Shown here one piece after another: positions 1 through 64,000 of a stretch of DNA of 64,000 nucleotides (its first letter is position 1; each line of letters starts with the position of its first letter). This DNA comes from Ruegeria sp. PrR005 (GTDB lineage: Bacteria; Pseudomonadota; Alphaproteobacteria; Rhodobacterales; Rhodobacteraceae): contig NZ_JAAGOX010000053.1 of NCBI RefSeq assembly GCF_010500245.1, positions 186,001 to 250,000 on the forward strand. Reading direction: 5' to 3'. A program made the translations under genes and the position numbers. Under the pieces are notes generated by a model. The model was not told where the DNA came from, ran no database searches, and was given only the letters and a program-made list of their open reading frames with translations.

Positions 1-1405
1 CAGTATGGGGGTTGAGGAACTTGCCCACCGGATCAAGCCGTGCCCGCAATGCGGCGAACCGGTCAAAATCAGGATAGAGCGCCGCCAGATCGGGGGCCGT
101 CAGCGAATGCAGCTTGCCCCAATGGGGCCGCCCTCCATATTCGCGCAGCATTGGCTCGACTGTGCCAAACAGCATGTCCAGCGGTTCAGAGGCCAGCTTG
201 TGCACCGCCATCGAGACCCGCGTTCCATCGTTGAAGGGCGACAGCCACGCGTCATCCTGTGCGGTGAACCGCACCTCCATGGGGAAAAAGCTCTCCTTGC
301 GGGACTCCAGCGCCGCCACCACCTCACGCACCGCCTCTTGTGCGCGGTCCTCGGGCAGGTGGTATTCCATCTCGTTCATTCGTGTGGCGCGGGCCGTCGA
401 GAGCAGTTTCCAGTATTCGTCGGTCGTGTCCTCCAGCACCCCGTCGGCGGGCACCTCCAGCGCCACATAGGCGCCGAACGCGCGCCGCCGCAGCCAGGGC
501 CACCAACCCAGAATATCGCGCAGGTCCTTGAGCGTGGCGATCCAGTCTTCGTCCTCGCTGGGCACACGCCCGGCGATCTCTCCCTCAAACAAGTCATGGG
601 TGATCACCGCCGCATAGCCCAGATTGGGCAGCACGTAGAATTCGAAATTGCGATGGGCGGCGGCCAGATCGTGCATCCGCGCGATCGCCTCATTGGTGGG
701 CAGGACATAGAGCCGACGGTTCAACGCATAACTCGGGACCAGTTTCAGCGTATAGCGGGTGATCACCCCCAGTGTTCCCAGCGACACCCGGCCCGCATCG
801 AACAGATCGGGGTCGCTGGCGCGGGTCACGTCGCGGGTGGACCCATCGGCGGTGATCAGCCGGAACCCTGTGATACAGCCATGCATGGCCTGCAAGCCGC
901 GCCCGGTGCCATGGGTGGCGGTGCTGAATGATCCGGCCAGCGTCTGCACGTCGATATCTGGCAGGTTGGCAAAGCCCAGCCCGTGTTCAGCCGCCAGCAT
1001 CGCCGCCTGCCGCAGCCGGGTCCCGGCGCCGAACGTCGCCAGCCCCGCCGCTGCATCGACCGAGATCAGCCCCGACAGTCGCCCGGTATCGAGGATCATG
1101 TCCTCGCTCGGCACCAGCGCCGAAAAGGAATGGCCCGACCCCACCGGGCGAATGCGCCCCGGCCATGCGGCGATACGGGCGGCCAATTCCTCTTCCGAGG
1201 CAGCAGAATAAACCTGCTCTGGCGTGGCAACCTGATAGCCCGACCAGTTGCGCCAGACCTGGCGGTCCGGCGGGGCAGGGGGGATGTCGGGGCTATAGCC
1301 GGGCCGGGTGAAATCGCGGCTCAGCCAATGGGCCTGCATCGCCGCTGGCACTGCCAACCCGGCCAACGCGCCATATCCCAGCAATTTGCGCCGCGTCAGT
1401 GTCAT
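1..1405 (-). CDS. Tat-exported FAD-dependent aldonolactone oxidase (D-arabinono-1,4-lactone oxidase family), 3' end cut by window edge
   Basis: Reads from an ATG at 1405 off the left edge, about 468 codons visible. The N-terminus TRRKLLGYGALAGLAVPA resembles a Tat signal. The FAD-binding domain carries the VGSGHSFS loop, whose His binds flavin covalently in this family, then a GTLGVITRYTLKL stretch. The C-terminal part has the HWGK signature and ends near DPVGKFLNPHT, so only a few residues are missing. Family members oxidise aldono-1,4-lactones; the substrate here is unknown. The start overlaps the cytochrome c gene by 4 bp, which suggests electrons go to that cytochrome rather than to O2. 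Family call is firm, substrate is not. Confidence 0.85.
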   Translation of the reverse strand, partial: MTLTRRKLLGYGALAGLAVPAAMQAHWLSRDFTRPGYSPDIPPAPPDRQVWRNWSGYQVATPEQVYSAASEEELAARIAAWPGRIRPVGSGHSFSALVPSEDMILDTGRLSGLISVDAAAGLATFGAGTRLRQAAMLAAEHGLGFANLPDIDVQTLAGSFSTATHGTGRGLQAMHGCITGFRLITADGSTRDVTRASDPDLFDAGRVSLGTLGVITRYTLKLVPSYALNRRLYVLPTNEAIARMHDLAAAHRNFEFYVLPNLGYAAVITHDLFEGEIAGRVPSEDEDWIATLKDLRDILGWWPWLRRRAFGAYVALEVPADGVLEDTTDEYWKLLSTARATRMNEMEYHLPEDRAQEAVREVVAALESRKESFFPMEVRFTAQDDAWLSPFNDGTRVSMAVHKLASEPLDMLFGTVEPMLREYGGRPHWGKLHSLTAPDLAALYPDFDRFAALRARLDPVGKFLNPHT

Positions 1406-1779
1406 TGCCGCCCCTCCCCGGACATGAACGCGATCAGCGCGGCCAGTTGATCGTCCGAACAATCCAGACACAGGCCCATCGCAGGCATGTTCCCGAACCC
1501 GTTGCGTGCCGATAACAACAGGCCATGATCCCCGCGCACCTCTTGCCGCGCCGCCCAGGCCGGGGCAAAGCCGGTCAGCGGTGCCTGGGCCTCGACCAGC
1601 GCATGACAGGCCATGCAGGACCGTTCATAGATCGCTGCCAGCTCCGGGTCGATCGGGCGCAGGGTCTCGGCCCGGATGATATCGCTCGCCTCCGGTTCCG
1701 GAGGTGCCCCGTCACCGGAGAGCCACCACCAGAGCGCCGCCAGAGCCAGTGCCGAGATCAGCAGGATCAGGGCGCGCAT
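1402..1779 (-). CDS. membrane-anchored class I cytochrome c (c5-like)
   Basis: 125 aa. An N-terminal hydrophobic segment (residues 3-22) is followed by one heme site CMACH near residue 55 and a Met ligand in NMPAMG. The CLDC pair just after it resembles the disulfide of cytochrome c5. It overlaps the stop of the TetR gene by 1 bp and the start of the lactone oxidase by 4 bp, so the three are translationally coupled. Likely role: periplasmic electron acceptor for the lactone oxidase (inference from context). Confidence 0.85.
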   Translation of the reverse strand: MRALILLISALALAALWWWLSGDGAPPEPEASDIIRAETLRPIDPELAAIYERSCMACHALVEAQAPLTGFAPAWAARQEVRGDHGLLLSARNGFGNMPAMGLCLDCSDDQLAALIAFMSGEGRQ

Positions 1780-2435
1780 CAGCTTTCCTCCGCAGGGGAG
1801 CGCCGCAAGTAGAGCGACAGATAGGCATCCAGCGCGCGCACCATCTCTTCGTGATACTGCGCCTCCAGCGTGGGCGAGGTCTGCCGCGCCATCCGGTCCT
1901 CCAGCGTCAGGGCAATCTGCACGGCGGTGGTCGCCACCACCTGCGGGTCGCCGCCGCTAAACCCGTCCAGCCCCCGCGCCCAGCGGTCGGCCAGAAAGCC
2001 CACCAGTTCCGCATTGTCGTCATCCTCGACGCTCTGCACCCCGCGCAGCGAGGCCAGCAGCAGCAGGAGGCCCCGGTAATAGGGATGTTCGGCCATGAAC
2101 ACGCGGATCCCCTCCAGCGTGCGCCGGATGCGCAGCACCAGATCCGGCTCGCTTTCGGTGGCAGCAATCGTCTCCATAAAATGTTGGCGCAGGTCGCCCG
2201 CCGCGCGGGCCGACAGTTCGTCGAGCAGATCGCGCAGGGTGGGAAAGTAGCGATAGATCGAGCTGACAGGCACGCCCGCCCGCTCGGCAATCAGCGAGGT
2301 GTTCAGATCGCCCGGTGGCCGCTCGGCCAACAGCGCGGCGGCGGCATCCAGGATATCCGCAACCCGCTGGCGCGCGCGGGCCTGTTTGGGCGTCGCGCGG
2401 GTGTGCATCAGGGTGTTGGTGTCGGCTGGACCCAT
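1779..2435 (-). CDS. TetR/AcrR-family transcriptional regulator
   Basis: 218 aa. The N-terminal helix-turn-helix spans residues 25-70, with the typical IAERAGVPVSSIYRYFP recognition segment. The C-terminal ligand-binding half is not assignable to a known ligand. The start at 2435 is preceded by GAGGAG. It is first in a tightly packed unit with the cytochrome c and lactone oxidase, so it probably controls them and itself; an AT-rich dyad lies 33 bp upstream of the start codon. Confidence 0.9.
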   Translation of the reverse strand: MGPADTNTLMHTRATPKQARARQRVADILDAAAALLAERPPGDLNTSLIAERAGVPVSSIYRYFPTLRDLLDELSARAAGDLRQHFMETIAATESEPDLVLRIRRTLEGIRVFMAEHPYYRGLLLLLASLRGVQSVEDDDNAELVGFLADRWARGLDGFSGGDPQVVATTAVQIALTLEDRMARQTSPTLEAQYHEEMVRALDAYLSLYLRRSPAEES

Positions 2436-2468
2436 GGCTCCGCTCTCCTCACACCAGAAAGCGGAAAC

Positions 2469-2481
2469 TTTTTCCGAAAAA
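2469..2481. promoter_or_regulatory. candidate TetR operator (perfect 13-bp dyad)
   Basis: TTTTTCCGAAAAA is a perfect palindrome around a single central base in an otherwise GC-rich region, between hpaH and the TetR gene. Position and symmetry suit an autoregulatory site; binding is inferred. Confidence 0.35.
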
Positions 2482-2522
2482 TTTTCAACTTATTTCGTGC
2501 CTGACGTGGCGGCAGTCGTGCG

Positions 2523-3323
2523 TCAGGCGAAATTGACCGAGACCGCGCCAAAGGGGCCGAAATCGGCGTCGATCCGGGCGCCGGGCGGGCATTCGACCGG
2601 GCGGATGAAACTGCCCGACAGCACGATATGGCCGGGCGCGATGCTTTGCCCGTATTGCGCCATTCGGCGGGCGAGCCAGACCACGCTTTCGACCGGGTCG
2701 TTCAGCACACCGGCGCCCAGCCCGGTTTCCTCGATCTCGCCATTGCGAAAGGTCAGCGCCCCGACCCAGCGCAAATCGAACGCGTCTGGCGCATGGCGCT
2801 GCTGTCCCAGCACCACGCCCGCATTGGCCGCATTGTCGCTGATCGTGTCGCAGACATTGCGCGCCCGCCCTGTTTCGGGATCGACCCGCAGGATGCGGGT
2901 GTCGAGGATCTCCAGAGCGGGCGCGACATAGTCGGTGGCCGCCAGCACATCGTCTCGCGTCACCTGCGACCCGCCAAGTGGCGCCTTCATCACAAAGGCG
3001 ATCTCGGCCTCGACGCGGGGCTGGATGAACCGCCCCTTGGGCACCGTGGCCCCATCGTCAAACGCCATGTCGTCGAACAGGATGCCGCTGTCGGGAATGT
3101 CGATTTTCAGCGCATATTGCATCGCTTTCGAGGTCAGCCCGATCTTCCACCCGATCACGTGCCGCCCGGCGGTCTGCTTGTGCGCCACCAGGGCCTGCTG
3201 GATGGCATAGGCATCGTCCATGTCCATGCCAGGATAGGCCAGCGACAACAGCCCGATCTGGCGGCCGGTTTCCTCGGCCTCGATCAACCGCGCGGCGGCA
3301 TCGGCGTGCTCTTCGGGTGTCAT
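2523..3323 (-). CDS. hpaH: 2-oxo-hept-4-ene-1,7-dioate hydratase
   Basis: 266 aa from the ATG at 3323, the usual HpaH length; the frame stays open upstream but that part lies inside hpaG. It has the family stretches WKIGLTSKAMQ, FIQPRVEAEIAFV and CDTISDNAANAGVVLG, as in E. coli HpaH. It hydrates the linear product of homoprotocatechuate meta-cleavage after decarboxylation and isomerisation, giving 2,4-dihydroxy-hept-2-ene-1,7-dioate, the aldolase substrate. The start overlaps the hpaG stop by 4 bp, so it is the last gene of the hpaE-D-G-H operon. No hpaI aldolase follows here. Confidence 0.93.
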   Translation of the reverse strand: MTPEEHADAAARLIEAEETGRQIGLLSLAYPGMDMDDAYAIQQALVAHKQTAGRHVIGWKIGLTSKAMQYALKIDIPDSGILFDDMAFDDGATVPKGRFIQPRVEAEIAFVMKAPLGGSQVTRDDVLAATDYVAPALEILDTRILRVDPETGRARNVCDTISDNAANAGVVLGQQRHAPDAFDLRWVGALTFRNGEIEETGLGAGVLNDPVESVVWLARRMAQYGQSIAPGHIVLSGSFIRPVECPPGARIDADFGPFGAVSVNFA

Positions 3324-4171
3324 GCCTCGTCCTCCACCCCGTTGACCAGCGTGCCGACCCCCGTCACCTCGACCTCGACCACGTCGCCGGGCTTCAGGTA
3401 TCGCGGCGGGTCGAACCGCGCGCCCGCGCCGGTGGGGGTGCCGGTGACGATGATGTCGCCGGGGTTCAGGGTGGTGAAGGTCGAGATATAGGCGATCTCT
3501 TCGCGCACGGAAAAGATCATGTTGGCCAGCGCATCGTCCTGCCGCACCTCGCCATTGACCCGGGTGGTGATCCGCGCCGCGTCGATCTGGGCGGGATGGG
3601 TGAAGGGCACCATCCACGGCCCGATGGCCCCCGACCGGTCCCAGTTCTTGCCTTGGGTCACGTTGAACTTGGCGTGCCGCACCCAGTCGCGAATGGTGCC
3701 TTCATTGCAGACGCTCAGCCCCGCGATATGGTCATAGGCGTCTTCGGCCGGTATGCGCCGGCCCCCCTTGCCAATGACCACCGCCATCTCCCCCTCGTAA
3801 TCCAGCGTATGGTCCTCCGGCGGGCGGATCAGCGGCTGGCCATGTCCGACAAAGCTCGACGCAAAACGCGGAAACAGCGACATGTATTTCGGCGCTGCGC
3901 TGCCATCCTTGTATTCCGCATTGCGGTCGGGAAAATTGACGCCGACACAGATGATCTTGCCCGGGTTCGGCACCGGCGGCAGATAGGTGAAATCGCTATG
4001 CGTCACTGCCCGGCCCATCGCCGCCTTGGCCAGATCGTGCAGCCCCCCCGCCGCGATCACCGCGCGCAGGTCGGGCCAGTGCGGGAAATCGGGCGACAGC
4101 GCCACGAACCCCTCGTCGCGGATGATGCCGTAAAGCTCCTGCCCGTCGGCGGCAATGGTGGCGAACTTCAT
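3320..4171 (-). CDS. hpaG: fumarylacetoacetate hydrolase-family decarboxylase/isomerase of homoprotocatechuate degradation
   Basis: 283 aa from the ATG at 4171, which has GAGAGGAAC upstream; a longer reading to 4201 lacks this site. FAH-fold signatures: YEGEMAVVIGK (metal-binding acidic residue), GLSVCNEGTIRDW and the C-terminal GDIIVTGTPTGAG. In the pathway HpaG decarboxylates 5-oxopent-3-ene-1,2,5-tricarboxylate and isomerises the product. This is a single-length protein, unlike the duplicated E. coli HpaG, so it may do only one of the two steps. Position between hpaD and hpaH supports the call. Confidence 0.87.
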   Translation of the reverse strand: MKFATIAADGQELYGIIRDEGFVALSPDFPHWPDLRAVIAAGGLHDLAKAAMGRAVTHSDFTYLPPVPNPGKIICVGVNFPDRNAEYKDGSAAPKYMSLFPRFASSFVGHGQPLIRPPEDHTLDYEGEMAVVIGKGGRRIPAEDAYDHIAGLSVCNEGTIRDWVRHAKFNVTQGKNWDRSGAIGPWMVPFTHPAQIDAARITTRVNGEVRQDDALANMIFSVREEIAYISTFTTLNPGDIIVTGTPTGAGARFDPPRYLKPGDVVEVEVTGVGTLVNGVEDEA

Positions 4172-4197
4172 GCTGTTCCTCTCGTCTGGCCCGGATA

Positions 4198-5049
4198 TCA
4201 AACCGGGAAAATCACGTTGGTCTGCCCGGTGCCGGAGGACGGGAAATACTCCGTCACCACCTCGCAGGGCTTGTCATAACTGTCCCAGCCAAGCGCACCG
4301 TAGAGCATGGCTGTATCGTGCATCGACCCCTCGCCACAGCAGAAGCGCGCATAATCGCCCAGCATCTTCAGAAAGGTCGCATGATCGCCGCGCTTCCACA
4401 TCTCGAGCACATGCAGGTCCATCTGCCGGTTGAACTCGGAACTGATGGTAAAGGTGCCATTATTGGCGGCATAATCCTTGTTGGGCCAGATCTTGTGCGA
4501 CAAGGAGCCGGAGGCCACCAGCAAAACCTTGCTATCGCTGGCCTCTACCGCGGCGCGGATCGCCTCGCCCACGATGCGGCTTTCGTCATGGTCATGCACG
4601 GTGCACCAGGCCGCGACCGAGACCACCTTCATCTGATGTTCACGGCTCAGGAACCGCATCGGCACCAGCGTGCCGTATTCCAGCTCCAGACTGTCCAGAT
4701 GATGGGCCAGCGTATAGGCGCCGCGCGCGCTGGCCTCCTTGGCGATGGCATCGCCCAGCCCCGGATTGCCCTCGTAGTCATAGGGCATGTTCTGGATGAA
4801 CTGCGGAAACTCGTTCGAGGTGAACAGCCCCTGAAACCGGTTGTTGGCGTTGATGTGGAACCCTGCGTTGATCACCCAATGGGTGTCGCAGATCACCACG
4901 GTATCGGCGCCGAGCGCGCGGGCGCGGCGGGCGATCTCCAGATGCCCGTCGATGGCCGCCTGCCGCTTGCCCTTCACGGGCCCCTCCTGCTCCGACATCA
5001 GCATGGTCGGCACATGGGTACATTTGGCGGCAAGGACTATTTCTCCCAT
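4198..5049 (-). CDS. hpaD: 3,4-dihydroxyphenylacetate 2,3-dioxygenase (class III extradiol, LigB fold)
   Basis: 283 aa. It opens with the HpaD signature VLAAKCTHVPTM, whose His is a predicted Fe(II) ligand, and has DTHWVINAGFH near residue 56 with the second His. It cleaves homoprotocatechuate to 5-carboxymethyl-2-hydroxymuconic semialdehyde in the cytoplasm. The start at 5049 follows GGAGGAGAG. It lies 46 bp after hpaE and 26 bp before hpaG. Confidence 0.93.
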   Translation of the reverse strand: MGEIVLAAKCTHVPTMLMSEQEGPVKGKRQAAIDGHLEIARRARALGADTVVICDTHWVINAGFHINANNRFQGLFTSNEFPQFIQNMPYDYEGNPGLGDAIAKEASARGAYTLAHHLDSLELEYGTLVPMRFLSREHQMKVVSVAAWCTVHDHDESRIVGEAIRAAVEASDSKVLLVASGSLSHKIWPNKDYAANNGTFTISSEFNRQMDLHVLEMWKRGDHATFLKMLGDYARFCCGEGSMHDTAMLYGALGWDSYDKPCEVVTEYFPSSGTGQTNVIFPV

Positions 5050-5095
5050 TTCTCTCCTCCGTCACGGGATGGTCGCGCGTTTCCCGGTGGGTGGT

Positions 5096-6604
5096 TCAGG
5101 CGCCCAGGCGCTGGATCTTGTGCTGACCGGTGGCAAAGCCGATGTGCTTCTGCTCCATGTAGAATTCGAACGACCAGTCGCCGCCGTCGCGGCCGATGCC
5201 GCTGGCCTTGACCCCGCCAAAGGGGGTGGGCAGATGGCGCACGTTTTCCGAGTTCACCCAGATCATCCCGGCCTCGAGCTTGTCGGTAAAGCGCAGCGCT
5301 CGGGTCAGGTCGTTGGTCCAGAGATAGCCGGTCAGCCCATAGGGCGTGTCGTTGGCGATTTGCAGCGCTTCTTCTTCCGTCGAGAACGGGATCGAGGTCA
5401 GGACCGGGCCGAAAATCTCTTCGCGCGCGATACGCATCTGGTTACTGGCGCCGGTGAACAGGGTGGGGCGCACGAAATAGCCCTGATCGCCCACCACCTC
5501 GCCGCCCGCCGCAACGGTGGCGCCGTCCTGGCGCGCGATGTCGAAGTAGCTGGTGACCTTGGCAAAATGCTCTTCGCCGATCAGCGGCCCGATCTCGGTC
5601 GCCGGATCCAGCGGATGGCCCACCTTGATGTTGTTCACCCGCTCGACCAGCCGCGCCTCGAACTCTTCGCGGATCGTGTCCTGCACAAGCAAGCGCGAGG
5701 AGGACGTGCAGCGTTCGCCGTTGATCGAGTAGACCATGAAGATCACCGCATCCAGCGCACGCTCGATATCGGCATCGTCGAACACGATCACCGGGTTCTT
5801 GCCGCCCAGTTCCAGATGCACCCGTTTCAGCGTGTCGGCCCCCTGTTTCACGATCATGCTGCCGGTGCGGCTTTCGCCGACAAAGGCCACGGCCTTGATC
5901 AGCGGATGTTCGGTCAGCGCTTTGCCCGCATCCTCGCCAAACCCGTTGACCAGGTTCAACACCCCGGGGGGCAGGCCCGCTTCTTCGGCGATCTCGATCA
6001 ACAGCCGCGCGCTCAGCGGGCTGAGTTCGGCGGGTTTGTGCACCACTGTGCAACCGGCGGCCAGCGCGGGCGCGATTTTCCAGGTGGACAGCATGAACGG
6101 CGTGTTCCAAGGCGTGATCACCCCCACCGGGCCGATCGGAACGCGGGTGGTGATATTCATCAAAGTGGGCGATTTCAGATGCTGTCCATCGCGCGCCTGC
6201 ACCACCTGATCGGCGAAATAACGGAAATTCTCGGCCCCGCGCAGCGCCGCCTTGGACATGAACCGCCAAGCCTGCCCGGTGTCCCAGCATTCGCACAGCG
6301 CGATCTCCTCGGCCCGCGCCTCGATCCCTTCGGCGATGCGGATCAGGATGGCGCGCCGCTCGGTCGCGGGCATGTCGCGCCAGGCCGGAAAAGCCGCATG
6401 CGCGGCCCGTGCCGCCGCGTCCATGTCGGCCGCGTTGCCGCGCGCGACGGAACAGATCACCGACTTGTCCACCGGCGAGGCTGTGTCGAAGGTGCCGCCC
6501 GAGCCGGGCAGGTCGCGCCCGCCGATCCGGTTTGCAATGCCGTTTTCGCGAAACCGGGCAAGATGGTTGTCGAGGGCTGCAAGCCGTGTCGAAAGATCGC
6601 TCAT
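5096..6604 (-). CDS. hpaE: 5-carboxymethyl-2-hydroxymuconate semialdehyde dehydrogenase
   Basis: 502 aa, full length for an ALDH-superfamily enzyme. Visible motifs are the GPVGVITPWNTPF cofactor segment, LELGGKNPVIVFDDAD with the general-base Glu, and the catalytic Cys in GERCTSSSRLL. It oxidises the HpaD product to 5-carboxymethyl-2-hydroxymuconate with NAD+. It is the first gene of the hpa operon; AGGGGT lies before the ATG, and a candidate operator is just upstream. The assignment to hpaE rather than a generic ALDH rests on the adjacent hpaD-G-H. Confidence 0.9.
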   Translation of the reverse strand: MSDLSTRLAALDNHLARFRENGIANRIGGRDLPGSGGTFDTASPVDKSVICSVARGNAADMDAAARAAHAAFPAWRDMPATERRAILIRIAEGIEARAEEIALCECWDTGQAWRFMSKAALRGAENFRYFADQVVQARDGQHLKSPTLMNITTRVPIGPVGVITPWNTPFMLSTWKIAPALAAGCTVVHKPAELSPLSARLLIEIAEEAGLPPGVLNLVNGFGEDAGKALTEHPLIKAVAFVGESRTGSMIVKQGADTLKRVHLELGGKNPVIVFDDADIERALDAVIFMVYSINGERCTSSSRLLVQDTIREEFEARLVERVNNIKVGHPLDPATEIGPLIGEEHFAKVTSYFDIARQDGATVAAGGEVVGDQGYFVRPTLFTGASNQMRIAREEIFGPVLTSIPFSTEEEALQIANDTPYGLTGYLWTNDLTRALRFTDKLEAGMIWVNSENVRHLPTPFGGVKASGIGRDGGDWSFEFYMEQKHIGFATGQHKIQRLGA

Positions 6605-6986
6605 CCGCGAATACCCCTGCTTTTTCTTTGTTCACATGTTAAGCAAATATCGACACGAGTCAAGCACGCCGTGCCGCCGCTGCTATCGGGAAATGGGGGA
6701 AACGGGCGGTATGGCCTGCGACAACCTGTTGCAAACCTGTCGCTGCAACGCAGAATATTTGCCGTTAGCGCCCCAACCGGGCGCTTTTGACGCCATAAAT
6801 GACCGAACGGCATTTGCTTTCGGGCGACCACTCCCTTAAAGGTGCCCGCCAGACGGGACGGTTCAAAAATCTGTCGCCTGCGCGGCACCGGAGGCACTCA
6901 GGGTTTCCGGGTATTTCTCTGAAAGGTCCCATGAACTATTCAGGGCCCGCCACGGGAATCGGACACGAGAAGAACGTAGCGATCAC
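6605..6986. other. divergent intergenic region hpaE / nqrA
   Basis: About 380 bp between divergent operons. The hpaE side holds the dyad listed separately. On the nqrA side there is a possible sigma70-like pair, TTGCAA near 6729 and GAATAT about 18 bp further, but this is weak. No small gene is convincing; a frame starting near 6799 runs into nqrA out of phase. Confidence 0.5.
6626..6646. promoter_or_regulatory. candidate operator of the hpa operon
   Basis: An imperfect dyad centred on ACATGT (6634-6639), with TT/AA pairs repeating outwards on both sides, about 22 bp upstream of the hpaE start. Size and AT content would suit a MarR-type HpaR repressor, but no such regulator is encoded in the window. 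Inference only. Confidence 0.3.
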
Positions 6987-8330
6987 ATGCAGAATTTCAG
7001 ATTGAAAAAGGGATTGGACCTACCTGTCGCCGGTGCGCCGGAGCAGACAATCCATCCCGGTTCCACCGTCGGCACGGTCGCGGTTCTTGGTCCCGACTAT
7101 ATCGGGCTGAAACCCCGGATGCTGGTGCAAGAGGGTGACGAAGTCCGCCGCGGCACGCCGCTCTTCTGTCACAAGGACGCGCCTGAGGCGATGATCGTCG
7201 CGCCGATGACCGGTCGCGTCGCCGCGATCAACCGCGGCGAACGCCGGGTGTTGCAAAGCGTCGTGATCGAGGTGACCGATGCCGCCGATTCCGGGCTCGA
7301 CTTTGCCGCCACCGGCAATGGCAAGACGTCCGAGGGCCTGACCGAAAAGCTCTGCGCCGCCGGTCTCTGGACCGCCTTCCGCACCCGGCCCTATTCCAAG
7401 ATGCCCGCGCCGGGCAGCAAGCCGGACGCGATCTTTGTCACCGCCATGGATACCGAGCCGCTGGCAGCTGACGCCGCCACCGTCATCGCAGACGCGGGCA
7501 GCGCCTTTGCCACCGGCCTGGCGGCGGTCGCGCTGCTGACCGAGGGCAAGACCTGGCTCTGCCACAAGCCGGGTGATGCGCTCCCCGGCGGCGACGCCGC
7601 CGGGGTCGAGACCGCCACCTTCGAGGGCCCGCACCCGGCGGGTCTGGCCGGGACGCATATCCATTTCCTCGATCCGTCCAGCGCCGCAAAGACGGTCTGG
7701 ACCATTGGCTATCAGGACGTGATCGCCATCGGGCGCCTTTTGGAAACCGGCCATATCGACCCCTCGGTGGTGATCGCGCTGGCCGGTCCTGCCGCCCGCC
7801 AGCCGCGCTTGATCCGCACCGTCATGGGCGCCTCGACCGATACGATGACCGCAGGCGAGATCTCGATCGACGCGCCTGTGCGCGTGATCTCGGGCTCGAT
7901 CCTGACGGGCCGCCACGCCACCGGGCCGTTTGCCTATCTGGGCCGCTTCGCCCGCCAGGTCGCGCTGATCGAAGAGGACCATAAGCAGCACACGATGGGT
8001 TGGATCCTTCCGATGCCGTCGAAATACGCGGTGCAGCCGGTGCTGGGCTCGGCCTTCTCGCGGAAGCTCTACAAATTCACCTCGAACCTGAATGGCGGCC
8101 GCCGCGCCATGGTGCCTACCGGCACGTTCGAAGAGCTGATGCCGCAGGATTACCTGCCCACTCAACTCCTGCGCGCGATTCTGGTGATGGACACCGACAC
8201 CGCGCAGGCGCTCGGCGCGCTGGAGCTGGACGAGGAAGACCTCGGGCTCGTCGGCTTTGCCTGCCCGGCCAAATACGAATACGGGCTGGCGCTGCGCGAC
8301 TGCCTGTCCAAGATCGAGAAGGAGGGCTGA
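6987..8330 (+). CDS. nqrA: Na+-translocating NADH:quinone reductase subunit A
   Basis: 447 aa, usual NqrA length. The N-terminus MQNFRLKKGLDLPVAGAPEQ and the barrel-sandwich-like segment (EGDEVRRGTPLF, APMTGRVAAI) are typical. NqrA is the cytoplasmic quinone-site subunit of the six-subunit NQR, which couples NADH oxidation to Na+ export. It is the first gene of nqrA-F; nqrB begins 4 bp after its stop. Confidence 0.96.
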   Translation: MQNFRLKKGLDLPVAGAPEQTIHPGSTVGTVAVLGPDYIGLKPRMLVQEGDEVRRGTPLFCHKDAPEAMIVAPMTGRVAAINRGERRVLQSVVIEVTDAADSGLDFAATGNGKTSEGLTEKLCAAGLWTAFRTRPYSKMPAPGSKPDAIFVTAMDTEPLAADAATVIADAGSAFATGLAAVALLTEGKTWLCHKPGDALPGGDAAGVETATFEGPHPAGLAGTHIHFLDPSSAAKTVWTIGYQDVIAIGRLLETGHIDPSVVIALAGPAARQPRLIRTVMGASTDTMTAGEISIDAPVRVISGSILTGRHATGPFAYLGRFARQVALIEEDHKQHTMGWILPMPSKYAVQPVLGSAFSRKLYKFTSNLNGGRRAMVPTGTFEELMPQDYLPTQLLRAILVMDTDTAQALGALELDEEDLGLVGFACPAKYEYGLALRDCLSKIEKEG

Positions 8331-8334
8331 GCCC

Positions 8335-9543
8335 ATGGGGTTGCGCAACTTCTTTGACCGGATCGAGCCGAATTTTACCAAGGGCGGCAAGTACGAGAAA
8401 CTCTTCCCCATCTACGAGATGGTCGAAAGCTTCATCTACACCCCCAAGACGGTGACCACCGTCGCCCCGCACGCCCGGTCCTATGTCGATATGAAGCGAA
8501 TCATGACCTATGTCGTGATCGCCACCATCCCTTGCATCCTGTGGGGCATGTGGAATACCGGCTATCAGGCCAACTCGGCCATCGCCATGCTGGGCGCCGA
8601 TGCGGCCACCGGCTGGCGCATCGCCATCCTTCAGGCGCTTGGCATCTCGCTGGATGCGGCCAATCCGCTGGCCAACGTGGCGCACGGCTTCCTCTACTTC
8701 CTGCCGATCTACCTGACGACGTTGGTCGTCGGCGGAATCTGGGAAGTGATCTTTGCCACCGTGCGCGGCCACGAGGTGAACGAGGGCTTCCTCGTGACCT
8801 CGATGCTCTACACCCTGATCCTGCCGGCCAGCACCCCGCTGTGGCAGGTGGCGCTTGGCATTTCCTTTGGTGTGGTGATCGGCAAGGAAGTATTTGGCGG
8901 CACCGGCAAGAACTTCCTCAACCCCGCACTCGTGGGCCGCGCGTTCCTGTACTTCGCCTATCCCGCCTATATGTCGGGTGACAGCGTCTGGACCCCGGTC
9001 GACGGCTTCTCGGGCGCCACCGCGCTCGCGGTCTCGGCCTCGGACGGGTATCAGCAGCTGGCCGCCAACGGCATCACCTGGATGGACGCGTTCTATGGCA
9101 CGATCCAAGGCAGCTTTGGCGAGACCTCGACGCTGGCCGCGATGCTCGGCCTGGCTTTCCTCCTGATGACGAAAATCGCCAACTGGCGCCTGGTCGTCGG
9201 CTGTCTGGCGGGGATGATCGGCTTTTCGCTGCTGCTCAATGTCATTGGCTCCGACAGCAATCCGATGTTCGCCATGCCCTGGTACTGGCATCTGGTGCTG
9301 GGCGGCTACGCGTTTGGCCTGGCCTTCATGGTGACCGAGCCGGTCTCGGCCAGCCACACCAATACCGGCCGCTACATCTATGGCGCGCTGATCGGGGTCA
9401 TGGTCGTGCTGATCCGCGTGATCAACCCCGCCTTCCCCGAAGGCATGATGCTCGCCATCCTGTTCGGCAACGTTTTCGCGCCGCTGATCGACTATTTCGT
9501 CGTGCAGGCCAACATCAAACGGAGGGCCCGCCGCCATGTCTGA
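8335..9543 (+). CDS. nqrB: Na+-NQR subunit B (membrane, covalent FMN)
   Basis: 402 aa from the ATG at 8335, directly after the nqrA stop; the frame is open further upstream but only inside nqrA. A polytopic membrane protein with the flavinylation motif DGFSGAT, predicted FMN-Thr229. In NQR, subunit B carries FMN and riboflavin and forms much of the Na+ path. It overlaps nqrC by 8 bp. Confidence 0.96.
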   Translation: MGLRNFFDRIEPNFTKGGKYEKLFPIYEMVESFIYTPKTVTTVAPHARSYVDMKRIMTYVVIATIPCILWGMWNTGYQANSAIAMLGADAATGWRIAILQALGISLDAANPLANVAHGFLYFLPIYLTTLVVGGIWEVIFATVRGHEVNEGFLVTSMLYTLILPASTPLWQVALGISFGVVIGKEVFGGTGKNFLNPALVGRAFLYFAYPAYMSGDSVWTPVDGFSGATALAVSASDGYQQLAANGITWMDAFYGTIQGSFGETSTLAAMLGLAFLLMTKIANWRLVVGCLAGMIGFSLLLNVIGSDSNPMFAMPWYWHLVLGGYAFGLAFMVTEPVSASHTNTGRYIYGALIGVMVVLIRVINPAFPEGMMLAILFGNVFAPLIDYFVVQANIKRRARRHV

Positions 9544-10339
9544 GACACGGAACCAGGGCCTGATTGCCCGATTCCTCGCCGCACCGCCGGACTCGGTCGG
9601 CAAGACCCTGTTCGTCGCCGTCACGCTGTGCCTCTTCGCCTCGATGATCGTGTCGATGGCCGCGGTGTCGCTGCGACCGGTGCAAGAGGCCAACAAGCTC
9701 AAGGACAAGCAGCTGAACATTCTGCAAGTCGCCGGGCTCTATCAACCCGGCCAGAATGTGGCCGAGGCTTTCAAAGCGTTCGAGCCGCAGGTGCTAGACC
9801 TCGATACCGGTACCTTCACCGACCAGTTCGACGCCGCCTCCTTCGACGATCTGGCGGCCGCCCAGGATCCTGAACTCAGCCGCGCGCTGGATGACGACCC
9901 CGCAGGCATCGGCCGCCAGTCGCGCTATCGTACCGTTTACCTGCTGCGAGACAGCAGCGGCGCGCTGGACAAGGTGATCCTGCCGCTGCACGGCTATGGC
10001 CTATGGTCCACGCTCTACGGTTTCATCGCGGTCGAAGAGAACGGCAACGACATCTTCGGTCTGCAATTCTACCAGCATGGCGAAACCCCGGGCCTGGGCG
10101 CCGAGGTGGACAACCCCCGCTGGAAATCGCTGTGGAACGGCAAGAAACTGCGCGATGACGCGGGCACGCTGCAAATCACCGTGGCCAAGTCGCAACCCGC
10201 CGCCGGTGCCGATTTCTATGTCGATGCGCTGGCCGGTGCCACGCTGACCTCGCGCGGGGTGGACAACCTCGTGCGGTTCTGGATGGGCGATCAGGGATAC
10301 GCCCGCTTCCTCGACGCCCTGAAAGCCGGAGAGATCTGA
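9536..10339 (+). CDS. nqrC: Na+-NQR subunit C (periplasmic covalent FMN)
   Basis: 267 aa. One N-terminal membrane segment (about 23-46) precedes an FMN-binding domain. The flavinylation site reads [12 protein letters not shown], with predicted FMN-Thr236. The Ser usually found before GAT (SGAT) is Ala233 here. It overlaps nqrB by 8 bp and nqrD by 1 bp. Confidence 0.95.
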
Positions 10340-10992
10340 TGAGCCAGACCAAGAAAGAACTGCTGGTCGATCCGCTGGTCGACAACAACCCGATCACACT
10401 CCAGGTGCTGGGCGTCTGCTCGGCGCTGGCGGTCACCTCGTCGCTGCAAGTGGCCTTTGTCATGGCGCTGGCGGTGACTTTCGTGACGGCGTTTTCCTCG
10501 TTCTTCATCTCGATCCTGCGCAACCAGATCCCCAGCTCGATCCGGATCATCGTGCAGATGGTGATCATCGCCAGCCTCGTGATCCTGGTCGACCAGATCC
10601 TCAAGGCCTATGCCTTTGAGATCTCGAAAACCCTGTCGGTCTTTGTCGGCCTGATCATCACCAACTGTATCGTGATGGGCCGGGCCGAGGCGTTTGCGAT
10701 GAAAAACCCACCGGTCGCCTCGTTCATCGACGGGGTGGGCAACGGCGCTGGTTACGGGCTGATCCTGATGCTGGTCGGCGTGATCCGCGAACTCTTCGGC
10801 GCGGGCTCGCTGTTCGGTATCACGATCCTGGAAACCGTGAACAACGGCGGCTGGTACGTGCCCAACGGCCTGCTGCTGCTGCCGCCCTCGGCCTTCTTCG
10901 TGATCGGTCTCTTGATCTGGGCCTTCCGCACCTGGAAACCCAAGCAGGTCGAGGAACGTGAATTCAAGATCCAGTCGGTGGAGGCGCACTGA
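10339..10992 (+). CDS. nqrD: Na+-NQR subunit D
   Basis: 217 aa, about six membrane segments. It opens with [20 protein letters not shown], a typical NqrD start. NqrD and NqrE are homologous inverted-topology subunits that hold an intramembrane iron-sulfur centre; a Cys occurs at CSALAVTSS and in [16 protein letters not shown] junctions link it to nqrC and nqrE. Confidence 0.95.
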
Positions 10993-11600
10993 TGGAAGGG
11001 CTCATTTCCCTCGCGGTCAAGGCCGTCTTTGTCGAGAACCTGGCGCTCAGCTTCTTTCTTGGCATGTGTACCTTCCTGGCGGTGTCGAAAAAGATCTCGA
11101 CCGCGCTTGGTCTGGGCATCTCGGTCATGGTGGTGCAGGCCATCACCGTGCCGGCCAACAACCTGCTTTTGAACACGCTCCTGAAACCCGGCGCGCTGGC
11201 CTGGGCGGGCTTTCCCGATGTCGATCTGACCTTCCTCGGTTTGATCTCGTACATCGGTGTGATCGCCGCCATCGTGCAGATCCTTGAGATGTTTCTCGAT
11301 AAGTACGTGCCCGCGCTCTACAACGCGCTTGGCATCTTCCTGCCGCTGATCACCGTGAACTGTGCCATCCTGGGCGGTTCGCTCTTCATGGTGGAACGCG
11401 ACTACAACTTTGCCGAGGCGGCGACCTATGGTCTTTCCTCTGGCTTTGGCTGGGCGCTGGCGATCACCGCCATGGCCGGCGTGCGCGAGAAGCTGAAATA
11501 CTCCGACGTGCCCGACGGTCTTCAGGGCCTCGGCATCACCTTCATCACCGCGGGACTGATGGCCATGGCCTTCATGTCCTTCTCGGGCGTCAAACTGTAA
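10992..11600 (+). CDS. nqrE: Na+-NQR subunit E
   Basis: 202 aa, about six membrane segments. [20 protein letters not shown] and [18 protein letters not shown] each carry a conserved Cys of the NqrD/E intramembrane Fe site. It overlaps the nqrD stop by 1 bp; nqrF follows after 13 bp. Confidence 0.95.
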
Positions 11601-11613
11601 GGGGGCCGGACAG

Positions 11614-12834
11614 ATGGAAACATTTTCGCTGGGCGTCGTCCTCTTTACCCTGATCGTCATCGCGCTGGTCAGCATCATCCTGATGGCCCGCTCGCGGCTG
11701 GTCTCGACCGGCAACGTCAACATCACCATCAACGGCGAGAAAACCATCTCGGTTCCCGCCGGTGGCAAGCTGTTGCAGACGCTGGCGGCTGAAAAGCTGT
11801 TTGTGCCATCGGCCTGCGGCGGTGGCGGCACCTGCGCCCAATGCCGGGTCCGGGTGCATTCCGGCGGCGGTTCGATCCTGCCGACCGAGGAAAGCCACAT
11901 CACCAAGCGCGAGGCCGCCTGCGGCGACCGCCTGTCCTGTCAGGTCGCGGTCAAGCAGGACATGGATATCGAAGTGCCCGAGGAAGTGTTCGGCGTGAAA
12001 AAGTGGGAATGCACCGTGCGTTCCAACGAAAACGTCGCCACCTTCATCAAGGCGCTGGTGCTGGAACTGCCCGAGGGCGAGAACGTCAACTTCCGCGCCG
12101 GTGGCTACATCCAGATCGCGGCCCCCGCGCACCAGCTCGCCTATACCGACTTTGACATCCAGGAAGAGTATCGCGAGGACTGGGACAAGTTCAATCTGTG
12201 GCAATACAAGTCCACCGTGACCGTCCCGATCGAACGCGCCTATTCGATGGCCAACTACCCCGAGGAAAGGGGCATCATCATGCTCAACGTCCGGGTGGCC
12301 TCGCCGCCGCCGGGCTCCGAGGGCATCCCGGCCGGACAGATGTCCTCCTACATCTTCAACCTGAAACCGGGTGACAAGGTCACCATTTCAGGCCCGTTCG
12401 GTGAATTCTTCGCCCGTGACACCGACAAGGAGATGGTGTTCATCGGCGGCGGTGCCGGTATGGCGCCGATGCGCAGCCATATCTTCGACCAGCTCAAGCG
12501 CCTGAAATCCAAACGCAAGATCACCTTCTGGTACGGCGCACGCTCGAAGAAAGAGATGTTCTTTGTCGAGGATTTCGACCAACTGGCGGCCGAGAACGAG
12601 AATTTCGAATGGCACGTGGCGCTGAGCGACCCGCAGCCGGGCGATGACTGGACGGGCTACACCGGCTTCATCCACAACGTCCTGTTCGAGGAATACCTGA
12701 AAAACCACCCCGCGCCCGAGGACTGCGAATTCTACATGTGCGGCCCGCCGATCATGAACCAGTCGGTGATCAAGATGCTGCTCGACCTGGGCGTCGACCG
12801 CGAAGACATCATGCTGGACGACTTCGGCGGATAA
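11614..12834 (+). CDS. nqrF: Na+-NQR subunit F (NADH dehydrogenase, 2Fe-2S, FAD)
   Basis: 406 aa. One N-terminal membrane helix, then a ferredoxin domain with cluster Cys at about 68, 74, 77 and 109, then a ferredoxin-reductase domain with RAYSMANYP (FAD), [12 protein letters not shown] (NADH) and CGPPIMN near the C-terminus. It is the electron entry point of NQR. The operon ends here: a strong terminator follows within 10 bp. Confidence 0.96.
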
Positions 12835-12841
12835 ATTGGGA

Positions 12842-12868
12842 ACCGGCGCAGCAATGCGCCGGTTTTTT
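12842..12868 (+). terminator. Rho-independent terminator of nqrA-F
   Basis: ACCGGCGCA and TGCGCCGGT form a perfect 9-bp stem with a GCAA tetraloop, followed by six T. It starts 7 bp after the nqrF stop codon. Confidence 0.93.
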
Positions 12869-12918
12869 GCTTCCGTCCCTGGCCGGTAGAGCGGTCCCGT
12901 GCCCCCGTGAGGGCAGGA

Positions 12919-14469
12919 TCACTGAGACCCGCACGAGAAGCTCGATGGGTCCCGAGGGTCGCCCTTTCCGTCATATCGCGCGACATCGGGATAGGCGCAC
13001 ACAGGCCGGCCTCCGGCAGGCTGCCCCTTGTCATCGATCCAATAGGCTACGACCGCGTCAGGTGCCGTATCCGTTTCGGCCCATCTGTCGATTTCGGAGA
13101 GGAAGTTCACCCAGGATGGGCCCGCCCCGCCAAAGCAATGATCGACCCCCGGCATCATGAAAAGTCGGGCATCCTGTTGCACGCTCGGGTCATGAGACAA
13201 TAAACCTTCGTAATAGTCGATCATTGCAAGCCCCGATTGCGCATTGTCCGACCAGCCGGAATACAGAAGCATCTTGCCACCCCGTGCACGGAACGCCGAC
13301 AGATCGCGATCCGTGGCATTCAGCGTGGCGGCCGCAGCGGCCGCATCCTGTGCATAGGTGCTGAAATCGGCCCCCGCGTAGGACCATTCCGGATCGTGAT
13401 ACACGAAATTCCGTATGATCCCGGTTCCGAACCCGAAAAAGGCGCTTGGCGTGACCGGGACCGCGAAATCCCCGGCCTCGATCCCCTCCTGGAACTCGCC
13501 CGCCGCCTCCAGTGTATCCAGACCGCCCGTCAACCAGCGGCTCCATCCGCCAGGCGAGGTTTCGCCGCCAAATGGAAATCCGAAATATAGCGCCTCGCCC
13601 GAGGACGTTTTCGGCCCGTCGTAAACCACCCGCACCGCGGCAAGCTCTTCGGCAGTCAGGCAACTGTCTGACTTCTCTGCCGTACACAACAGGCTGCCGA
13701 CGTCGAACTTGCACTGGCGTGGATCGTTGAGGATACCATCCTCCAAACCGTCCAGCGCGTCGCAGGCCGCAAGGTAGGACCGCTCGATCAACGCCTGCGC
13801 TTCCGGTCCGACAACTGCCCGGTCCAGTTTCTGCGGATCGGGATACATGGCCTCGGTGATCTTCGCCGCCTGCACGGCGATGCCCGTCCAGTTGATCGCA
13901 TAGGCCCCGGCCGCGACGGCATCGAAATCCTCAGGATAGCGCAACGCCGACATGATCGCCTGCCCGCCGCCACGCGAACAGCCGGTGAAATAGCTGCGCG
14001 AAATACGGTCCCCGTAATAGGCATTGGTCAGGGCTTTTGCCGTGACCGCCGTCCGGTGCACCGCCAGATGTCCGAAATTGACGATCGCCTCCAGATCATT
14101 GAGCGCCCAACTGGCGTCGATCGGATGAGCCTGGTGGCCGGTATCCGTACCCACGGTCGCATAGCCCGATTGCAGCGCGCCATACATCAGCGCGGTGTTC
14201 ATCACAGATCCAACGAATCCACCCCCGCCACCCATGACGAACTTGCCGTTCCACTTGTCGGGTAGCAGGAGCTCAAAGTTGATCTTGCCCCCGATCACCC
14301 CCGCAACCGAACAATGCGCGGCGGGCTCCGCCACCTCGCGCGCCGAGACCAGTTCGACATCGGGAAGGGGACCGAAACCGGCCGCGTCGCAGGTGGACAG
14401 GGCCCAGCCTGCCGGGGCAATATGCGTTGCCAATACCGCGGACATCGCGACGATACATACTCTCATCAT
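12919..14469 (-). CDS. exported tannase/feruloyl-esterase-family serine hydrolase
   Basis: 516 aa from the ATG at 14469, chosen because GGGGAGAG lies just upstream. The signal peptide ends near GWALSTCDA. The alpha/beta-hydrolase core has the nucleophile in GCSRGGG (Ser165), Asp408 in GWSDNAQS and His444 in GVDHCFGG. Cys164 and Cys445 flank Ser and His, the CS-D-HC arrangement of tannases, feruloyl esterases and MHETase. A DGLEDGILNDP loop in the lid resembles their calcium site. It probably cleaves aromatic carboxylic esters outside the cytoplasm; substrate unknown. It stands alone between nqrF and a CBS gene. Confidence 0.85.
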   Translation of the reverse strand: MMRVCIVAMSAVLATHIAPAGWALSTCDAAGFGPLPDVELVSAREVAEPAAHCSVAGVIGGKINFELLLPDKWNGKFVMGGGGGFVGSVMNTALMYGALQSGYATVGTDTGHQAHPIDASWALNDLEAIVNFGHLAVHRTAVTAKALTNAYYGDRISRSYFTGCSRGGGQAIMSALRYPEDFDAVAAGAYAINWTGIAVQAAKITEAMYPDPQKLDRAVVGPEAQALIERSYLAACDALDGLEDGILNDPRQCKFDVGSLLCTAEKSDSCLTAEELAAVRVVYDGPKTSSGEALYFGFPFGGETSPGGWSRWLTGGLDTLEAAGEFQEGIEAGDFAVPVTPSAFFGFGTGIIRNFVYHDPEWSYAGADFSTYAQDAAAAAATLNATDRDLSAFRARGGKMLLYSGWSDNAQSGLAMIDYYEGLLSHDPSVQQDARLFMMPGVDHCFGGAGPSWVNFLSEIDRWAETDTAPDAVVAYWIDDKGQPAGGRPVCAYPDVARYDGKGDPRDPSSFSCGSQ

Positions 14470-14603
14470 ACTCTCCCCTTCCCGTTCCAAACTCAGCTTT
14501 CGGACGAACCTATGCGGGCGCGATCGATCTGCGCCATGAGCCACGTGATCTTCACGTCCCGGCTTCGGCCGTCGGGGTCACGGCCGGATGTTTGGTCCGG
14601 GCC

Positions 14604-15128
14604 CTAGCCCACGATCATTTGCTTCATCCGCAGCGCTTCGTATTCCAGCTCGCGCAGGCGGAAATTCACCACGTCGCCGATGGTGATCATGCCGCACAGG
14701 TTGCCGTCCTTCACCACCGGCATGTGGCGGAACCGGCCTTCGGTCATCGTCTTGAGCACATCCGTCAGCGTGTCCTCGGGCGTGCAGGTGCGCACGCTCT
14801 TGGTCATCAGCGCCTCGACCTGCTGCGGCAGGGTCTGGCCTGGCGTGTCGGCCATGCGCCGCACGATGTCACGTTCCGACAGGATGCCTTGCAGCGTGCC
14901 GTTCTGATCGGTCACCACCACGGCGCCGATCCGCTTTTCCTTCAGCACGCCCACCACATGCCCGATCGTGTCCCCCGGCCGGACCGAGAATATCGCGTCG
15001 CCCTTGCCCTCCAGCAATTTGGCCACCGTCGACTGGGAATGCGCCAGGTTCGATTCGGCCGTCTGGCTATAGGTTGCCGTGTCGGCCTTGTCGCCCCGGG
15101 TCGGCGGCTGATATGAGGTGGGTGCCAT
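14604..15128 (-). CDS. tandem CBS-domain protein
   Basis: 174 aa. A 40-residue polar N-terminus (TYSQTAESNLAHSQSTVAKLLEGK) precedes two CBS motifs, about 45-105 and 110-165, with GAVVVTDQNGTLQGILSERDIVRR and RHMPVVKDGNLCGMITIGD. Such stand-alone CBS pairs bind adenine nucleotides and act as energy sensors; no partner is evident. The start has GGAG 9 bp upstream. Confidence 0.85.
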   Translation of the reverse strand: MAPTSYQPPTRGDKADTATYSQTAESNLAHSQSTVAKLLEGKGDAIFSVRPGDTIGHVVGVLKEKRIGAVVVTDQNGTLQGILSERDIVRRMADTPGQTLPQQVEALMTKSVRTCTPEDTLTDVLKTMTEGRFRHMPVVKDGNLCGMITIGDVVNFRLRELEYEALRMKQMIVG

Positions 15129-15234
15129 GCGCGGGTCTCCTGCTGTCCTGCTGCGGGTTCACCTCCATCTTACCCCGGCAGACCGATCCGGGAAGGCCCG
15201 AAATTCACCGGCGCCGAAAATCGGCAAGGCCGTG

Positions 15235-15423
15235 ATGTTCGATACCCTGCACCTGACCCCGTTTTCCGCCGCGCTGATCTTCTTTGTGGTGGTGGTCTGC
15301 GGCCACGGCTACCGCAAGACATGGAAGGCCGATCCCCCCGCGCCCCGGTCGCGGCTCTGGCTGTACGGCGTACCGGCGGCAATCGGCCTGCTGGTCCTCG
15401 CCTTTCTGCCGCTGCGACCCTGA
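15235..15423 (+). CDS. small two-helix membrane protein, unknown function
   Basis: 62 aa from the ATG at 15235. Two hydrophobic stretches (about 8-21 and 44-58) with a basic, Pro-rich loop between them (YRKTWKADPPAPRSR). It lies directly upstream of apbE on the same strand, so it may be a small NQR-associated protein, but no family is recognised. Codon use fits coding. Confidence 0.5.
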   Translation: MFDTLHLTPFSAALIFFVVVVCGHGYRKTWKADPPAPRSRLWLYGVPAAIGLLVLAFLPLRP

Positions 15424-15485
15424 GGCGTTTGACACCGCCCCGCCGCTGTCCTATGCCGCAGCAGCGAAATCGCCGAGGTTTTTCG

Positions 15486-16511
15486 ATGTTCCGTTGGCTT
15501 GCCCTCTCCGCCACTCTCCTGCTCTCCGCCTGTCTCTTTGACGAAGAGCCGGTTGTCGTCAAACTTTCGGGCGAGACGATGGGCACCACCTATCACGTCA
15601 CCGCCATCGGCCCCGATCTGGACGAGGCGAAACTCGCCGCCGCCGTGGCCGAGACCCTGACGGCCGTGAACGGCAAGATGTCGAACTGGGACCCAAAATC
15701 CGAGGTCTCGACCTTCTCGGCCAGCGATCAGACCACGCCGATGCCGGTATCGGCGGATTTCGTCACCATCCTGACCGCGGCCAACGAAGTGCATCAGAAA
15801 TCGGGCGGCAAGTTCGATGTGACCCTCGGGCCGCTGATCGAGCTCTGGGGCTTTGGTCCGCGCAAACCCGAAGACCCGATTCCCGCCGATGATGCCATCG
15901 CCGCCGCCCTGCATGGCGTCGGCCAGACCCGCCTCTTGACGCTGAACGCGGGCGCCGGAACCATCGCCAAGGCCCGGCCCGAGACCGGCATCAACCTCAG
16001 CGCCATCGCCAAGGGTTTTGGCGTCGACGCGGTGGCGCGCACGATTGCCGGGCTGGGCGCCGAAAGCTACCTGGTCGAGATCGGCGGCGATCTGGTGACC
16101 AAGGGCAACAACGACAAGGGCGAGGCCTGGCGCATCGGCATCGAACGCCCCGACCAGGGCGCGCAGAGCATCCAGCTGGTGGTGCCGGTCAGCGACCACG
16201 GCATGGCCACCTCGGGCGATTACCGCAACTATTTCGAACACGAGGGCCGCCGCTATTCTCATATCCTCGACCCGGTCACCGGCCGCCCGGTGACCCACCG
16301 CACCACCTCGGTCACCGTCATTGCCGACACCGCGATGATGGCCGATGCCTGGGCCACTGCGATGCTGGTTCTGGGGCTGGATGCGGGGCTGAAAGTGGCC
16401 GAAGCCAATAACCTTGCCGTGTTTTTCATCGAAAGAGATGTGCAAGGCGGCGACGATGCCTATATGACGGCACAAAGCAGCGCCTTTGCCGATCTGCTCA
16501 ACACCGACTGA
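15486..16511 (+). CDS. apbE: FAD:protein FMN transferase (lipoprotein)
   Basis: 341 aa from the ATG at 15486, preceded by GAGG. The lipoprotein signal MFRWLALSATLLLSAC puts it on the periplasmic face. ApbE signatures include GETMGTTYHV, the NLSAIAKGFGVDAVA segment, EIGGDLVTKG and YSHILDPVTGRP. It attaches FMN to Thr of SGAT-type motifs. nqrM follows 21 bp later. Targets visible in the window are NqrB, NqrC and NosR. Confidence 0.93.
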   Translation: MFRWLALSATLLLSACLFDEEPVVVKLSGETMGTTYHVTAIGPDLDEAKLAAAVAETLTAVNGKMSNWDPKSEVSTFSASDQTTPMPVSADFVTILTAANEVHQKSGGKFDVTLGPLIELWGFGPRKPEDPIPADDAIAAALHGVGQTRLLTLNAGAGTIAKARPETGINLSAIAKGFGVDAVARTIAGLGAESYLVEIGGDLVTKGNNDKGEAWRIGIERPDQGAQSIQLVVPVSDHGMATSGDYRNYFEHEGRRYSHILDPVTGRPVTHRTTSVTVIADTAMMADAWATAMLVLGLDAGLKVAEANNLAVFFIERDVQGGDDAYMTAQSSAFADLLNTD

Positions 16512-16532
16512 TCCGAAACGGGGACCCCCGAG

Positions 16533-16775
16533 ATGACAACCTTTGTGCTGGCCTTCTTCCTCTTGCTGATCGTGATGCTGGGCATGTCGCTGGGCGTCAT
16601 GCTGATGGGCAAGCGGATCAAGGGCAGCTGCGGCGGGCTCAACGCCATTTCCGGCACCGACCGCTGCGTTGTCTGCTCCAAGGAGATCGACCCCGACAGC
16701 CCGCTGCGCGAGCGGTTGCAATGCCCGCGCGCGCGCAAGATTGCGGCTGAACTGGAAAAGGAAAAGCGCGGCTGA
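16533..16775 (+). CDS. nqrM: Na+-NQR maturation protein NqrM
   Basis: 80 aa. One N-terminal membrane helix is followed by a short domain with four Cys (33, 45, 48, 64) in GSCGG, CVVC and QCPRA. This is the NqrM (formerly DUF539) pattern; NqrM is needed to build the iron centre of NqrD/E. Pairing with apbE supports the call. Confidence 0.92.
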   Translation: MTTFVLAFFLLLIVMLGMSLGVMLMGKRIKGSCGGLNAISGTDRCVVCSKEIDPDSPLRERLQCPRARKIAAELEKEKRG

Positions 16776-16791
16776 ACCGCGCTTCCTTGTC

Positions 16792-17595
16792 TTACCGTTT
16801 CCGCATGATCACCATGTCCTGACCCATCGACCGGCTGCCTTCCAGCGCGCGGCGGTGGGCCTCGGGCAACGAGGGATGATCATACAGCATCGGCGGCCGA
16901 CCCTTGTAAACCTGCAAGACATCCATGTGCTTGCTCCACTCCTGTCGGATGAAATCCGAGGTGTGGATGGACGAGCCATAGTTTTCCGGGAAATCCATCT
17001 CCGTCCCGCGCGACGTGTGAATGTCGAAATACCAGAACCCGGCATTCTGGATCTTCTCGCGTTCCGGCTTGGAGAACTTGCTTTCCAGCCACCAGTCGCC
17101 CTGTATAGTGATCAGATAGATACAGCCCGGCTTGCCGACGCGCGCCAGTTCCTTCAGCCAGCGCTCTTCACTGTCCCGCTTGAGATGCGAGAACACCGAA
17201 AAGCTGTACACCAGATCGAACGTCCCGTCGGCCCATTTCAGCGGTGGTTCGGGCTGGCTCTGATATACTTCGGCATGTTTGAAGAAGTCGTTGCAGAACT
17301 TGACCAGCGGCCCGTTCGGATCACAGCCCTTGATGTTGGCGGTGTTCGGGAACATCTGCATCAGCCGGCCGGTGCCACAGCCGAAATCAAGGATCGACTG
17401 ATAGTCATACAGCCGCTTCCCGTCATGTTTCAGCGTCGCCGCCTCGAAGAACGCGATATGCTCCAGCGCCGAGCGCTGGAAATGCGCAAGATCGGTCGTG
17501 CCAATGGTGTGGCGCAGCAGATGCTCGGGTATGTCCGACAGCGATGTCCGCTCCACCTCGGGCAGGAAAGATGCGTCGATAACCACCTCGTTCAA
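16792..17595 (-). CDS. class I SAM-dependent methyltransferase
   Basis: 267 aa from a TTG at 17595. This start is chosen because AAGGAG lies 8 bp upstream; the 34 codons above it read poorly and there is no ATG. SAM-binding motif I is ILDFGCGTGRLMQMF, followed by GCDPN and DLVYSFSVFSHL. Acceptor unknown. The gene ends 16 bp from the nqrM end, convergent. Nothing nearby fixes its role. Confidence 0.8.
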   Translation of the reverse strand: MNEVVIDASFLPEVERTSLSDIPEHLLRHTIGTTDLAHFQRSALEHIAFFEAATLKHDGKRLYDYQSILDFGCGTGRLMQMFPNTANIKGCDPNGPLVKFCNDFFKHAEVYQSQPEPPLKWADGTFDLVYSFSVFSHLKRDSEERWLKELARVGKPGCIYLITIQGDWWLESKFSKPEREKIQNAGFWYFDIHTSRGTEMDFPENYGSSIHTSDFIRQEWSKHMDVLQVYKGRPPMLYDHPSLPEAHRRALEGSRSMGQDMVIMRKR

Positions 17596-17721
17596 TGCCG
17601 TATCTCCTTGAAAATATGTTGATATTCGTGATCTATCCGGCGGCTGCGCGAATGGCGGGACGCTACCATGACCCAACCCGGAGACGCAAGTGCGCACAAC
17701 CGCGCCCCGCGCTGCGGATCT

Positions 17722-18897
17722 TCAATCCCGAACCAGGAAACCCGACGAGATATTGGTGGCCATTCGGATCGCCTGGGTCCGGTTCTCGCAGTTCGCTTTC
17801 GACAGGATCGACTTGACCTGGGTGTTCACGGTATCCAGCGACCGGCCCCGCTCTTCGGCAATCTGCTTGTTGGTCTTGCCTTCGGCCATCAGCTCCAGCA
17901 CCGCGCTTTCCGCCTCGCTCAGATCGAACAGCGCGGCAAGGCATTGCATCTCCAGCCGATAGCTGCGGCTGGTGTCCGTACTCATCAGCAGATAGCCGTC
18001 GATCGGTCCGTTCCCCATCTCGCCCGCCGTGTTCAGCGGCGAGATGTCGATGCACAGCGCCTCGGTCGCGCCGGCCTGTCCCTTGTGGTCGGCCTCGACC
18101 GCTTCCTTGCGGGGGCGGGCGCCGAACCGGCCATGGCCCTCGACCCCGCTCATCAACGCGCGCGCCCGGCCCAGATCGCCTTCGCTGCGAAACGACAGCT
18201 GGCCGCGCGGTGTCGTGCGATAGACGCCCGCCTCGTCGGCCTGGCGGCGGAATTCCGCATTGTCGACGATCACGTTCATCCGGCTGTCCAGAACGCAGAA
18301 CCCGACATCCAGCTTGTCGAGTGCGTTCAGCACCGTCTGGTGCCGTTTCTGCACCGCCTGGATCGGGCGGCCGATACTCAGCGCCTTGGCGATATGCGGC
18401 AACAGCCGCGATGCCCGGGCCAGGCGCAGCGGCAGGTCTTCGGCCGCGTCCGATCCGAATTGCATGGAAAACCGGTCATGAAACAGCTGGTCCTTGTTCA
18501 GCAAGGCGCCACAGCGATAGCGGATGCCGTATTGCATCATGGTTTTCTGGTTCGGCCGCGCCAGCAACTCGGCCTCGGATGCGGCCAGAACCGAATCCGG
18601 GATCAGTTCGATATCGTCCGTCGCGCGGGAATGCCGGGCAAAAATCGCCTGATCGGCGATTTCCAGATCGTTGTGCTGCACAAGGTAACCCTGCACCAGT
18701 GCGGCATCATAGGTGTCGCTGAAATGCGAGGCCAACAGATGCGGTTGGTCGCGGGGCGTCTCCACCTCGAATATCATCGCACCCACCGCACCGGCATAAT
18801 GTGCGATTTCTGTCAGCAACGCTGGCCATTTCGCTGGATCCAGCGCGGCATCGTAAATGGAAACTACTAACTGATCGTGCCGGTCGGTCTTGGACAT
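17722..18897 (-). CDS. LuxR-family transcriptional regulator
   Basis: 391 aa. The C-terminal 65 residues form a LuxR helix-turn-helix (LSEAESAVLELMAEGKTNKQ, then RSLDTVNTQVKSILSKA). The long N-terminal part has a PAS-like stretch around residues 200-240 (FCVLDSRMNVIVDNAEFRRQ) but no autoinducer domain I can recognise. It is divergent from the di-heme cytochrome gene across about 390 bp, so it may control it. Confidence 0.85.
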   Translation of the reverse strand: MSKTDRHDQLVVSIYDAALDPAKWPALLTEIAHYAGAVGAMIFEVETPRDQPHLLASHFSDTYDAALVQGYLVQHNDLEIADQAIFARHSRATDDIELIPDSVLAASEAELLARPNQKTMMQYGIRYRCGALLNKDQLFHDRFSMQFGSDAAEDLPLRLARASRLLPHIAKALSIGRPIQAVQKRHQTVLNALDKLDVGFCVLDSRMNVIVDNAEFRRQADEAGVYRTTPRGQLSFRSEGDLGRARALMSGVEGHGRFGARPRKEAVEADHKGQAGATEALCIDISPLNTAGEMGNGPIDGYLLMSTDTSRSYRLEMQCLAALFDLSEAESAVLELMAEGKTNKQIAEERGRSLDTVNTQVKSILSKANCENRTQAIRMATNISSGFLVRD

Positions 18898-18940
18898 GAG
18901 ACTTGATGATTCGAGTGGTTGTTTCCGAATATACCCGGTT

Positions 18941-18956
18941 TCACCAATTCTGGTGA
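18941..18956. promoter_or_regulatory. candidate operator dyad
   Basis: TCACCA-ATTC-TGGTGA, perfect 6-bp arms, 43 bp upstream of the LuxR regulator start codon. A plausible autoregulatory or shared site; binding is inferred. Confidence 0.35.
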
Positions 18957-19213
18957 TTATTCAGAGTTGTTCATCCTTTACGCTACGTTGCATTCAAGTC
19001 CGAGAGTGAGTGGCTCAGGAAAAAGTCATTATCGTGCTGAGTTGGCGGCTGAGGCGTGCCGATCACCAAAACCGGACAGGGCCAGCGGGGGTATTCTGGA
19101 CCCGCCCCTCGACGGGATACGGTGCAATGCAGACGCCGCTCAGCATATCAGAGGTATTCAGTTCTCAATATGTTTAAGCGCCTAAAAATAGAAAAAGATA
19201 TTTGAAAAACACG

Positions 19214-19247
19214 CAAGGGCGGCGGCACAATGGGGTCGCCGCCCTTG
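19214..19247. terminator. 11-bp stem-loop in the leader of the di-heme cytochrome gene
   Basis: CAAGGGCGGCG and CGCCGCCCTTG pair perfectly around a 12-nt loop, 42 bp before the gene. On the minus strand the stem is followed by GTTTTT, so it looks like a terminator for leftward transcription. On the plus strand it could structure the leader. Confidence 0.5.
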
Positions 19248-19289
19248 TGGCAATATCGGGAGCGGTCGCAACAGCACCGGAGGTGAGTG

Positions 19290-21200
19290 ATGATTTCGAG
19301 ACATTGGATTGGTTTGACCCTGCTTGGTGCCCTTATGGCTCTGGGCGCACCTCAGGCCCAGGCGCAATCGGGCTGGAGCGTCTGTCGCGACGTCGAATGC
19401 CTGGATCAGGGCTGGAACGATGCGCAGCGCCGCTGGTGGTACACCACCACCCAGGGCTCGCGCCTCTTGCCGCTCGACTGGCTCGTGGCGCTGGAACAGC
19501 CCGGCGCGGGCCAGCGCGCCTTTCTCGACGGCGCCTATATGGAAGAGCTGGGCTATATCGCCAACCCCGACCCGGTGAACAATCCCAATGACCTGCCGCT
19601 CGGCTGGGTGATCGACCAGGACCAGGGCCTGTCGGCCGACCTGATGTGCGATACCTTCCCCGAGACCTGCGATGCGCTGACCATGCGCAAACCCTGGGTC
19701 GGGCTCACCTGTTCGGCTTGCCACACCAACGAGATCACCCATCAGGGCCGCCGGCTGCGGATCGAAGGCGCGCCGACGCTCGCCGATTTCCAGCGGATGG
19801 AAGAGGACCTGCTGCAATCGCTCAAGGACACCGTGGCCGACCGCACCCGCTTCGACCGTTTCGCGCGCGCCGTGCTGGGGCAGGATCACGATATCGACAC
19901 CCGCGCCTCGCTGGAAACCCAGCTTGGCGAACAGATCGCCTGGCAACAGGCGCTGGCCGACAAGAACGCGGCACCCAAGGTGCGCTATGGCCACGCCCGG
20001 TTGGATGCCCAGGGCCATATCCTGAACAAGGTGGCGCTGACCGTCCGCGACCCCGACCAAATCACCAACGTGCTGGCGGATGCCCCGGCCAGCTATCCCC
20101 ATATCTGGAACACCTCGCAGCAGGAGCAGCTGCAATGGAACGGCATCGCCAAGCGGATGTTCAAGATCCGCTTCCTCGGCGAAAGCACGGAACTCGGCGC
20201 GCTGGTGCGCAACACCTCCGAGGTGATCGGCGTGTTTGCCCATATCGAAACCGACAAGTTCACCGTGCGCCGGGGCTATCCCTCCAGCGCCCGGGTCCGT
20301 GAACTGGTCTCGCTCGAACGCCAGCTTGAAAGCCTGCAATCGCCGAAATGGCCCGAGGATATGCTGGGCGCCATCGACTGGGATCTCGCCGCACGCGGGC
20401 GCGAGGTGTTCACCCGCCAGATCGACGGCGAAAGCTGCGCCGACTGCCACAGCGATATGGCCCCCACGGACACCACCAGCCCGATGGCCACCACGATGAC
20501 GCCTCTGGCCGATATCGGCACCGATGTGTTCACCACCTGCAACACCTTCCTGCACCGCTCGAAACCCGGCCAGTTCGGCGGTCAGTACGTCATCACCGAA
20601 GGCGCCCGCATCGACCCGGTCGAGGATTTCACCCGCATGATGCTGGTCAACGCAACCATCGGCGCCATCTGGGGCAAGCGGAACGAGGTGCTGGGCGCGA
20701 TCCTCTACGAGGATGACCGCCCCTCGGGCGACCGCACCGAAACCGGGCTGGTCACCGAGTACCTGCCTGGCGTGACCGACGAGAAAAAGAAGGCCGACGC
20801 GCAGGACTGCCTGACCCAGGAGCATCCGCTGCTGGCCTACAAGGCCCGCGCGCTGAACGGGATCTGGGCCACCGCGCCCTATCTGCACAACGGCTCGGTA
20901 CCCACGCTTTACGACCTGCTGCTGCCCGCCCGCATGCGCAATGTCGCCACCGATCTCGACGCCGTCCTGCCTGCGGATGCCGAAACCCGGCCCGAGGTGT
21001 TTGGCGTCGGCAGCCGCGAGTTCGACCCGGTCAAGGTCGGTTTTGTCTCGGATCTGGAGCAGAACCCCTTTACCTTCCGCGCCCGCGACGAGGATGGCGA
21101 ACCGATCCCCGGCAATTTCAACTCGGGCCACGACTATGGCACCGCCACCCTGTCCGAAGAGGACCGCCGCGCCCTGCTGGAGTACCTGAAAACCCTGTGA
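19290..21200 (+). CDS. large di-heme c-type cytochrome (RoxA-like, cytochrome c peroxidase superfamily)
   Basis: 636 aa from the ATG at 19290 (GGAGG upstream; a GTG sits one codon earlier). Signal peptide to about residue 26 (PQAQAQ). Heme sites are CSACH at 141-145 and CADCH at 383-387. The C-terminal YLHNGSVPTLYDLLLPA is shared with RoxA rubber oxygenase and related di-heme proteins. Two extra Cys pairs (32/37 and 120/127) precede heme 1. A periplasmic oxygenase or peroxidase is likely; substrate unknown. Confidence 0.8.
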   Translation: MISRHWIGLTLLGALMALGAPQAQAQSGWSVCRDVECLDQGWNDAQRRWWYTTTQGSRLLPLDWLVALEQPGAGQRAFLDGAYMEELGYIANPDPVNNPNDLPLGWVIDQDQGLSADLMCDTFPETCDALTMRKPWVGLTCSACHTNEITHQGRRLRIEGAPTLADFQRMEEDLLQSLKDTVADRTRFDRFARAVLGQDHDIDTRASLETQLGEQIAWQQALADKNAAPKVRYGHARLDAQGHILNKVALTVRDPDQITNVLADAPASYPHIWNTSQQEQLQWNGIAKRMFKIRFLGESTELGALVRNTSEVIGVFAHIETDKFTVRRGYPSSARVRELVSLERQLESLQSPKWPEDMLGAIDWDLAARGREVFTRQIDGESCADCHSDMAPTDTTSPMATTMTPLADIGTDVFTTCNTFLHRSKPGQFGGQYVITEGARIDPVEDFTRMMLVNATIGAIWGKRNEVLGAILYEDDRPSGDRTETGLVTEYLPGVTDEKKKADAQDCLTQEHPLLAYKARALNGIWATAPYLHNGSVPTLYDLLLPARMRNVATDLDAVLPADAETRPEVFGVGSREFDPVKVGFVSDLEQNPFTFRARDEDGEPIPGNFNSGHDYGTATLSEEDRRALLEYLKTL

Positions 21201-21247
21201 TCCATCCTGGCCTGCACGCGGGTGGCGGGTGCGGGAGCCTCCGGCGG

Positions 21248-21309
21248 GAGTATTTTGAACCAGAAAGAAGCCCAAGCGCACTGCTGCTTCTTTCTGGTCA
21301 CAAATACTC
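21248..21309. terminator. long bidirectional hairpin between convergent genes
   Basis: Outer stem GAGTATTT/AAATACTC (8 bp), a 3x3 internal loop, inner stem ACCAGAAAGAAGC/GCTTCTTTCTGGT (13 bp) and a 14-nt apical loop. It lies between the di-heme cytochrome end (21200) and the crcB end (21333), and probably ends transcription from both sides or is a dispersed repeat unit. Confidence 0.7.
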
Positions 21310-21332
21310 AAAATCGCCGCGCCCGCGCCGGG

Positions 21333-21698
21333 TCAGCCGGTCAGATATTGCCCCAACAGGAACGCCAGGGCGCAAAGCACGACACTGATCAGGATATTGC
21401 CCGCCGCAACCAGGATCGTGCGCGAGCGATGCAGGTCCAGGGTCTGCCAGGCAAAGCTGGAAAACGTGGTCAGTCCGCCGCAAAAGCCCAGAACCAACCG
21501 GCGCGCATCCTCGCTGACGCCCGCGCCACTGGCCTCCAGTTGCCCCAGCGACAGACCCAGCAGAAGCGTGCCCGCGACATTCACCGCCAGCGTTGCCAGC
21601 GGCAAGTCATGGGTGATCCGTCGCGCGGTCCAGTGCCGCAGCACAGCGCCAAGCCCGCCGCCAAGCGCAAACAGGAGATGCAGGTAAACCCCGCTCAT
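21333..21698 (-). CDS. crcB: fluoride exporter subunit CrcB (second copy of pair)
   Basis: 121 aa, four membrane segments. The Fluc signature GGLTTFSSFAWQT and an early GGGLGAVLRHW are present. CrcB/Fluc proteins form dual-topology dimers that export F-. It overlaps the upstream crcB by 4 bp, so the two are co-translated and could form a heterodimer. Confidence 0.92.
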   Translation of the reverse strand: MSGVYLHLLFALGGGLGAVLRHWTARRITHDLPLATLAVNVAGTLLLGLSLGQLEASGAGVSEDARRLVLGFCGGLTTFSSFAWQTLDLHRSRTILVAAGNILISVVLCALAFLLGQYLTG

Positions 21699-22069
21699 CG
21701 CGGTGTCCTCCGGCGCCCAAGCGCCTCGCCCAGCACCGCCGCCGCAAGGCCCGCGGCAATCTCCAGCGTCATGGCGCCCAGCCCGGTGCCCCAGCCCTCC
21801 AGCCGGATCATCCGGTCCAGTTCGAAGATGAACGACGAAAAGGTCGACAGCCCGCCGCAGAACCCCACCGCGCCCAGATGCAACACATGGGCATGCACCC
21901 GGTGGCGCACGGCGTAAAGCCAGCCCAGAATCAGGCAGGCCAGCGTATTGATGCCGAAAGTGGCGGTCACCAGCGGCAGGCCGGGGATCTCCAGCGCGAA
22001 CAGCTCGCGCAGCAGCGACCCCGTCGCGCCGCCCGCGAATACCGCCAGATACATGCCTGCCCGTGCCAC
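21695..22069 (-). CDS. crcB: fluoride exporter subunit CrcB (first copy of pair)
   Basis: 124 aa from a GTG at 22069 with AAGGGG upstream; an ATG five codons later (22054) is an alternative. Four membrane segments with GGATGSLLREL and GGLSTFSSFIFEL. I looked for a fluoride riboswitch in the short spacer (22070-22135) and saw none. Its partner gene follows with a 4-bp overlap. Confidence 0.9.
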   Translation of the reverse strand: MARAGMYLAVFAGGATGSLLRELFALEIPGLPLVTATFGINTLACLILGWLYAVRHRVHAHVLHLGAVGFCGGLSTFSSFIFELDRMIRLEGWGTGLGAMTLEIAAGLAAAVLGEALGRRRTPR

Positions 22070-22135
22070 CCGCGCCCCTTATCCGCCTGTTGACCCGGCA
22101 TAGCGGGCAAAGGCGCGGTTTTCAATTCCGAGGGG

Positions 22136-22960
22136 TCAGGCCAGTCCGAGGATCTCGCGCGCCTCTTGCCAGCGGGCCACCGGGCGCTCGTATTTCTCGC
22201 AGAGCTCGACCGCCCGCCGAACCAGCGCCGCGTTCGACGGTGCCAGACGGTCGCGGTCCAGCCGCACGTTATCCTCCAGCCCCGTGCGCGTGTGACCGCC
22301 CGCCGCGATGGCCCATTCGTTGACCACGATCTGGTTCTGGCCGATCCCGGCGGCACACCATTCCGCCTGCGGCGCGCGGGTTTGCATCGTATGGACGTAG
22401 AAATCGAACACCTCGCGGTCGGCGGGCATGGCGTTCTTCACCCCCATCACGAACTGCACATAGAGCTTGCCGTAAAGCTGCCCTTTGCCATGCATGTCGA
22501 TGGCACGCAGGATATGGCTCAGGTCAAAGGCCTCGATTTCCGGCGTCACGTGATAGGTCCGCATTTCCGAGGCCAGCCAGTCGACCAGGTCGGGCGGGTT
22601 CTCATAGACCCGCGTCGGAAAGTTGTTCGACCCCACCGACAACGAGGCCATATCAGGCGCGAGCGGCAGCATGCCGCCCCGCGCCTGTCCGGCCCCGGAC
22701 CGCCCGCCGGTCGAGAATTGCACGATCATGCCGGGACAGTGCTGCCGCAGCCCTTCCAGCAGGCGCCCGAAGCGTTCGGGGTCGCTGGTTGGCGTCTGGT
22801 CGTCGTTGCGCACATGGCAATGGGCGATGCTTGCGCCCGCCTCGAACGCCTCCTGCGTGCTTTCGACCTGTTCCTCGACCGTGATCGGCACAGCCGGGTT
22901 GTTGTCCTTGGTCGGCAGCGACCCGGTGATGGCGACGCAGATGATACAGGGTTTGGTCAT
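22136..22960 (-). CDS. beta-keto acid cleavage enzyme (BKACE, DUF849)
   Basis: 274 aa from the ATG at 22960. A TIM-barrel BKACE with the zinc-site motif AHCHVRND and the VSVGSNNFPTRVYEN-like loop. The family condenses a beta-keto acid with acetyl-CoA to give acetoacetate and a new CoA ester. It lies 14 bp after pcaG in the same operon, so beta-ketoadipate is a plausible substrate, which would yield succinyl-CoA and bypass PcaIJ and PcaF. Family firm, substrate inferred. Confidence 0.85.
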   Translation of the reverse strand: MTKPCIICVAITGSLPTKDNNPAVPITVEEQVESTQEAFEAGASIAHCHVRNDDQTPTSDPERFGRLLEGLRQHCPGMIVQFSTGGRSGAGQARGGMLPLAPDMASLSVGSNNFPTRVYENPPDLVDWLASEMRTYHVTPEIEAFDLSHILRAIDMHGKGQLYGKLYVQFVMGVKNAMPADREVFDFYVHTMQTRAPQAEWCAAGIGQNQIVVNEWAIAAGGHTRTGLEDNVRLDRDRLAPSNAALVRRAVELCEKYERPVARWQEAREILGLA

Positions 22961-22974
22961 GGCTTCCTCCCGGC

Positions 22975-23595
22975 TCAGATGTCGAAGAACACCGTCTCGT
23001 TCTCGCCTTGCAATCGGATGTCGAACCGATAGACGACCTTGCCGTCCGTCTCGTTGCGCCGGGCGATCAGCGTCTGGCGGCGGTTCTCCCATTCGATCAT
23101 GTTGATCACCGGGTCGGCGGCGTTGGCCTCGGCCTCGTCCTCGAAATAGAGCCGCGTGTTGAGCCCCACGTTGATGCCGCGCGCCACGATCCACAGGTTG
23201 ATATGCGGCGCCTGAACGGTTCCGTTCCGGCCCGGAACGGAACCGGGCTTGACTGTGTCGAACCCCCATTCGCCAGTGGCGAAATCGGTGATCACCCGGC
23301 CCCAGCCGCGAAATCCGTCCTCGACCGCGCCCGCGTGTTCGGGATGGGCGTAGATACCGGCGGCATTGGCCTGCCAGGCCTCCAGGAGCACGTCCTTGAC
23401 CGGGCTGCCGGTGCCGTCGATCACCAGCCCCTCGACCCGGATACGTTCGCCCTGCGCATTCGGCCCGGCAATGTCCCAGCCCAGTTCCTGACCGTAGATG
23501 TCGAACCCGGCGGCACCCGGCGCCAGCCCGATATGCACATAGGGGCCAGCCGTCTGCGACGGGGTCTCTTTCAGGTAATCCAGCGATTGCGGCAT
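22975..23595 (-). CDS. pcaG: protocatechuate 3,4-dioxygenase alpha subunit
   Basis: 206 aa. Opens with LKETPSQTAGPYVHIGLAP and has IDGTGSPVKDVLLEAWQAN and the INLWIVARGINVGLNTRLYF segment typical of PcaG. It forms the intradiol dioxygenase with PcaH; the alpha subunit lacks the Fe ligand set. AAAAGGAG precedes the ATG. A 12-bp palindrome lies in the pcaH-pcaG spacer. Confidence 0.95.
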   Translation of the reverse strand: MPQSLDYLKETPSQTAGPYVHIGLAPGAAGFDIYGQELGWDIAGPNAQGERIRVEGLVIDGTGSPVKDVLLEAWQANAAGIYAHPEHAGAVEDGFRGWGRVITDFATGEWGFDTVKPGSVPGRNGTVQAPHINLWIVARGINVGLNTRLYFEDEAEANAADPVINMIEWENRRQTLIARRNETDGKVVYRFDIRLQGENETVFFDI

Positions 23596-23629
23596 GTTCT
23601 TCTCCTTTTCTGTCGCGTTTCCGAACCGG

Positions 23630-23641
23630 AAAACCGGTTTT
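23630..23641. repeat. 12-bp palindrome in pcaH-pcaG spacer
   Basis: AAAACCGGTTTT is perfectly self-complementary, nested in an AACCGG/CCGGTT hairpin, within the 65-bp spacer between pcaH and pcaG. Possible mRNA processing or stability element. Confidence 0.35.
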
Positions 23642-23660
23642 CACTTTTCCATGAAACGCT

Positions 23661-24389
23661 TCAGTTCCCCTCCAGACGATTTTCAAACAAGGTCGACCGG
23701 CGCCCGCGCAGCACCACGTCGAACTTGTAGGCGATGGTATCCAGCGGGATCGTCGCGTTCAGGTCCAGGGGCGCGATCAGCCTGTCGATGGCCGCCGGGT
23801 CGGGGATGGTGTTCACGATCGGGCATTTCGCGATCAGCGGGTCGCCCTCGAAATAGCATTGCGTGATCAGCCGCTGCGCGAACGCGGTGCCAAAGATCGA
23901 CATATGGATATGCGCCGGCCGCCAGTTGTTGACCCAGTTGCGCCAGGGGTAGGCGCCGGGCTTTACCGTGCGGAAATAGTAATAGCCGTTCTCGTCAGTC
24001 AGGGTCCGGCCGCAGCCGCCGAAATTCGGGTCGATCGGCGCCAGATAGGTGTCCTTCTTGTGCCGGTACCGCCCGCCCGCATTGGCCTGCCAGATCTCGA
24101 CCAGCGTATGGGGCAGGGGGCGGCCGTTCTCGTCCAGAACCCGGCCGTGCAGGATGATCCGCTCGCCAATAGCGCTCTCGCCCGGCTTGGCATAGTTGTA
24201 GATCAGGTCATTGTCGCCCGCGTCGATATCGCCGTGCCCAAACACCGGGCCGGTGATCTCGCTCACCGTGTTCTCTAGGCTGATCAGCGCCTGCCGGGGC
24301 GAGCGCGCGACCGAGGTCTTGTAGTTGGGATCATAGGCGGGCGGGTGCCACTCCCTGTCCCTCTGGTAGAATTCACCGGGTTTGAGCAT
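23661..24389 (-). CDS. pcaH: protocatechuate 3,4-dioxygenase beta subunit
   Basis: 242 aa. The catalytic Fe(III) subunit: Tyr in [11 protein letters not shown] and in PYPWRNW-like GAYPWRN region, with HIHMSIFG and [11 protein letters not shown] carrying the His/Tyr ligand neighbourhood. It cleaves protocatechuate ortho to 3-carboxy-cis,cis-muconate. The start follows GAGAGGAG. 47 bp after pcaC. Confidence 0.95.
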
Positions 24390-24436
24390 CTCTGGGGTCT
24401 CCTCTCTCGGGCGGGACGTGTTGCGCGTTTCCCGGA

Positions 24437-24814
24437 CTATTCCTGTTCCATCTCGGCATAGGTCTGCTTGGCCAGTTTCAGCGCCTGATTGGCGCGCGGC
24501 ACACCGGCATAGATCGCCACATGCTGGAACGCCTCCAGCACGTCTTGCTTGCTGGCGCCGGTGCGGGCGGTGGCGCGGATATGCATCGGGATCTCCTCGA
24601 AATTCCCCAGCGCCGCCAGCAGCGCCAGTGTCAGCATCGACCGTTCCCGGTCGCTGATCCCGTCCGAGGCCCAGACCGTGCCCCAGGCGCCCTCGGTGAT
24701 CAGCGTCTGGAACGGCACGTCGAACTCTGTCTTGGCCGCCTCGGCCCGGTCGACATAGGCATCGCCCAGCACCCGGCGGCGCACCTTCATTCCGTTGTCA
24801 TAGCGATCGGACAT
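24437..24814 (-). CDS. pcaC: 4-carboxymuconolactone decarboxylase
   Basis: 125 aa from the ATG at 24814. Typical PcaC sequence with [29 protein letters not shown] and [19 protein letters not shown]. It decarboxylates 4-carboxymuconolactone to beta-ketoadipate enol-lactone. The substrate-forming enzyme PcaB and the next enzyme PcaD are not in the window. Confidence 0.94.
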
Positions 24815-24836
24815 TCGTCTTCCTTTCCGCTGCGGC

Positions 24837-26006
24837 CTAATAGGGCAGACCGACATAGTTCTGTGCAAGCACCGTCTGCGCATCCCGGCTGTCGCGCAGG
24901 AATGCGATCTCGGCCTTTTGAACCTTCAGGTCGAACTCCGACTGATGCGGGAACCGGTGCAGCAGGGTGGTCATCCACCAGCTGAACCGCTGGGTCTTCC
25001 ACACCCGCGCCAGCGCCTTTTCCGAATAGCGGTTGATGCCCTCGGTCTCGCCGGTTTCATAGACCTGCACCAGTGCGTGATACAGATAATGGATATCGCT
25101 CGCCGCCGTGTTCAGCCCCTTGGCCCCGGTCGGCGGCACGATATGCGCCGCATCCCCGCATAAAAACAGCCGCCCCCAGCGCATCGGCTCGCAAACGAAC
25201 GACCTCAGCGGCGCGATGGATTTCTCGATCGACGGGCCGGTCACCAGCCGTTCCGCCGCCTCTGCCGGAATGCGCCGTTTCAACTCCTGCCAGAACGCCG
25301 CATCGGTCCAGTCCTCGGCATGGTCCGAGAGCGAACACTGGATGTAGTACCGGCTCAGGTTGGCGTTGCGCATCGAACACAGAGCGAACCCGCGATCCGA
25401 CCCGGCATAGATCAGCTCGTCATTCACCGGCGGCGTCTCCGACAGGATACCCAGCCAGCCAAAGGGATAGACCTTTTCGTATTCCCGCCGCACTGTCAGC
25501 GGGATCGACTGGCGGCTGATCCCGTGGAACCCGTCGCAGCCCGCCACATAGTCGCAGTCGACCCGGTGCTCGGTGCCGTCCACCTGATAGGTGACATAAG
25601 GCGCGTCGCTGTCGGCCCCGTGGATCTCGACATGTTCGGTGTTGAACACGGTCTTGGCCCCGACCGCCGCGCGCGCATCATACAGATCGCGCGTCACCTC
25701 GGTCTGGCCATAGACCACGACATGATTGCCCGTCAGCGCCTCGAAATTGATGCCGAACTGCATGTCTTCGTAAGAGATCACCGTGCCGCCATGGATAAAG
25801 CTTTCGCGCTCCATCCGCTTGGCCACGCCCGCCTCGCGCATCAGGTTGACGAAGCCCACCTCCAGTACCCCGGCCCGGATGCGGCCCAGCACGTAGTCGC
25901 GGGTCTTGCGCTCCAGTACCAGCGTGTCGATGCCCTTTTGGTGCAACAGCTGCCCCAACAGCAGCCCCGATGGCCCCCCACCGATGATGACAACCTGTAC
26001 CCGCAT
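24837..26006 (-). CDS. pobA: 4-hydroxybenzoate 3-monooxygenase
   Basis: 389 aa, full length. FAD fold GGGPSGLLLGQLL at the N-terminus, the DG-type motif VAGCDGFHG, and GDAAHIVPPTGAKGLNTAASD. It hydroxylates 4-hydroxybenzoate to protocatechuate with NADPH. First gene of pobA-pcaC-H-G-BKACE, and divergent from pcaQ, which explains how the whole operon could respond to one regulator. Confidence 0.95.
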   Translation of the reverse strand: MRVQVVIIGGGPSGLLLGQLLHQKGIDTLVLERKTRDYVLGRIRAGVLEVGFVNLMREAGVAKRMERESFIHGGTVISYEDMQFGINFEALTGNHVVVYGQTEVTRDLYDARAAVGAKTVFNTEHVEIHGADSDAPYVTYQVDGTEHRVDCDYVAGCDGFHGISRQSIPLTVRREYEKVYPFGWLGILSETPPVNDELIYAGSDRGFALCSMRNANLSRYYIQCSLSDHAEDWTDAAFWQELKRRIPAEAAERLVTGPSIEKSIAPLRSFVCEPMRWGRLFLCGDAAHIVPPTGAKGLNTAASDIHYLYHALVQVYETGETEGINRYSEKALARVWKTQRFSWWMTTLLHRFPHQSEFDLKVQKAEIAFLRDSRDAQTVLAQNYVGLPY

Positions 26007-26072
26007 GGCAAATCCTCCCCGAATACAGGGTGAATGATTGGAACGGACATGTAAAATGAGTTATCGTGCCAT

Positions 26073-26083
26073 TTGATTATCAA
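26073..26083. promoter_or_regulatory. candidate PcaQ operator
   Basis: TTGATTATCAA, a perfect 5-bp dyad about a central T, in the 90-bp pobA/pcaQ divergent spacer and 13 bp before the pcaQ ATG. A TN11A-like LysR site at this place would allow control of pobA and autoregulation. Inferred. Confidence 0.4.
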
Positions 26084-26096
26084 TTATGGAAAGTAA

Positions 26097-27020
26097 ATGA
26101 TCGACCGACGCATCAAGTTCCGGCACATCCAGTGTTTCGTCGAGATTGCCCGCGAACGCAGCCTCAAGACTGCCGCCGAGAAACTGTTCCTGACCCAACC
26201 GGCCATGTCCAAGACGCTGAAAGAGCTCGAAGAGATCGTCGGTACCACTCTGATGCGGCGCAGCCGCTCGGGCGTGGTTCTGACCCGCCCCGGCGAAGTG
26301 TTTTTGCATTTCGCACAGATGTCGATTGCCAGCCTGCAACAGGGGCTCGACGGGATCGAGCTGGAAGGCCGCCGTCAAAAGGACAAGCTGTCGGTCGGCG
26401 CCCTGCCCAGCGTGGCGGCCCACCTGATGCCGCTGGTGGTGACCGAATTCGCCCGTCTCGCGCCCAACGCACTGCTGCGTATCCTCGACGGACCGCATGG
26501 TTACCTGACCGAACGGTTGCGGCTTGGAGAGCTTGATCTGGTGATCGGTCGCATCGGCCCCTCGGACACCATGCAGGGGATTTCCTTTACCCAGCTCTAT
26601 GACGAACAGGTGGTGTTCGTGGTGCGCCCGGGCCACCCGCTCTTGTCCGACCCCGATCTGCGCCGGGTTGCCGACTGGCCGGTGATCTACCCGCCCGCAG
26701 GTGCGGCCATCCGGCCGCTGGTCGAACAGTTCCTGATCGCCAACGGGGTAGGGGAGTTTCCCAACCGCCTGGAAACCGTCTCGGGCGCGTTTGGCCGGGT
26801 GTACACAAGGCAATCCGATTGCATCTGGATCATCTCGCGCGGGGTGGTCGCCAAAGAAATCGCCGAGGGCCGTCTGGTGGCGCTGCCCTTCCGCACCGAA
26901 CTGACCCAGGGGCCGGTCGGGTTGATGACCCGGCCCGACCATCCCGAAACCCCGGTTCGGCAACTCTTTGCCCTGGCGGTCACCAACGTTCTGGCAGGAA
27001 AATCGGCACACATGACCTAA
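26097..27020 (+). CDS. pcaQ: LysR-family activator of pca genes
   Basis: 307 aa. The N-terminal helix-turn-helix IKFRHIQCFVEIARERSLKT with KLFLTQPAMSKTLKELE matches PcaQ, which responds to 3-carboxymuconate in rhizobia. The effector domain includes LRLGELDLVIGRIGPSD. Divergent from pobA. Its stop codon lies inside a Crp/Fnr-type box that belongs to the following nos operon. Confidence 0.88.
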   Translation: MIDRRIKFRHIQCFVEIARERSLKTAAEKLFLTQPAMSKTLKELEEIVGTTLMRRSRSGVVLTRPGEVFLHFAQMSIASLQQGLDGIELEGRRQKDKLSVGALPSVAAHLMPLVVTEFARLAPNALLRILDGPHGYLTERLRLGELDLVIGRIGPSDTMQGISFTQLYDEQVVFVVRPGHPLLSDPDLRRVADWPVIYPPAGAAIRPLVEQFLIANGVGEFPNRLETVSGAFGRVYTRQSDCIWIISRGVVAKEIAEGRLVALPFRTELTQGPVGLMTRPDHPETPVRQLFALAVTNVLAGKSAHMT

Positions 27021-27025
27021 GTCAA
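27012..27025 (+). promoter_or_regulatory. Crp/Fnr-family (FNR/NNR/DNR-type) box upstream of the nos operon
   Basis: ATGAC-CTAA-GTCAA: four of five positions are symmetric and the arms match the TTGAC-N4-GTCAA form used by NNR and DNR regulators. It overlaps the pcaQ stop codon, and its centre is about 69 bp upstream of the first nos-cluster ATG, so a start site about 41 bp downstream fits. Confidence 0.6.
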
Positions 27026-27087
27026 GTCTGCGGGCCGCCCCGGCTTCTAGAACTCGGAACAACCGTAAACCCCGAGTCGGAGTCCCC

Positions 27088-27549
27088 ATGTCCCGCCGGC
27101 ACAGATCCGCAAACCTGTCCCACCGCGCCCTGCGCGCGCTGGCGGGCTGTGCCGCGATCCTGCTGATGGTGCTGCAACTGTTGGCGCCGCAACTGGCGCA
27201 GGCCGGGCAGGGCAACTGGATCGAGATCTGTTCCGAAGGCGGCGCGGTCTGGGTTCAGGTGACCGAGGACGAAACCCCTGACCGGAACGCGCCTTGCCCC
27301 CGTTGCGCCGACTGCGCGCTCTGCGCCCTGACCGGTCCGGCCCCGCTGCCCGATCTGCCCGTCTGGGCGCTGTTCCAAGGCGTACAAAACGGTCAATGGG
27401 CCCTGAAACCGCTGTACAAAACGGTCAATTCACCTCGTTTGCGGCCCGAAACCCGCGGCCCCCCGGTCGCGGCCCAAGATAAAATTGCCCGCGCTCCCCG
27501 CGCGGTCCTGGCGTCAATCCACATTACCGGAGGTGCGCCATGGTCCTGA
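27088..27549 (+). CDS. small exported or anchored Cys-rich protein at the head of the nos operon (nosC-like, DUF2946-like)
   Basis: 153 aa. A hydrophobic signal or anchor (about 15-38, ending AQAG) is followed by CPRCADCALC, giving Cys70, 73, 76 and 79, and a basic, Pro-rich tail. It overlaps nosR by 10 bp. It sits where Paracoccus nosC sits and shares the CXXCXXC theme, so it may be the counterpart; function unknown. A metal-binding role is an inference from the Cys motif. Confidence 0.65.
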   Translation: MSRRHRSANLSHRALRALAGCAAILLMVLQLLAPQLAQAGQGNWIEICSEGGAVWVQVTEDETPDRNAPCPRCADCALCALTGPAPLPDLPVWALFQGVQNGQWALKPLYKTVNSPRLRPETRGPPVAAQDKIARAPRAVLASIHITGGAPWS

Positions 27550-29717
27550 AACGCGCAGCTGAATTCCTGTTGGTTCTTTCCCTGTCCTGCTTGCTGGCGG
27601 TCACCGCCCGCGCCGACAGCCTGGCCAGCTTCCTTCCCGATATCGCCCCATCCGACCTCGCCCCCGGCGCCGACGCCTTTGGCCCGGTGCGCGAGGATGT
27701 AAAGGTCGCCCCCGTGCTCAAGGGCGGCGAGCCTGTCGCCTGGGCCTTCCTGACCTCTGACTTTGTCGGCACGACCGGCTATTCGGGCAAGCCCATTCAC
27801 GTGGTCGCGGCCATCGACGCCAATGCCATCCTGACCGGCGTCAAACTGGTTGAACACTCGGAACCCATTGTTCTTATTGGCATTCCCAACTCGAAAATGG
27901 TCGCCCTGACCGAAGGTTACAAGGGTCTCGACCTGAAACGCGAAGCCGAGACCGGCGGCGAGGGGCATGATCTCGACATCATCTCAGGCGCCACCGTCAC
28001 CATCATGGTGATCGACGACAGCCTGGTGCGCGCAGGGCTCAAGGTGGCCCGCGCGCTGGGTCTGGGCGGCCTGTCGCCCGCCACCCCCGAAGGCCCGCGT
28101 CGCGAGATCGACATGGGCCAGACCGGGAGCAGCGACTGGTTCACCCTGTCGGGCGACGGCTCGGTGCGGCGGATGACCTTGGACATCGGTCAGATCAATG
28201 CCGCGTTTGACGCCACAGGCGACGAACGCGCCAAACGGCGCCGCGAACGTGGCGCGCCCGAGGACACGTTCATCGACATGCATCTGGCCCTGGTCTCGGT
28301 CCCAGAGATCGGCCGCACCCTGTTGGGCGAGGCGGAATATGCCAATCTTGTCAACTGGTTGGAGCCCGGCGAACAAGCCATTCTGGTGCTCGGGCGCGGC
28401 GCCTACAGCTTCAAGGGCTCGGGCTATGTGCGCGGCGGCATCTTCGACCGAATCCAGCTGATCCAGGGCGACAGCGCGGTGCGCTTCTTTGATCGCCAGC
28501 AACGCCGTCTGGGCGCGCTCGCGGCCGAGGATGCGCCCGGCTTTACCGAGCTTGACCTCTTCAAGATTCCCGCCGATGCCGAGTTCGACCCCGCCGCCCC
28601 CTTCCGCCTGCAACTATTGGTGCAGCGCGCCGTGGGCGCGGTGGAGAAGAGCTTCCTCACCTTCGATCTGGGCTACCGCCTGCCGGAACGCTTCCTGCTG
28701 CCCGCCGCCGCCCCGGCGGTGGTTGAGGATGCGGGTGACGAAGCCGCCGCCAAGGCCGCGCTGTGGCAACGGATCTGGAAGGACCGCACCGTCGAAATCG
28801 GCATCCTGAGCGCGATGCTGCTGCTACTGACCGCGACCTTCTTCTTCCAGTTCCAGGCCACGATGAATGCCCGCGTCTTCTACTGGTTCCGGATCGCCTA
28901 TCTGACCGCAACGCTGTTCTTCATCGGCTGGTACGCCAATGCCCAGCTGAGCGTCGTCAACCTGATGGCACTTGCCGGCAGCCTGCGCACGGGCTTCAGC
29001 TGGGATGCGTTCCTGCTCGACCCGCTGGTCTTTATCCAGTGGTTCGCCGTGGCCGCCGCGTTGATCTTCTGGGGCCGGGGCGCCTATTGCGGCTGGCTCT
29101 GCCCGTTTGGCGCGCTGCAAGAGCTGACCAACAAGGTTGCCCGCGCCCTGCGCCTGCCGCAATGGACCCTTCCCTGGGGGCTGAACGAGCGGCTCTGGCC
29201 TATCAAATACATGATCTTCCTGGGTCTTTTCGGTCTTAGCTTTGTCTCGATCCCGCTGGCCGAAACCTATGCCGAGGTCGAACCGTTCAAGACCGCGATC
29301 ATCCTCAAGTTCATGCGCGACTGGCCCTTCGTGGTGTTTGCGCTGCTGCTCCTGCTGATCGGCCTCTTCATCGAACGGTTCTATTGCCGCTATCTCTGCC
29401 CGCTGGGCGCAGCGTTGGCGATCCCTGCCCGCATCCGCATGTTCGACTGGCTGCGCCGCTACAAGGATTGCGGCAACCCCTGCCAGACCTGCGCCAACGA
29501 ATGCCCGGTTCAGGCGATCCACCCCACGGGCGAGATCAACCCGAACGAATGCATCACCTGCCTGCATTGCCAGGTGCTCTATCAGTCCGAGGCCAAATGC
29601 CCCGTCGTCATCCGCCAGATCAAGCGGCGGGCGCGCACAGGGACGGTCGATCCGAAACTGAACCTCGGACACCCACCGGCGAACCATCCAAACGCCAAAC
29701 CGCAAGAAGCTTCCTGA
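27540..29717 (+). CDS. nosR: NosR, membrane flavo/iron-sulfur protein for N2O reduction
   Basis: 725 aa. Signal peptide to about residue 26; periplasmic FMN domain with the flavinylation motif DIISGAT (FMN-Thr152); about six membrane segments; CGWLCPFG and CRYLCPLG motifs; and a C-terminal double 4Fe-4S region ([13 protein letters not shown] and CITCLHC). NosR supplies electrons for, and supports maturation of, N2O reductase. GGAGG precedes the start. FMN attachment needs an ApbE/NosX. Confidence 0.96.
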
Positions 29718-29731
29718 AAGGAGGAACGATC

Positions 29732-31639
29732 ATGTCGGACCACGAAAACAACCTGAGCGTCACCCGCCGCGGCCTGTTGGGCGCGACAGCTACCGGGGCC
29801 GTTCTCGCCAGCACCGGGCTGGGGGCCACCCTGATGACCGCGCGCGAGGCCTCTGCCGCCGCCAAGGCCAATCTCGAACCCGGCGAGCTGGACGAATATT
29901 ACGGCTTCTGGTCCTCGGGCCAGACCGGCGAGCTGCGCATCCTGGGCATCCCCTCGATGCGCGAGCTGATGCGGGTGCCGGTGTTCAACCGCTGCTCGGC
30001 CACCGGCTGGGGCCAGACCAACGAGTCGCTCAAGGTGCTGACCGAGGGCCTGCTGCCCGAGACCAAGCAATACCTGGCCGCCAACGGCAAGAAGACCTAT
30101 GACAACGGTGACCTGCACCACCCGCATATGTCGTTCACCGATGGCACCTATGACGGCCGTTACCTGTTCATGAACGACAAGGCCAACACCCGGGTTGCCC
30201 GCGTCCGCTGCGACGTGATGAAATGCGACAAGATCATCGAGATCCCCAACGCGCATGACATCCACGGCCTGCGTCCGCAGAAATTCCCGCGCACCGGCTA
30301 TGTCTTTGCCAATGGCGAGCATGAGGCGCCGCTGGTCAATGACGGCAAGATCCTGGATGAGCCCGACAAGTATGTGAACATCTTCACCGCAATCGACGGT
30401 GACAGCATGGAAATCGCCTGGCAGGTGATCGTGTCGGGCAACCTCGACAACACCGATTGCGACTATCAGGGCAAATACGCCTTCTCGACCTCGTACAACT
30501 CGGAAATGGGCATGAACCTGGCCGAGATGACCGAGAACGAGCTGGACCATGTGGTTGTGTTCAACCTCAAGGAAATCGAGGCCGGCATCGCCGCGGGCGA
30601 TTATCAGGAGCTGAACGGTGTCAAGGTTGTCGACGGGCGCAAGGGCGCGGGCAACAACTATACCCGCTATATCCCGATCCCCAACAGCCCGCATGGCTGT
30701 AACGCCGCCCCCGACAAGCGCCACATCATGATCAACGGCAAGCTGTCGCCCACCGTCTCGGTGATCGACGTCGAAAAGGTCGATGCGCTGTTCACCGAGA
30801 ATGCCGATCCGCGCTCGGCCATCGTGGCCGAACCGCAGCTGGGCCTTGGGCCGCTTCACACTGCGTTCGACAACAAGGGCAACGCCTATACCACCCTGTT
30901 CCTGGACAGCCAGGTGGTGAAGTGGGACATCCAGAAGGCAATCGAGGCTTATGCCGGTGCCGATGTCGACCCGATCCTCGACAAGGTCGATGTGCAGTAT
31001 CAGCCGGGCCACAACTCGACCTCGATGGGCGAAACCGCCGAGGCCGACGGCAAATGGCTGATCTCGATGAACAAGTTCTCGAAGGACCGGTTCCTGAACG
31101 TCGGCCCCTTGAAGCCCGAGAACGAGCAGCTGATCGACATCTCCGGCGACAAGATGACCGTGGTGCATGACGGTCCGACCTTTGCCGAGCCGCATGACAG
31201 CATCATCGTGCACCGGTCCAAGGTGAACCCGGTCAACGTCTGGGATCGCAACGACCCGATGTGGGAAGACGCCCGCCAGCAGGCCGCCGCCGATGGCGTC
31301 GATCTGGAGGAAGGCGCCGAGGAGCCGATCCGCGACGGTAACAAGGTGCGGGTCTACATGACTTCGGTCGCTCCGACCTTCAGCCTCGAGAAGTTCACGG
31401 TGAAACAGGGCGACGAGGTGACGATCTATGTCACCAACCTCGACGATGTGGATGATGTGACCCACGGGCTGTGCATGGCCAACTTTGGCATCGCGATGGA
31501 AGTGGCACCGCAGGCCACCGCCTCGGTCACCTTCATCGCCGACCGTCCGGGCGTGCACTGGTTCTATTGCCAGTGGTTCTGCCACGCGCTGCACATGGAA
31601 ATGCGCGGCCGGATGTTTGTCGAACCGCGGGGAGCATAA
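29732..31639 (+). CDS. nosZ: nitrous-oxide reductase
   Basis: 635 aa from the ATG at 29732 (AAGGAGGAA upstream). Tat signal [13 protein letters not shown] marks a clade I NosZ. The seven-bladed propeller holds His ligands of CuZ (for example [27 protein letters not shown]). The C-terminal cupredoxin carries CuA in [12 protein letters not shown]. It reduces N2O to N2 in the periplasm. Confidence 0.97.
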
Positions 31640-31642
31640 ATC

Positions 31643-32899
31643 ATGCGCTGGCCCCTGCTGATTGCGGCCCTGTTTGCCACGCCCCTTTGGGCGGCGGATT
31701 GGGACGTGCCCAACCAGGCGGGGGCCATCTCTGAAACACTGGCCCAGGCGGCGGATGGTGACACCCTCCGCCTGGCGCCCGGCGTTTATGCCGAAACCCT
31801 GGTCCTGTCCCGGCCCGTCACCCTTGACGGGATGGGGCAGGCCACTATCGACGGGCAGGGCGCGGGCAGCGTGATCACTGTTACCGGCCCGGATGTGACC
31901 GTGCGAGGATTGACCGTGATCGGCTCCGGCTCGGACCATGACGGGATCGACAGCGGTATCCAGCTGACCAAGACCGCCAGCGCACCAGTAGTGGAAAACA
32001 ACGTGCTGATCGGCAATCTTTACGGCGTCGATATCCACGGCGCCAAGGATGCGCTGGTCAAAGGCAACCGGATCGAGGGCCGTCAGGACCGCCTCATGAA
32101 TGCGCGCGGCAACGGTGTCTATGTCTGGAACGCCCCAGGCGCGGTGGTCGAGGGCAACGATATTCAATACGGGCGCGACGGTATCTTCGTGAACTCCTCG
32201 CGCCGCAACATCTTTCGCGACAACCTGTTCCGCGATCTGCGCTTTGCCGTGCATTACATGTATGCCGACAATTCCGAGGTCTCGGGCAATGTCTCGATCG
32301 GCAACGACCTGGGCTATGCGGTGATGTTCACCAGCCGGGTCAAGGTGGTCGACAATGTCTCGATCGGCGACCGCGAACACGGGGTCATGCTGAACTATGC
32401 CAATGACAGCGTGATCTCGGGCAATGTGGTGAAGGGGGCAAAAGAGAAATGCACCTTCCTCTACAATGCCAACAAGAACGAGTTTACCGACAACTGGTTC
32501 GAAGGCTGCGGCATCGGCATCCATTTCACCGCCGGATCCGAGCGCAACCGGATCGTCGGCAACGCCTTTGTCGGCAACCGGACCCAGGTCAAATATGTCT
32601 CGACCAAATGGGTCGAGTGGTCCGAGGACGGGCGCGGCAACTATTGGTCCGACTTTGCCGCCTATGACGTCAACGGCGACGGCATTGCCGACGCCCCCTA
32701 TCGCCCCAACGATAGCATGGACCATGTGCTGTGGACCCAACCTGCAGCCAAGCTGCTGCTCGGCTCCCCTGCCGTGCAGCTGGTGCGCTGGTCGCAATCC
32801 GCCTTTCCGGCCCTTCTGCCCGGCGGCGTGATCGACAGCCACGCCCTGATCAAAGCCCCAAAACCCCCAGCATTGAAAAAGGTGCCTCATGACGGATAA
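31643..32899 (+). CDS. nosD: NosD, periplasmic copper-site maturation protein
   Basis: 418 aa. A signal peptide (MRWPLLIAALFATPLWA) is followed by a right-handed beta-helix of NosD/CASH repeats, for example NNVLIGNLYGVDIHGAKDAL. It works with NosF and NosY to supply sulfur for the CuZ cluster. It starts 3 bp after nosZ and overlaps nosF by 11 bp. Confidence 0.95.
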   Translation: MRWPLLIAALFATPLWAADWDVPNQAGAISETLAQAADGDTLRLAPGVYAETLVLSRPVTLDGMGQATIDGQGAGSVITVTGPDVTVRGLTVIGSGSDHDGIDSGIQLTKTASAPVVENNVLIGNLYGVDIHGAKDALVKGNRIEGRQDRLMNARGNGVYVWNAPGAVVEGNDIQYGRDGIFVNSSRRNIFRDNLFRDLRFAVHYMYADNSEVSGNVSIGNDLGYAVMFTSRVKVVDNVSIGDREHGVMLNYANDSVISGNVVKGAKEKCTFLYNANKNEFTDNWFEGCGIGIHFTAGSERNRIVGNAFVGNRTQVKYVSTKWVEWSEDGRGNYWSDFAAYDVNGDGIADAPYRPNDSMDHVLWTQPAAKLLLGSPAVQLVRWSQSAFPALLPGGVIDSHALIKAPKPPALKKVPHDG

Positions 32900-33782
32900 G
32901 GCCCTGACCATCGAAACCCTATGCAAGGATCGCGGGCCAATCCGCGTTCTGAGCGATATCACCCTGCATGTCGCCCCCGGCGAGCGCGTGGCGCTCCTGG
33001 GACATAACGGCGCCGGGAAATCGACCCTGATCAAATCCATCCTCGGCCTGATCCCGACCGATGGCGGCACGATCCGCATCGGCGCAGCTGCCCCCGGCAG
33101 CGCCCAGGCCCGCCGCGATACCGCCTATCTGCCCGAGGCGGTGTCTTTCCACCCGGCCCTGACCGGGCGCGAGCAACTGACGCTCTTTGCCCGCCTGTCC
33201 GGCGAACGGGCCGATGTGCCCGGACTACTGGAACGGGTCGGCCTGGCCGACGCACTGGACCGCCGCATCGGCACCTATTCCAAGGGGATGCGGCAGCGGC
33301 TGGGACTGGCGCAGGTGCTGCTGGGCAAACCCCGCGTGGCGCTGCTGGACGAGCCGACATCGGGGCTCGACCCGATCTCGCGGCAGGATCTCTATGCCAT
33401 CATCGACGAACTGGCAGGGCAGGGGGCTGCAGTGCTGATCGCCAGCCATGCCCTGACCGAAGTCGAGGCCCGCACCGACCGCATCGCCATTCTGCGCAAG
33501 GGAGTCAAGGTGGCCGACGACACGCTGGCCAACCTGTCGGCGCTGGCGGGTCTGCCGATCCGCCTGCGGGTAAGGGCACGCGAAAACGCCGATGCGCTGG
33601 CCGCCCGGCTGGGCGGCAACCGTGTCAACGGCGCCTCTGTCGAGCTTCTGTGTTCGCCCGCCGACAAGATGGAGGCGCTGCGCCGCATCGCCGCAATGGG
33701 CGAGGCGGTGGCCGATCTGGAAATGACCCCGCCCAAGCTCGAAGACCTTTACCGCCACTATGCAAGGGAGACCGTGCAATGA
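32889..33782 (+). CDS. nosF: NosF, ABC transporter ATP-binding subunit
   Basis: 297 aa. Walker A GHNGAGKST, signature-like YSKGMRQRLGLAQ, Walker B VALLDEPTSGLDP. The ATPase of the NosDFY complex. Overlaps nosD by 11 bp and nosY by 4 bp. Confidence 0.95.
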   Translation: MTDKALTIETLCKDRGPIRVLSDITLHVAPGERVALLGHNGAGKSTLIKSILGLIPTDGGTIRIGAAAPGSAQARRDTAYLPEAVSFHPALTGREQLTLFARLSGERADVPGLLERVGLADALDRRIGTYSKGMRQRLGLAQVLLGKPRVALLDEPTSGLDPISRQDLYAIIDELAGQGAAVLIASHALTEVEARTDRIAILRKGVKVADDTLANLSALAGLPIRLRVRARENADALAARLGGNRVNGASVELLCSPADKMEALRRIAAMGEAVADLEMTPPKLEDLYRHYARETVQ

Positions 33783-34600
33783 CCCGTTTTCTTGCCATCA
33801 CCCGGGCCGAAATGCTGATCCTGCGCCGTAACCGCTGGCTGCTGGTGGCGACGCTCATCATGGTGCTGTTCGCGCTGGCCCTGACATTCGCGGGCAGCGC
33901 GCCTACTGGCACGCTGGGCGTGGACATGCTGACCGTCTCGGTCGCCTCGATGACGACGCTCAGCGTCTATCTCGCGCCGCTCCTTGCGCTGATGATTTCG
34001 TTTGACTCCATCGCGGGCGACGTGGACCGGGGCAGCCTGGCGCTGCTCCTGTCCTATCCCTCGGGTCGCGGCGAGATTCTGCTGGGCAAGTTCACCGCCC
34101 ATCTCGCGGCGCTGGCCTTTGCCATGACCGTGGGCTTTGGCACCGCGGGCGCGGTTGCCGCCTGGTTCGGCGGGGCAGGGCCTGAAAGCCTGATGGCGCT
34201 TCTGCGTCTCATCCTAACCTCGATCCTGCTGGGCGCCGTGTTCCTGGCGCTTGGATACCTGCTGTCGGCCCTGGCACGGGGCGCCACGGCTGCGGCAGGT
34301 CTGTCGGCCGGGCTCTGGCTAGTCTTTGTCGTCCTTTATGACTTGGGGCTGTTGGGGGCCGTAGTCATGGATCAGGGCGGTACCTTCACCCGTTCCGTCT
34401 TCCCGTGGGTGATGGTGGCCAACCCGGCCGACGCTTTCCGTTTGTGGAACATCGCCGCGACCGAAGGGGTTGCCATGGCCTCGGGCATGACCGGCGCCGC
34501 ACAGGCGCTGCCGGTCTGGGCTGCGCCGGTGTCGCTGCTGGTCTGGCCAGTCCTGGGGTTTGTCCTGGCCTGGGCGGCCTTCCGGAGGGTCGAGCCATGA
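33779..34600 (+). CDS. nosY: NosY, ABC transporter permease
   Basis: 273 aa from the ATG at 33779, inside the ATGA junction with nosF. About six membrane segments and the ABC-2 type FDSIAGDVDRGSLALLLSYP stretch. Membrane partner of NosF. Its stop overlaps the nosL start. Confidence 0.95.
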   Translation: MTRFLAITRAEMLILRRNRWLLVATLIMVLFALALTFAGSAPTGTLGVDMLTVSVASMTTLSVYLAPLLALMISFDSIAGDVDRGSLALLLSYPSGRGEILLGKFTAHLAALAFAMTVGFGTAGAVAAWFGGAGPESLMALLRLILTSILLGAVFLALGYLLSALARGATAAAGLSAGLWLVFVVLYDLGLLGAVVMDQGGTFTRSVFPWVMVANPADAFRLWNIAATEGVAMASGMTGAAQALPVWAAPVSLLVWPVLGFVLAWAAFRRVEP

Positions 34601-35115
34601 GAACACTCGCTCTCATCGCTCTGGTCGCCCTTGCTGCCTGTAGGGAGGAAGAGGCCAAGGCGCCACCGGCCCCGGTGGAGCTGACCGAGGCCGCGCTCAG
34701 CTACTTTTGCCAGATGAACGTGGCCGAACATGGGGGGCCCAAGGGGCAGATCCACCTCGACGGCTATCCCGCACCGATCTTTTTCGCCCAGGTCCGCGAT
34801 CTGGTCACGTATCTGAAAAGCCCCGAACGCGAGGCGGAGATTACCGCCGTCTATGTCAGCGACATGGGCGCGGCCGTTAGCTGGGCGGAACCGGGTTCGA
34901 TGAACTGGACCCCGGCCAATACAGCTTTATTTGTCGTCGGGGCGGGTGTCGCCGGTGGCATGGGCGCGCCGGAACTTGTGCCCTTTGCCGATCAGACGGC
35001 AGCCGAGGCCTTTGTCGCACGCTATGGTGGCCGTATCCTGTCGCTCGACGACATACCCGAGGCCGAGGTGCTGGGGCCGGTCGATCTGAACCAGACCCTG
35101 CAAAACCCGGCGTAA
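34597..35115 (+). CDS. nosL: NosL, copper chaperone lipoprotein
   Basis: 172 aa from the ATG at 34597. Lipobox ALAAC (Cys at about 15), then CQMNVAEHGGPKGQI, which holds the Cys/Met pair used for Cu(I) binding in NosL. It delivers copper to NosZ. No nosX follows, unlike many alphaproteobacterial nos operons. Confidence 0.93.
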   Translation: MRTLALIALVALAACREEEAKAPPAPVELTEAALSYFCQMNVAEHGGPKGQIHLDGYPAPIFFAQVRDLVTYLKSPEREAEITAVYVSDMGAAVSWAEPGSMNWTPANTALFVVGAGVAGGMGAPELVPFADQTAAEAFVARYGGRILSLDDIPEAEVLGPVDLNQTLQNPA

Positions 35116-35153
35116 CCTAGAAAAGACCAACCTCAACCAAGAAGGAGAGAGAG

Positions 35154-35531
35154 ATGCTCAAATCCAGACTGATCCTGACGGCGCTGGCAGCGACGCTGGC
35201 CATGCCAGCGCTTGCCGATGGCGATGCCGACAAGGGCAAGAAAGTCTTCAACAAATGCAAGGCCTGCCACGCGGTTGGCGAAGGCGCGGCCAACAAGGTC
35301 GGGCCGCAGCTGAACGGTATCGTCGGAGCAGCCGCCGGTCAGGTCGAAGGGTTCAAGTATTCCGATGCCCTGACCGAGGCCGCAGCCGGCGGTCTGGTCT
35401 GGGACGAGGCAAATCTGGCCGCCTTCTTTGCCAAGCCCAAGGATTTCATGAAGGGCACCAAGATGAGCTTTGCCGGGCTCAAGAAGGAAGACGAGATCGA
35501 AGACGTCATCGCCTACCTGCAAGGCTTCTGA
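35154..35531 (+). CDS. periplasmic class I cytochrome c (c2/c550-like)
   Basis: 125 aa. Signal peptide ends at MPALADG; heme site CKACH; KVGPQLNGIVG; Met ligand in KGTKMSF. It is 38 bp after nosL with its own AAGGAGAGAG, and is probably the electron donor to NosZ, as cytochrome c550 is in Paracoccus. That role is inferred from position. Confidence 0.85.
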   Translation: MLKSRLILTALAATLAMPALADGDADKGKKVFNKCKACHAVGEGAANKVGPQLNGIVGAAAGQVEGFKYSDALTEAAAGGLVWDEANLAAFFAKPKDFMKGTKMSFAGLKKEDEIEDVIAYLQGF

Positions 35532-35540
35532 CCGGTTACC

Positions 35541-35564
35541 GGGCGGCGGGTTCACCCGCCGCCC
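35541..35564. terminator. hairpin between convergent cytochrome c and XRE-cupin genes
   Basis: GGGCGGCGGG-TTCA-CCCGCCGCCC: a perfect 10-bp GC stem with a 4-nt loop, 9 bp after the cytochrome stop. No T-run, so termination may need Rho. Confidence 0.65.
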
Positions 35565-35567
35565 GCG

Positions 35568-36182
35568 TCAGCCGTCCAGCGAGACCCAAAGAACGCGTGC
35601 GTCCTCTTCGCTGGTCGAGACGCAGCCGTGCCCCATGCCGCTGTCGTAATAGACGCTGTCGCCCGCCTTCATCTGCAAGGGGCGGTAATGTTCGGTATAG
35701 AGCGTCACCTCGCCGCTCAGCACGAACATGAACTCTTCGCCCCGGTGGCGCACCCAGGTGTCGAATTCGCTGACATCGCGGGCCTTTATCGTGCTGATAT
35801 AGGGCAGCATCCGTTTGCTGGTCAGTTCGGTGCACAACAGCTCGTGATCATAGGTGCGGGTGACCTGATGTTCGCCCTGATCCTTGCGGGTGAAATCGCG
35901 GCGGCCGGAAATGTCGCTCTTGCCCGACTGAACGAAAAGCTGCGGCGTCTCCAGTTCCAGTGCCTGCATCAGGCGGCGGATGATGTCGAAACTGGCGCGT
36001 GTCTGGTTGTTCTCGATCTTGGACAGGGTCGACCGGCCGATGGCGGCAGCACGGGCCACTTCCTCCAGGGTCAAGCCCTTGTCTTTGCGCGCCTCGCGAA
36101 TCATCCGGCCCAGGGTTTCGCCATCGGGCGCTTCCAGCCCCTCGACGCTCAGGCCTTCGTCTTCTGTCTGAACCGGCTCCAT
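35568..36182 (-). CDS. XRE-family regulator with cupin sensor domain
   Basis: 204 aa from the ATG at 36182, which has AGGGGA upstream; the longer open frame above it is AT-rich and unlike protein. HTH at about 30-85 (LGRMIREARKDKGLTLEEVA, RSTLSKIENNQT), cupin at about 125-200 (FMFVLSGEVTLY, MKAGDSVYYDS). It faces gcvT, so it is a candidate regulator of glycine cleavage; ligand unknown. Confidence 0.88.
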   Translation of the reverse strand: MEPVQTEDEGLSVEGLEAPDGETLGRMIREARKDKGLTLEEVARAAAIGRSTLSKIENNQTRASFDIIRRLMQALELETPQLFVQSGKSDISGRRDFTRKDQGEHQVTRTYDHELLCTELTSKRMLPYISTIKARDVSEFDTWVRHRGEEFMFVLSGEVTLYTEHYRPLQMKAGDSVYYDSGMGHGCVSTSEEDARVLWVSLDG

Positions 36183-36571
36183 CCGCGTTCCCCTGTTTTC
36201 TTCGGTTCGCTTGCCCGACAACCCTAACGTATTCGAATTTTCCAAATCAAATCTTTTGTTGCCAATAAGGGAAAAGTTTCCTATACGAGACATCAAGATT
36301 GTGCGCCATGGGATACAGAACGGGCGCACGGTGAAACTCAGGGGGATCCGGTGGGCCTGCCACTTGCGATACTGATCGGTGAAATGGGCCATGGCTCTTG
36401 CCATGTGTCGGTTTCGCGCCCCGCCACCCCTCCGTCCGCCTTGCCGCCCTGCCGACAACTGCGTGCCAAAGCTTCTCTCCTCCTCTCCCTTCGGTATGGG
36501 GATGGGTGGGGCGGCAACCCTTTCCCTTTGCGTGCCCTGCGCGAGCCCCTGGACCAAGGACAAACCAGATC
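36183..36571. other. divergent intergenic region, XRE-cupin / gcvT
   Basis: About 390 bp. It holds the dyad at 36270-36281 and a CATGGC-TCTT-GCCATG hairpin at 36390-36405. I looked for a glycine riboswitch core before gcvT and did not find one. Confidence 0.5.
36270..36281. promoter_or_regulatory. candidate XRE-cupin operator
   Basis: GGAAAAGTTTCC: 5-bp arms around AG, about 88 bp upstream of the regulator start and about 290 bp upstream of gcvT. Inferred site. Confidence 0.3.
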
Positions 36572-37669
36572 ATGACTGACACGCCCAAACGCACACCGCT
36601 TTATGACCTGCATGTCGAACTCGGCGGCAAGATGGTGGATTTCGCCGGATGGGAGATGCCGGTGCAATACCCGATGGGGATCATGGGCGAGCACAAGCAG
36701 TGCCGCGAAAAGGCGGCGCTGTTCGATGTCAGCCACATGGGGCAGGTGATCCTGCGCGGAAACGACATCGGCGCCAAGCTGGAAAAGCTCTGCCCGCAGG
36801 TGTTTTCGACCTTGCCCGAGGGCAAGGCGCGTTACGGCTTCTTCACCAATGCCCAGGGCGGCATCATGGACGACCTTATCGTGTCGAATGCGGGCGAGTA
36901 CTTCTTTGTGGTGGTGAACGCGGCGCTGCGCCATCAGGACATTCCGCATATGGCGGCGCATCTGGACGGGGTCGAGGTGACCGAGATCTTCGACCGCGCG
37001 CTGGTCGCGGTGCAGGGTCCCAGCGCCGAGGATGTGGTGGGCCGCCTCTGCCCCGCCGCGCGGGACCTGAAATTCATGGAGACGATGCTGGGCGAGATTG
37101 ACGGTGTAGACTGCCGCATCTCGCGGCTGGGCTATACCGGCGAGGACGGATACGAGATCTCGATCCCCGAGGGTGAAGCGATCCGTATCTCGCGCCTGTT
37201 CCTGGCGCATGAGGATTGCGAGCCGGCGGGCCTGGGCGCCCGCGACAGCCTGCGGCTAGAGGCCGGGCTTTGCCTTTACGGTAACGACATTGACAACGGC
37301 ACCTCACCTATCGAGGCCAGCCTGCTTTGGGCAATCCAGAAACGCCGCCGTGAAGAGGGCGGATTTCCTGGCGCCGAGCGCATCCTGAAGGAAATCTCCA
37401 AAGGCGCCTCGCGCAAGCTGGTCGGCATCAAGCCCGAAGGTCGCGCACCCGCCCGCCAGCATGTGGAGATCCAGAACCTTGACGGTGACACAATCGGTGA
37501 GATCACGTCCGGTGGGTTCGGCCCCACGGTGGGCGCGCCGGTGGCAATGGGCTATGTCGCCAGCGCCCACGCGGCGCCGGGCGGCAAGGTCAACCTGATC
37601 ATCCGGGGCAAGGTCCAGCCTGCCGAAATTGTCGCGCTGCCTTTCGTCGCGCAGAATTACAAACGCTAG
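36572..37669 (+). CDS. gcvT: glycine cleavage system T protein (aminomethyltransferase)
   Basis: 365 aa from the ATG at 36572. Typical start TPLYDLHVELGGKMVDFAGW, with LFDVSHMGQ, RLGYTGEDGYEIS and GLGARDSLRLEAGLCLYGNDID. It takes the aminomethyl group from lipoyl-GcvH to tetrahydrofolate, releasing NH3. First gene of gcvT-H-P. Confidence 0.96.
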   Translation: MTDTPKRTPLYDLHVELGGKMVDFAGWEMPVQYPMGIMGEHKQCREKAALFDVSHMGQVILRGNDIGAKLEKLCPQVFSTLPEGKARYGFFTNAQGGIMDDLIVSNAGEYFFVVVNAALRHQDIPHMAAHLDGVEVTEIFDRALVAVQGPSAEDVVGRLCPAARDLKFMETMLGEIDGVDCRISRLGYTGEDGYEISIPEGEAIRISRLFLAHEDCEPAGLGARDSLRLEAGLCLYGNDIDNGTSPIEASLLWAIQKRRREEGGFPGAERILKEISKGASRKLVGIKPEGRAPARQHVEIQNLDGDTIGEITSGGFGPTVGAPVAMGYVASAHAAPGGKVNLIIRGKVQPAEIVALPFVAQNYKR

Positions 37670-37688
37670 CCCCTGCCAGAGGCAGGGG
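37670..37688. repeat. hairpin 1 of three in the gcvT-gcvH spacer
   Basis: CCCCTGCC-AGA-GGCAGGGG, perfect 8-bp stem, beginning at the base after the gcvT stop codon. Confidence 0.7.
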
Positions 37689-37689
37689 T

Positions 37690-37713
37690 ACAAAGCCTTG
37701 ACTAAGGCTTTGT
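37690..37713. repeat. hairpin 2 of three in the gcvT-gcvH spacer
   Basis: ACAAAGCCTT-GACT-AAGGCTTTGT, perfect 10-bp stem with a 4-nt loop. Confidence 0.75.
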
Positions 37714-37716
37714 CCA

Positions 37717-37737
37717 CAAGGTTTTTCCAAAACCTTG
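37717..37737. repeat. hairpin 3 of three in the gcvT-gcvH spacer
   Basis: CAAGGTTTT-TCC-AAAACCTTG, perfect 9-bp stem with a 3-nt loop, ending 47 bp before gcvH. Confidence 0.75.
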
Positions 37738-37784
37738 CCCCCGCCTGCCGCAGCCGAAATACACCATCCGAAGGATCGACAAAC

Positions 37785-38150
37785 ATGACCATCTACTACT
37801 CCGAAGACCACGAATGGCTCAGCGTCGAGGGCGAGATCGCCACGCTGGGCATCACCAAACATGCCGCCGATCAGCTGGGCGAGGTGGTGTTCATCGAACA
37901 GAAAGAAGCCGGTGACGAATTTGCCCAAGGCGACGAGATCGGCGTGATCGAGTCGGTCAAGGCCGCCTCCGAGATCTATGCCCCCGTCGATGGCGAGGTG
38001 GTCGAGGTGAACGAGGAACTGGCCGACAATCCCGGCGCCCTGAACGAAAGCCCCGAGGGCGACGCCTGGATCTACAAGATCAAGCTCAGCGATGCGTCGC
38101 AGCTTGACGGGCTGATGGATCTCGCCGCCTATAACGACATGATCGGCTAA
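37785..38150 (+). CDS. gcvH: glycine cleavage system H protein (lipoyl carrier)
   Basis: 121 aa from the ATG at 37785. Lipoyl-Lys59 lies in VIESVKAASEIYAP. It shuttles the aminomethyl group between GcvP and GcvT. Same operon as gcvT despite the 115-bp hairpin-rich spacer. Confidence 0.97.
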   Translation: MTIYYSEDHEWLSVEGEIATLGITKHAADQLGEVVFIEQKEAGDEFAQGDEIGVIESVKAASEIYAPVDGEVVEVNEELADNPGALNESPEGDAWIYKIKLSDASQLDGLMDLAAYNDMIG

Positions 38151-38179
38151 GCCGCCGGCCGCCGGCCTTGCCGGCGGCT
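38150..38179. repeat. hairpin between gcvH and gcvP
   Basis: AGCCGCCGG and CCGGCGGCT, a 9-bp stem around a 12-nt GC-rich loop, starting at the last base of the gcvH stop. Confidence 0.6.
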
Positions 38180-38206
38180 CCCACCGCCTGACGAGGACCC
38201 AGAGCC

Positions 38207-41065
38207 ATGGCCTTCAAACTCACCGATTACGAAGCCTACGATTTCGCCAACCGCCGCCATATCGGGCCCAGCCCGCGCGAGATGGCCGATATGTTGCAGG
38301 TGATCGGCTTCAAGACGCTCGACCAGTTGATCGACGCCACCGTGCCGCCGTCGATCCGGCAGAAAGAGGCGCTGGACTGGGGTCCGGCCATGACCGAGCG
38401 CGACGCGCTCTATCACATGAAACAGGTGGCCTCGAAGAACAAGGTTCTAACCTCGCTGATCGGCCAGGGCTATTACGGCACCACCACCCCGGCGCCGATC
38501 CTGCGCAACATTCTGGAGAACCCGGCCTGGTATACCGCTTATACCCCCTATCAGCCGGAAATCAGCCAGGGACGGCTTGAGGCGCTGTTGAACTATCAGA
38601 CCATGGTCAGCGACCTGACCGGGCTCGACGTGGCCAATGCCTCGCTTCTGGACGAGGCCACCGCCGCCGCCGAAGCGATGACCATGGCGCAGCGCGGCGG
38701 CCGGTCCAAGGCCAACAATGCCGCCTTCTTCGTCGACAAGAATTGCCACCCTCAGACGATCGCCGTGATCAAGACCCGCGCCGAGCCTCTGGGCATCGAC
38801 GTCAAGGTTGCCGATCCTGACGAGCTGGAGGCCGGCGCCGTATTCGGTGCGATCTTCCAGTATCCGGGCACCTATGGCCATGTGCGCGACTTCACCAAGG
38901 AAATCGCGGCGCTGCACGAACACAACGCCATCGCCATCGTGGCCGCCGACATCCTGTCGCTGGCCCTGCTGAAAAGCCCGGGCGAAATGGGCGCCGACAT
39001 TGCCATCGGCTCGACCCAGCGCTTTGGCGTGCCCATGGGCTTCGGCGGACCGCACGCCGCCTATATGGCCACCACCGACAAGCTCAAGCGCGCGATGCCG
39101 GGCCGGATCATCGGTGTCAGCATCGACGCGCGTGGCAACAAGGCCTATCGCCTCGCGCTTCAGACGCGTGAACAGCACATCCGCCGGGAAAAGGCCAACT
39201 CGAACGTCTGCACCGCGCAGGCCCTGCTGGCCGTCATCGCCTCGATGTATGCCGTCTATCATGGCCCTGACGGGATCAAGGCCATCGCGCAATCGGTGCA
39301 CCGCAAGACCTCGCGCCTGGTCGACGGTCTGGTCGAGGCCGGGTTCAAAGTGGAACCGGAAGTGTTCTTTGACACCATCACCGTCGAGGTCGGCCCGCTC
39401 CAGAAAACCGTGATGGAAGCCGCCGTTGCCCGGGGCGTCAACCTGCGCAAGGTGGGTGAAGACCGGATCGGCATCTCGCTCGACGAGCAGACCCGCGCCG
39501 AGACCATCGAGGCGGTCTGGGGTGCCTTCGGCATCGACAAGAAGGACGACAGCGTCGCCAACCGCAGCTATCACCTGCCGGACTACGCGCTGCGGGAAAG
39601 CCCCTATCTGACCCACCCCATTTTTCACAAGAACCGGGCCGAGGCCGAGATGACCCGCTATATGCGCCGTCTGGCGGACCGCGACCTGGCGCTTGACCGC
39701 GCCATGATCCCGCTGGGATCCTGCACGATGAAGCTGAACGCCACCATCGAGATGATCCCGGTCACCTGGCCCGAGTTCGGCAACCTGCACCCCTTCGTCC
39801 CCGACGATCAGGCGCAGGGTTATCACGAGATGATCGCGGATCTGAACGACAAGCTGTGCCAGATCACTGGCTATGACGCGATCAGCCAACAGCCCAACTC
39901 GGGTGCGCAGGGCGAATATGCGGGTCTGCTGACCATCCGCAACTATCACGTTGCCAATGGCCAGGGACACCGCAACGTCTGCCTGATCCCGACCTCGGCG
40001 CATGGCACCAACCCGGCCTCGGCCCAGATGGTCGGCTGGAAGGTCGTGCCGATCAAGTCCGACGACAAGGGCAATATCGACGTCGCCGACTTCCGCGCCC
40101 GCGCGATCGAGCATTCGGATAATCTCGCGGCCTGCATGATCACCTACCCCTCGACCCATGGTGTTTTCGAAACCACCGTGCAAGAGGTCTGCGACATCAC
40201 CCACGAACATGGCGGCCAGGTCTATATCGACGGGGCCAACATGAACGCGATGGTCGGGCTGTCGCGGCCGGGTGACATCGGCGGCGACGTCAGCCACCTG
40301 AACCTGCACAAGACCTTCTGCATTCCACATGGCGGTGGCGGTCCCGGCATGGGTCCGATCGGGGTCAAGGCGCATCTGGCCGAGCATCTGCCGGGCCATC
40401 CGGAATACGGCACCGCCGTAGGCCCGGTCTCGGCCGCGCCCTTCGGTTCGCCCTCGATCCTGCCGGTCAGCTGGGCCTATGTGCTGCTGATGGGGGGCGC
40501 CGGTCTGACCCAGGCCACCAAGGTCGCGATCCTGAACGCCAACTACATCGCGGCCCGGCTCAAGGACGCCTATCCGATCCTCTACACCTCGGAAACCGGT
40601 CGGGTGGCGCATGAATGCATCCTCGACACCCGCCCGCTGAACGACGAGGGCGGCGTGACGGTGGACGACGTGGCCAAGCGCCTGATCGACAGCGGCTTTC
40701 ACGCGCCGACGATGAGCTGGCCGGTGGCGGGCACCCTGATGGTGGAACCGACCGAATCCGAGCCCAAGGAAGAGCTTGACCGGTTCTGTGAGGCGATGCT
40801 GTCGATCCGGGCCGAGGCGCAGGATATCATCGACGGCAAGATCGACCCCCAGAACAACCCGCTGAAACACGCCCCTCACACGGTGCGCGATCTGGTGGGG
40901 GACTGGGACCGGCCCTATAGCCGCGAACAGGCGTGTTTCCCTCCGGGCAATTTGGGCGTCGACAAGTACTGGCCCGCAGTCAACCGGGTGGACAACGCCT
41001 ATGGCGACCGTCACCTGATCTGCACCTGCCCGCCGATGAGCGCCTATGAGGAAGCCGCCGAATAA
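38207..41065 (+). CDS. gcvP: glycine dehydrogenase (decarboxylating), P protein
   Basis: 952 aa, a full single-chain P protein with both homologous halves. The N-half carries [13 protein letters not shown]; the C-half carries the PLP lysine in [16 protein letters not shown], along with [12 protein letters not shown] and [13 protein letters not shown]. It decarboxylates glycine and loads GcvH. 56 bp after gcvH. Confidence 0.97.
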
Positions 41066-41083
41066 GGCGACACAGCCAAAGTC

Positions 41084-41112
41084 GGCCGCGCCCGTACCAG
41101 ACAGGCGCGGCC
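41084..41112. terminator. hairpin after gcvP
   Basis: GGCCGCGCC and GGCGCGGCC pair over 9 bp around an 11-nt loop, 18 bp after the gcvP stop. No T-run. It may end or attenuate transcription before the next gene. Confidence 0.5.
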
Positions 41113-41133
41113 AGACGCAAGAGGGAGGGCTAT

Positions 41134-42096
41134 GTGACCTGTTGCGCATCCACCGGGGCCACTGGCCTGCCCGAGCCGCCCAGGCATATCGACATCATCC
41201 TGCCCGAGGGCGCCGCGCCCTCTTCGGCCAGAATGCTGGCCGATCTTTTCCGGGCCGCCAACGAGATCCTCCCGGGCAAGCCCTATCGCATCTCGGTGCA
41301 CCGGCTCTCGGCCCAACCGGGCGGCGACCCGCGCAAATGGCAGCGCCGTACGGTTATCTTCATGGGCGACATCCACAAGAGATGGCCCGTCGCCGACAAG
41401 GACTCCGCCCGGATCCACCGTATCCTGTCGCTGGCCCCGCGCACCGTACTGATCGGCGGCGCGGTGTTCCTGTTGGGTGATACCGGGCTGGCGCAGGGCC
41501 GGGCCATGGCGGTTCATCCCAACTTCTCTGCCTCCGCCCGGGAAGAGGGGCTGGATTGCGGCGATGGGTCCGACCTGACAACCCAAAACGGCTGCATTTC
41601 CACCGCCATCAGCGCCTTTGCCGCCTTGCCGGTCATACTGGAGCTGATCGCGCAGGATCACGGTGCCTTTGCCGCCCATGCGCTTGGCACCTATCTTGGC
41701 CTGAAACAGACCCAGCCCAACCGGCACAGCCGCCTGTCTCTTGGGCTGCTGCAAAAGGCGCGTGGCGACCGGCTGATCGACAATTGCCTGTCGCTGATGC
41801 AGGCTCATATCGAACAGCCGATGAAGATCGGTGAACTGGCCCGGCATCAGGGCGTGTCCACCCGCAAGCTGCAACGCCGGTTTCTCGATCTGATCGGCGA
41901 AGGGCCCCTGACCATCTACCGGGCGCTCAGGATCGAAAGGGCGCAGCAATTGCTCGTCCAGACCAGCCTGCCCCTGTCCGAGATCATTCTGGCCACCGGG
42001 TTTGGCACCCATTCGAACCTCGCCCGCTGGGTGCGCAAGGAATATGGTGTCAGCCCGCAGACCCTCAGACAGCAGGCATTTCGCGGCGCCGCCTGA
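41134..42096 (+). CDS. GlxA-type AraC-family transcriptional regulator
   Basis: 320 aa from a GTG at 41134 with GAGGGAGG upstream. An N-terminal DJ-1/PfpI-like domain (about 15-200; TVLIGGAVFLLGDTGL, TTQNGCISTAIS) is followed by an AraC helix-turn-helix (about 225-315; IGELARHQGVSTRKLQRRF). Relatives control glycine betaine, carnitine and related catabolism. Position after gcvP suggests a link to C1/glycine metabolism, not proven. Confidence 0.88.
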   Translation: MTCCASTGATGLPEPPRHIDIILPEGAAPSSARMLADLFRAANEILPGKPYRISVHRLSAQPGGDPRKWQRRTVIFMGDIHKRWPVADKDSARIHRILSLAPRTVLIGGAVFLLGDTGLAQGRAMAVHPNFSASAREEGLDCGDGSDLTTQNGCISTAISAFAALPVILELIAQDHGAFAAHALGTYLGLKQTQPNRHSRLSLGLLQKARGDRLIDNCLSLMQAHIEQPMKIGELARHQGVSTRKLQRRFLDLIGEGPLTIYRALRIERAQQLLVQTSLPLSEIILATGFGTHSNLARWVRKEYGVSPQTLRQQAFRGAA

Positions 42097-42139
42097 TCCC
42101 CGTTGACAGGCCCGGCGCCGATCAGCACAAGTTTTGCTC

Positions 42140-42991
42140 ATGACCGAGATAATGGACCTGACCGCCTGGATCGGGCGGAGCGAGACGCGCAGCGAGCGCA
42201 TTGCCCCCTTTCCCGCCAATGCCCTGGCGGCGACCCTGGATCGTGACGATCCCGAGTATGTTGACGGATCGCATCTGCCACCGCTCTGGCACTGGCTGTA
42301 TTTCCTGCCGGTCTACAAACTTTCTGATGCCGGGTATGACGGGCACGCCGCCCTTGGCGGCTTCCTGCCGCCGGTGCCTTTGCCGCGCCGGATGTGGGCA
42401 GGCAGCCGGTTGCGGTTCCTTGAGCCGCTGAAGATCGGGCGCGCGTTGCGCAAGGTCTCCACCGTCCGTTCGGTCGCGCCGAAAGAGGGGCGGACGGGCC
42501 AGCTTGTCTTTGTCACCGTCGGGCATCAGGTGTTCGACAATGAAACCCTGTGCGTCGAGGAAGAGCACGACATCGTCTACCGCGAGGCTCCGCGCCCTGC
42601 CGACCCGGTGCCGCCGCCACCCACGGCCCCGGACAGTTGGGATTTCGCCCGAGATATCCACCCCGACCCGGTGATGCTGTTCCGCTATTCCGCGCTCACC
42701 TTCAACGGTCACCGCATCCATTATGACCAACCGTTCTGTGTCACCACTGAAGGGTATGAGGGGTTGGTCGTGCATGGCCCGCTGCTGGCCACGCTGCTGC
42801 TGGACCTGCTGCGGCGAGAGAAACCGCATGCCACCGTGCGAGATTTCGAATTCCGTGCCGTTTCCACTGTGTTCGACACCACCGAATTTTCGGTGCATGG
42901 CGCCGCCGAGGCGGATGGCAAGACCTTCCGGCTTTGGGCCCGGCGGCACGACGGCGCCCTGGCGATGCAGGCCCGTGCTACGATTGGCTAA
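42140..42991 (+). CDS. FAS1-like (hot-dog fold) acyl dehydratase, mesaconyl-C4-CoA hydratase-like
   Basis: 283 aa from the ATG at 42140 (an in-frame TTG lies two codons earlier). Two hot-dog halves: PLWHWLYFLPV with MWAGSRLRF in the first, and RYSALTFNGHRIHYDQPF with GLVVHGPLLATLLLDLL in the second. The family hydrates enoyl-CoA compounds such as mesaconyl-C4-CoA or itaconyl-CoA. No CoA-pathway neighbours, so the substrate is open. Confidence 0.75.
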   Translation: MTEIMDLTAWIGRSETRSERIAPFPANALAATLDRDDPEYVDGSHLPPLWHWLYFLPVYKLSDAGYDGHAALGGFLPPVPLPRRMWAGSRLRFLEPLKIGRALRKVSTVRSVAPKEGRTGQLVFVTVGHQVFDNETLCVEEEHDIVYREAPRPADPVPPPPTAPDSWDFARDIHPDPVMLFRYSALTFNGHRIHYDQPFCVTTEGYEGLVVHGPLLATLLLDLLRREKPHATVRDFEFRAVSTVFDTTEFSVHGAAEADGKTFRLWARRHDGALAMQARATIG

Positions 42992-43299
42992 CCTGCGGAT
43001 TTTGGGAAAAAAGGTGTTTTTCACGGCTGGGTGGGAAGGTTTGATCGGCTATAGGGATAGCGGACGATAGAACCGAACGCGTGGGATGGTGGAAACAATT
43101 CCAAAGCCATGAATGCTGCAAGGGCTTTTTAGGCTCAGCTTTTATTAGGCACTCACGGATAAACGAGCCAGCAGCGTTTTTTTACGCTTGCCTCCAGCGA
43201 AGAGCACGAGGCGACAATAGGGCCGTTACCAGCGTGTGCCAGGTGTTTGATCCCATGATTTGATGGTGTGATCCATACGCCGGAATGACAGGAAGCATT
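42992..43299. other. AT-richer non-coding stretch before IS remnant
   Basis: About 310 bp with no convincing gene, visibly AT-richer than 42 kb. It contains AGCGT-T6-ACGCT at 43173-43188. The last 34 bases (from about 43266, TGTGATCCATACGCCGGAAT) look like the left end and leader of the IS481-type element. Confidence 0.45.
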
Positions 43300-43760
43300 A
43301 TGGGATAAATTCGTCATGGCAGCGGCACGACTACGCTCGCAGTCCGAGCTGCGATACAGCGATCACAGGCTTCTACCGTGGTGCTGAGCCGGGAACTCGG
43401 GATCGATCCAAAGACTGTGTCGAAGGGGCTCGAGCGCGAGACGGTCGAGGATCGCAAAGTGGGGCCGAAGGAACCGCGCCCGACCGTTCTCAGCGCGGCC
43501 GAGGAGGCGAGGGTGTTTGCATTCCGTCGGCACACACTGCTGACTTTGGACGACTGTCTCTATGTTCTTCAGCCTTCGATCCCGCCCCTGACGCGTTCAG
43601 CGTTGCCTTCAGCGACTACATGGCAGCGTACAACATCGCACGCAGGCTCGAAACGCTTAGCGGCCTCACGCCGTACGAGTACACTTGCAAAATCTCGACT
43701 TCAGATCCAGATCGACTCATCCTCAATCCGATCCACCAGATGCCTCGTAGCGTAATTTGA
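43300..43760 (+). pseudogene. IS481-family transposase, internally deleted and frameshifted
   Basis: The reading starts at ATG 43300 but meets TAA at codon 3. It then gives HGSGTTTLAVRAAIQRSQ, SVEDRK-type VEDRKVGPKEPRPTVLSAAE and FRRHTLLTLDDCLYVLQPSI in one frame to about 43600. From about 43600, in another frame, it gives DYMAAYNIARRLETLSGL, TPYEYTCKIS and RLILNPIHQMP, the family's C-terminus. The DDE catalytic core between them is gone. TTCAGCG occurs twice, 12 bp apart, at the junction. Confidence 0.85.
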
Positions 43761-43806
43761 TGCACCGCGTCGCGCTTGAACTCGTCGCTGTAACTGCTTG
43801 TACCGG
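43747..43806 (-). pseudogene. IS3-family OrfA N-terminal fragment
   Basis: About 18 codons read SSYSDEFKRDAVHQITLRG on the minus strand, the usual N-terminus of IS3-group OrfA helix-turn-helix proteins. The reading then runs into the IS481 remnant in antisense. Confidence 0.7.
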
Positions 43807-44088
43807 CCTTCAATCTTGCACCACTATGTCGTCGACAGTAGTGCGCAAGCGACTCCAAACTGAAGTTTTCCTTTTTTGTAACCTGTTTGTATCCCCGGGA
43901 GAGTCGCACATCAGGGCAGAGCACTCCATCCAGGCAAGATTTCGGCATAAGAATGATTATGTTAACCTGGATCGTCGCTGGATTACAGTTGGAATCCGCA
44001 TTGGGCACTTTGTTCGGCTGTGCGACCCGACGCCGTCACTCGCGCCGCCCGCCGGGAGAAACCGAGAGCGTGGTCCGGTTGGGCGTGG
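43807..44088. other. non-coding stretch right of IS remnant
   Basis: About 280 bp without a supported gene. Nothing beyond scattered AT-rich runs; probably degraded element or the edge of the adjoining accessory block. Confidence 0.4.
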
Positions 44089-44670
44089 TCAATCGTCTCC
44101 TTTATAGTATCCGATCACATCGCTCTCGGTGGTCGCTCCAAGCCCATTCAGCAACCGGTTCGAGTAGTTGAAATACGCACAGACCTGATTGACCTCCAGG
44201 ATTTCCCCGTCGTCGCATCCGGCGATCTTCAAGGCTTCGAAATCGGATTTGACCATCTTTCCGACAGAAGTTGTCAGTTTCCCGGCGTACCGCAGCAAGG
44301 CAAGTTCCTTGCCCGAAAACTCCTCTTCCGGGCGGTGCGCTTTGAGAGCCAGAAATATCCGATCGGATCGTTTCTGATCTCGCAGCAAGTTCCGCACATT
44401 CATGAAATGATGCGTCAGCGAATAGGTGCAGTCGTTCAGGATCGATGTGTAGCTTGCGACCACTTCCAGGAACCAGAACGGCAGCACGTTGTCTTTCGAA
44501 TGAAGCACTGAGCGATACAGTGTCACGTGCCCGTTCATCGTTTCCGGTCTGAGTGAATGCACCCGCATGACGGTGTCGACCGTCCCGTGCGGCGTGCGCG
44601 CGTTGTCCAGCATCTCCTTAAGCCGACCATCTGCCTGCTCGTCCGGAACCATTTCAATCCACGCACTCAT
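44089..44670 (-). CDS. AhpD/carboxymuconolactone-decarboxylase-family (peroxidase-related) protein with a degenerate CxxC
   Basis: 193 aa from the ATG at 44670. The family core reads VVASYTSILNDCTYSLTHHF: the first redox Cys and the His are kept but the second Cys of CxxCxxxH is Ser. The C-half (FEALKIAGCDDGEILEVNQV, YFNYSNRLLNGLG) is typical of uncharacterised peroxidase-related members. It is divergent from the M29-like gene, first in the accessory block. A peroxidase role is doubtful without the CxxC. Confidence 0.7.
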   Translation of the reverse strand: MSAWIEMVPDEQADGRLKEMLDNARTPHGTVDTVMRVHSLRPETMNGHVTLYRSVLHSKDNVLPFWFLEVVASYTSILNDCTYSLTHHFMNVRNLLRDQKRSDRIFLALKAHRPEEEFSGKELALLRYAGKLTTSVGKMVKSDFEALKIAGCDDGEILEVNQVCAYFNYSNRLLNGLGATTESDVIGYYKGDD

Positions 44671-44816
44671 GATTTCACTCCTCCAGTTGCAGTTACAGGA
44701 TATGAGGCAAATCACCCTAATTCACAGTAGAATTTTCAACTGAGGAGAAATTTGTCTAGGAACGACCGCCGGCGCGAGAGTATGATGGAACCGATCTCGC
44801 AACGCGGTGGGAATAC

Positions 44817-45923
44817 ATGTCGGAAGAAAGACTTCGGGCTGGAGCAGAGAACCTTTTGCGCAATTGCAGCGGTCTGAACCCAGGGGATCACCTTTTGATT
44901 CTTCAGGAAGACGCCGACAACGGATATTACGACGCCGACCTCGCCGCCGTCATTGCGGGTTGCGCCAAAACAATGGGCATCGGGACCGAGCTTAGAACGG
45001 CGCCTTTCGATCCCTTGGGGTCGGTCTTGCCGACAGGCATTCAGACGGCCATGGCGGCCGCTGATCGGACCTTGTTCCTGTCACGCAGTGGCGACCAGAT
45101 CAGGTTCAGCGAGGAGATGCGCGAAACACGGCCTATCGTTGCCTATGTCCTGGATACAGAGATGCTGGCGTCAAGGTTTGGTGCCGCGCATTACAGTGGC
45201 TTTGTGCAGATCAAGGATGCCGTGAACACGCTGTTGGCGAATGCACGGACAATCCGTGTGACTTGCCCGTTGGGAACGGATTTCAGCGGACCGGGGGCCA
45301 ACTTTCCCGACAAAGGAATAACAGACGTCGCAATCACCCGGTTCCCGATGTCAGTTTTTGCTCCCGTCCCAGTTACCGGGTTTTCCGGCGTGATTGTACA
45401 GGATGGGTTTCTGGTGGGGACGGGATCCAAGTTTTACAAACCCTACGGCTGCCAACTGAACTCCCCTGTCGAAATTCACTTCAGAGACACCAAACTCGAG
45501 GGCTTTAGGGGCGAGCCCGAGGATGTCCAGCGCGCAACGATGCATTTTCGCCGCGTCGGAGAACAATTCGGGCTGGATCCCATGACGGTTCATTCCTGGC
45601 ATGCGGGAATTCACCCGGGCTGCTTCTACACCAGACCGGCTGCCGAAAATTTCGAACGGTGGAGCGGCAGTGCCTTCGGGAATCCGCGGTTGCTGCATTT
45701 CCATACATGCGGAGACTATGCCCCCGGAGAGATTTCCCTGAATGTACTGGATCCGACCATCGAGGTTGACGGGGATAAGATATGGGATGTGGGCGTTTTC
45801 CACGTTTCCCGTGTTCCCGGCGGAGCAGAGATCCTGGAACGTTACCCGTGTATCCGCGCGACATTCGACAACCCGGAAACGCAGGTCGGTCAGGGGCCGA
45901 CAGGGCGGCTTTCAGTCCTTTGA
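44817..45923 (+). CDS. M29 aminopeptidase-like / NicX-like metal-dependent protein, unknown substrate
   Basis: 368 aa from the ATG at 44817. TCPLGTDFSGPGANFPDKG, HSWHAGIHPGCFYTRP and LLHFHTCGDYAPGEIS resemble the clan of leucyl aminopeptidase T (M29) and 2,5-dihydroxypyridine dioxygenase NicX, with several His and acidic residues that could bind metal. The stop is 7 bp from the Rieske gene's stop, convergent. I cannot tell hydrolase from ring-cleaving dioxygenase by eye. Confidence 0.5.
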   Translation: MSEERLRAGAENLLRNCSGLNPGDHLLILQEDADNGYYDADLAAVIAGCAKTMGIGTELRTAPFDPLGSVLPTGIQTAMAAADRTLFLSRSGDQIRFSEEMRETRPIVAYVLDTEMLASRFGAAHYSGFVQIKDAVNTLLANARTIRVTCPLGTDFSGPGANFPDKGITDVAITRFPMSVFAPVPVTGFSGVIVQDGFLVGTGSKFYKPYGCQLNSPVEIHFRDTKLEGFRGEPEDVQRATMHFRRVGEQFGLDPMTVHSWHAGIHPGCFYTRPAAENFERWSGSAFGNPRLLHFHTCGDYAPGEISLNVLDPTIEVDGDKIWDVGVFHVSRVPGGAEILERYPCIRATFDNPETQVGQGPTGRLSVL

Positions 45924-45930
45924 CAAGGTC

Positions 45931-46986
45931 TCAGTCGGCAGAGGTTTCCGATCTGATCTGACGGGCCACCCGGGTGCGAAAACGCATTGCGCCGGCGTCC
46001 AGGCCAAGATTGATATAGCCGGACTTGCGGTTCGCCATGCCTGTTTGAACGTGCTCCAGAACTTCCTTGTCCTCATTGAACGCCATCGTCGCGCCTTCGA
46101 ACATCCGTTGCGAGAGCTGATGATCCTCTGCATGCATATTGCGGTGCTGAAACCAGAAATACCGGGACTGGCGCGCATTTACAGGGGTTATGAAATTGTA
46201 GGAAATGTTCACAAAGGCATTGGGAGAGACCGGCCTCTGCGCGCCGCCCTCTCCCGCAGGGGTATAGACCGACATGTTGATCGCGGTGGATGGCAGGCGA
46301 CATTCATAGTGCTGTTTGCGGTCGCAGGTGGGGCCAAAGGGCAGCATGGCTTTGTAGTACGGTGGCGGCTCCTCGCCCAGAACCCAGCGCGAGACGATAA
46401 CACCGTTCTCGATCTCCTCCAGATCCAGGGGCCGGTTATCGGTTCCCGCCCCCGCGAATGACGAAAGATGAACCCAGGCCACATGGCTCGGGTCGAGAAG
46501 ATTGTCGATTATGTAGAGGTAGTGACAAGCCATCTCCATGGCGCCTTTCGGCGTCTTGCCCCAGTCAGGATTGTCGAAGTTGGGGATGTCCAGAATTTCG
46601 TCTCTGTCCGCCTTGTCCGGGTCACCCATCCACAGCCACAGGAAACCCCACCTGTCTTCGGCGGGATAGGAATGAACAGCGGCGCGCCGCGGAGGATTGT
46701 CGAGCTGGGTCGGGGCAATGACACATTCGCCGGTACAATCGAAGGTCAGGCCGTGATACCCGCAGACCACGTTGTCACCTTCGACAGAGCCGCGCGACAG
46801 GGGCAACTTGCGATGCGGACAGGCGTCCTCCAACGCAATTGCATTGCCATTGGTGTCCCGAAAGATCGCGATTTGCTCTTCCAGAATGGTGACTGCGCTC
46901 AACGTCCGCCCAAAGTCCTCGCTGCGTCCGGCGACATACCAGCTGTTTCGCAGGAAACCTTCCGCTCCGATCAGGTCAGGCCGCAT
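45931..46986 (-). CDS. Rieske aromatic-ring oxygenase, VanA-like
   Basis: 351 aa from the ATG at 46986 (AAGGGGTG upstream; a GTG two codons earlier is less likely). The Rieske cluster is CPHR with CGYHG 17 residues on. The catalytic domain has IIDNLLDPSHVAWVH, with the mononuclear Fe His pair. This resembles vanillate O-demethylase oxygenases, which demethylate or hydroxylate aromatic carboxylates. No VanB-type reductase is nearby. It is last in an operon with an ABC transporter, so its substrate is probably imported by it. Confidence 0.8.
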   Translation of the reverse strand: MRPDLIGAEGFLRNSWYVAGRSEDFGRTLSAVTILEEQIAIFRDTNGNAIALEDACPHRKLPLSRGSVEGDNVVCGYHGLTFDCTGECVIAPTQLDNPPRRAAVHSYPAEDRWGFLWLWMGDPDKADRDEILDIPNFDNPDWGKTPKGAMEMACHYLYIIDNLLDPSHVAWVHLSSFAGAGTDNRPLDLEEIENGVIVSRWVLGEEPPPYYKAMLPFGPTCDRKQHYECRLPSTAINMSVYTPAGEGGAQRPVSPNAFVNISYNFITPVNARQSRYFWFQHRNMHAEDHQLSQRMFEGATMAFNEDKEVLEHVQTGMANRKSGYINLGLDAGAMRFRTRVARQIRSETSAD

Positions 46987-46995
46987 ATTCACCCC

Positions 46996-47331
46996 TTACG
47001 CAGAAAAAACATCAAACGCCTTCAGCGCCTTGGCGCTATAGGCATACGAGGGCCCACCCCCCATGTAGGTGGCCATCGCCAGGGCCTCGCACATCTCGGC
47101 CCGGGTCGCGCCAAGACGGACGAGCGAACGGACGTGAAAACCGATACAACTGTCGCATCGGGTCGCAATAGCAATCCCCAGCGCGATGAATTCCTTTGTC
47201 TTTTCGCTCAAGGCGCCATCGGTCTTGGCCGCCTTGCCCATGATGCCGAAACCGCGAACGGTTTCCGGTACCTCTTTCGAATAGGCCGCGATATCGCCTT
47301 CGATTTCGGTCATGAAGGTTTTCCAGTCCAT
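46996..47331 (-). CDS. AhpD-like carboxymuconolactone-decarboxylase-family protein
   Basis: 111 aa from the ATG at 47331, with GGAGGAGAG upstream. An intact CDSCIGFH (CxxCxxxH) motif marks an AhpD-type thiol protein. LGATRAEMCEALAMATYMGGG is typical. It lies 9 bp before the Rieske gene and 11 bp after the permease. Function in the operon unknown. Confidence 0.8.
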   Translation of the reverse strand: MDWKTFMTEIEGDIAAYSKEVPETVRGFGIMGKAAKTDGALSEKTKEFIALGIAIATRCDSCIGFHVRSLVRLGATRAEMCEALAMATYMGGGPSYAYSAKALKAFDVFSA

Positions 47332-47342
47332 GCCTCTCCTCC

Positions 47343-48104
47343 TCACCCCCGTTCGTCCGAGCCCATGCGCCGCTCCAGCCAGCGCACACCGGCGCTGATG
47401 ATCAGGACCAGTACAAGGTATTCAAGGATCAGCAGGGTATAGATTTCCAAGGGTCGGTATTCGGTAACCACCAGTTCATTGGCGCGGCGGGTCAGTTCCT
47501 GCATGCCGATGACGCTGGCAAAGGCGCTCATCTTGACGATGTAGATGAACTGGTTGGCCAGCGGCGGCAGAATGCGCCGGATCGCCTGTGGCAGGATCAC
47601 GTAGCGCATGGTCTGGAGGTAGTTCAGACCGATGGTCTGCGCCGCTTCGGTCTGACCCTTGGCGATCGACTGAATGCCGGCGCGATAGATCTCGGCTGTG
47701 AACGCACTGTCGGACAGAGCCAGCGTAATGACCGCCCCCCAAAACGGATCAATCGGGATGTTCAATCCCATCTCGCGGAAAATGATCGGCAGCCCGTAGA
47801 ACACCCAGAACAGCATGGGCAACAGGGGGATGGAGCGGATGAACTCCACATAGACCCGGTTGACCAGCCTCCAGCCGCGTTTCTTGGACAATCCCGGCAG
47901 GGCAACGACAAGGCCCACCACGATGGACAGAACCGCCGCGATAACCGAGATCAGAATGGTGTCGCCCATGCCCGAGATCAGGAACTTGATATTGATCCAG
48001 CCCCCCGGCGTCATCGGATTGATGACGTACCAGCCCCAGGTCGAGGAACTGGAACATCCCGAAAGCGCCAGAATGGGAAGTGCGAGAAGCAGGAGTTTCT
48101 TCAT
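47343..48104 (-). CDS. amino-acid-type ABC transporter permease
   Basis: 253 aa from the ATG at 48104. Opens with a lipoprotein-like MKKLLLLALPILALSGCSSS, then WGWYVINPMTPGGW, and HisM/GlnP-type membrane segments with the coupling loop GQTEAAQTIGLNYLQTMRYV. One permease gene only, so it probably works as a homodimer. 13 bp after the ATPase gene. Confidence 0.88.
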   Translation of the reverse strand: MKKLLLLALPILALSGCSSSSTWGWYVINPMTPGGWINIKFLISGMGDTILISVIAAVLSIVVGLVVALPGLSKKRGWRLVNRVYVEFIRSIPLLPMLFWVFYGLPIIFREMGLNIPIDPFWGAVITLALSDSAFTAEIYRAGIQSIAKGQTEAAQTIGLNYLQTMRYVILPQAIRRILPPLANQFIYIVKMSAFASVIGMQELTRRANELVVTEYRPLEIYTLLILEYLVLVLIISAGVRWLERRMGSDERG

Positions 48105-48117
48105 CAACCCTCGCGCC

Positions 48118-48879
48118 TCAATGCTGCAATATCTGTGACAGGAACTTCTGACAGCGGGGGGAACGCGGCGCCCCGAAAAACTCCTCTGGTGACCCCTGCT
48201 CGACGATCTCGCCCGCGTCCATGAACACCATCTGATCGGCCACCTTTCGGGCAAAACCCATCTCATGCGTAACCACCACCATGGTCATGCCCTCTTCGGC
48301 CAGCGTTACCATGACATCGAGAACCTCAGAGATCATTTCCGGGTCCAGCGCCGAGGTCGGTTCGTCAAACAGAAGCACCTTGGGTTCCATGCACAGCGAC
48401 CGTGCAATGGCCACCCGCTGCTGCTGGCCTCCGGACAACTGGCCGGGGCGCTTGCGGGCCTGCTCCGGGATATGCACCCTTTCGAGATAGTGCATCGCGC
48501 GCGCCTCGGCCTCTGACCGGGTCATGCCGCGTGCCTTGATCGGGCCAAGCGTCAGGTTTTCAAGAACCGTCAGGTGCGGGAACAGGTTGAACTGCTGGAA
48601 CACCATGCCAACCTCAGAGCGGATGGCCGCCACAGATTTCGGATCGTTGGTCAATTCCACCCCGTCGACGCGAATCGTCCCCTCCTGATGCTCCTCCAGC
48701 CGGTTGATGCAGCGCACCACGGTCGACTTGCCCGACCCCGACGGCCCACAGATCACGACTTTTTCACCCAGACCGACAGACAAGTCGATATTCTTAAGAA
48801 CATGGAAGGTTCCGAACCACTTGTTCACACCCTTGAGTTCGATCGCTTGTGTTGATCGGGGCTGGATTTGGGCGGACAT
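48118..48879 (-). CDS. amino-acid-type ABC transporter ATP-binding protein
   Basis: 253 aa. Walker [10 protein letters not shown], signature [15 protein letters not shown], Walker [16 protein letters not shown]. GlnQ/HisP type. First gene of the operon ATPase-permease-AhpD-Rieske. The binding protein is divergent across 112 bp. Confidence 0.92.
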
Positions 48880-48947
48880 TTTTCTTCCTGGGAAATATTT
48901 TTCTTGAGGTTAGCGGTGTGCTTGCCCTTAAATCAAGTATCAAATCC

Positions 48948-48961
48948 ACTGGTTTTCCAGT
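48948..48961. promoter_or_regulatory. candidate operator in the divergent ABC spacer
   Basis: ACTGG-TTTT-CCAGT, perfect 5-bp arms, about 30 bp before the binding-protein gene. Could be bound by the XRE-cupin regulator encoded nearby. Confidence 0.3.
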
Positions 48962-48991
48962 CAGGAATAGAACCACTAACGGGAGATACCT

Positions 48992-49762
48992 ATGAATAGC
49001 TTTCTAAAGGCCATAGCGATTGCCGCTGTCGGCGTGGTGCTGTCGACCGCGGCACAGGCGCAATCGGCGCTGAACGACATCTTGGACAACGGGGTTCTCA
49101 AGGTCGGCACAACCGGCGACTGGAACCCGATGACGCTGCGCGACCCTGCGACCAACAGCTACAAGGGCTATGACATCGACATCATGAACGAATTGGCCAA
49201 GGACCTGGGTGTCGAGGTCGAGTTCGTTCCGACCGACTGGAAGACATTGGTCAATGGCGTGGTCGCCGGACAGTATCACATTACCGGCTCGGCTTCGATC
49301 TCACCGCCCCGTATGAAGGTTGCGGGCTTCTCGGAAAGCTACATCGCCGTCGAGATCTTCCCCTTCACCACCAAGGACAAGGCCGACAAATTCTCGGGCT
49401 ATGACTCGATCAACCAACCCGGCGTGAAGGTCGCCACAACCCTTGGCACCACGTTTGAAAAACTGGTGCGGGAATGGTTCCCCAACGCCGACATCAAAGT
49501 GGTCGAAGCGCCCGCACGCGGATATCAGGAGGTTCTGGCCGGCCGTGCCGATGTTTTCGTGACGTCGAACATCGAAGGGTCCACGCTGGAGGCCAAATTC
49601 CCTGTCGTGCGCGTACCCAATGCCGAACCCCGCGCGCCCTCGCCCATCGCCATGATCCTGCCTCAGGACGATCAGGTCTGGATCAACTACGTGAACAACT
49701 GGGTAAAGGTGAAAGCGGCCCAGGGTTTCTTTGAAGAGAACCGCAAGAAATGGGGTCTTTAA
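48992..49762 (+). CDS. periplasmic solute-binding protein, amino-acid family (SBP family 3)
   Basis: 256 aa. Signal peptide to AQAQS, then NGVLKVGTTGDWNPMTLRD, GYDIDIMNELAKDLGVEVEF and ASISPPRMKVAGFS. Its layout also resembles periplasmic cyclohexadienyl dehydratase (PheC), which shares the fold. With the divergent ATPase and permease, uptake is the better reading. The ligand may be a small aromatic or amino-carboxylate. Confidence 0.85.
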   Translation: MNSFLKAIAIAAVGVVLSTAAQAQSALNDILDNGVLKVGTTGDWNPMTLRDPATNSYKGYDIDIMNELAKDLGVEVEFVPTDWKTLVNGVVAGQYHITGSASISPPRMKVAGFSESYIAVEIFPFTTKDKADKFSGYDSINQPGVKVATTLGTTFEKLVREWFPNADIKVVEAPARGYQEVLAGRADVFVTSNIEGSTLEAKFPVVRVPNAEPRAPSPIAMILPQDDQVWINYVNNWVKVKAAQGFFEENRKKWGL

Positions 49763-49776
49763 GCTCCTGACCGGGT

Positions 49777-49793
49777 GGCCGCCTTTGGCGGCC
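49777..49793. terminator. hairpin between convergent binding-protein and XRE-cupin genes
   Basis: GGCCGCC-TTT-GGCGGCC, 7-bp perfect stem, 14 bp after the binding-protein stop and just before the end of the XRE-cupin gene. No T-run. Confidence 0.5.
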
Positions 49794-49800
49794 GCTTCCC

Positions 49801-50409
49801 TCAGACGTCGTTCGAAACTGCCTTGGTCACCAGGGTAATGAAACTGACCCTGTCCGTCTTGAGCTCAACCGGCCCATGCGCATTGCTTGATTCAAAGCTG
49901 ATACTGTCCCCCGGTTTCATGTGGTATTTGGCTTCTCCGCACTGGAACACCATTTCACCACTGGTGACATGCATGAACTCCAACCCCCGGTGCCGGTAGA
50001 GCGGGCGCGGTTTCAGTGGCTTTTCAAGCGTGACACTGAAGCTTTCAAAACAGACATGACTTGCCTCGGCCCGTCCGATCATCTTGTAGGTATGACCAAA
50101 ACCACTTCCCAGCCTCTGCACGGTCACCCCTTCGCCCGCCGCGACAAAGGAAACATCCGAATGCTCAACCGTTCCGGCAAAGAAGTTGATCAGCGGAACT
50201 CCGATGCCGCCAGCTAGCGCCGCCAGGGTCCCCAACGAGGCGGAAACCTGGCCGCGCTCAATCTTGGATATCATGGCCGTGGACACACCAGAGCGTGTCG
50301 ACAGTTCGGCCAACGTCAACCCGCCCAGCATCCGGTGCGTCTTGACTGTCGCTCCTACAACCTGGTCCAGCGCAGGTTTCTCGATATCCAGCGGCGGTGA
50401 ATCTTCCAT
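49801..50409 (-). CDS. XRE-family regulator with cupin sensor domain
   Basis: 202 aa. HTH at about 20-75 (LTLAELSTRSGVSTAMISKI), cupin at about 125-190 (HRGLEFMHVTSGEMVFQ, MKPGDSISFES). It is divergent from the creatininase-family gene with 78 bp between them. It is the only regulator inside the 44-51 kb block, so it probably controls the block. Confidence 0.88.
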   Translation of the reverse strand: MEDSPPLDIEKPALDQVVGATVKTHRMLGGLTLAELSTRSGVSTAMISKIERGQVSASLGTLAALAGGIGVPLINFFAGTVEHSDVSFVAAGEGVTVQRLGSGFGHTYKMIGRAEASHVCFESFSVTLEKPLKPRPLYRHRGLEFMHVTSGEMVFQCGEAKYHMKPGDSISFESSNAHGPVELKTDRVSFITLVTKAVSNDV

Positions 50410-50430
50410 ACCGACAGGTTATTATGCTCT

Positions 50431-50449
50431 AGCGCAAAGGGAAAGCGCT
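50431..50449. promoter_or_regulatory. candidate XRE-cupin operator
   Basis: AGCGC-N9-GCGCT (spacer AAAGGGAAA), 21 bp upstream of the XRE-cupin start, in the divergent spacer with the creatininase-family gene. Inferred autoregulatory site. Confidence 0.3.
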
Positions 50450-50487
50450 CTGCCACCACAGGTGTCCGTCGTCAAAAGGAGAGGGGA

Positions 50488-51228
50488 ATGCAGCTGTCCC
50501 ACATGACCTGGCAACAGGTCGAGACATGCCTGAAAAAGGGTGCCGCTGTCATGGTGCCCGTCGGTTCGACCGAGCAGCATGGCCCAATGGGCCGGATTGG
50601 AACCGACACCATCTGTGCCGAAGCGGTCGCCTTGGCCGCGGCCGAGATTTGCGGCGCGATCGTCGCGCCACCGCTTGCCTATACACCGGCTCCGTTCAAC
50701 ACGGCCTTTCCCGGGACGGTTTCCATGCCCGAGGACCTGTTTCAGGCACATGCCACAGCGGTGTTCCGGGGACTGATGGCGCAAGGGTTTCGCGGAGTCT
50801 ACGTCGTCAACGGCCACGGGGCGAACATTCGGCCATTGGAGAATGTGGCAAGGGACCTGGCACCATCTCCCATCTGCATCCGCAGTTGGTGGGAACCCAC
50901 AGAGGTCAACCGGATGCGCAAAACGCTCTACGGCGATTGGGAAGGGATGCATGCCACCCCATCCGAGATCGCCATCACCCAGGCATTGCTGGGAACGTTA
51001 CCCGCAGGCGAGGCTGCCCTGCCGCCGAAATCGCTGAGTGCCGACTACATCCGGGCGCATGCGGGCGATCGTCACGGTCCGCCAGATGCACACAGGGCCG
51101 AGTTTCCCGATGGCCGGGTCGGATCGCATTCAGCGCTTGCAAATCCCGTGGATGGGGCAAGGCTGCTTGAAAGCGCCGCCCGGGGCATCGCGGTCGAGTT
51201 TGCGGAGTTCCTGAACAGGGTGCGTTGA
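50488..51228 (+). CDS. creatininase-family metal-dependent amidohydrolase
   Basis: 246 aa. Metal-site motifs in order: GSTEQHGP, GTDTICAEA, NGHGANIRP and the acidic residue in GMHATPSEIA. The family opens cyclic amides (creatinine) and includes other C-N hydrolases such as MftE. The substrate is not readable. Placed in the accessory block, it may act on a lactam formed in the pathway. Confidence 0.85.
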   Translation: MQLSHMTWQQVETCLKKGAAVMVPVGSTEQHGPMGRIGTDTICAEAVALAAAEICGAIVAPPLAYTPAPFNTAFPGTVSMPEDLFQAHATAVFRGLMAQGFRGVYVVNGHGANIRPLENVARDLAPSPICIRSWWEPTEVNRMRKTLYGDWEGMHATPSEIAITQALLGTLPAGEAALPPKSLSADYIRAHAGDRHGPPDAHRAEFPDGRVGSHSALANPVDGARLLESAARGIAVEFAEFLNRVR

Positions 51229-51248
51229 ATATCCCTTGGACAACGAAA

Positions 51249-51280
51249 AGAGGCCAGCAAACGTATTGCTGGCCTCTCTT
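51249..51280. terminator. bidirectional terminator between creatininase-family gene and katG
   Basis: AGAGGCCAGCAA and TTGCTGGCCTCT form a perfect 12-bp stem with loop ACGTA, followed by CTTTA. It is 20 bp after the plus-strand stop and 39 bp from the katG end. On the minus strand the stem is followed by TTTTCG. Confidence 0.88.
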
Positions 51281-51318
51281 TACATCCCTCGGCCGAAGGA
51301 TCGACCGATGACTACGGT

Positions 51319-53604
<2,286 letters not shown>

Positions 53605-53734
53605 TCAGGCTATCAAGTTGGATTGATCGGATTAAGTTCTATTTTCTGATACTTTCGATAATTTTACCCTATGACAAGTTTCATAGGTCCCGCGGCCCCG
53701 TCATCACCCACGGCCCAGCCTATCCAAAGCGGGT

Positions 53735-55387
53735 TTATGCGGCTGCCGGGCGGCCCGCATTGTCTTCGATCACCATCCGGGCCGCCCGGGCCGCCAGCAT
53801 CATCGTGGGCGCATTGGTGTTGCCTGATGTGACATTTGGAAACGCCGAGGCGTCGATGACACGAAGCCGCCCGATCCCATGTACCCGCAACCGATTGTCC
53901 GTTACGGACACGTCCGGCCCGACACCCATGCGGCATGTACAACTGGCATGGAAAACGGTCCCTGCGCGCTGTCGGAAATTCTCCAGCAAGGCATTGTCAT
54001 CCATCCCCAGAATGTCCGGGTCGCGCCGGGCGCGGGTCACTTGCCGCATTGTCGGCGATTGCGCCAGTTGTTGGAGCAAATGGCTGGCTGCAACGGCAGT
54101 TTGCTGGTCTTCCGAGGTGGAAAGTGAATTGGGTTGGATGCGCGGTGCATCTGTTGGATCGGCTGACCTCAGTGTGATCCAGCCCCGGCTGGTTGGCCGA
54201 CAGGGTTGAACGCATAAAAGGAATCCGTTGTCGCGGTCGACGCGCGGCGCCCCGTCCGGCAGGGTCGCATAGGTCGCAGGGTTGCAATACACCTGAACAT
54301 CCGGGAAAGATGCGCCGCTGGTCCGCAGATACCCGCTCACCTGATTGACGGGAACAGACAGGGGCCCGCCGCGCGTCAGCAGATATTGCACGCCGGCGCG
54401 CAGCTGCCCTGTTCGTCGCCCTAAGATACCGTTCAGCGTCGCCTCGTTAGCCCAGTAATAGTGGGACACAGCCAGGTGATCCTGTAACCCCCGCCCGACA
54501 TGCGGATGGTCCAGGGTCACAGCGATACCGAGGGCCCTGAGATCGGCGGCGGGACCGATCCCCGACAACATCAGCAGCTTGGGCGAGTCGATTGCCCCTG
54601 CGCACAGCATCACCTCGCGCCGCGCGGTAGTTTCCCGGACCTCGCCGTTCAGCCGATAGCGGACCCCGGTCGCCAATTTCCCTTGTGTCAGAATACGTTC
54701 GACGCGCGCACCACTGACCACGGACAGGTTGTGCCGCTTAGTTGCCGGCCGCAGGAACGCGTCGGCGGCGGACCATCGGCGTCCGTTCCGGACCGTGGCG
54801 CGCATGTACCCCATCCCTTCGTTCGGATGATGGTTCTGACCCGTTGGTGCGCTGCCGTTGAGATCCTCAAGAATAGGCCAATGCAGATCGCGGGCGGCGT
54901 CCAGGAAGTGGCGGCTGAAGGGGGACATCGCGTTCTTCAGATCGCTTACTACAACCGGGCCGGAGCCGCGCGAGGTTCCATCCGCTTCGACAACGGTTTC
55001 CAGCGCGTCATAGGTTTCCTGAACGGTTTTCCAGTCCCAGCCCGTTGCGCCGGCTTTGGCCCAATCGTCAAAATCATGCGGCAGGCCACGCATGTATGCC
55101 ATCGCGTTGATCGACGAAGACCCGCCGATCACCTTGCCGCGCGGCCAGTATCCGGTCCGTCCGCCAAGGCCCGGATCAGGTTCGGCCTGGTATTTCCAGT
55201 TCACCCGGGCATCGGAAAAAGTCAGGCCGTAACCCATTGGCATCTTAACGGAAAATCTCTCATCGCTACCCCCTGCCTCGATCACCTGCACGGTAAAACG
55301 GCCGCATTCGGACAGTCGGTCGGCCAGAACACAGCCCGCCGAACCGGCGCCGACAATGATGAAATCGAATTCAGGCGCCTTGGTCAT
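53735..55387 (-). CDS. GMC-family FAD oxidoreductase (choline dehydrogenase-like)
   Basis: 550 aa from the ATG at 55387. FAD fold DFIIVGAGSAGCVLADRLSE, the YWPRGKVIGGSSSINAMAYM signature, and the catalytic His in FHASCTCRMG, then DASAFPNVTSGNTNAPTMM. It oxidises an alcohol; substrate unknown. Divergent from a LysR regulator, which begins 103 bp away. Confidence 0.9.
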   Translation of the reverse strand: MTKAPEFDFIIVGAGSAGCVLADRLSECGRFTVQVIEAGGSDERFSVKMPMGYGLTFSDARVNWKYQAEPDPGLGGRTGYWPRGKVIGGSSSINAMAYMRGLPHDFDDWAKAGATGWDWKTVQETYDALETVVEADGTSRGSGPVVVSDLKNAMSPFSRHFLDAARDLHWPILEDLNGSAPTGQNHHPNEGMGYMRATVRNGRRWSAADAFLRPATKRHNLSVVSGARVERILTQGKLATGVRYRLNGEVRETTARREVMLCAGAIDSPKLLMLSGIGPAADLRALGIAVTLDHPHVGRGLQDHLAVSHYYWANEATLNGILGRRTGQLRAGVQYLLTRGGPLSVPVNQVSGYLRTSGASFPDVQVYCNPATYATLPDGAPRVDRDNGFLLCVQPCRPTSRGWITLRSADPTDAPRIQPNSLSTSEDQQTAVAASHLLQQLAQSPTMRQVTRARRDPDILGMDDNALLENFRQRAGTVFHASCTCRMGVGPDVSVTDNRLRVHGIGRLRVIDASAFPNVTSGNTNAPTMMLAARAARMVIEDNAGRPAAA

Positions 55388-55490
55388 GGTCGGTCTTTCC
55401 GCGATTTGTCCGAGCAATTTCCGAGGGAAAAATGGACAAATCAAACGATGTGTTTTACGCCTGAGGCGAAACCAGGATTGAAGCTGACCC

Positions 55491-56387
55491 ATGCCCTCCC
55501 TGCCCCATGTCACATGGCTCAAGTCCTTCGAAGCCGCGGCGCGGCATAGCAGTTTTTCCTCTGCGGCAGCGGAGCTGAACCTGACGCCGGCGGCCGTGAG
55601 TCAGCAAATTCGCCTTTTGGAACAACATCTTAAATCGCAACTTTTCCAACGCCTGCCACGTGGAGTCAAGCTGACAGATATAGGGCAGGCCTATGCCCAG
55701 ACGATCCGGAAGAGCTTTGATGAGATGGCGGTCGCGACCGACGGGTTGTTCGGCAAGCAACGCAAGCGAGAGGTCCGTGTGCGCGCCGCGATCTCAAGTG
55801 CCACGCTGGTCATCGCGCCGCGCTTGGCCGCGTTCCAGACCGCACATCCGGACATAATTGTCCGTTTTGTAACCTCGATCTGGGCCGATCGGTTCGATTT
55901 GTACAATCTCGATCTCGATATCCGCTGGGGTCTGGGAACCTGGGACGAACCGCTGGTTCAGCATCTGGGCCACGAATCCGCGGTGCCGGTCTGCCATCCC
56001 GACTTTGCCGCCGCCCTGGGCGGGGCGCCGGATGTCGCGACGCTGGCCCGGTCACAGGTGGTGCAGATCATCGGCTCGGAGACCGACTGGCGCAAACTAT
56101 CGGACCTGCATGGGCTGGATCTGGATCCGACGGCCGATTGGATGTACGCCGACAGTTCGCTGAGCGCGCTTCAAATCGTCAGCGCGGGCACCGGAGTGAC
56201 CATGGTGCTGGAGAGCTTTGCCCGCCCCTATCTGGAGCGGGGCGAACTGATCGTTCCGGTCGAGTGCAAACTGCCCAAACGCCGGGCGCACTATCTGGTG
56301 ACCCGCGACGAGGCGGCCCAGCGTGACGAAGTGCGACAGTTCGCGGTTTGGGTCACCGGGCTTTATCGCGAGTTGTTGTCGGAATAG
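55491..56387 (+). CDS. LysR-family regulator (GcvA-like)
   Basis: 298 aa. HTH VTWLKSFEAAARHSSFSSAA with LTPAAVSQQIRLLEQHL. The effector domain has the DLDIRWGLGTWD segment typical of GcvA-like members. Probably controls the divergent GMC oxidoreductase gene. Confidence 0.9.
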   Translation: MPSLPHVTWLKSFEAAARHSSFSSAAAELNLTPAAVSQQIRLLEQHLKSQLFQRLPRGVKLTDIGQAYAQTIRKSFDEMAVATDGLFGKQRKREVRVRAAISSATLVIAPRLAAFQTAHPDIIVRFVTSIWADRFDLYNLDLDIRWGLGTWDEPLVQHLGHESAVPVCHPDFAAALGGAPDVATLARSQVVQIIGSETDWRKLSDLHGLDLDPTADWMYADSSLSALQIVSAGTGVTMVLESFARPYLERGELIVPVECKLPKRRAHYLVTRDEAAQRDEVRQFAVWVTGLYRELLSE

Positions 56388-56739
56388 GGCGAAAACCGGC
56401 AATCCGGGTCAAATGCACCGATGACACTTGCGTTGACTGGGCGGTTGAAGAATGGATTTTCGAGTGGGGTACAGGCGGTGTACCCGTCAGCTGAGACCTC
56501 GGCAGCGACCGCTTTGTCGTTGTCATGTTATCAGGCGTTTGGGCACTTGGTGATGGCTGGTAAGGGGTTCACCAGTTCAAAGCCGTTCCGATTTTCATCA
56601 GCTTTTAAGGCTCTGGACCCTTTGATTGTGTTGCAGTCGTTGCTGGGTGGTGATCCAAACGCCTGAACGTCAGCCTGCCGAAATTGATTCCGATCGCTGC
56701 TGAAACCTGACTACCAAGATGGAGCAACCCGTTTCAGCA
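56388..56739. other. intergenic stretch, no supported gene
   Basis: About 350 bp between the LysR gene and the convergent Na+/Pi transporter gene. A frame of 81 codons at 56421-56666 is open but has no ribosome site and no family likeness. A GGGTAC/GTACCC inverted repeat lies near 56466. AT-richer than the neighbours. Confidence 0.45.
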
Positions 56740-58479
56740 TTACCGTGATGTAACCACTTCGCTCTCACTAACGCTGCTGGGGCTGCTCTCGGTTTGCAGC
56801 GCCGGTATCTCGAGCTGTTCCGATACATTCTGGATCAAGCGAGTTTCGAGTAATTGCCCATTCTGATAGAGAATCGGATAGGCAATGGAAGCGATATGGC
56901 TGTTGAATTCCCGAAAAGCCCGCAAGGTCTCCAGATGTATATCGCTGGTCTCGAAGCTTTCGGTTGTGCCATGTTGCAACCGGCGCAGGTGGCGTTTGCG
57001 ACTATCCCGCTCGATGCGCTTGATTTCCGCCTTTTCCAGAGTCAGGAGCCGCGCGCTTGCCAAATCGTCGGAAATGAGCACGTTCGATGCCAGTTTCATG
57101 TTAGCAAGAACCCCTTCGTGCATTTGAGTAAGTTCTGTCCAACCCTCTCCGGAGAAACTCAGACGCTTTGCACGCATTTCCCTTGCCAATTCGGTCAGGC
57201 GCTTGGCGACCACGTCGCCCGCCGTTTCCAGGCGGATCGCAAACTCCATAAGGTCACGTGCGGTTTTTGCATCTTGTTTTTCATATCGATCCGTGGGGAT
57301 TGCCGCAACAAATGCACGAATACCCGACAGGCACCGGTTTACGTCCTCATCCATGGCCTGAACCGAACGAATCTGTTCCTTGTCACCGCTGCGGTACAGT
57401 TCGAGGGCAGGACGGAACATGGTTTCGACAAGGTCGCTCATTCGCAGCAATTCACGCTTGAGGCTCGGCAAGGCCTGACTGGGGTTTGCGACATTCTCCA
57501 TGACCAATGCACTGGCTGGTCGTGCGGGCTGCGTTTTCTGTTCCCTTACCTCATCTGGAAAGAGCTTTTTGAAGACGCCCTGCAAACGTCCGCAAAACGG
57601 AAGGGCAAGGAGCAGCAGCGAAAGGTTGAACGCGAGGTGCGCATTGATCAGCATCTGGCCCCCTTGCGGGTCACCCAAAAGCCCGGTCCGCAGGGTCAGG
57701 TTTGCAGCGAACAAGGTCACCACAGCCCAGCTGCCACGCAGCGCCAGATTGGCATAGGGTATGCGCCGGCCGGAAACGGGCATCCCCCGGGTCAGCCAGA
57801 CCGGAATGAAGGTCGAGCCGAAATTCGCGCCCAAGACCAATGACATTCCAGCGGCAAATGGGATCGCACCGATCTGCACAAGCGTCACGCACATCAGGAT
57901 GGCCGCGACCGAGGAGTGCATGACAAAAGCCAGCGCCGCTCCGACAAGAAAAGCCGTGATGTAATCCCGGGCCAGATAATCGGCCACGGCAGGCAAGAAC
58001 GCACTGTCGCGGATGGGGTCCATCGCCTCGCGCAGGAACTGGAGCGAAATCAGGATGAAAGCCACACCCATAAGAATGCGACCAAGCTGCCGCCCTTTCT
58101 TGCTTTCGGTCTTGACGAACAAATAGCCGCCGACTGCCAGCAGCATCGGTACCAGCCAGTCCAGCCGGAAGGACAGGATCTGGATGATCAACGCCGATCC
58201 CAGATCGCCGCCCAGCACGATCGCCAAACCGGTGGGAAAACTCAAAATTCCAGTCGCGGCAAATCCCGAGGACAACAGCGCCACAGCTGCCGAGCTTTGC
58301 AATACGACAGCCATCATCAAACCTACCACAGACGCTTGCAGGTAACCGCGTTGGCGGGTCATCACCCGCTGGAACGACGCGCCATAGCTACGTTCTATTC
58401 CGGTGCGGACCATGCGCACCGCGTAGAGCAGTAACATGGTTGCCCCGGCCAGTTTGATCAGGAAAGCGACAATGGCCAT
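56740..58479 (-). CDS. Na+/phosphate cotransporter-family protein with C-terminal PhoU-like domain
   Basis: 579 aa. The N-half has paired NaPi repeats: VVLQSSAAVALLSSGFAATG with GGDLGSALIIQ, and MHSSVAAILMCVTLVQIGAI with GANFGSTFIPVW, both carrying the QSS/SS transport motif. The C-half (about 350-550) is a helical PhoU-like domain (LKRELLRMSDLVETMFRPAL). E. coli YjbB, of like design, exports Pi. It lies next to phosphonate catabolism on the same strand, 215 bp after pbfA, so export of released Pi is a good guess. Confidence 0.87.
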   Translation of the reverse strand: MAIVAFLIKLAGATMLLLYAVRMVRTGIERSYGASFQRVMTRQRGYLQASVVGLMMAVVLQSSAAVALLSSGFAATGILSFPTGLAIVLGGDLGSALIIQILSFRLDWLVPMLLAVGGYLFVKTESKKGRQLGRILMGVAFILISLQFLREAMDPIRDSAFLPAVADYLARDYITAFLVGAALAFVMHSSVAAILMCVTLVQIGAIPFAAGMSLVLGANFGSTFIPVWLTRGMPVSGRRIPYANLALRGSWAVVTLFAANLTLRTGLLGDPQGGQMLINAHLAFNLSLLLLALPFCGRLQGVFKKLFPDEVREQKTQPARPASALVMENVANPSQALPSLKRELLRMSDLVETMFRPALELYRSGDKEQIRSVQAMDEDVNRCLSGIRAFVAAIPTDRYEKQDAKTARDLMEFAIRLETAGDVVAKRLTELAREMRAKRLSFSGEGWTELTQMHEGVLANMKLASNVLISDDLASARLLTLEKAEIKRIERDSRKRHLRRLQHGTTESFETSDIHLETLRAFREFNSHIASIAYPILYQNGQLLETRLIQNVSEQLEIPALQTESSPSSVSESEVVTSR

Positions 58480-58694
58480 GTTTCACTCCGGTTTCGTCGT
58501 TGGCTTGGTTGACCGTTGTTCCGGTACGAAAGTTTGCAAGCAGGGCGGGCAACTCCGACAACGGCAACAACAGAGACGGTTCCGGTCGGTTTCGCCGTAA
58601 CCTATCGCTTTGTTCCGTTGTCTCTGCTGCCAGACCTTGTGGGAGTTGAAGCCCCGCACTGTTTCATGCCGTTCGGTCAATGAAGTCAGGCTGG

Positions 58695-60047
58695 TCAGGT
58701 TTCGTCCTTGATTGCAGCAACAACAATGTCGATCGCCTGGTCCAACTCGGCTTTCGAAATTGTCAGCGGTGGTGACAGCGTCAACACGCACCCCTGGCTG
58801 ATCTTGTAGCTCAATCCCGCTTCCAGACAGGCATAGTAGATCCGTTCGGCCCGCGCATTTCCCGGCGTTTTTTCAGCGCGATCATCGACGATTTCGATCC
58901 CGAACATCAGGCCTCTTCCACGGATGTCACCAACGATGGGAACGTTCCGTAATTCCTCCATCAGGCGCCCCATGGCGTGCTCGCCCAGTTCGACCGAGTG
59001 GTCAACCAACCCCTCATCCTCGATGATCTGGATTGTCGTCAGCGCGGCCCGGGCCGTGACGGGGTTCTTTTCATGCGTGTAATGCCCAATGGCAAAATCT
59101 CCGCAAACATCGAGTTGTCTACGAGCGACACAGGCGGCAATGGGCAGGATGCCTCCGCCAAGTGCTTTGCCAAGTGTCACGATGTCTGGGATGATCTCAT
59201 CATGTTCAAACGCGAACATCTTGCCGGTCTTGCCAAGACCGGTCGGAATCTCATCCATGATCAAAAGTGCACCGTGCCTATTGCAGGCCTCTCGCACCGA
59301 TTTCCAGAAGCCCGGCGGCGGCACATAGGGAACTGCGCGCATGGGCTCGGCTATGACCGCCGCAACGTCCCCTTCGCGTTCGAGAACGTAGTCGACCATT
59401 TTCGCGCAGGCCAGCCCGCAGGTTTCAGGGCCCACATGATTGTAGGGGCAGCGATAGCAGGCAAATGGCGCCACATGTTCGGTTCCGGACAACAAGGGTC
59501 CGGCAATGTGACTGCGAAATGTCGCTTCTCCGCCGACGCTTGCCGCGCCGAAACCCGCACCGTGAAACGCGTCCCAGAAGCTGATGGTCTTGAACCGTCC
59601 TGTTGCGGCCCGCGCGATCTTGAGAGCAACTTCGTTGGCATCGGAGCCACCGGTGGTAAAAAGCACTTTTCCAAGGTCGCCGGGCACGATGTCCGCCAGT
59701 TTCTCAGCCAGGTTCACAGCCGGATCATTGGTGAAGCGACGGGGCGCAAAGGGAAGATCGTCAAGCTGAGCCTTGATCGCTGCAACCAGACGGGGATGAC
59801 CGTATCCGATGTGGTGCACCGAGTTGCCATGGAAGTCCATGTACCGGCGCCCTTCCATATCCTCGATCCAGATGCCCTCGGCCTTGGCAATGGTGCTGAC
59901 ACAAGGCGAAGAGAGAGACTGATGCAGGAACACATCTGCGTCGCGTTTCAGCAGGGGTGAAGACTTCGGTCCGACGGACTTTCGCAGCCATGCTTTGCGA
60001 GCTTCGGATGTATTGGATTCCCCTTCAGTATGGACAATCTGTGGCAT
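58695..60047 (-). CDS. pbfA: PLP class III enzyme of phosphonate catabolism, probable 1-hydroxy-2-aminoethylphosphonate ammonia-lyase
   Basis: 450 aa. Fold-type I aminotransferase class III: FTTGGSDANEVALKIARAAT, MDEIPTGLGKTGKMFAFEHD and the PLP lysine in IVTLGKALGGG. A GTEHVAPFACYRCPYNHVG segment with several Cys is unusual for plain aminotransferases. Encoded with phnW-phnA-phnY, it fits PbfA, which turns (R)-1-hydroxy-2-aminoethylphosphonate into phosphonoacetaldehyde and ammonia. Could instead be a true transaminase. Confidence 0.72.
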   Translation of the reverse strand: MPQIVHTEGESNTSEARKAWLRKSVGPKSSPLLKRDADVFLHQSLSSPCVSTIAKAEGIWIEDMEGRRYMDFHGNSVHHIGYGHPRLVAAIKAQLDDLPFAPRRFTNDPAVNLAEKLADIVPGDLGKVLFTTGGSDANEVALKIARAATGRFKTISFWDAFHGAGFGAASVGGEATFRSHIAGPLLSGTEHVAPFACYRCPYNHVGPETCGLACAKMVDYVLEREGDVAAVIAEPMRAVPYVPPPGFWKSVREACNRHGALLIMDEIPTGLGKTGKMFAFEHDEIIPDIVTLGKALGGGILPIAACVARRQLDVCGDFAIGHYTHEKNPVTARAALTTIQIIEDEGLVDHSVELGEHAMGRLMEELRNVPIVGDIRGRGLMFGIEIVDDRAEKTPGNARAERIYYACLEAGLSYKISQGCVLTLSPPLTISKAELDQAIDIVVAAIKDET

Positions 60048-60121
60048 GCCTGCTCCTCTTTGCAGTCATCAAAAATGTGCGGACCCCGGAAGGCCCGCCA
60101 GTACCAGGGAGGAACCGTGAT

Positions 60122-60147
60122 GCCCTTTCCGCCACTGCGGAAAGGGC
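60122..60147. repeat. hairpin between phnY and pbfA
   Basis: GCCCTTTCCGC-CACT-GCGGAAAGGGC, a perfect 11-bp stem with a 4-nt loop, 7 bp after the phnY stop. On the transcribed strand no T-run follows, so partial termination or 3'-end protection is more likely than full termination. Confidence 0.7.
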
Positions 60148-60154
60148 GGAGAGT

Positions 60155-61618
60155 TTAGTTTGGCCAGGGCAACGAGTATGTCTTCACGTTGGTGAAGAAC
60201 TTCATCGCCTCGATAACGCCTTCCTTTACGCCATTGCCAGAGTCCTTGATGCCGCCGAAGGGGGACATCTCGATCCGGTAGCCAGGCTGTTCCCAGATGT
60301 TGCAGGTGCCGACATTCAGGCCGTTGATATATGCGATCGCGCGATTCAGATCGTTGGTGCAGACGCCCGAGGACAGGCCAAACGCGGTCGAGTTCGATAT
60401 CCGCATGACCTCTGCATCATCATCCGGCACCCGAACGATGGGCACGATCGGACCAAAGGTTTCCTCCATCACCAACTCGCTGCTGTGCGGTACCTTGTCG
60501 ACGACAATCGGAGGCAAGAGCGCGCCTTGCCGGCCCGGGTGATAGAGAATTTCGGCGCCCTGGGCCTCGGCCATGTAGACACGTTTCTCGAACAGTTCTG
60601 CCGCCTTGTCGTGGATGACGCAGCCAAGTTCCGTTTCGGGGTTCTGCGGATCGCCGAATTTGATCTTCTTCGCCTTTTCCACAACCATCGGCACAAACCG
60701 ATCTGCGACGCTTTCCTGTACCAGGATGCGCTTGATCGCGGTGCAGCGTTGGCCGGAGTTGCCGGTGGCGCCAGCCACGGCAATCGCGGCGGCCTTTTCC
60801 AGATCGGCATCGGACAGGTCGTTCAGCACGATCAGCGGGTCGTTTCCGCCCAGTTCCAGAGCCTGCCGCTTGTAGACGCCCTTTTCGGCAATCATCTTGC
60901 CCACCGGCACACCGCCAGTGAAGGTGATGATGTCGATGTTTTCATTGGTGATCATCTCGTCGCCAATATCCTTGGGCCATCCCGTGACCACCTGGAACAT
61001 CTCTGGCGGCAGCCCTGCCTCGTACAGGATATCGGCCAGGGCAATACACGTGAGCGGGGTCAGCTCCGTTGGCTTGCAGACCATGCAGTTGTTGGTTGCA
61101 ATCGAAGGCGCGATCTTGTGGCTGACCATGTTCAACGGGTGGTTGAAGGGTGTAATGGCACTGATCGCCCTCACAGGTTCGCGCATGGTAAAGATCTTGC
61201 GCGCCTTGCCATTGTGGGTGAGGTCGCAAGAGAAGATCTCGCCATCGTCCTTCAGCGCCTCGGCCGCGGCGAATTGATAGACGTCCTGCGCGCGCTTGGT
61301 CTCGTAAATCGCGTGCTGGTGGCTGATGCCAAGTTCCAGCGTGAGCCATTTGGCCAGCCACTCGCGTTTCTCGCCGATCAGTTCGCCCGCCCGCCGCAGG
61401 ATCTGGCTGCGCTCATACCGGGTAAGCTTGGGCTTGTAGTTGGCCGCGATTTCAAACGCCCTGCGCGCATGTTCCGCAGTCCCGGCAGGCACATGGCCCA
61501 CCACCTCGTTCGTATAAGGGTAGAGGACCGGTACGGTTTCGTCGGTAAAGACGACCTCGCCGCCGATGCGCATGCCTTCGTTTCGAATTTCGATTTTGGA
61601 CATGGTTTGATCTTTCAT
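60155..61618 (-). CDS. phnY: phosphonoacetaldehyde dehydrogenase
   Basis: 487 aa from the ATG at 61618; an ATG five codons later (61603) is also possible, and neither has a strong ribosome site. ALDH motifs: [34 protein letters not shown] and catalytic Cys in GQRCTAIKR. It oxidises phosphonoacetaldehyde to phosphonoacetate with NAD+. The start is 3 bp after the phnA stop. Specific call rests on phnA and phnW beside it. Confidence 0.9.
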
Positions 61619-61621
61619 GAC

Positions 61622-62866
61622 TTACTGCGCCGCTGCTGTAGTGGCATAGAAAAAGGCATCGAAATTGCGCAACACAGGCTGGTTCGGCAAGTCGATGACC
61701 CGGTTCACAATGAATGGAACCTCTTGTTCGGTCAAACCACCATGGCTGCGCAGCGGCTCTTTGAGTGCAGCCAGATCATGGCGATGCTCGGATGTGCCGA
61801 TGCAGATGTTTTCACCAGAGACCATCACGATGTCACCAATGCGGTCACCCGGCAACTCGAAGCGTTCGATAGCTTCGGCCTTGGTCAGCACGTGCGTGAT
61901 TCCATCGGTTGCCTTGAGCTTGCTGATAATGTCGTCCTGGTCCGCGCCATCAGGCAGATAGGCAGTTGCGAACGAGCCCAAGGCGCCGTGGTGCACGACA
62001 TAGGGGTCGGTGATTGGAAGAATGACCCGGGCCGCGTCCTTGCCCAGCCATTCGTCCATCAGGTCCTGCACATAGACCACGCTAGGCGAACCATCGGCGT
62101 GATGTTTGGGTTTCATCCCGTGATCGGCGGTCACCACGATGGCGGCGCCCAGCTCGTCCAGCTCGCCCAGATAGCGGTCGAACATGGCGTAGAAATCCAG
62201 AGCCCCCTTTTGATCCGGCGCAAACTTGTGCTGGATATAGTCGGTGGTCGACAGGTACATGACGTCCGGTTTGAACTCTTTCAGCAGCTTGACGCCCGCC
62301 GCAAAAACGAACTCGGAAAGTTCGGCCGAGTAGACCTCGGGCACGTCCATGCCCAGCCATTTGCTGGCGTTGTCGATACCGTGTTCCGCCATTGTCGTCT
62401 CACCGGAACGCTCGGAGGAAAACGCGACCGCCCTGCCCTCGTCGAATTTCAGCCCGGCCCCAAGCAGCGCGCGCAGTTTGTCCTTGGCGGTGACCATCGC
62501 CACGCGGAAACCCGCAACGTAGAACTGGGAAAAGATGGTCGGCGCGCGCAGAAAGCGCACATCGTTCATCATCACTTCTTCGCCGGTGTCCGGGTCGATA
62601 AGGTAGTTTCCGCAGATCCCGTGGACGATAGGCGGACGCCCGGTGGCAATCGACAGGTTGTTGGGGTTGGTGAACGACGGGATAACGGAATGCGCCAGCC
62701 GGTCGGTGCCCTCTTCCCGCATCCGTTTCAGGTTGGGCATCAGTCCTTTTGCAATCGCGACATCAAGGTATTCGGGCTCACATCCATCAAGGCAGATGGC
62801 AATTGCGGGCACTTTGGGTGTCGGATAGATGCGCTCGTTTGCTACGACAGGTGTTTGGATAGTCAT
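61622..62866 (-). CDS. phnA: phosphonoacetate hydrolase
   Basis: 414 aa from the ATG at 62866 with AAGGAA upstream. Alkaline-phosphatase fold: Asp27 in AICLDGCEPEYL, Thr66 nucleophile in IPSFTNPNNLSIATG, LSTTDYIQHKFAPDQ with Asp and His, VVTADHGMKPKHH. It splits phosphonoacetate into acetate and Pi using two zinc ions. 17 bp after phnW. Confidence 0.94.
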   Translation of the reverse strand: MTIQTPVVANERIYPTPKVPAIAICLDGCEPEYLDVAIAKGLMPNLKRMREEGTDRLAHSVIPSFTNPNNLSIATGRPPIVHGICGNYLIDPDTGEEVMMNDVRFLRAPTIFSQFYVAGFRVAMVTAKDKLRALLGAGLKFDEGRAVAFSSERSGETTMAEHGIDNASKWLGMDVPEVYSAELSEFVFAAGVKLLKEFKPDVMYLSTTDYIQHKFAPDQKGALDFYAMFDRYLGELDELGAAIVVTADHGMKPKHHADGSPSVVYVQDLMDEWLGKDAARVILPITDPYVVHHGALGSFATAYLPDGADQDDIISKLKATDGITHVLTKAEAIERFELPGDRIGDIVMVSGENICIGTSEHRHDLAALKEPLRSHGGLTEQEVPFIVNRVIDLPNQPVLRNFDAFFYATTAAAQ

Positions 62867-62883
62867 CTTTTTTTCCTTGATAT

Positions 62884-64000
62884 TTAGGCGGCCAACTTGG
62901 CGCGCTCTTGCAGTGCCCGGAGAGGAGGAGCAGCGCTGGTAACGCCCATTTCTTCCAGAGATTCCTTTGCAGCGCTCACGACCTTGCGCATGACGTGTTC
63001 GTCCATTTGACCGATACATCCAACACGGAAGCTGTCAACGACGGTCAGTTTGCCCGGGTAGATGATGAACCCCTTTTCTTTCATCAGCTTATAGAACTGA
63101 TCGAAAACGAATTTCTCATCATCCGGGCAGAAAAACGTGACGATGATTGGACTCAACCAACGATTGTCGAGCAATGTCTCGAAGCCGAGTTCACGCATGC
63201 CAGCGACCATGACATCCCGGTTGCGGGTATAGCGTGCGCCCCGACCAGCAACACCGCCTTCGGCGGCGTGTGCGCGAAGCGCCTCGATGAAGGCAGCAAC
63301 CACATGTGTCGGAGGGGTAAAGCGCCATTGACCGGTCTTGTTCATGTGCGCCCATTGAGCATGCACATCCAATGACAGCGAGTGACTGTTGCCCTTTGCG
63401 GCCTCCAATTCACTCTTGCGCGCGACGATGAACCCAAAACCTGGGACGCCCTCGATGCATTTGTTTGCCGAGGACACCATTGCCTCGTATCGAATTTCGG
63501 TGGGCTTGAGCTCGATTGCGCCAAAGGCCGACATCGAGTCGATCAGAAGCTTGCGCCCGGCTGCGTAGGTGACTTCTGAGATCTCCTCGACAGGATTCAG
63601 GATACCCGAGCTGGTTTCACAGTGAATGGCGACGACATGCGTAATGTCGGGATCCTCTGCTAGAATGCGCGCAACTTCGTCTCCCCTCGGCGGCAGGTAA
63701 TCGCCCTTGTCCAGAACGATATGTTCGCGCCCCAGATACTGCAACGTCTGGGCTGAACGTTGTCCATACGCGCCATTGGCCAGGACCAACGCCTTTCCGT
63801 TCCGCGGAATGAAGGAGGCCAGCATGGCTTCGACAGAAAACGATCCGCTGCCCTGCATCGGGACGCAATCGAAGTCCTCACCGCCTTCGCCAAGCAACGC
63901 TAGAAGGCCGGAACGCACCTCGCGAGTCATGGCGCGAAAGTCATCATCCCAACTGCCCCAGTCCCTCAACATGGCCTGCTTCACCGCATAGGATGTCGTC
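62884..64000 (-). CDS. phnW: 2-aminoethylphosphonate:pyruvate transaminase, 5' end cut by window edge
   Basis: 372 codons visible; the frame runs off the right edge. The first visible residues read TTSYAVKQAMLRDWGSW, which matches PhnW a short way after its start, so few residues are missing. PLP fold type I: QGSGSFSVEAML, HCETSSGILNP, IDSMSAFGAIEL and the PLP lysine in SSANKCIEGVPGFGF. It converts 2-aminoethylphosphonate and pyruvate to phosphonoacetaldehyde and alanine. First known gene of the operon phnW-phnA-phnY-pbfA. Confidence 0.95.
   Translation of the reverse strand, partial: TTSYAVKQAMLRDWGSWDDDFRAMTREVRSGLLALLGEGGEDFDCVPMQGSGSFSVEAMLASFIPRNGKALVLANGAYGQRSAQTLQYLGREHIVLDKGDYLPPRGDEVARILAEDPDITHVVAIHCETSSGILNPVEEISEVTYAAGRKLLIDSMSAFGAIELKPTEIRYEAMVSSANKCIEGVPGFGFIVARKSELEAAKGNSHSLSLDVHAQWAHMNKTGQWRFTPPTHVVAAFIEALRAHAAEGGVAGRGARYTRNRDVMVAGMRELGFETLLDNRWLSPIIVTFFCPDDEKFVFDQFYKLMKEKGFIIYPGKLTVVDSFRVGCIGQMDEHVMRKVVSAAKESLEEMGVTSAAPPLRALQERAKLAA

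Follow-up and report, generated by a model that had tools for sequence, protein, structure and literature searches.

The window, a 64,000-nt stretch of DNA from a Ruegeria-type marine bacterium, contains at positions 44089–51228 a block of nine genes. All the genes named there in a preliminary description are present, with families confirmed by Pfam or NCBIfam for every protein except the NicX-like one. At the left end lies the reverse-strand gene for AhpD2 (44089–44670), an AhpD-like 'peroxidase-related' protein assigned from TIGR01926, invariant residues and linkage, in which CxxS replaces CxxC. A divergent intergenic region (44671–44816), read from the sequence, separates it from the forward-strand gene for the NicX-like protein (44817–45923), a NicX-fold protein of an unnamed family and, by predicted fold, a candidate ring-opening dioxygenase. 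Four reverse-strand genes follow, encoding a Rieske oxygenase alpha subunit of the VanA_C type (45931–46986), the CxxC-containing carboxymuconolactone decarboxylase/AhpD-like protein AhpD1 (46996–47331), an ABC permease of the polar amino-acid type with an N-terminal lipobox-like segment (47343–48104; PF00528 and TIGR01726) and a GlnQ-like ATPase of the same transporter type (48118–48879; Pfam ABC_tran and NCBIfam). With ATG starts, the gaps from ATPase to permease to AhpD1 to Rieske gene are 13, 11 and 9 bp, in agreement with the 9–13 bp spacing noted before. The remaining genes encode a periplasmic solute-binding protein of family 3 (SBP; 48992–49762, forward; PF00497, SBP_bac_3), an XRE-cupin transcription regulator (49801–50409, reverse; HTH_3 and Cupin_2) and CREA, a creatininase-family amidohydrolase (50488–51228, forward).

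The block had been described as lower in GC and bordered by IS debris. Its GC content (57.9%) is indeed below that of the left flank (63.5%, window positions 1–43000) but near that of the right flank (59.0%, positions 51229–64000). In L057, L060, L070 and L078, four relatives that keep this gene order, the GC of the 5.6–13 kb slice that contains the block is 0.5–1.2 points away from that of the remaining locus. The low GC is therefore chiefly relative to the left flank, and we rejected the idea that the module as such is a recent low-GC island. IS debris was confirmed on the left only, where an IS481-type transposase remnant outside the module (43241–43744, forward; blastn) matches IS481-type sequence at 78–81% in the 12 matches listed of 293 records. 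The alignment is split into two parts of a target of about 1 kb, indicating a deleted remnant. To the right come katG, GMC oxidoreductase and LysR genes (named by eye), and L057, the nearest relative, has them in the same order.

Uptake, oxygenase, NicX-like ring opener and C–N hydrolase had been proposed to form one catabolic module, and the same gene set, sought in other genomes, was found there: its members clearly co-occur in relatives. Among 80 named Rieske loci, 12 hold all nine genes. The NicX-like gene is present in 61, AhpD2 in 44 and CREA in 32, counting any tblastn match with E ≤ 1e-10, >33% identity and 30% cover; the counts for ATPase, permease, XRE and LysR genes include non-orthologs, and contig ends truncate a large share of the loci. 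Of the 52 Rieske loci whose flanks reach 9 kb or more in each direction, 14 lack the NicX-like gene. Across 295 genomes of the family, 36 of the 37 with a NicX-like gene also carry the Rieske gene. The Fisher test of this co-occurrence assumes independent genomes, which does not hold, and most of the proteins behind the NicX profile (A1) came from loci where they adjoin a Rieske gene. A class sample of 385 genomes holds NicX-like genes (E ≤ 1e-40) in ten and Rieske genes (E ≤ 1e-90) in six, with three in common. The linkage recurs with the genes variously arranged and across different bacterial orders, and the Rieske tree shows NicX linkage in several of its main branches, for example Ruegeria/Leisingera, SAR116, Aquibium/Hoeflea and Defluviimonas; this tree (91 rows, frames of 330–480 amino acids only) is midpoint-rooted with a sister group, B, inside, so that one side of a branch is not a proven clade, and long branches are met there. 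The marine groups Ruegeria, Leisingera, Planktomarina and SAR116 are among the carriers. The gene set is therefore real and conserved, far beyond chance. That the genes are unrelated, assembled by chance or by one recent transfer, finds some footing in the IS remnant at the left border and the GC below that of the left flank, but given the recurrence across gene orders, bacterial orders and tree branches and the co-occurrence of 36 in 37, we regard it as extremely improbable and rejected a chance neighbourhood.

The NicX-like protein has no meaningful sequence match in Pfam, NCBIfam or the PDB. Its AF2 model (pLDDT 93.4) is closest to NicX (7cup/7cn3; Z 24.4, 305 aligned residues, rmsd 3.5, 16% identity), the 2,5-dihydroxypyridine dioxygenase of Pseudomonas putida, whose fold it shares over most of the protein; M29 aminopeptidases come next (Z 15–16, best 16.4), and VIA-align matches with Z <12 were left uninterpreted. 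Of the earlier 'M29/NicX-like' label, the fold thus upholds the second half, while sequence support is absent. Residues H262, H266, H294, H296 and E305 are invariant in 25 sequences. The Fe(II) site of NicX is His-His-Asp, with the motif HxD; the NicX-like protein has an invariant HxH motif, and different genes are its recurrent neighbours. Among the neighbours that were annotated, none received the name nicD, nicF or nicE, the companions of the ring opener in the nicotinate nic pathway. As it lacks a PDB profile match to NicX and a Pfam or NCBIfam family, we did not file it as NicX; a comparison of a distant NicX relative from L175 with the PDB was uninformative. The model most likely represents a ring opener built like NicX but outside every named family. 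An M29-type hydrolase or aminopeptidase, in a module whose substrate is an amino acid in acyl or peptide linkage (anserine, for example), would fit the shared fold and the genes of acylase or peptidase type that adjoin Rieske genes of group B. We consider it unlikely, because NicX is the closer fold, none of the 25 family members matches Pfam M29 and the window transporter is of the family-3 amino-acid rather than the dipeptide type; the plain M29 aminopeptidase label was rejected on the first two grounds.

The Rieske protein (PF19112, VanA_C, 161.8 bits; PF00355, 75 bits) shows the VanA-type signature of a Rieske CxH/CxxH, a mononuclear iron HxxxxH...D and a VanA_C domain. Residues C58, H60, C77, H80, D167, H170, H175 and D308 (numbering from the GTG at 46992), which we take to be those of the iron sites, are invariant in 23 sequences. 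These domains and residues are common to VanA-type O/N-demethylases such as dicamba O-demethylase DdmC (3gb4) and 7qwt, although the sequences are distant (E 2.6e-35 and 2.4e-33, respectively) and the block protein differs in its linkage to the NicX-like and AhpD2 genes and in having no adjoining reductase. No cognate reductase gene is among the nine genes of the block, and a search of the host genome with a group B reductase gave weak matches only (best 30%, E 2.1e-19). In the Rieske-free loci L168, L171 and L172, a 2-oxoglutarate/Fe(II) oxygenase fills the oxygenase slot, a substitution that points to a mono-oxygenation or demethylation step. Such an oxygenase also lies in L229 beside Sox, AhpD2, SBP, permease and CREA genes and a cut GST gene, and in L230 with the same oxygenase/Sox/SBP/CREA set and no AhpD2 match; the NicX-like gene is absent from both.

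AhpD1 is a clear family member (PF02627, CMD, 69.6 bits; TIGR00778, 46.9 bits), with its CxxC seen as CDSC. The second AhpD-like assignment holds by TIGR01926 (91.6 bits; cut-off 81.8) but not by Pfam CMD (17.6 bits; cut-off 23). AhpD2 departs from the CxxC-plus-His signature of AhpD peroxidases, having instead C80-x-x-S83, of which C80 and S83 are invariant in 14 sequences (numbering from 44667). CREA shares PF02633 (160.5 bits) over most of its length with creatininase, MftE and IolN and scores under the NCBIfam cut-offs of all three (creatininase equivalog 82.5 bits; cut-off 235). Its sequence thus places it in the creatininase superfamily only, and its proposed role as an amide hydrolase after ring opening would set it apart. 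An operator search in three divergent regions (17, 26 and 14 loci) returned A/T-rich words only, the best 8-mer occurring in 47%, 35% and 0% of loci.

The SBP is most similar among solved structures to 5kkw (PDB E 1.1e-73), deposited as cyclohexadienyl dehydratase and presumably Pu1068 of Pelagibacter ubique. In family-3 binders of L-alpha-amino acids, an Arg holds the carboxylate and an Asp the alpha-ammonium group. The SBP departs from this signature: R107 is invariant in 72 of 72 rows and the Asp site is Ser in 70 and Ala in 2 (the window is counted twice, and three loci supply two binding proteins). The solved relatives u84322 and u89053 have Asp at this site; 5kkw, like the SBP, has Ser, although the block SBP gene, by comparison, adjoins its own ATPase and permease. 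The lipobox-like segment of the permease was compared across 70 rows, with some genomes present twice. The Ser makes an ordinary amino acid a less likely ligand. Of the earlier suggestion of a nitrogen-containing ring or an aromatic amino-acid derivative, the NicX fold favours the ring. The imported compound is likely to be the oxygenase substrate here, as had been proposed, but not certainly so: in two Ruegeria plasmids an AhpD1–permease–ATPase/SBP–CREA unit stands apart from the Rieske and NicX-like genes, so that the transported compound may be a relative of the oxygenase substrate.

In some relatives the locus also holds genes for a folate-type N-methyl demethylase (Sox-type), PurU, GST, RidA, acylases or the histidine-utilization (hut) operon. 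SoxA lies beside 10 of the 80 Rieske loci and is absent from the window; full-length Rieske-linked SoxA proteins are 60–75% identical to the L102 protein, compared with 43% for the two host copies, so that the linked proteins are more like one another. In Paracoccus seriniphilus, purU and the genes for Sox, GST, RidA and a 2Fe-2S protein are clustered together. The linkage of Sox-type demethylase and PurU in such relatives favours an N-methylated substrate. Homarine (N-methylpicolinate) would be one, and its pathway, the hom operon, has reportedly been described already (Ferrer-Gonzalez et al. 2026), its abstract being said to name SAR11 carriers. The block could be that pathway or a variant: a NicX-type C5–C6 cut of 5-hydroxylated N-methylpicolinate would give a five-carbon N-formyl-N-methyl amino diacid with a glutamate skeleton, and deformylation and reduction would lead to N-methylglutamate. 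Mgd is N-methylglutamate dehydrogenase. Mgd is reported to take part in homarine catabolism (PMC13390433), which, with the NicX fold, the marine carriers and the Sox-type demethylases, GST, RidA and acylases beside Rieske or NicX-like genes, speaks for this identity. An N-methylglutamate end product, a Sox-type demethylase and marine carriers would be common to the block and the hom operon. Set against it, none of the 187 genomes searched in the streamlined family f98, which we infer to be SAR11, has the NicX-like gene; the search had no positive control, and 73 of the 187 are at least 90% complete and little contaminated. This absence weakens identity with a SAR11-type operon, and the hut linkage is left unexplained; we rate the homarine identity a lesser possibility. 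Of the three f98 loci inspected, SBP and permease adjoin Sox genes in L219 and L220, and L218 has no Sox match.

The hut genes lie in the flanks of 15 of the 80 Rieske loci, in about eight arrangements by reading, where we estimate that chance would give about one; they also lie beside NicX-like genes in L170, L171 and L173. Two of the five annotated group B loci, L187 and L194, carry genes for formimidoylglutamate deiminase, GntR, an aminotransferase, an FAD-linked oxidase and acylase-type proteins, with hutI in L187 and S-(hydroxymethyl)glutathione dehydrogenase in L194; a third of these loci, L189, has a hisC-like gene, and trimethylamine-methyltransferase-family and FAD genes lie near L192 and L193. 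Creatininase acts on an imidazolone ring. All of these would suit a histidine-derived substrate (N-methylhistidine, hercynine or a related imidazole betaine) that the Rieske enzyme demethylates or hydroxylates and whose product enters hut. Yet a NicX-fold ring opener would be superfluous if hut opens the ring, the host hutU is on contigs other than that of the block, and the SBP lacks the amine-holding Asp, a point against free histidines but not trimethylated ones. A Rieske route for N-methylhistidine was considered and dropped, since the one N-methylhistidine study cited in PMC11432326 is quoted there for histidine ammonia-lyase activity on that compound, not for a Rieske enzyme. On balance, a histidine-derived substrate seems rather doubtful. 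In open-licence literature we found no paper on the gene set, on homABCDER or on a Rieske protein paired with creatininase or hut, and the single papers pairing Rieske with homarine or methylhistidine were judged unrelated.

We therefore give about even chances to a catabolic module that takes up an N-heteroaromatic, probably N-methylated carboxylate, oxygenates it and opens its ring, a reading in which the earlier interpretation is partly supported. From gene identities, conservation, predicted fold and linkage we infer each reaction, the order and the substrate. The ABC system would import the carboxylate, and the Rieske enzyme, with an electron donor encoded elsewhere, would place one oxygen on the ring or remove a methyl group. 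The NicX-fold protein would then use O2 to cleave the ring beside its nitrogen, and CREA, replaced in other genomes by acylase-type hydrolases, would cut the resulting amide, with AhpD2 and AhpD1 acting on reactive intermediates. In some relatives a Sox-type demethylase may come last, transferring the N-methyl group to folate and leaving products that resemble glutamate or aspartate. Regulation probably falls to the XRE-cupin protein. The leading candidate substrates are homarine or a close N-methyl heteroaromatic, followed by histidine-derived betaines. Counting against this explanation are the incomplete presence of the NicX-like gene and of CREA, the class-sample mismatch, L229 and L230 without NicX, the sparse SoxA, the HxH motif of the NicX-like family, the separate transporter unit of the two Ruegeria plasmids and the failure to find an electron donor. 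Nor would a pyridine substrate readily account for the hut neighbours.

More tentatively, the block may represent an undescribed marine alphaproteobacterial route in which a new family of NicX-fold dioxygenases opens an N-methylated heteroaromatic ring, Rieske and 2-oxoglutarate enzymes are interchangeable as first oxygenase, and the product is demethylated onto folate, merging with histidine/glutamate catabolism. If so, a protein family that matched no Pfam or NCBIfam model in this analysis would gain a function, and the NicX fold would have yielded a second way of opening rings; through the binding protein the ligand can be tested directly. It would also point to what becomes of an N-methylated marine metabolite in bacteria related to Ruegeria, Leisingera, Planktomarina and SAR116.

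The nine genes of the module (44089-51228), located on contig C53 of the 5.07-Mb host genome, are ordered as AhpD2 (-; 44089-44670), a NicX-like gene (+; 44817-45923), a Rieske gene (-; 45931-46986), AhpD1 (-; 46996-47331), permease (-), ATPase (-), binding protein (+; 48992-49762), an XRE-cupin regulator (-) and a creatininase-family hydrolase, CREA (+; 50488-51228), with divergent regions at 44671-44816, 48880-48991 and 50410-50487. As the preliminary description had noted, the ATPase-permease-AhpD1-Rieske run is tightly packed, with gaps of 13, 11 and 9 bp for ATG starts. Its observation of a catabolic island is confirmed with two corrections (GC is low mainly relative to the left flank, and IS debris lies on the left border only), and its interpretation holds in part. 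On that border, the open frame 43619-44008 (-) resembles an IS3-type OrfA by eye, and a Pfam search gave no match. katG (51319-53568) adjoins the module here and in Ruegeria sp. XHP0148 (L057, contig NZ_JAOWLB010000007.1), which carries the Rieske gene; in Ruegeria THAF33 (L191), katG and a peroxide-response regulator adjoin AhpD2. Such neighbours possibly provide protection from oxygenase-made peroxide.

The gene set recurs elsewhere: among the Rieske loci considered, the best 80 of 243 relatives, all nine genes are present in 12 (L057-L061, L064, L066, L068-L070, L072 and L088). A NicX-like gene occurs in 61 of these 80 (38 of the 52 having at least 9 kb on each side), an ABC ATPase in 59, AhpD2 in 44, AhpD1 and CREA in 32 each, an XRE gene in 25 and a LysR gene in 22. 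Across 295 genomes of the family, the Rieske protein is found in 70 (E ≤ 1e-60), and the NicX-like profile, built mostly from Rieske-linked sequences, matches 37, of which 36 also have the Rieske protein (Fisher p 1.5e-25, genomes treated as unrelated). The tie is looser beyond the family: in a class sample of 385 genomes, NicX-like proteins occur in 10 (E ≤ 1e-40) and Rieske proteins in 6 (E ≤ 1e-90), and only the host, G294 and G505 (3/385) have both.

Pfam gave scattered weak matches with no family in common for 25 NicX-like members, NCBIfam has no family for the window protein, and a PDB profile search returned no meaningful match. Its AlphaFold2 model is confident (pLDDT 93.4, pTM 0.92), and Foldseek placed 2,5-dihydroxypyridine dioxygenase first (E 5.1e-17), followed by M29 aminopeptidases. 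VIA-align gave Z 24.4 against NicX (305 residues, rmsd 3.5, 16% identity), compared with 16.4 for AmpT and roughly 15.5 for PepS and aminopeptidase S. H262, H266, H294, H296 and E305 are among the residues invariant in the 25 sequences. By its model, the protein appears to share the fold of NicX, which does not in itself prove the same reaction.

The Rieske protein is VanA-type by Pfam, and its closest solved structures are 7qwt and dicamba O-demethylase; in 23 sequences, C58/H60/C77/H80 and D167/H170/H175/D308 never vary. None of the nine module genes encodes a reductase. In L168, L171 and L172, a 2OG-Fe(II) oxygenase (Pfam 2OG-FeII_Oxy and DIOX_N) sits between AhpD2 and XRE/NicX, and a Rieske search of the corresponding genomes (G295, G578 and G625) at E ≤ 1e-90 found nothing. 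In L229, which lacks NicX, such an oxygenase accompanies Sox, AhpD2, binding-protein, permease and CREA genes together with a GST gene that is cut. Judged from these sequences, the oxygenase slot appears interchangeable between Rieske and 2OG-Fe(II) enzymes. The step would be hydroxylation or demethylation and not cis-dihydroxylation, because 2OG enzymes are not known to perform the latter. The Rieske gene also has another setting (L081, L082 and L084), in which NicX-like is absent within the flanks and aminotransferase, TPP decarboxylase, aldehyde dehydrogenase, P450-like, amidase and NAD-synthase-like genes are found.

The binding protein is nearest to 5kkw (E 1.1e-73). Across an alignment of 72 rows, in which the window counts twice, W83 and R107 do not vary. 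A further site is Ser in 70 rows, as in 5kkw, and Ala in 2, where u84322 and u89053, both solved relatives, have Asp; in amino-acid binders this Asp holds the amino group. Given the invariant R107 and the Ser replacing Asp, the ligand is likely to have a carboxylate but not a free primary amine. Relatives occur in 26 of the 385 class genomes, some of just 1.2-1.4 Mb. In two of three loci from a family of streamlined alphaproteobacteria, f98 (L219 and L220; not L218), they come after SoxB, SoxA and a frame of 185-187 aa. In these two loci (genomes of 1.2-1.3 Mb), binding protein and permease lie behind the Sox genes, with a MATE-like gene adjoining. This Sox linkage offers a lead to what the 5kkw-type protein binds. 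An AhpD1-permease-ATPase/binding protein-CREA unit is separate from the Rieske/NicX genes in Ruegeria SCSIO 43209 and R. conchae; the window therefore unites two sub-modules able to exist separately. At its start, the permease (47343-48104) has a lipoprotein-type signal whose Cys ends the motif LSGC and is followed by WGWYV. This pattern recurs in 63 of 70 rows, with some genomes represented twice; six of the remaining seven, from three streamlined genomes, have LTSC by eye, and L075 lacks it. Lipidation at the N-terminus would be unusual for a permease.

Further linked genes bear on the substrate. Among the same best 80 of 243, SoxA, GST and a DoeB/AspA-like hydrolase (scoring under the DoeB cut-off) each occur in 10 loci, amidohydrolase-2 in 19, a FA-desaturase-like protein in 7 and a MocE-like ferredoxin in 8. 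Identity to the L102 SoxA is 60-75% for the full-length Rieske-linked SoxA proteins, 51% for the partial L136 protein and 43% for both host copies. One Paracoccus seriniphilus block combines purU, SoxG, SoxA, SoxD, SoxB, GST, NicX-like, LysR, Rieske and AhpD2 with a two-permease ABC system, a 2Fe-2S protein, RidA and a DoeB-like gene; Pfam backs PurU, SoxD and the SoxA folate domain. PurU and a folate-binding Sox enzyme would, we infer, be equipment for burning the methyl from an N-methyl amino acid.

One candidate substrate is homarine: NicX cleavage of 5-hydroxylated N-methylpicolinate would give a glutamate skeleton with N-formyl and N-methyl, in agreement with the part that Mgd is reported to take in homarine catabolism (PMC13390433, citing a 2026 Nat Microbiol study). 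Against homarine stands the hut linkage of the Rieske loci: 15 of the best 80 of 243 have hut genes in their flanks, in about eight arrangements by our reading, compared with about one of 80 by a rough chance estimate based on (20+7 kb)/4.2 Mb per operon. They also adjoin NicX-like in L170, L171 and L173. In addition, NicX-like was found in 0 of 187 f98 genomes, in a search run without a positive control, although SAR11 is reportedly a hom carrier. Neither host copy of hutU is in the window: the two urocanate hydratase genes are at C54:67849-69486 and C32:183276-184898, one belonging to a full hut operon and the other having no further hut match within about 9 kb.

The hut linkage speaks for another candidate, a histidine-derived betaine, as do two or three of the five group B loci that were annotated (not L186 or L188), but the ring opener would then be superfluous. 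In a Rieske tree of 91 rows, a fully supported branch parts this sister group B (7 rows; 48-52% identity) from the module-type group A (83). In four of five group B loci (L186-L189 and L194), a 2Fe-2S reductase-like gene directly adjoins the Rieske gene; one such reductase, used as a query, gave only weak matches in the host genome. L187 and L194 also contain aminotransferase, FAD-linked oxidase, AspA-like and hut-type genes, and L194 an S-(hydroxymethyl)glutathione dehydrogenase gene. The group B enzyme is a candidate N-demethylase feeding histidine catabolism. The window's catabolic module is conserved and combines known kinds of enzyme around an unnamed NicX-fold family; unless the published homarine catabolic (hom) operon consists of the same genes, it is new as a variant.
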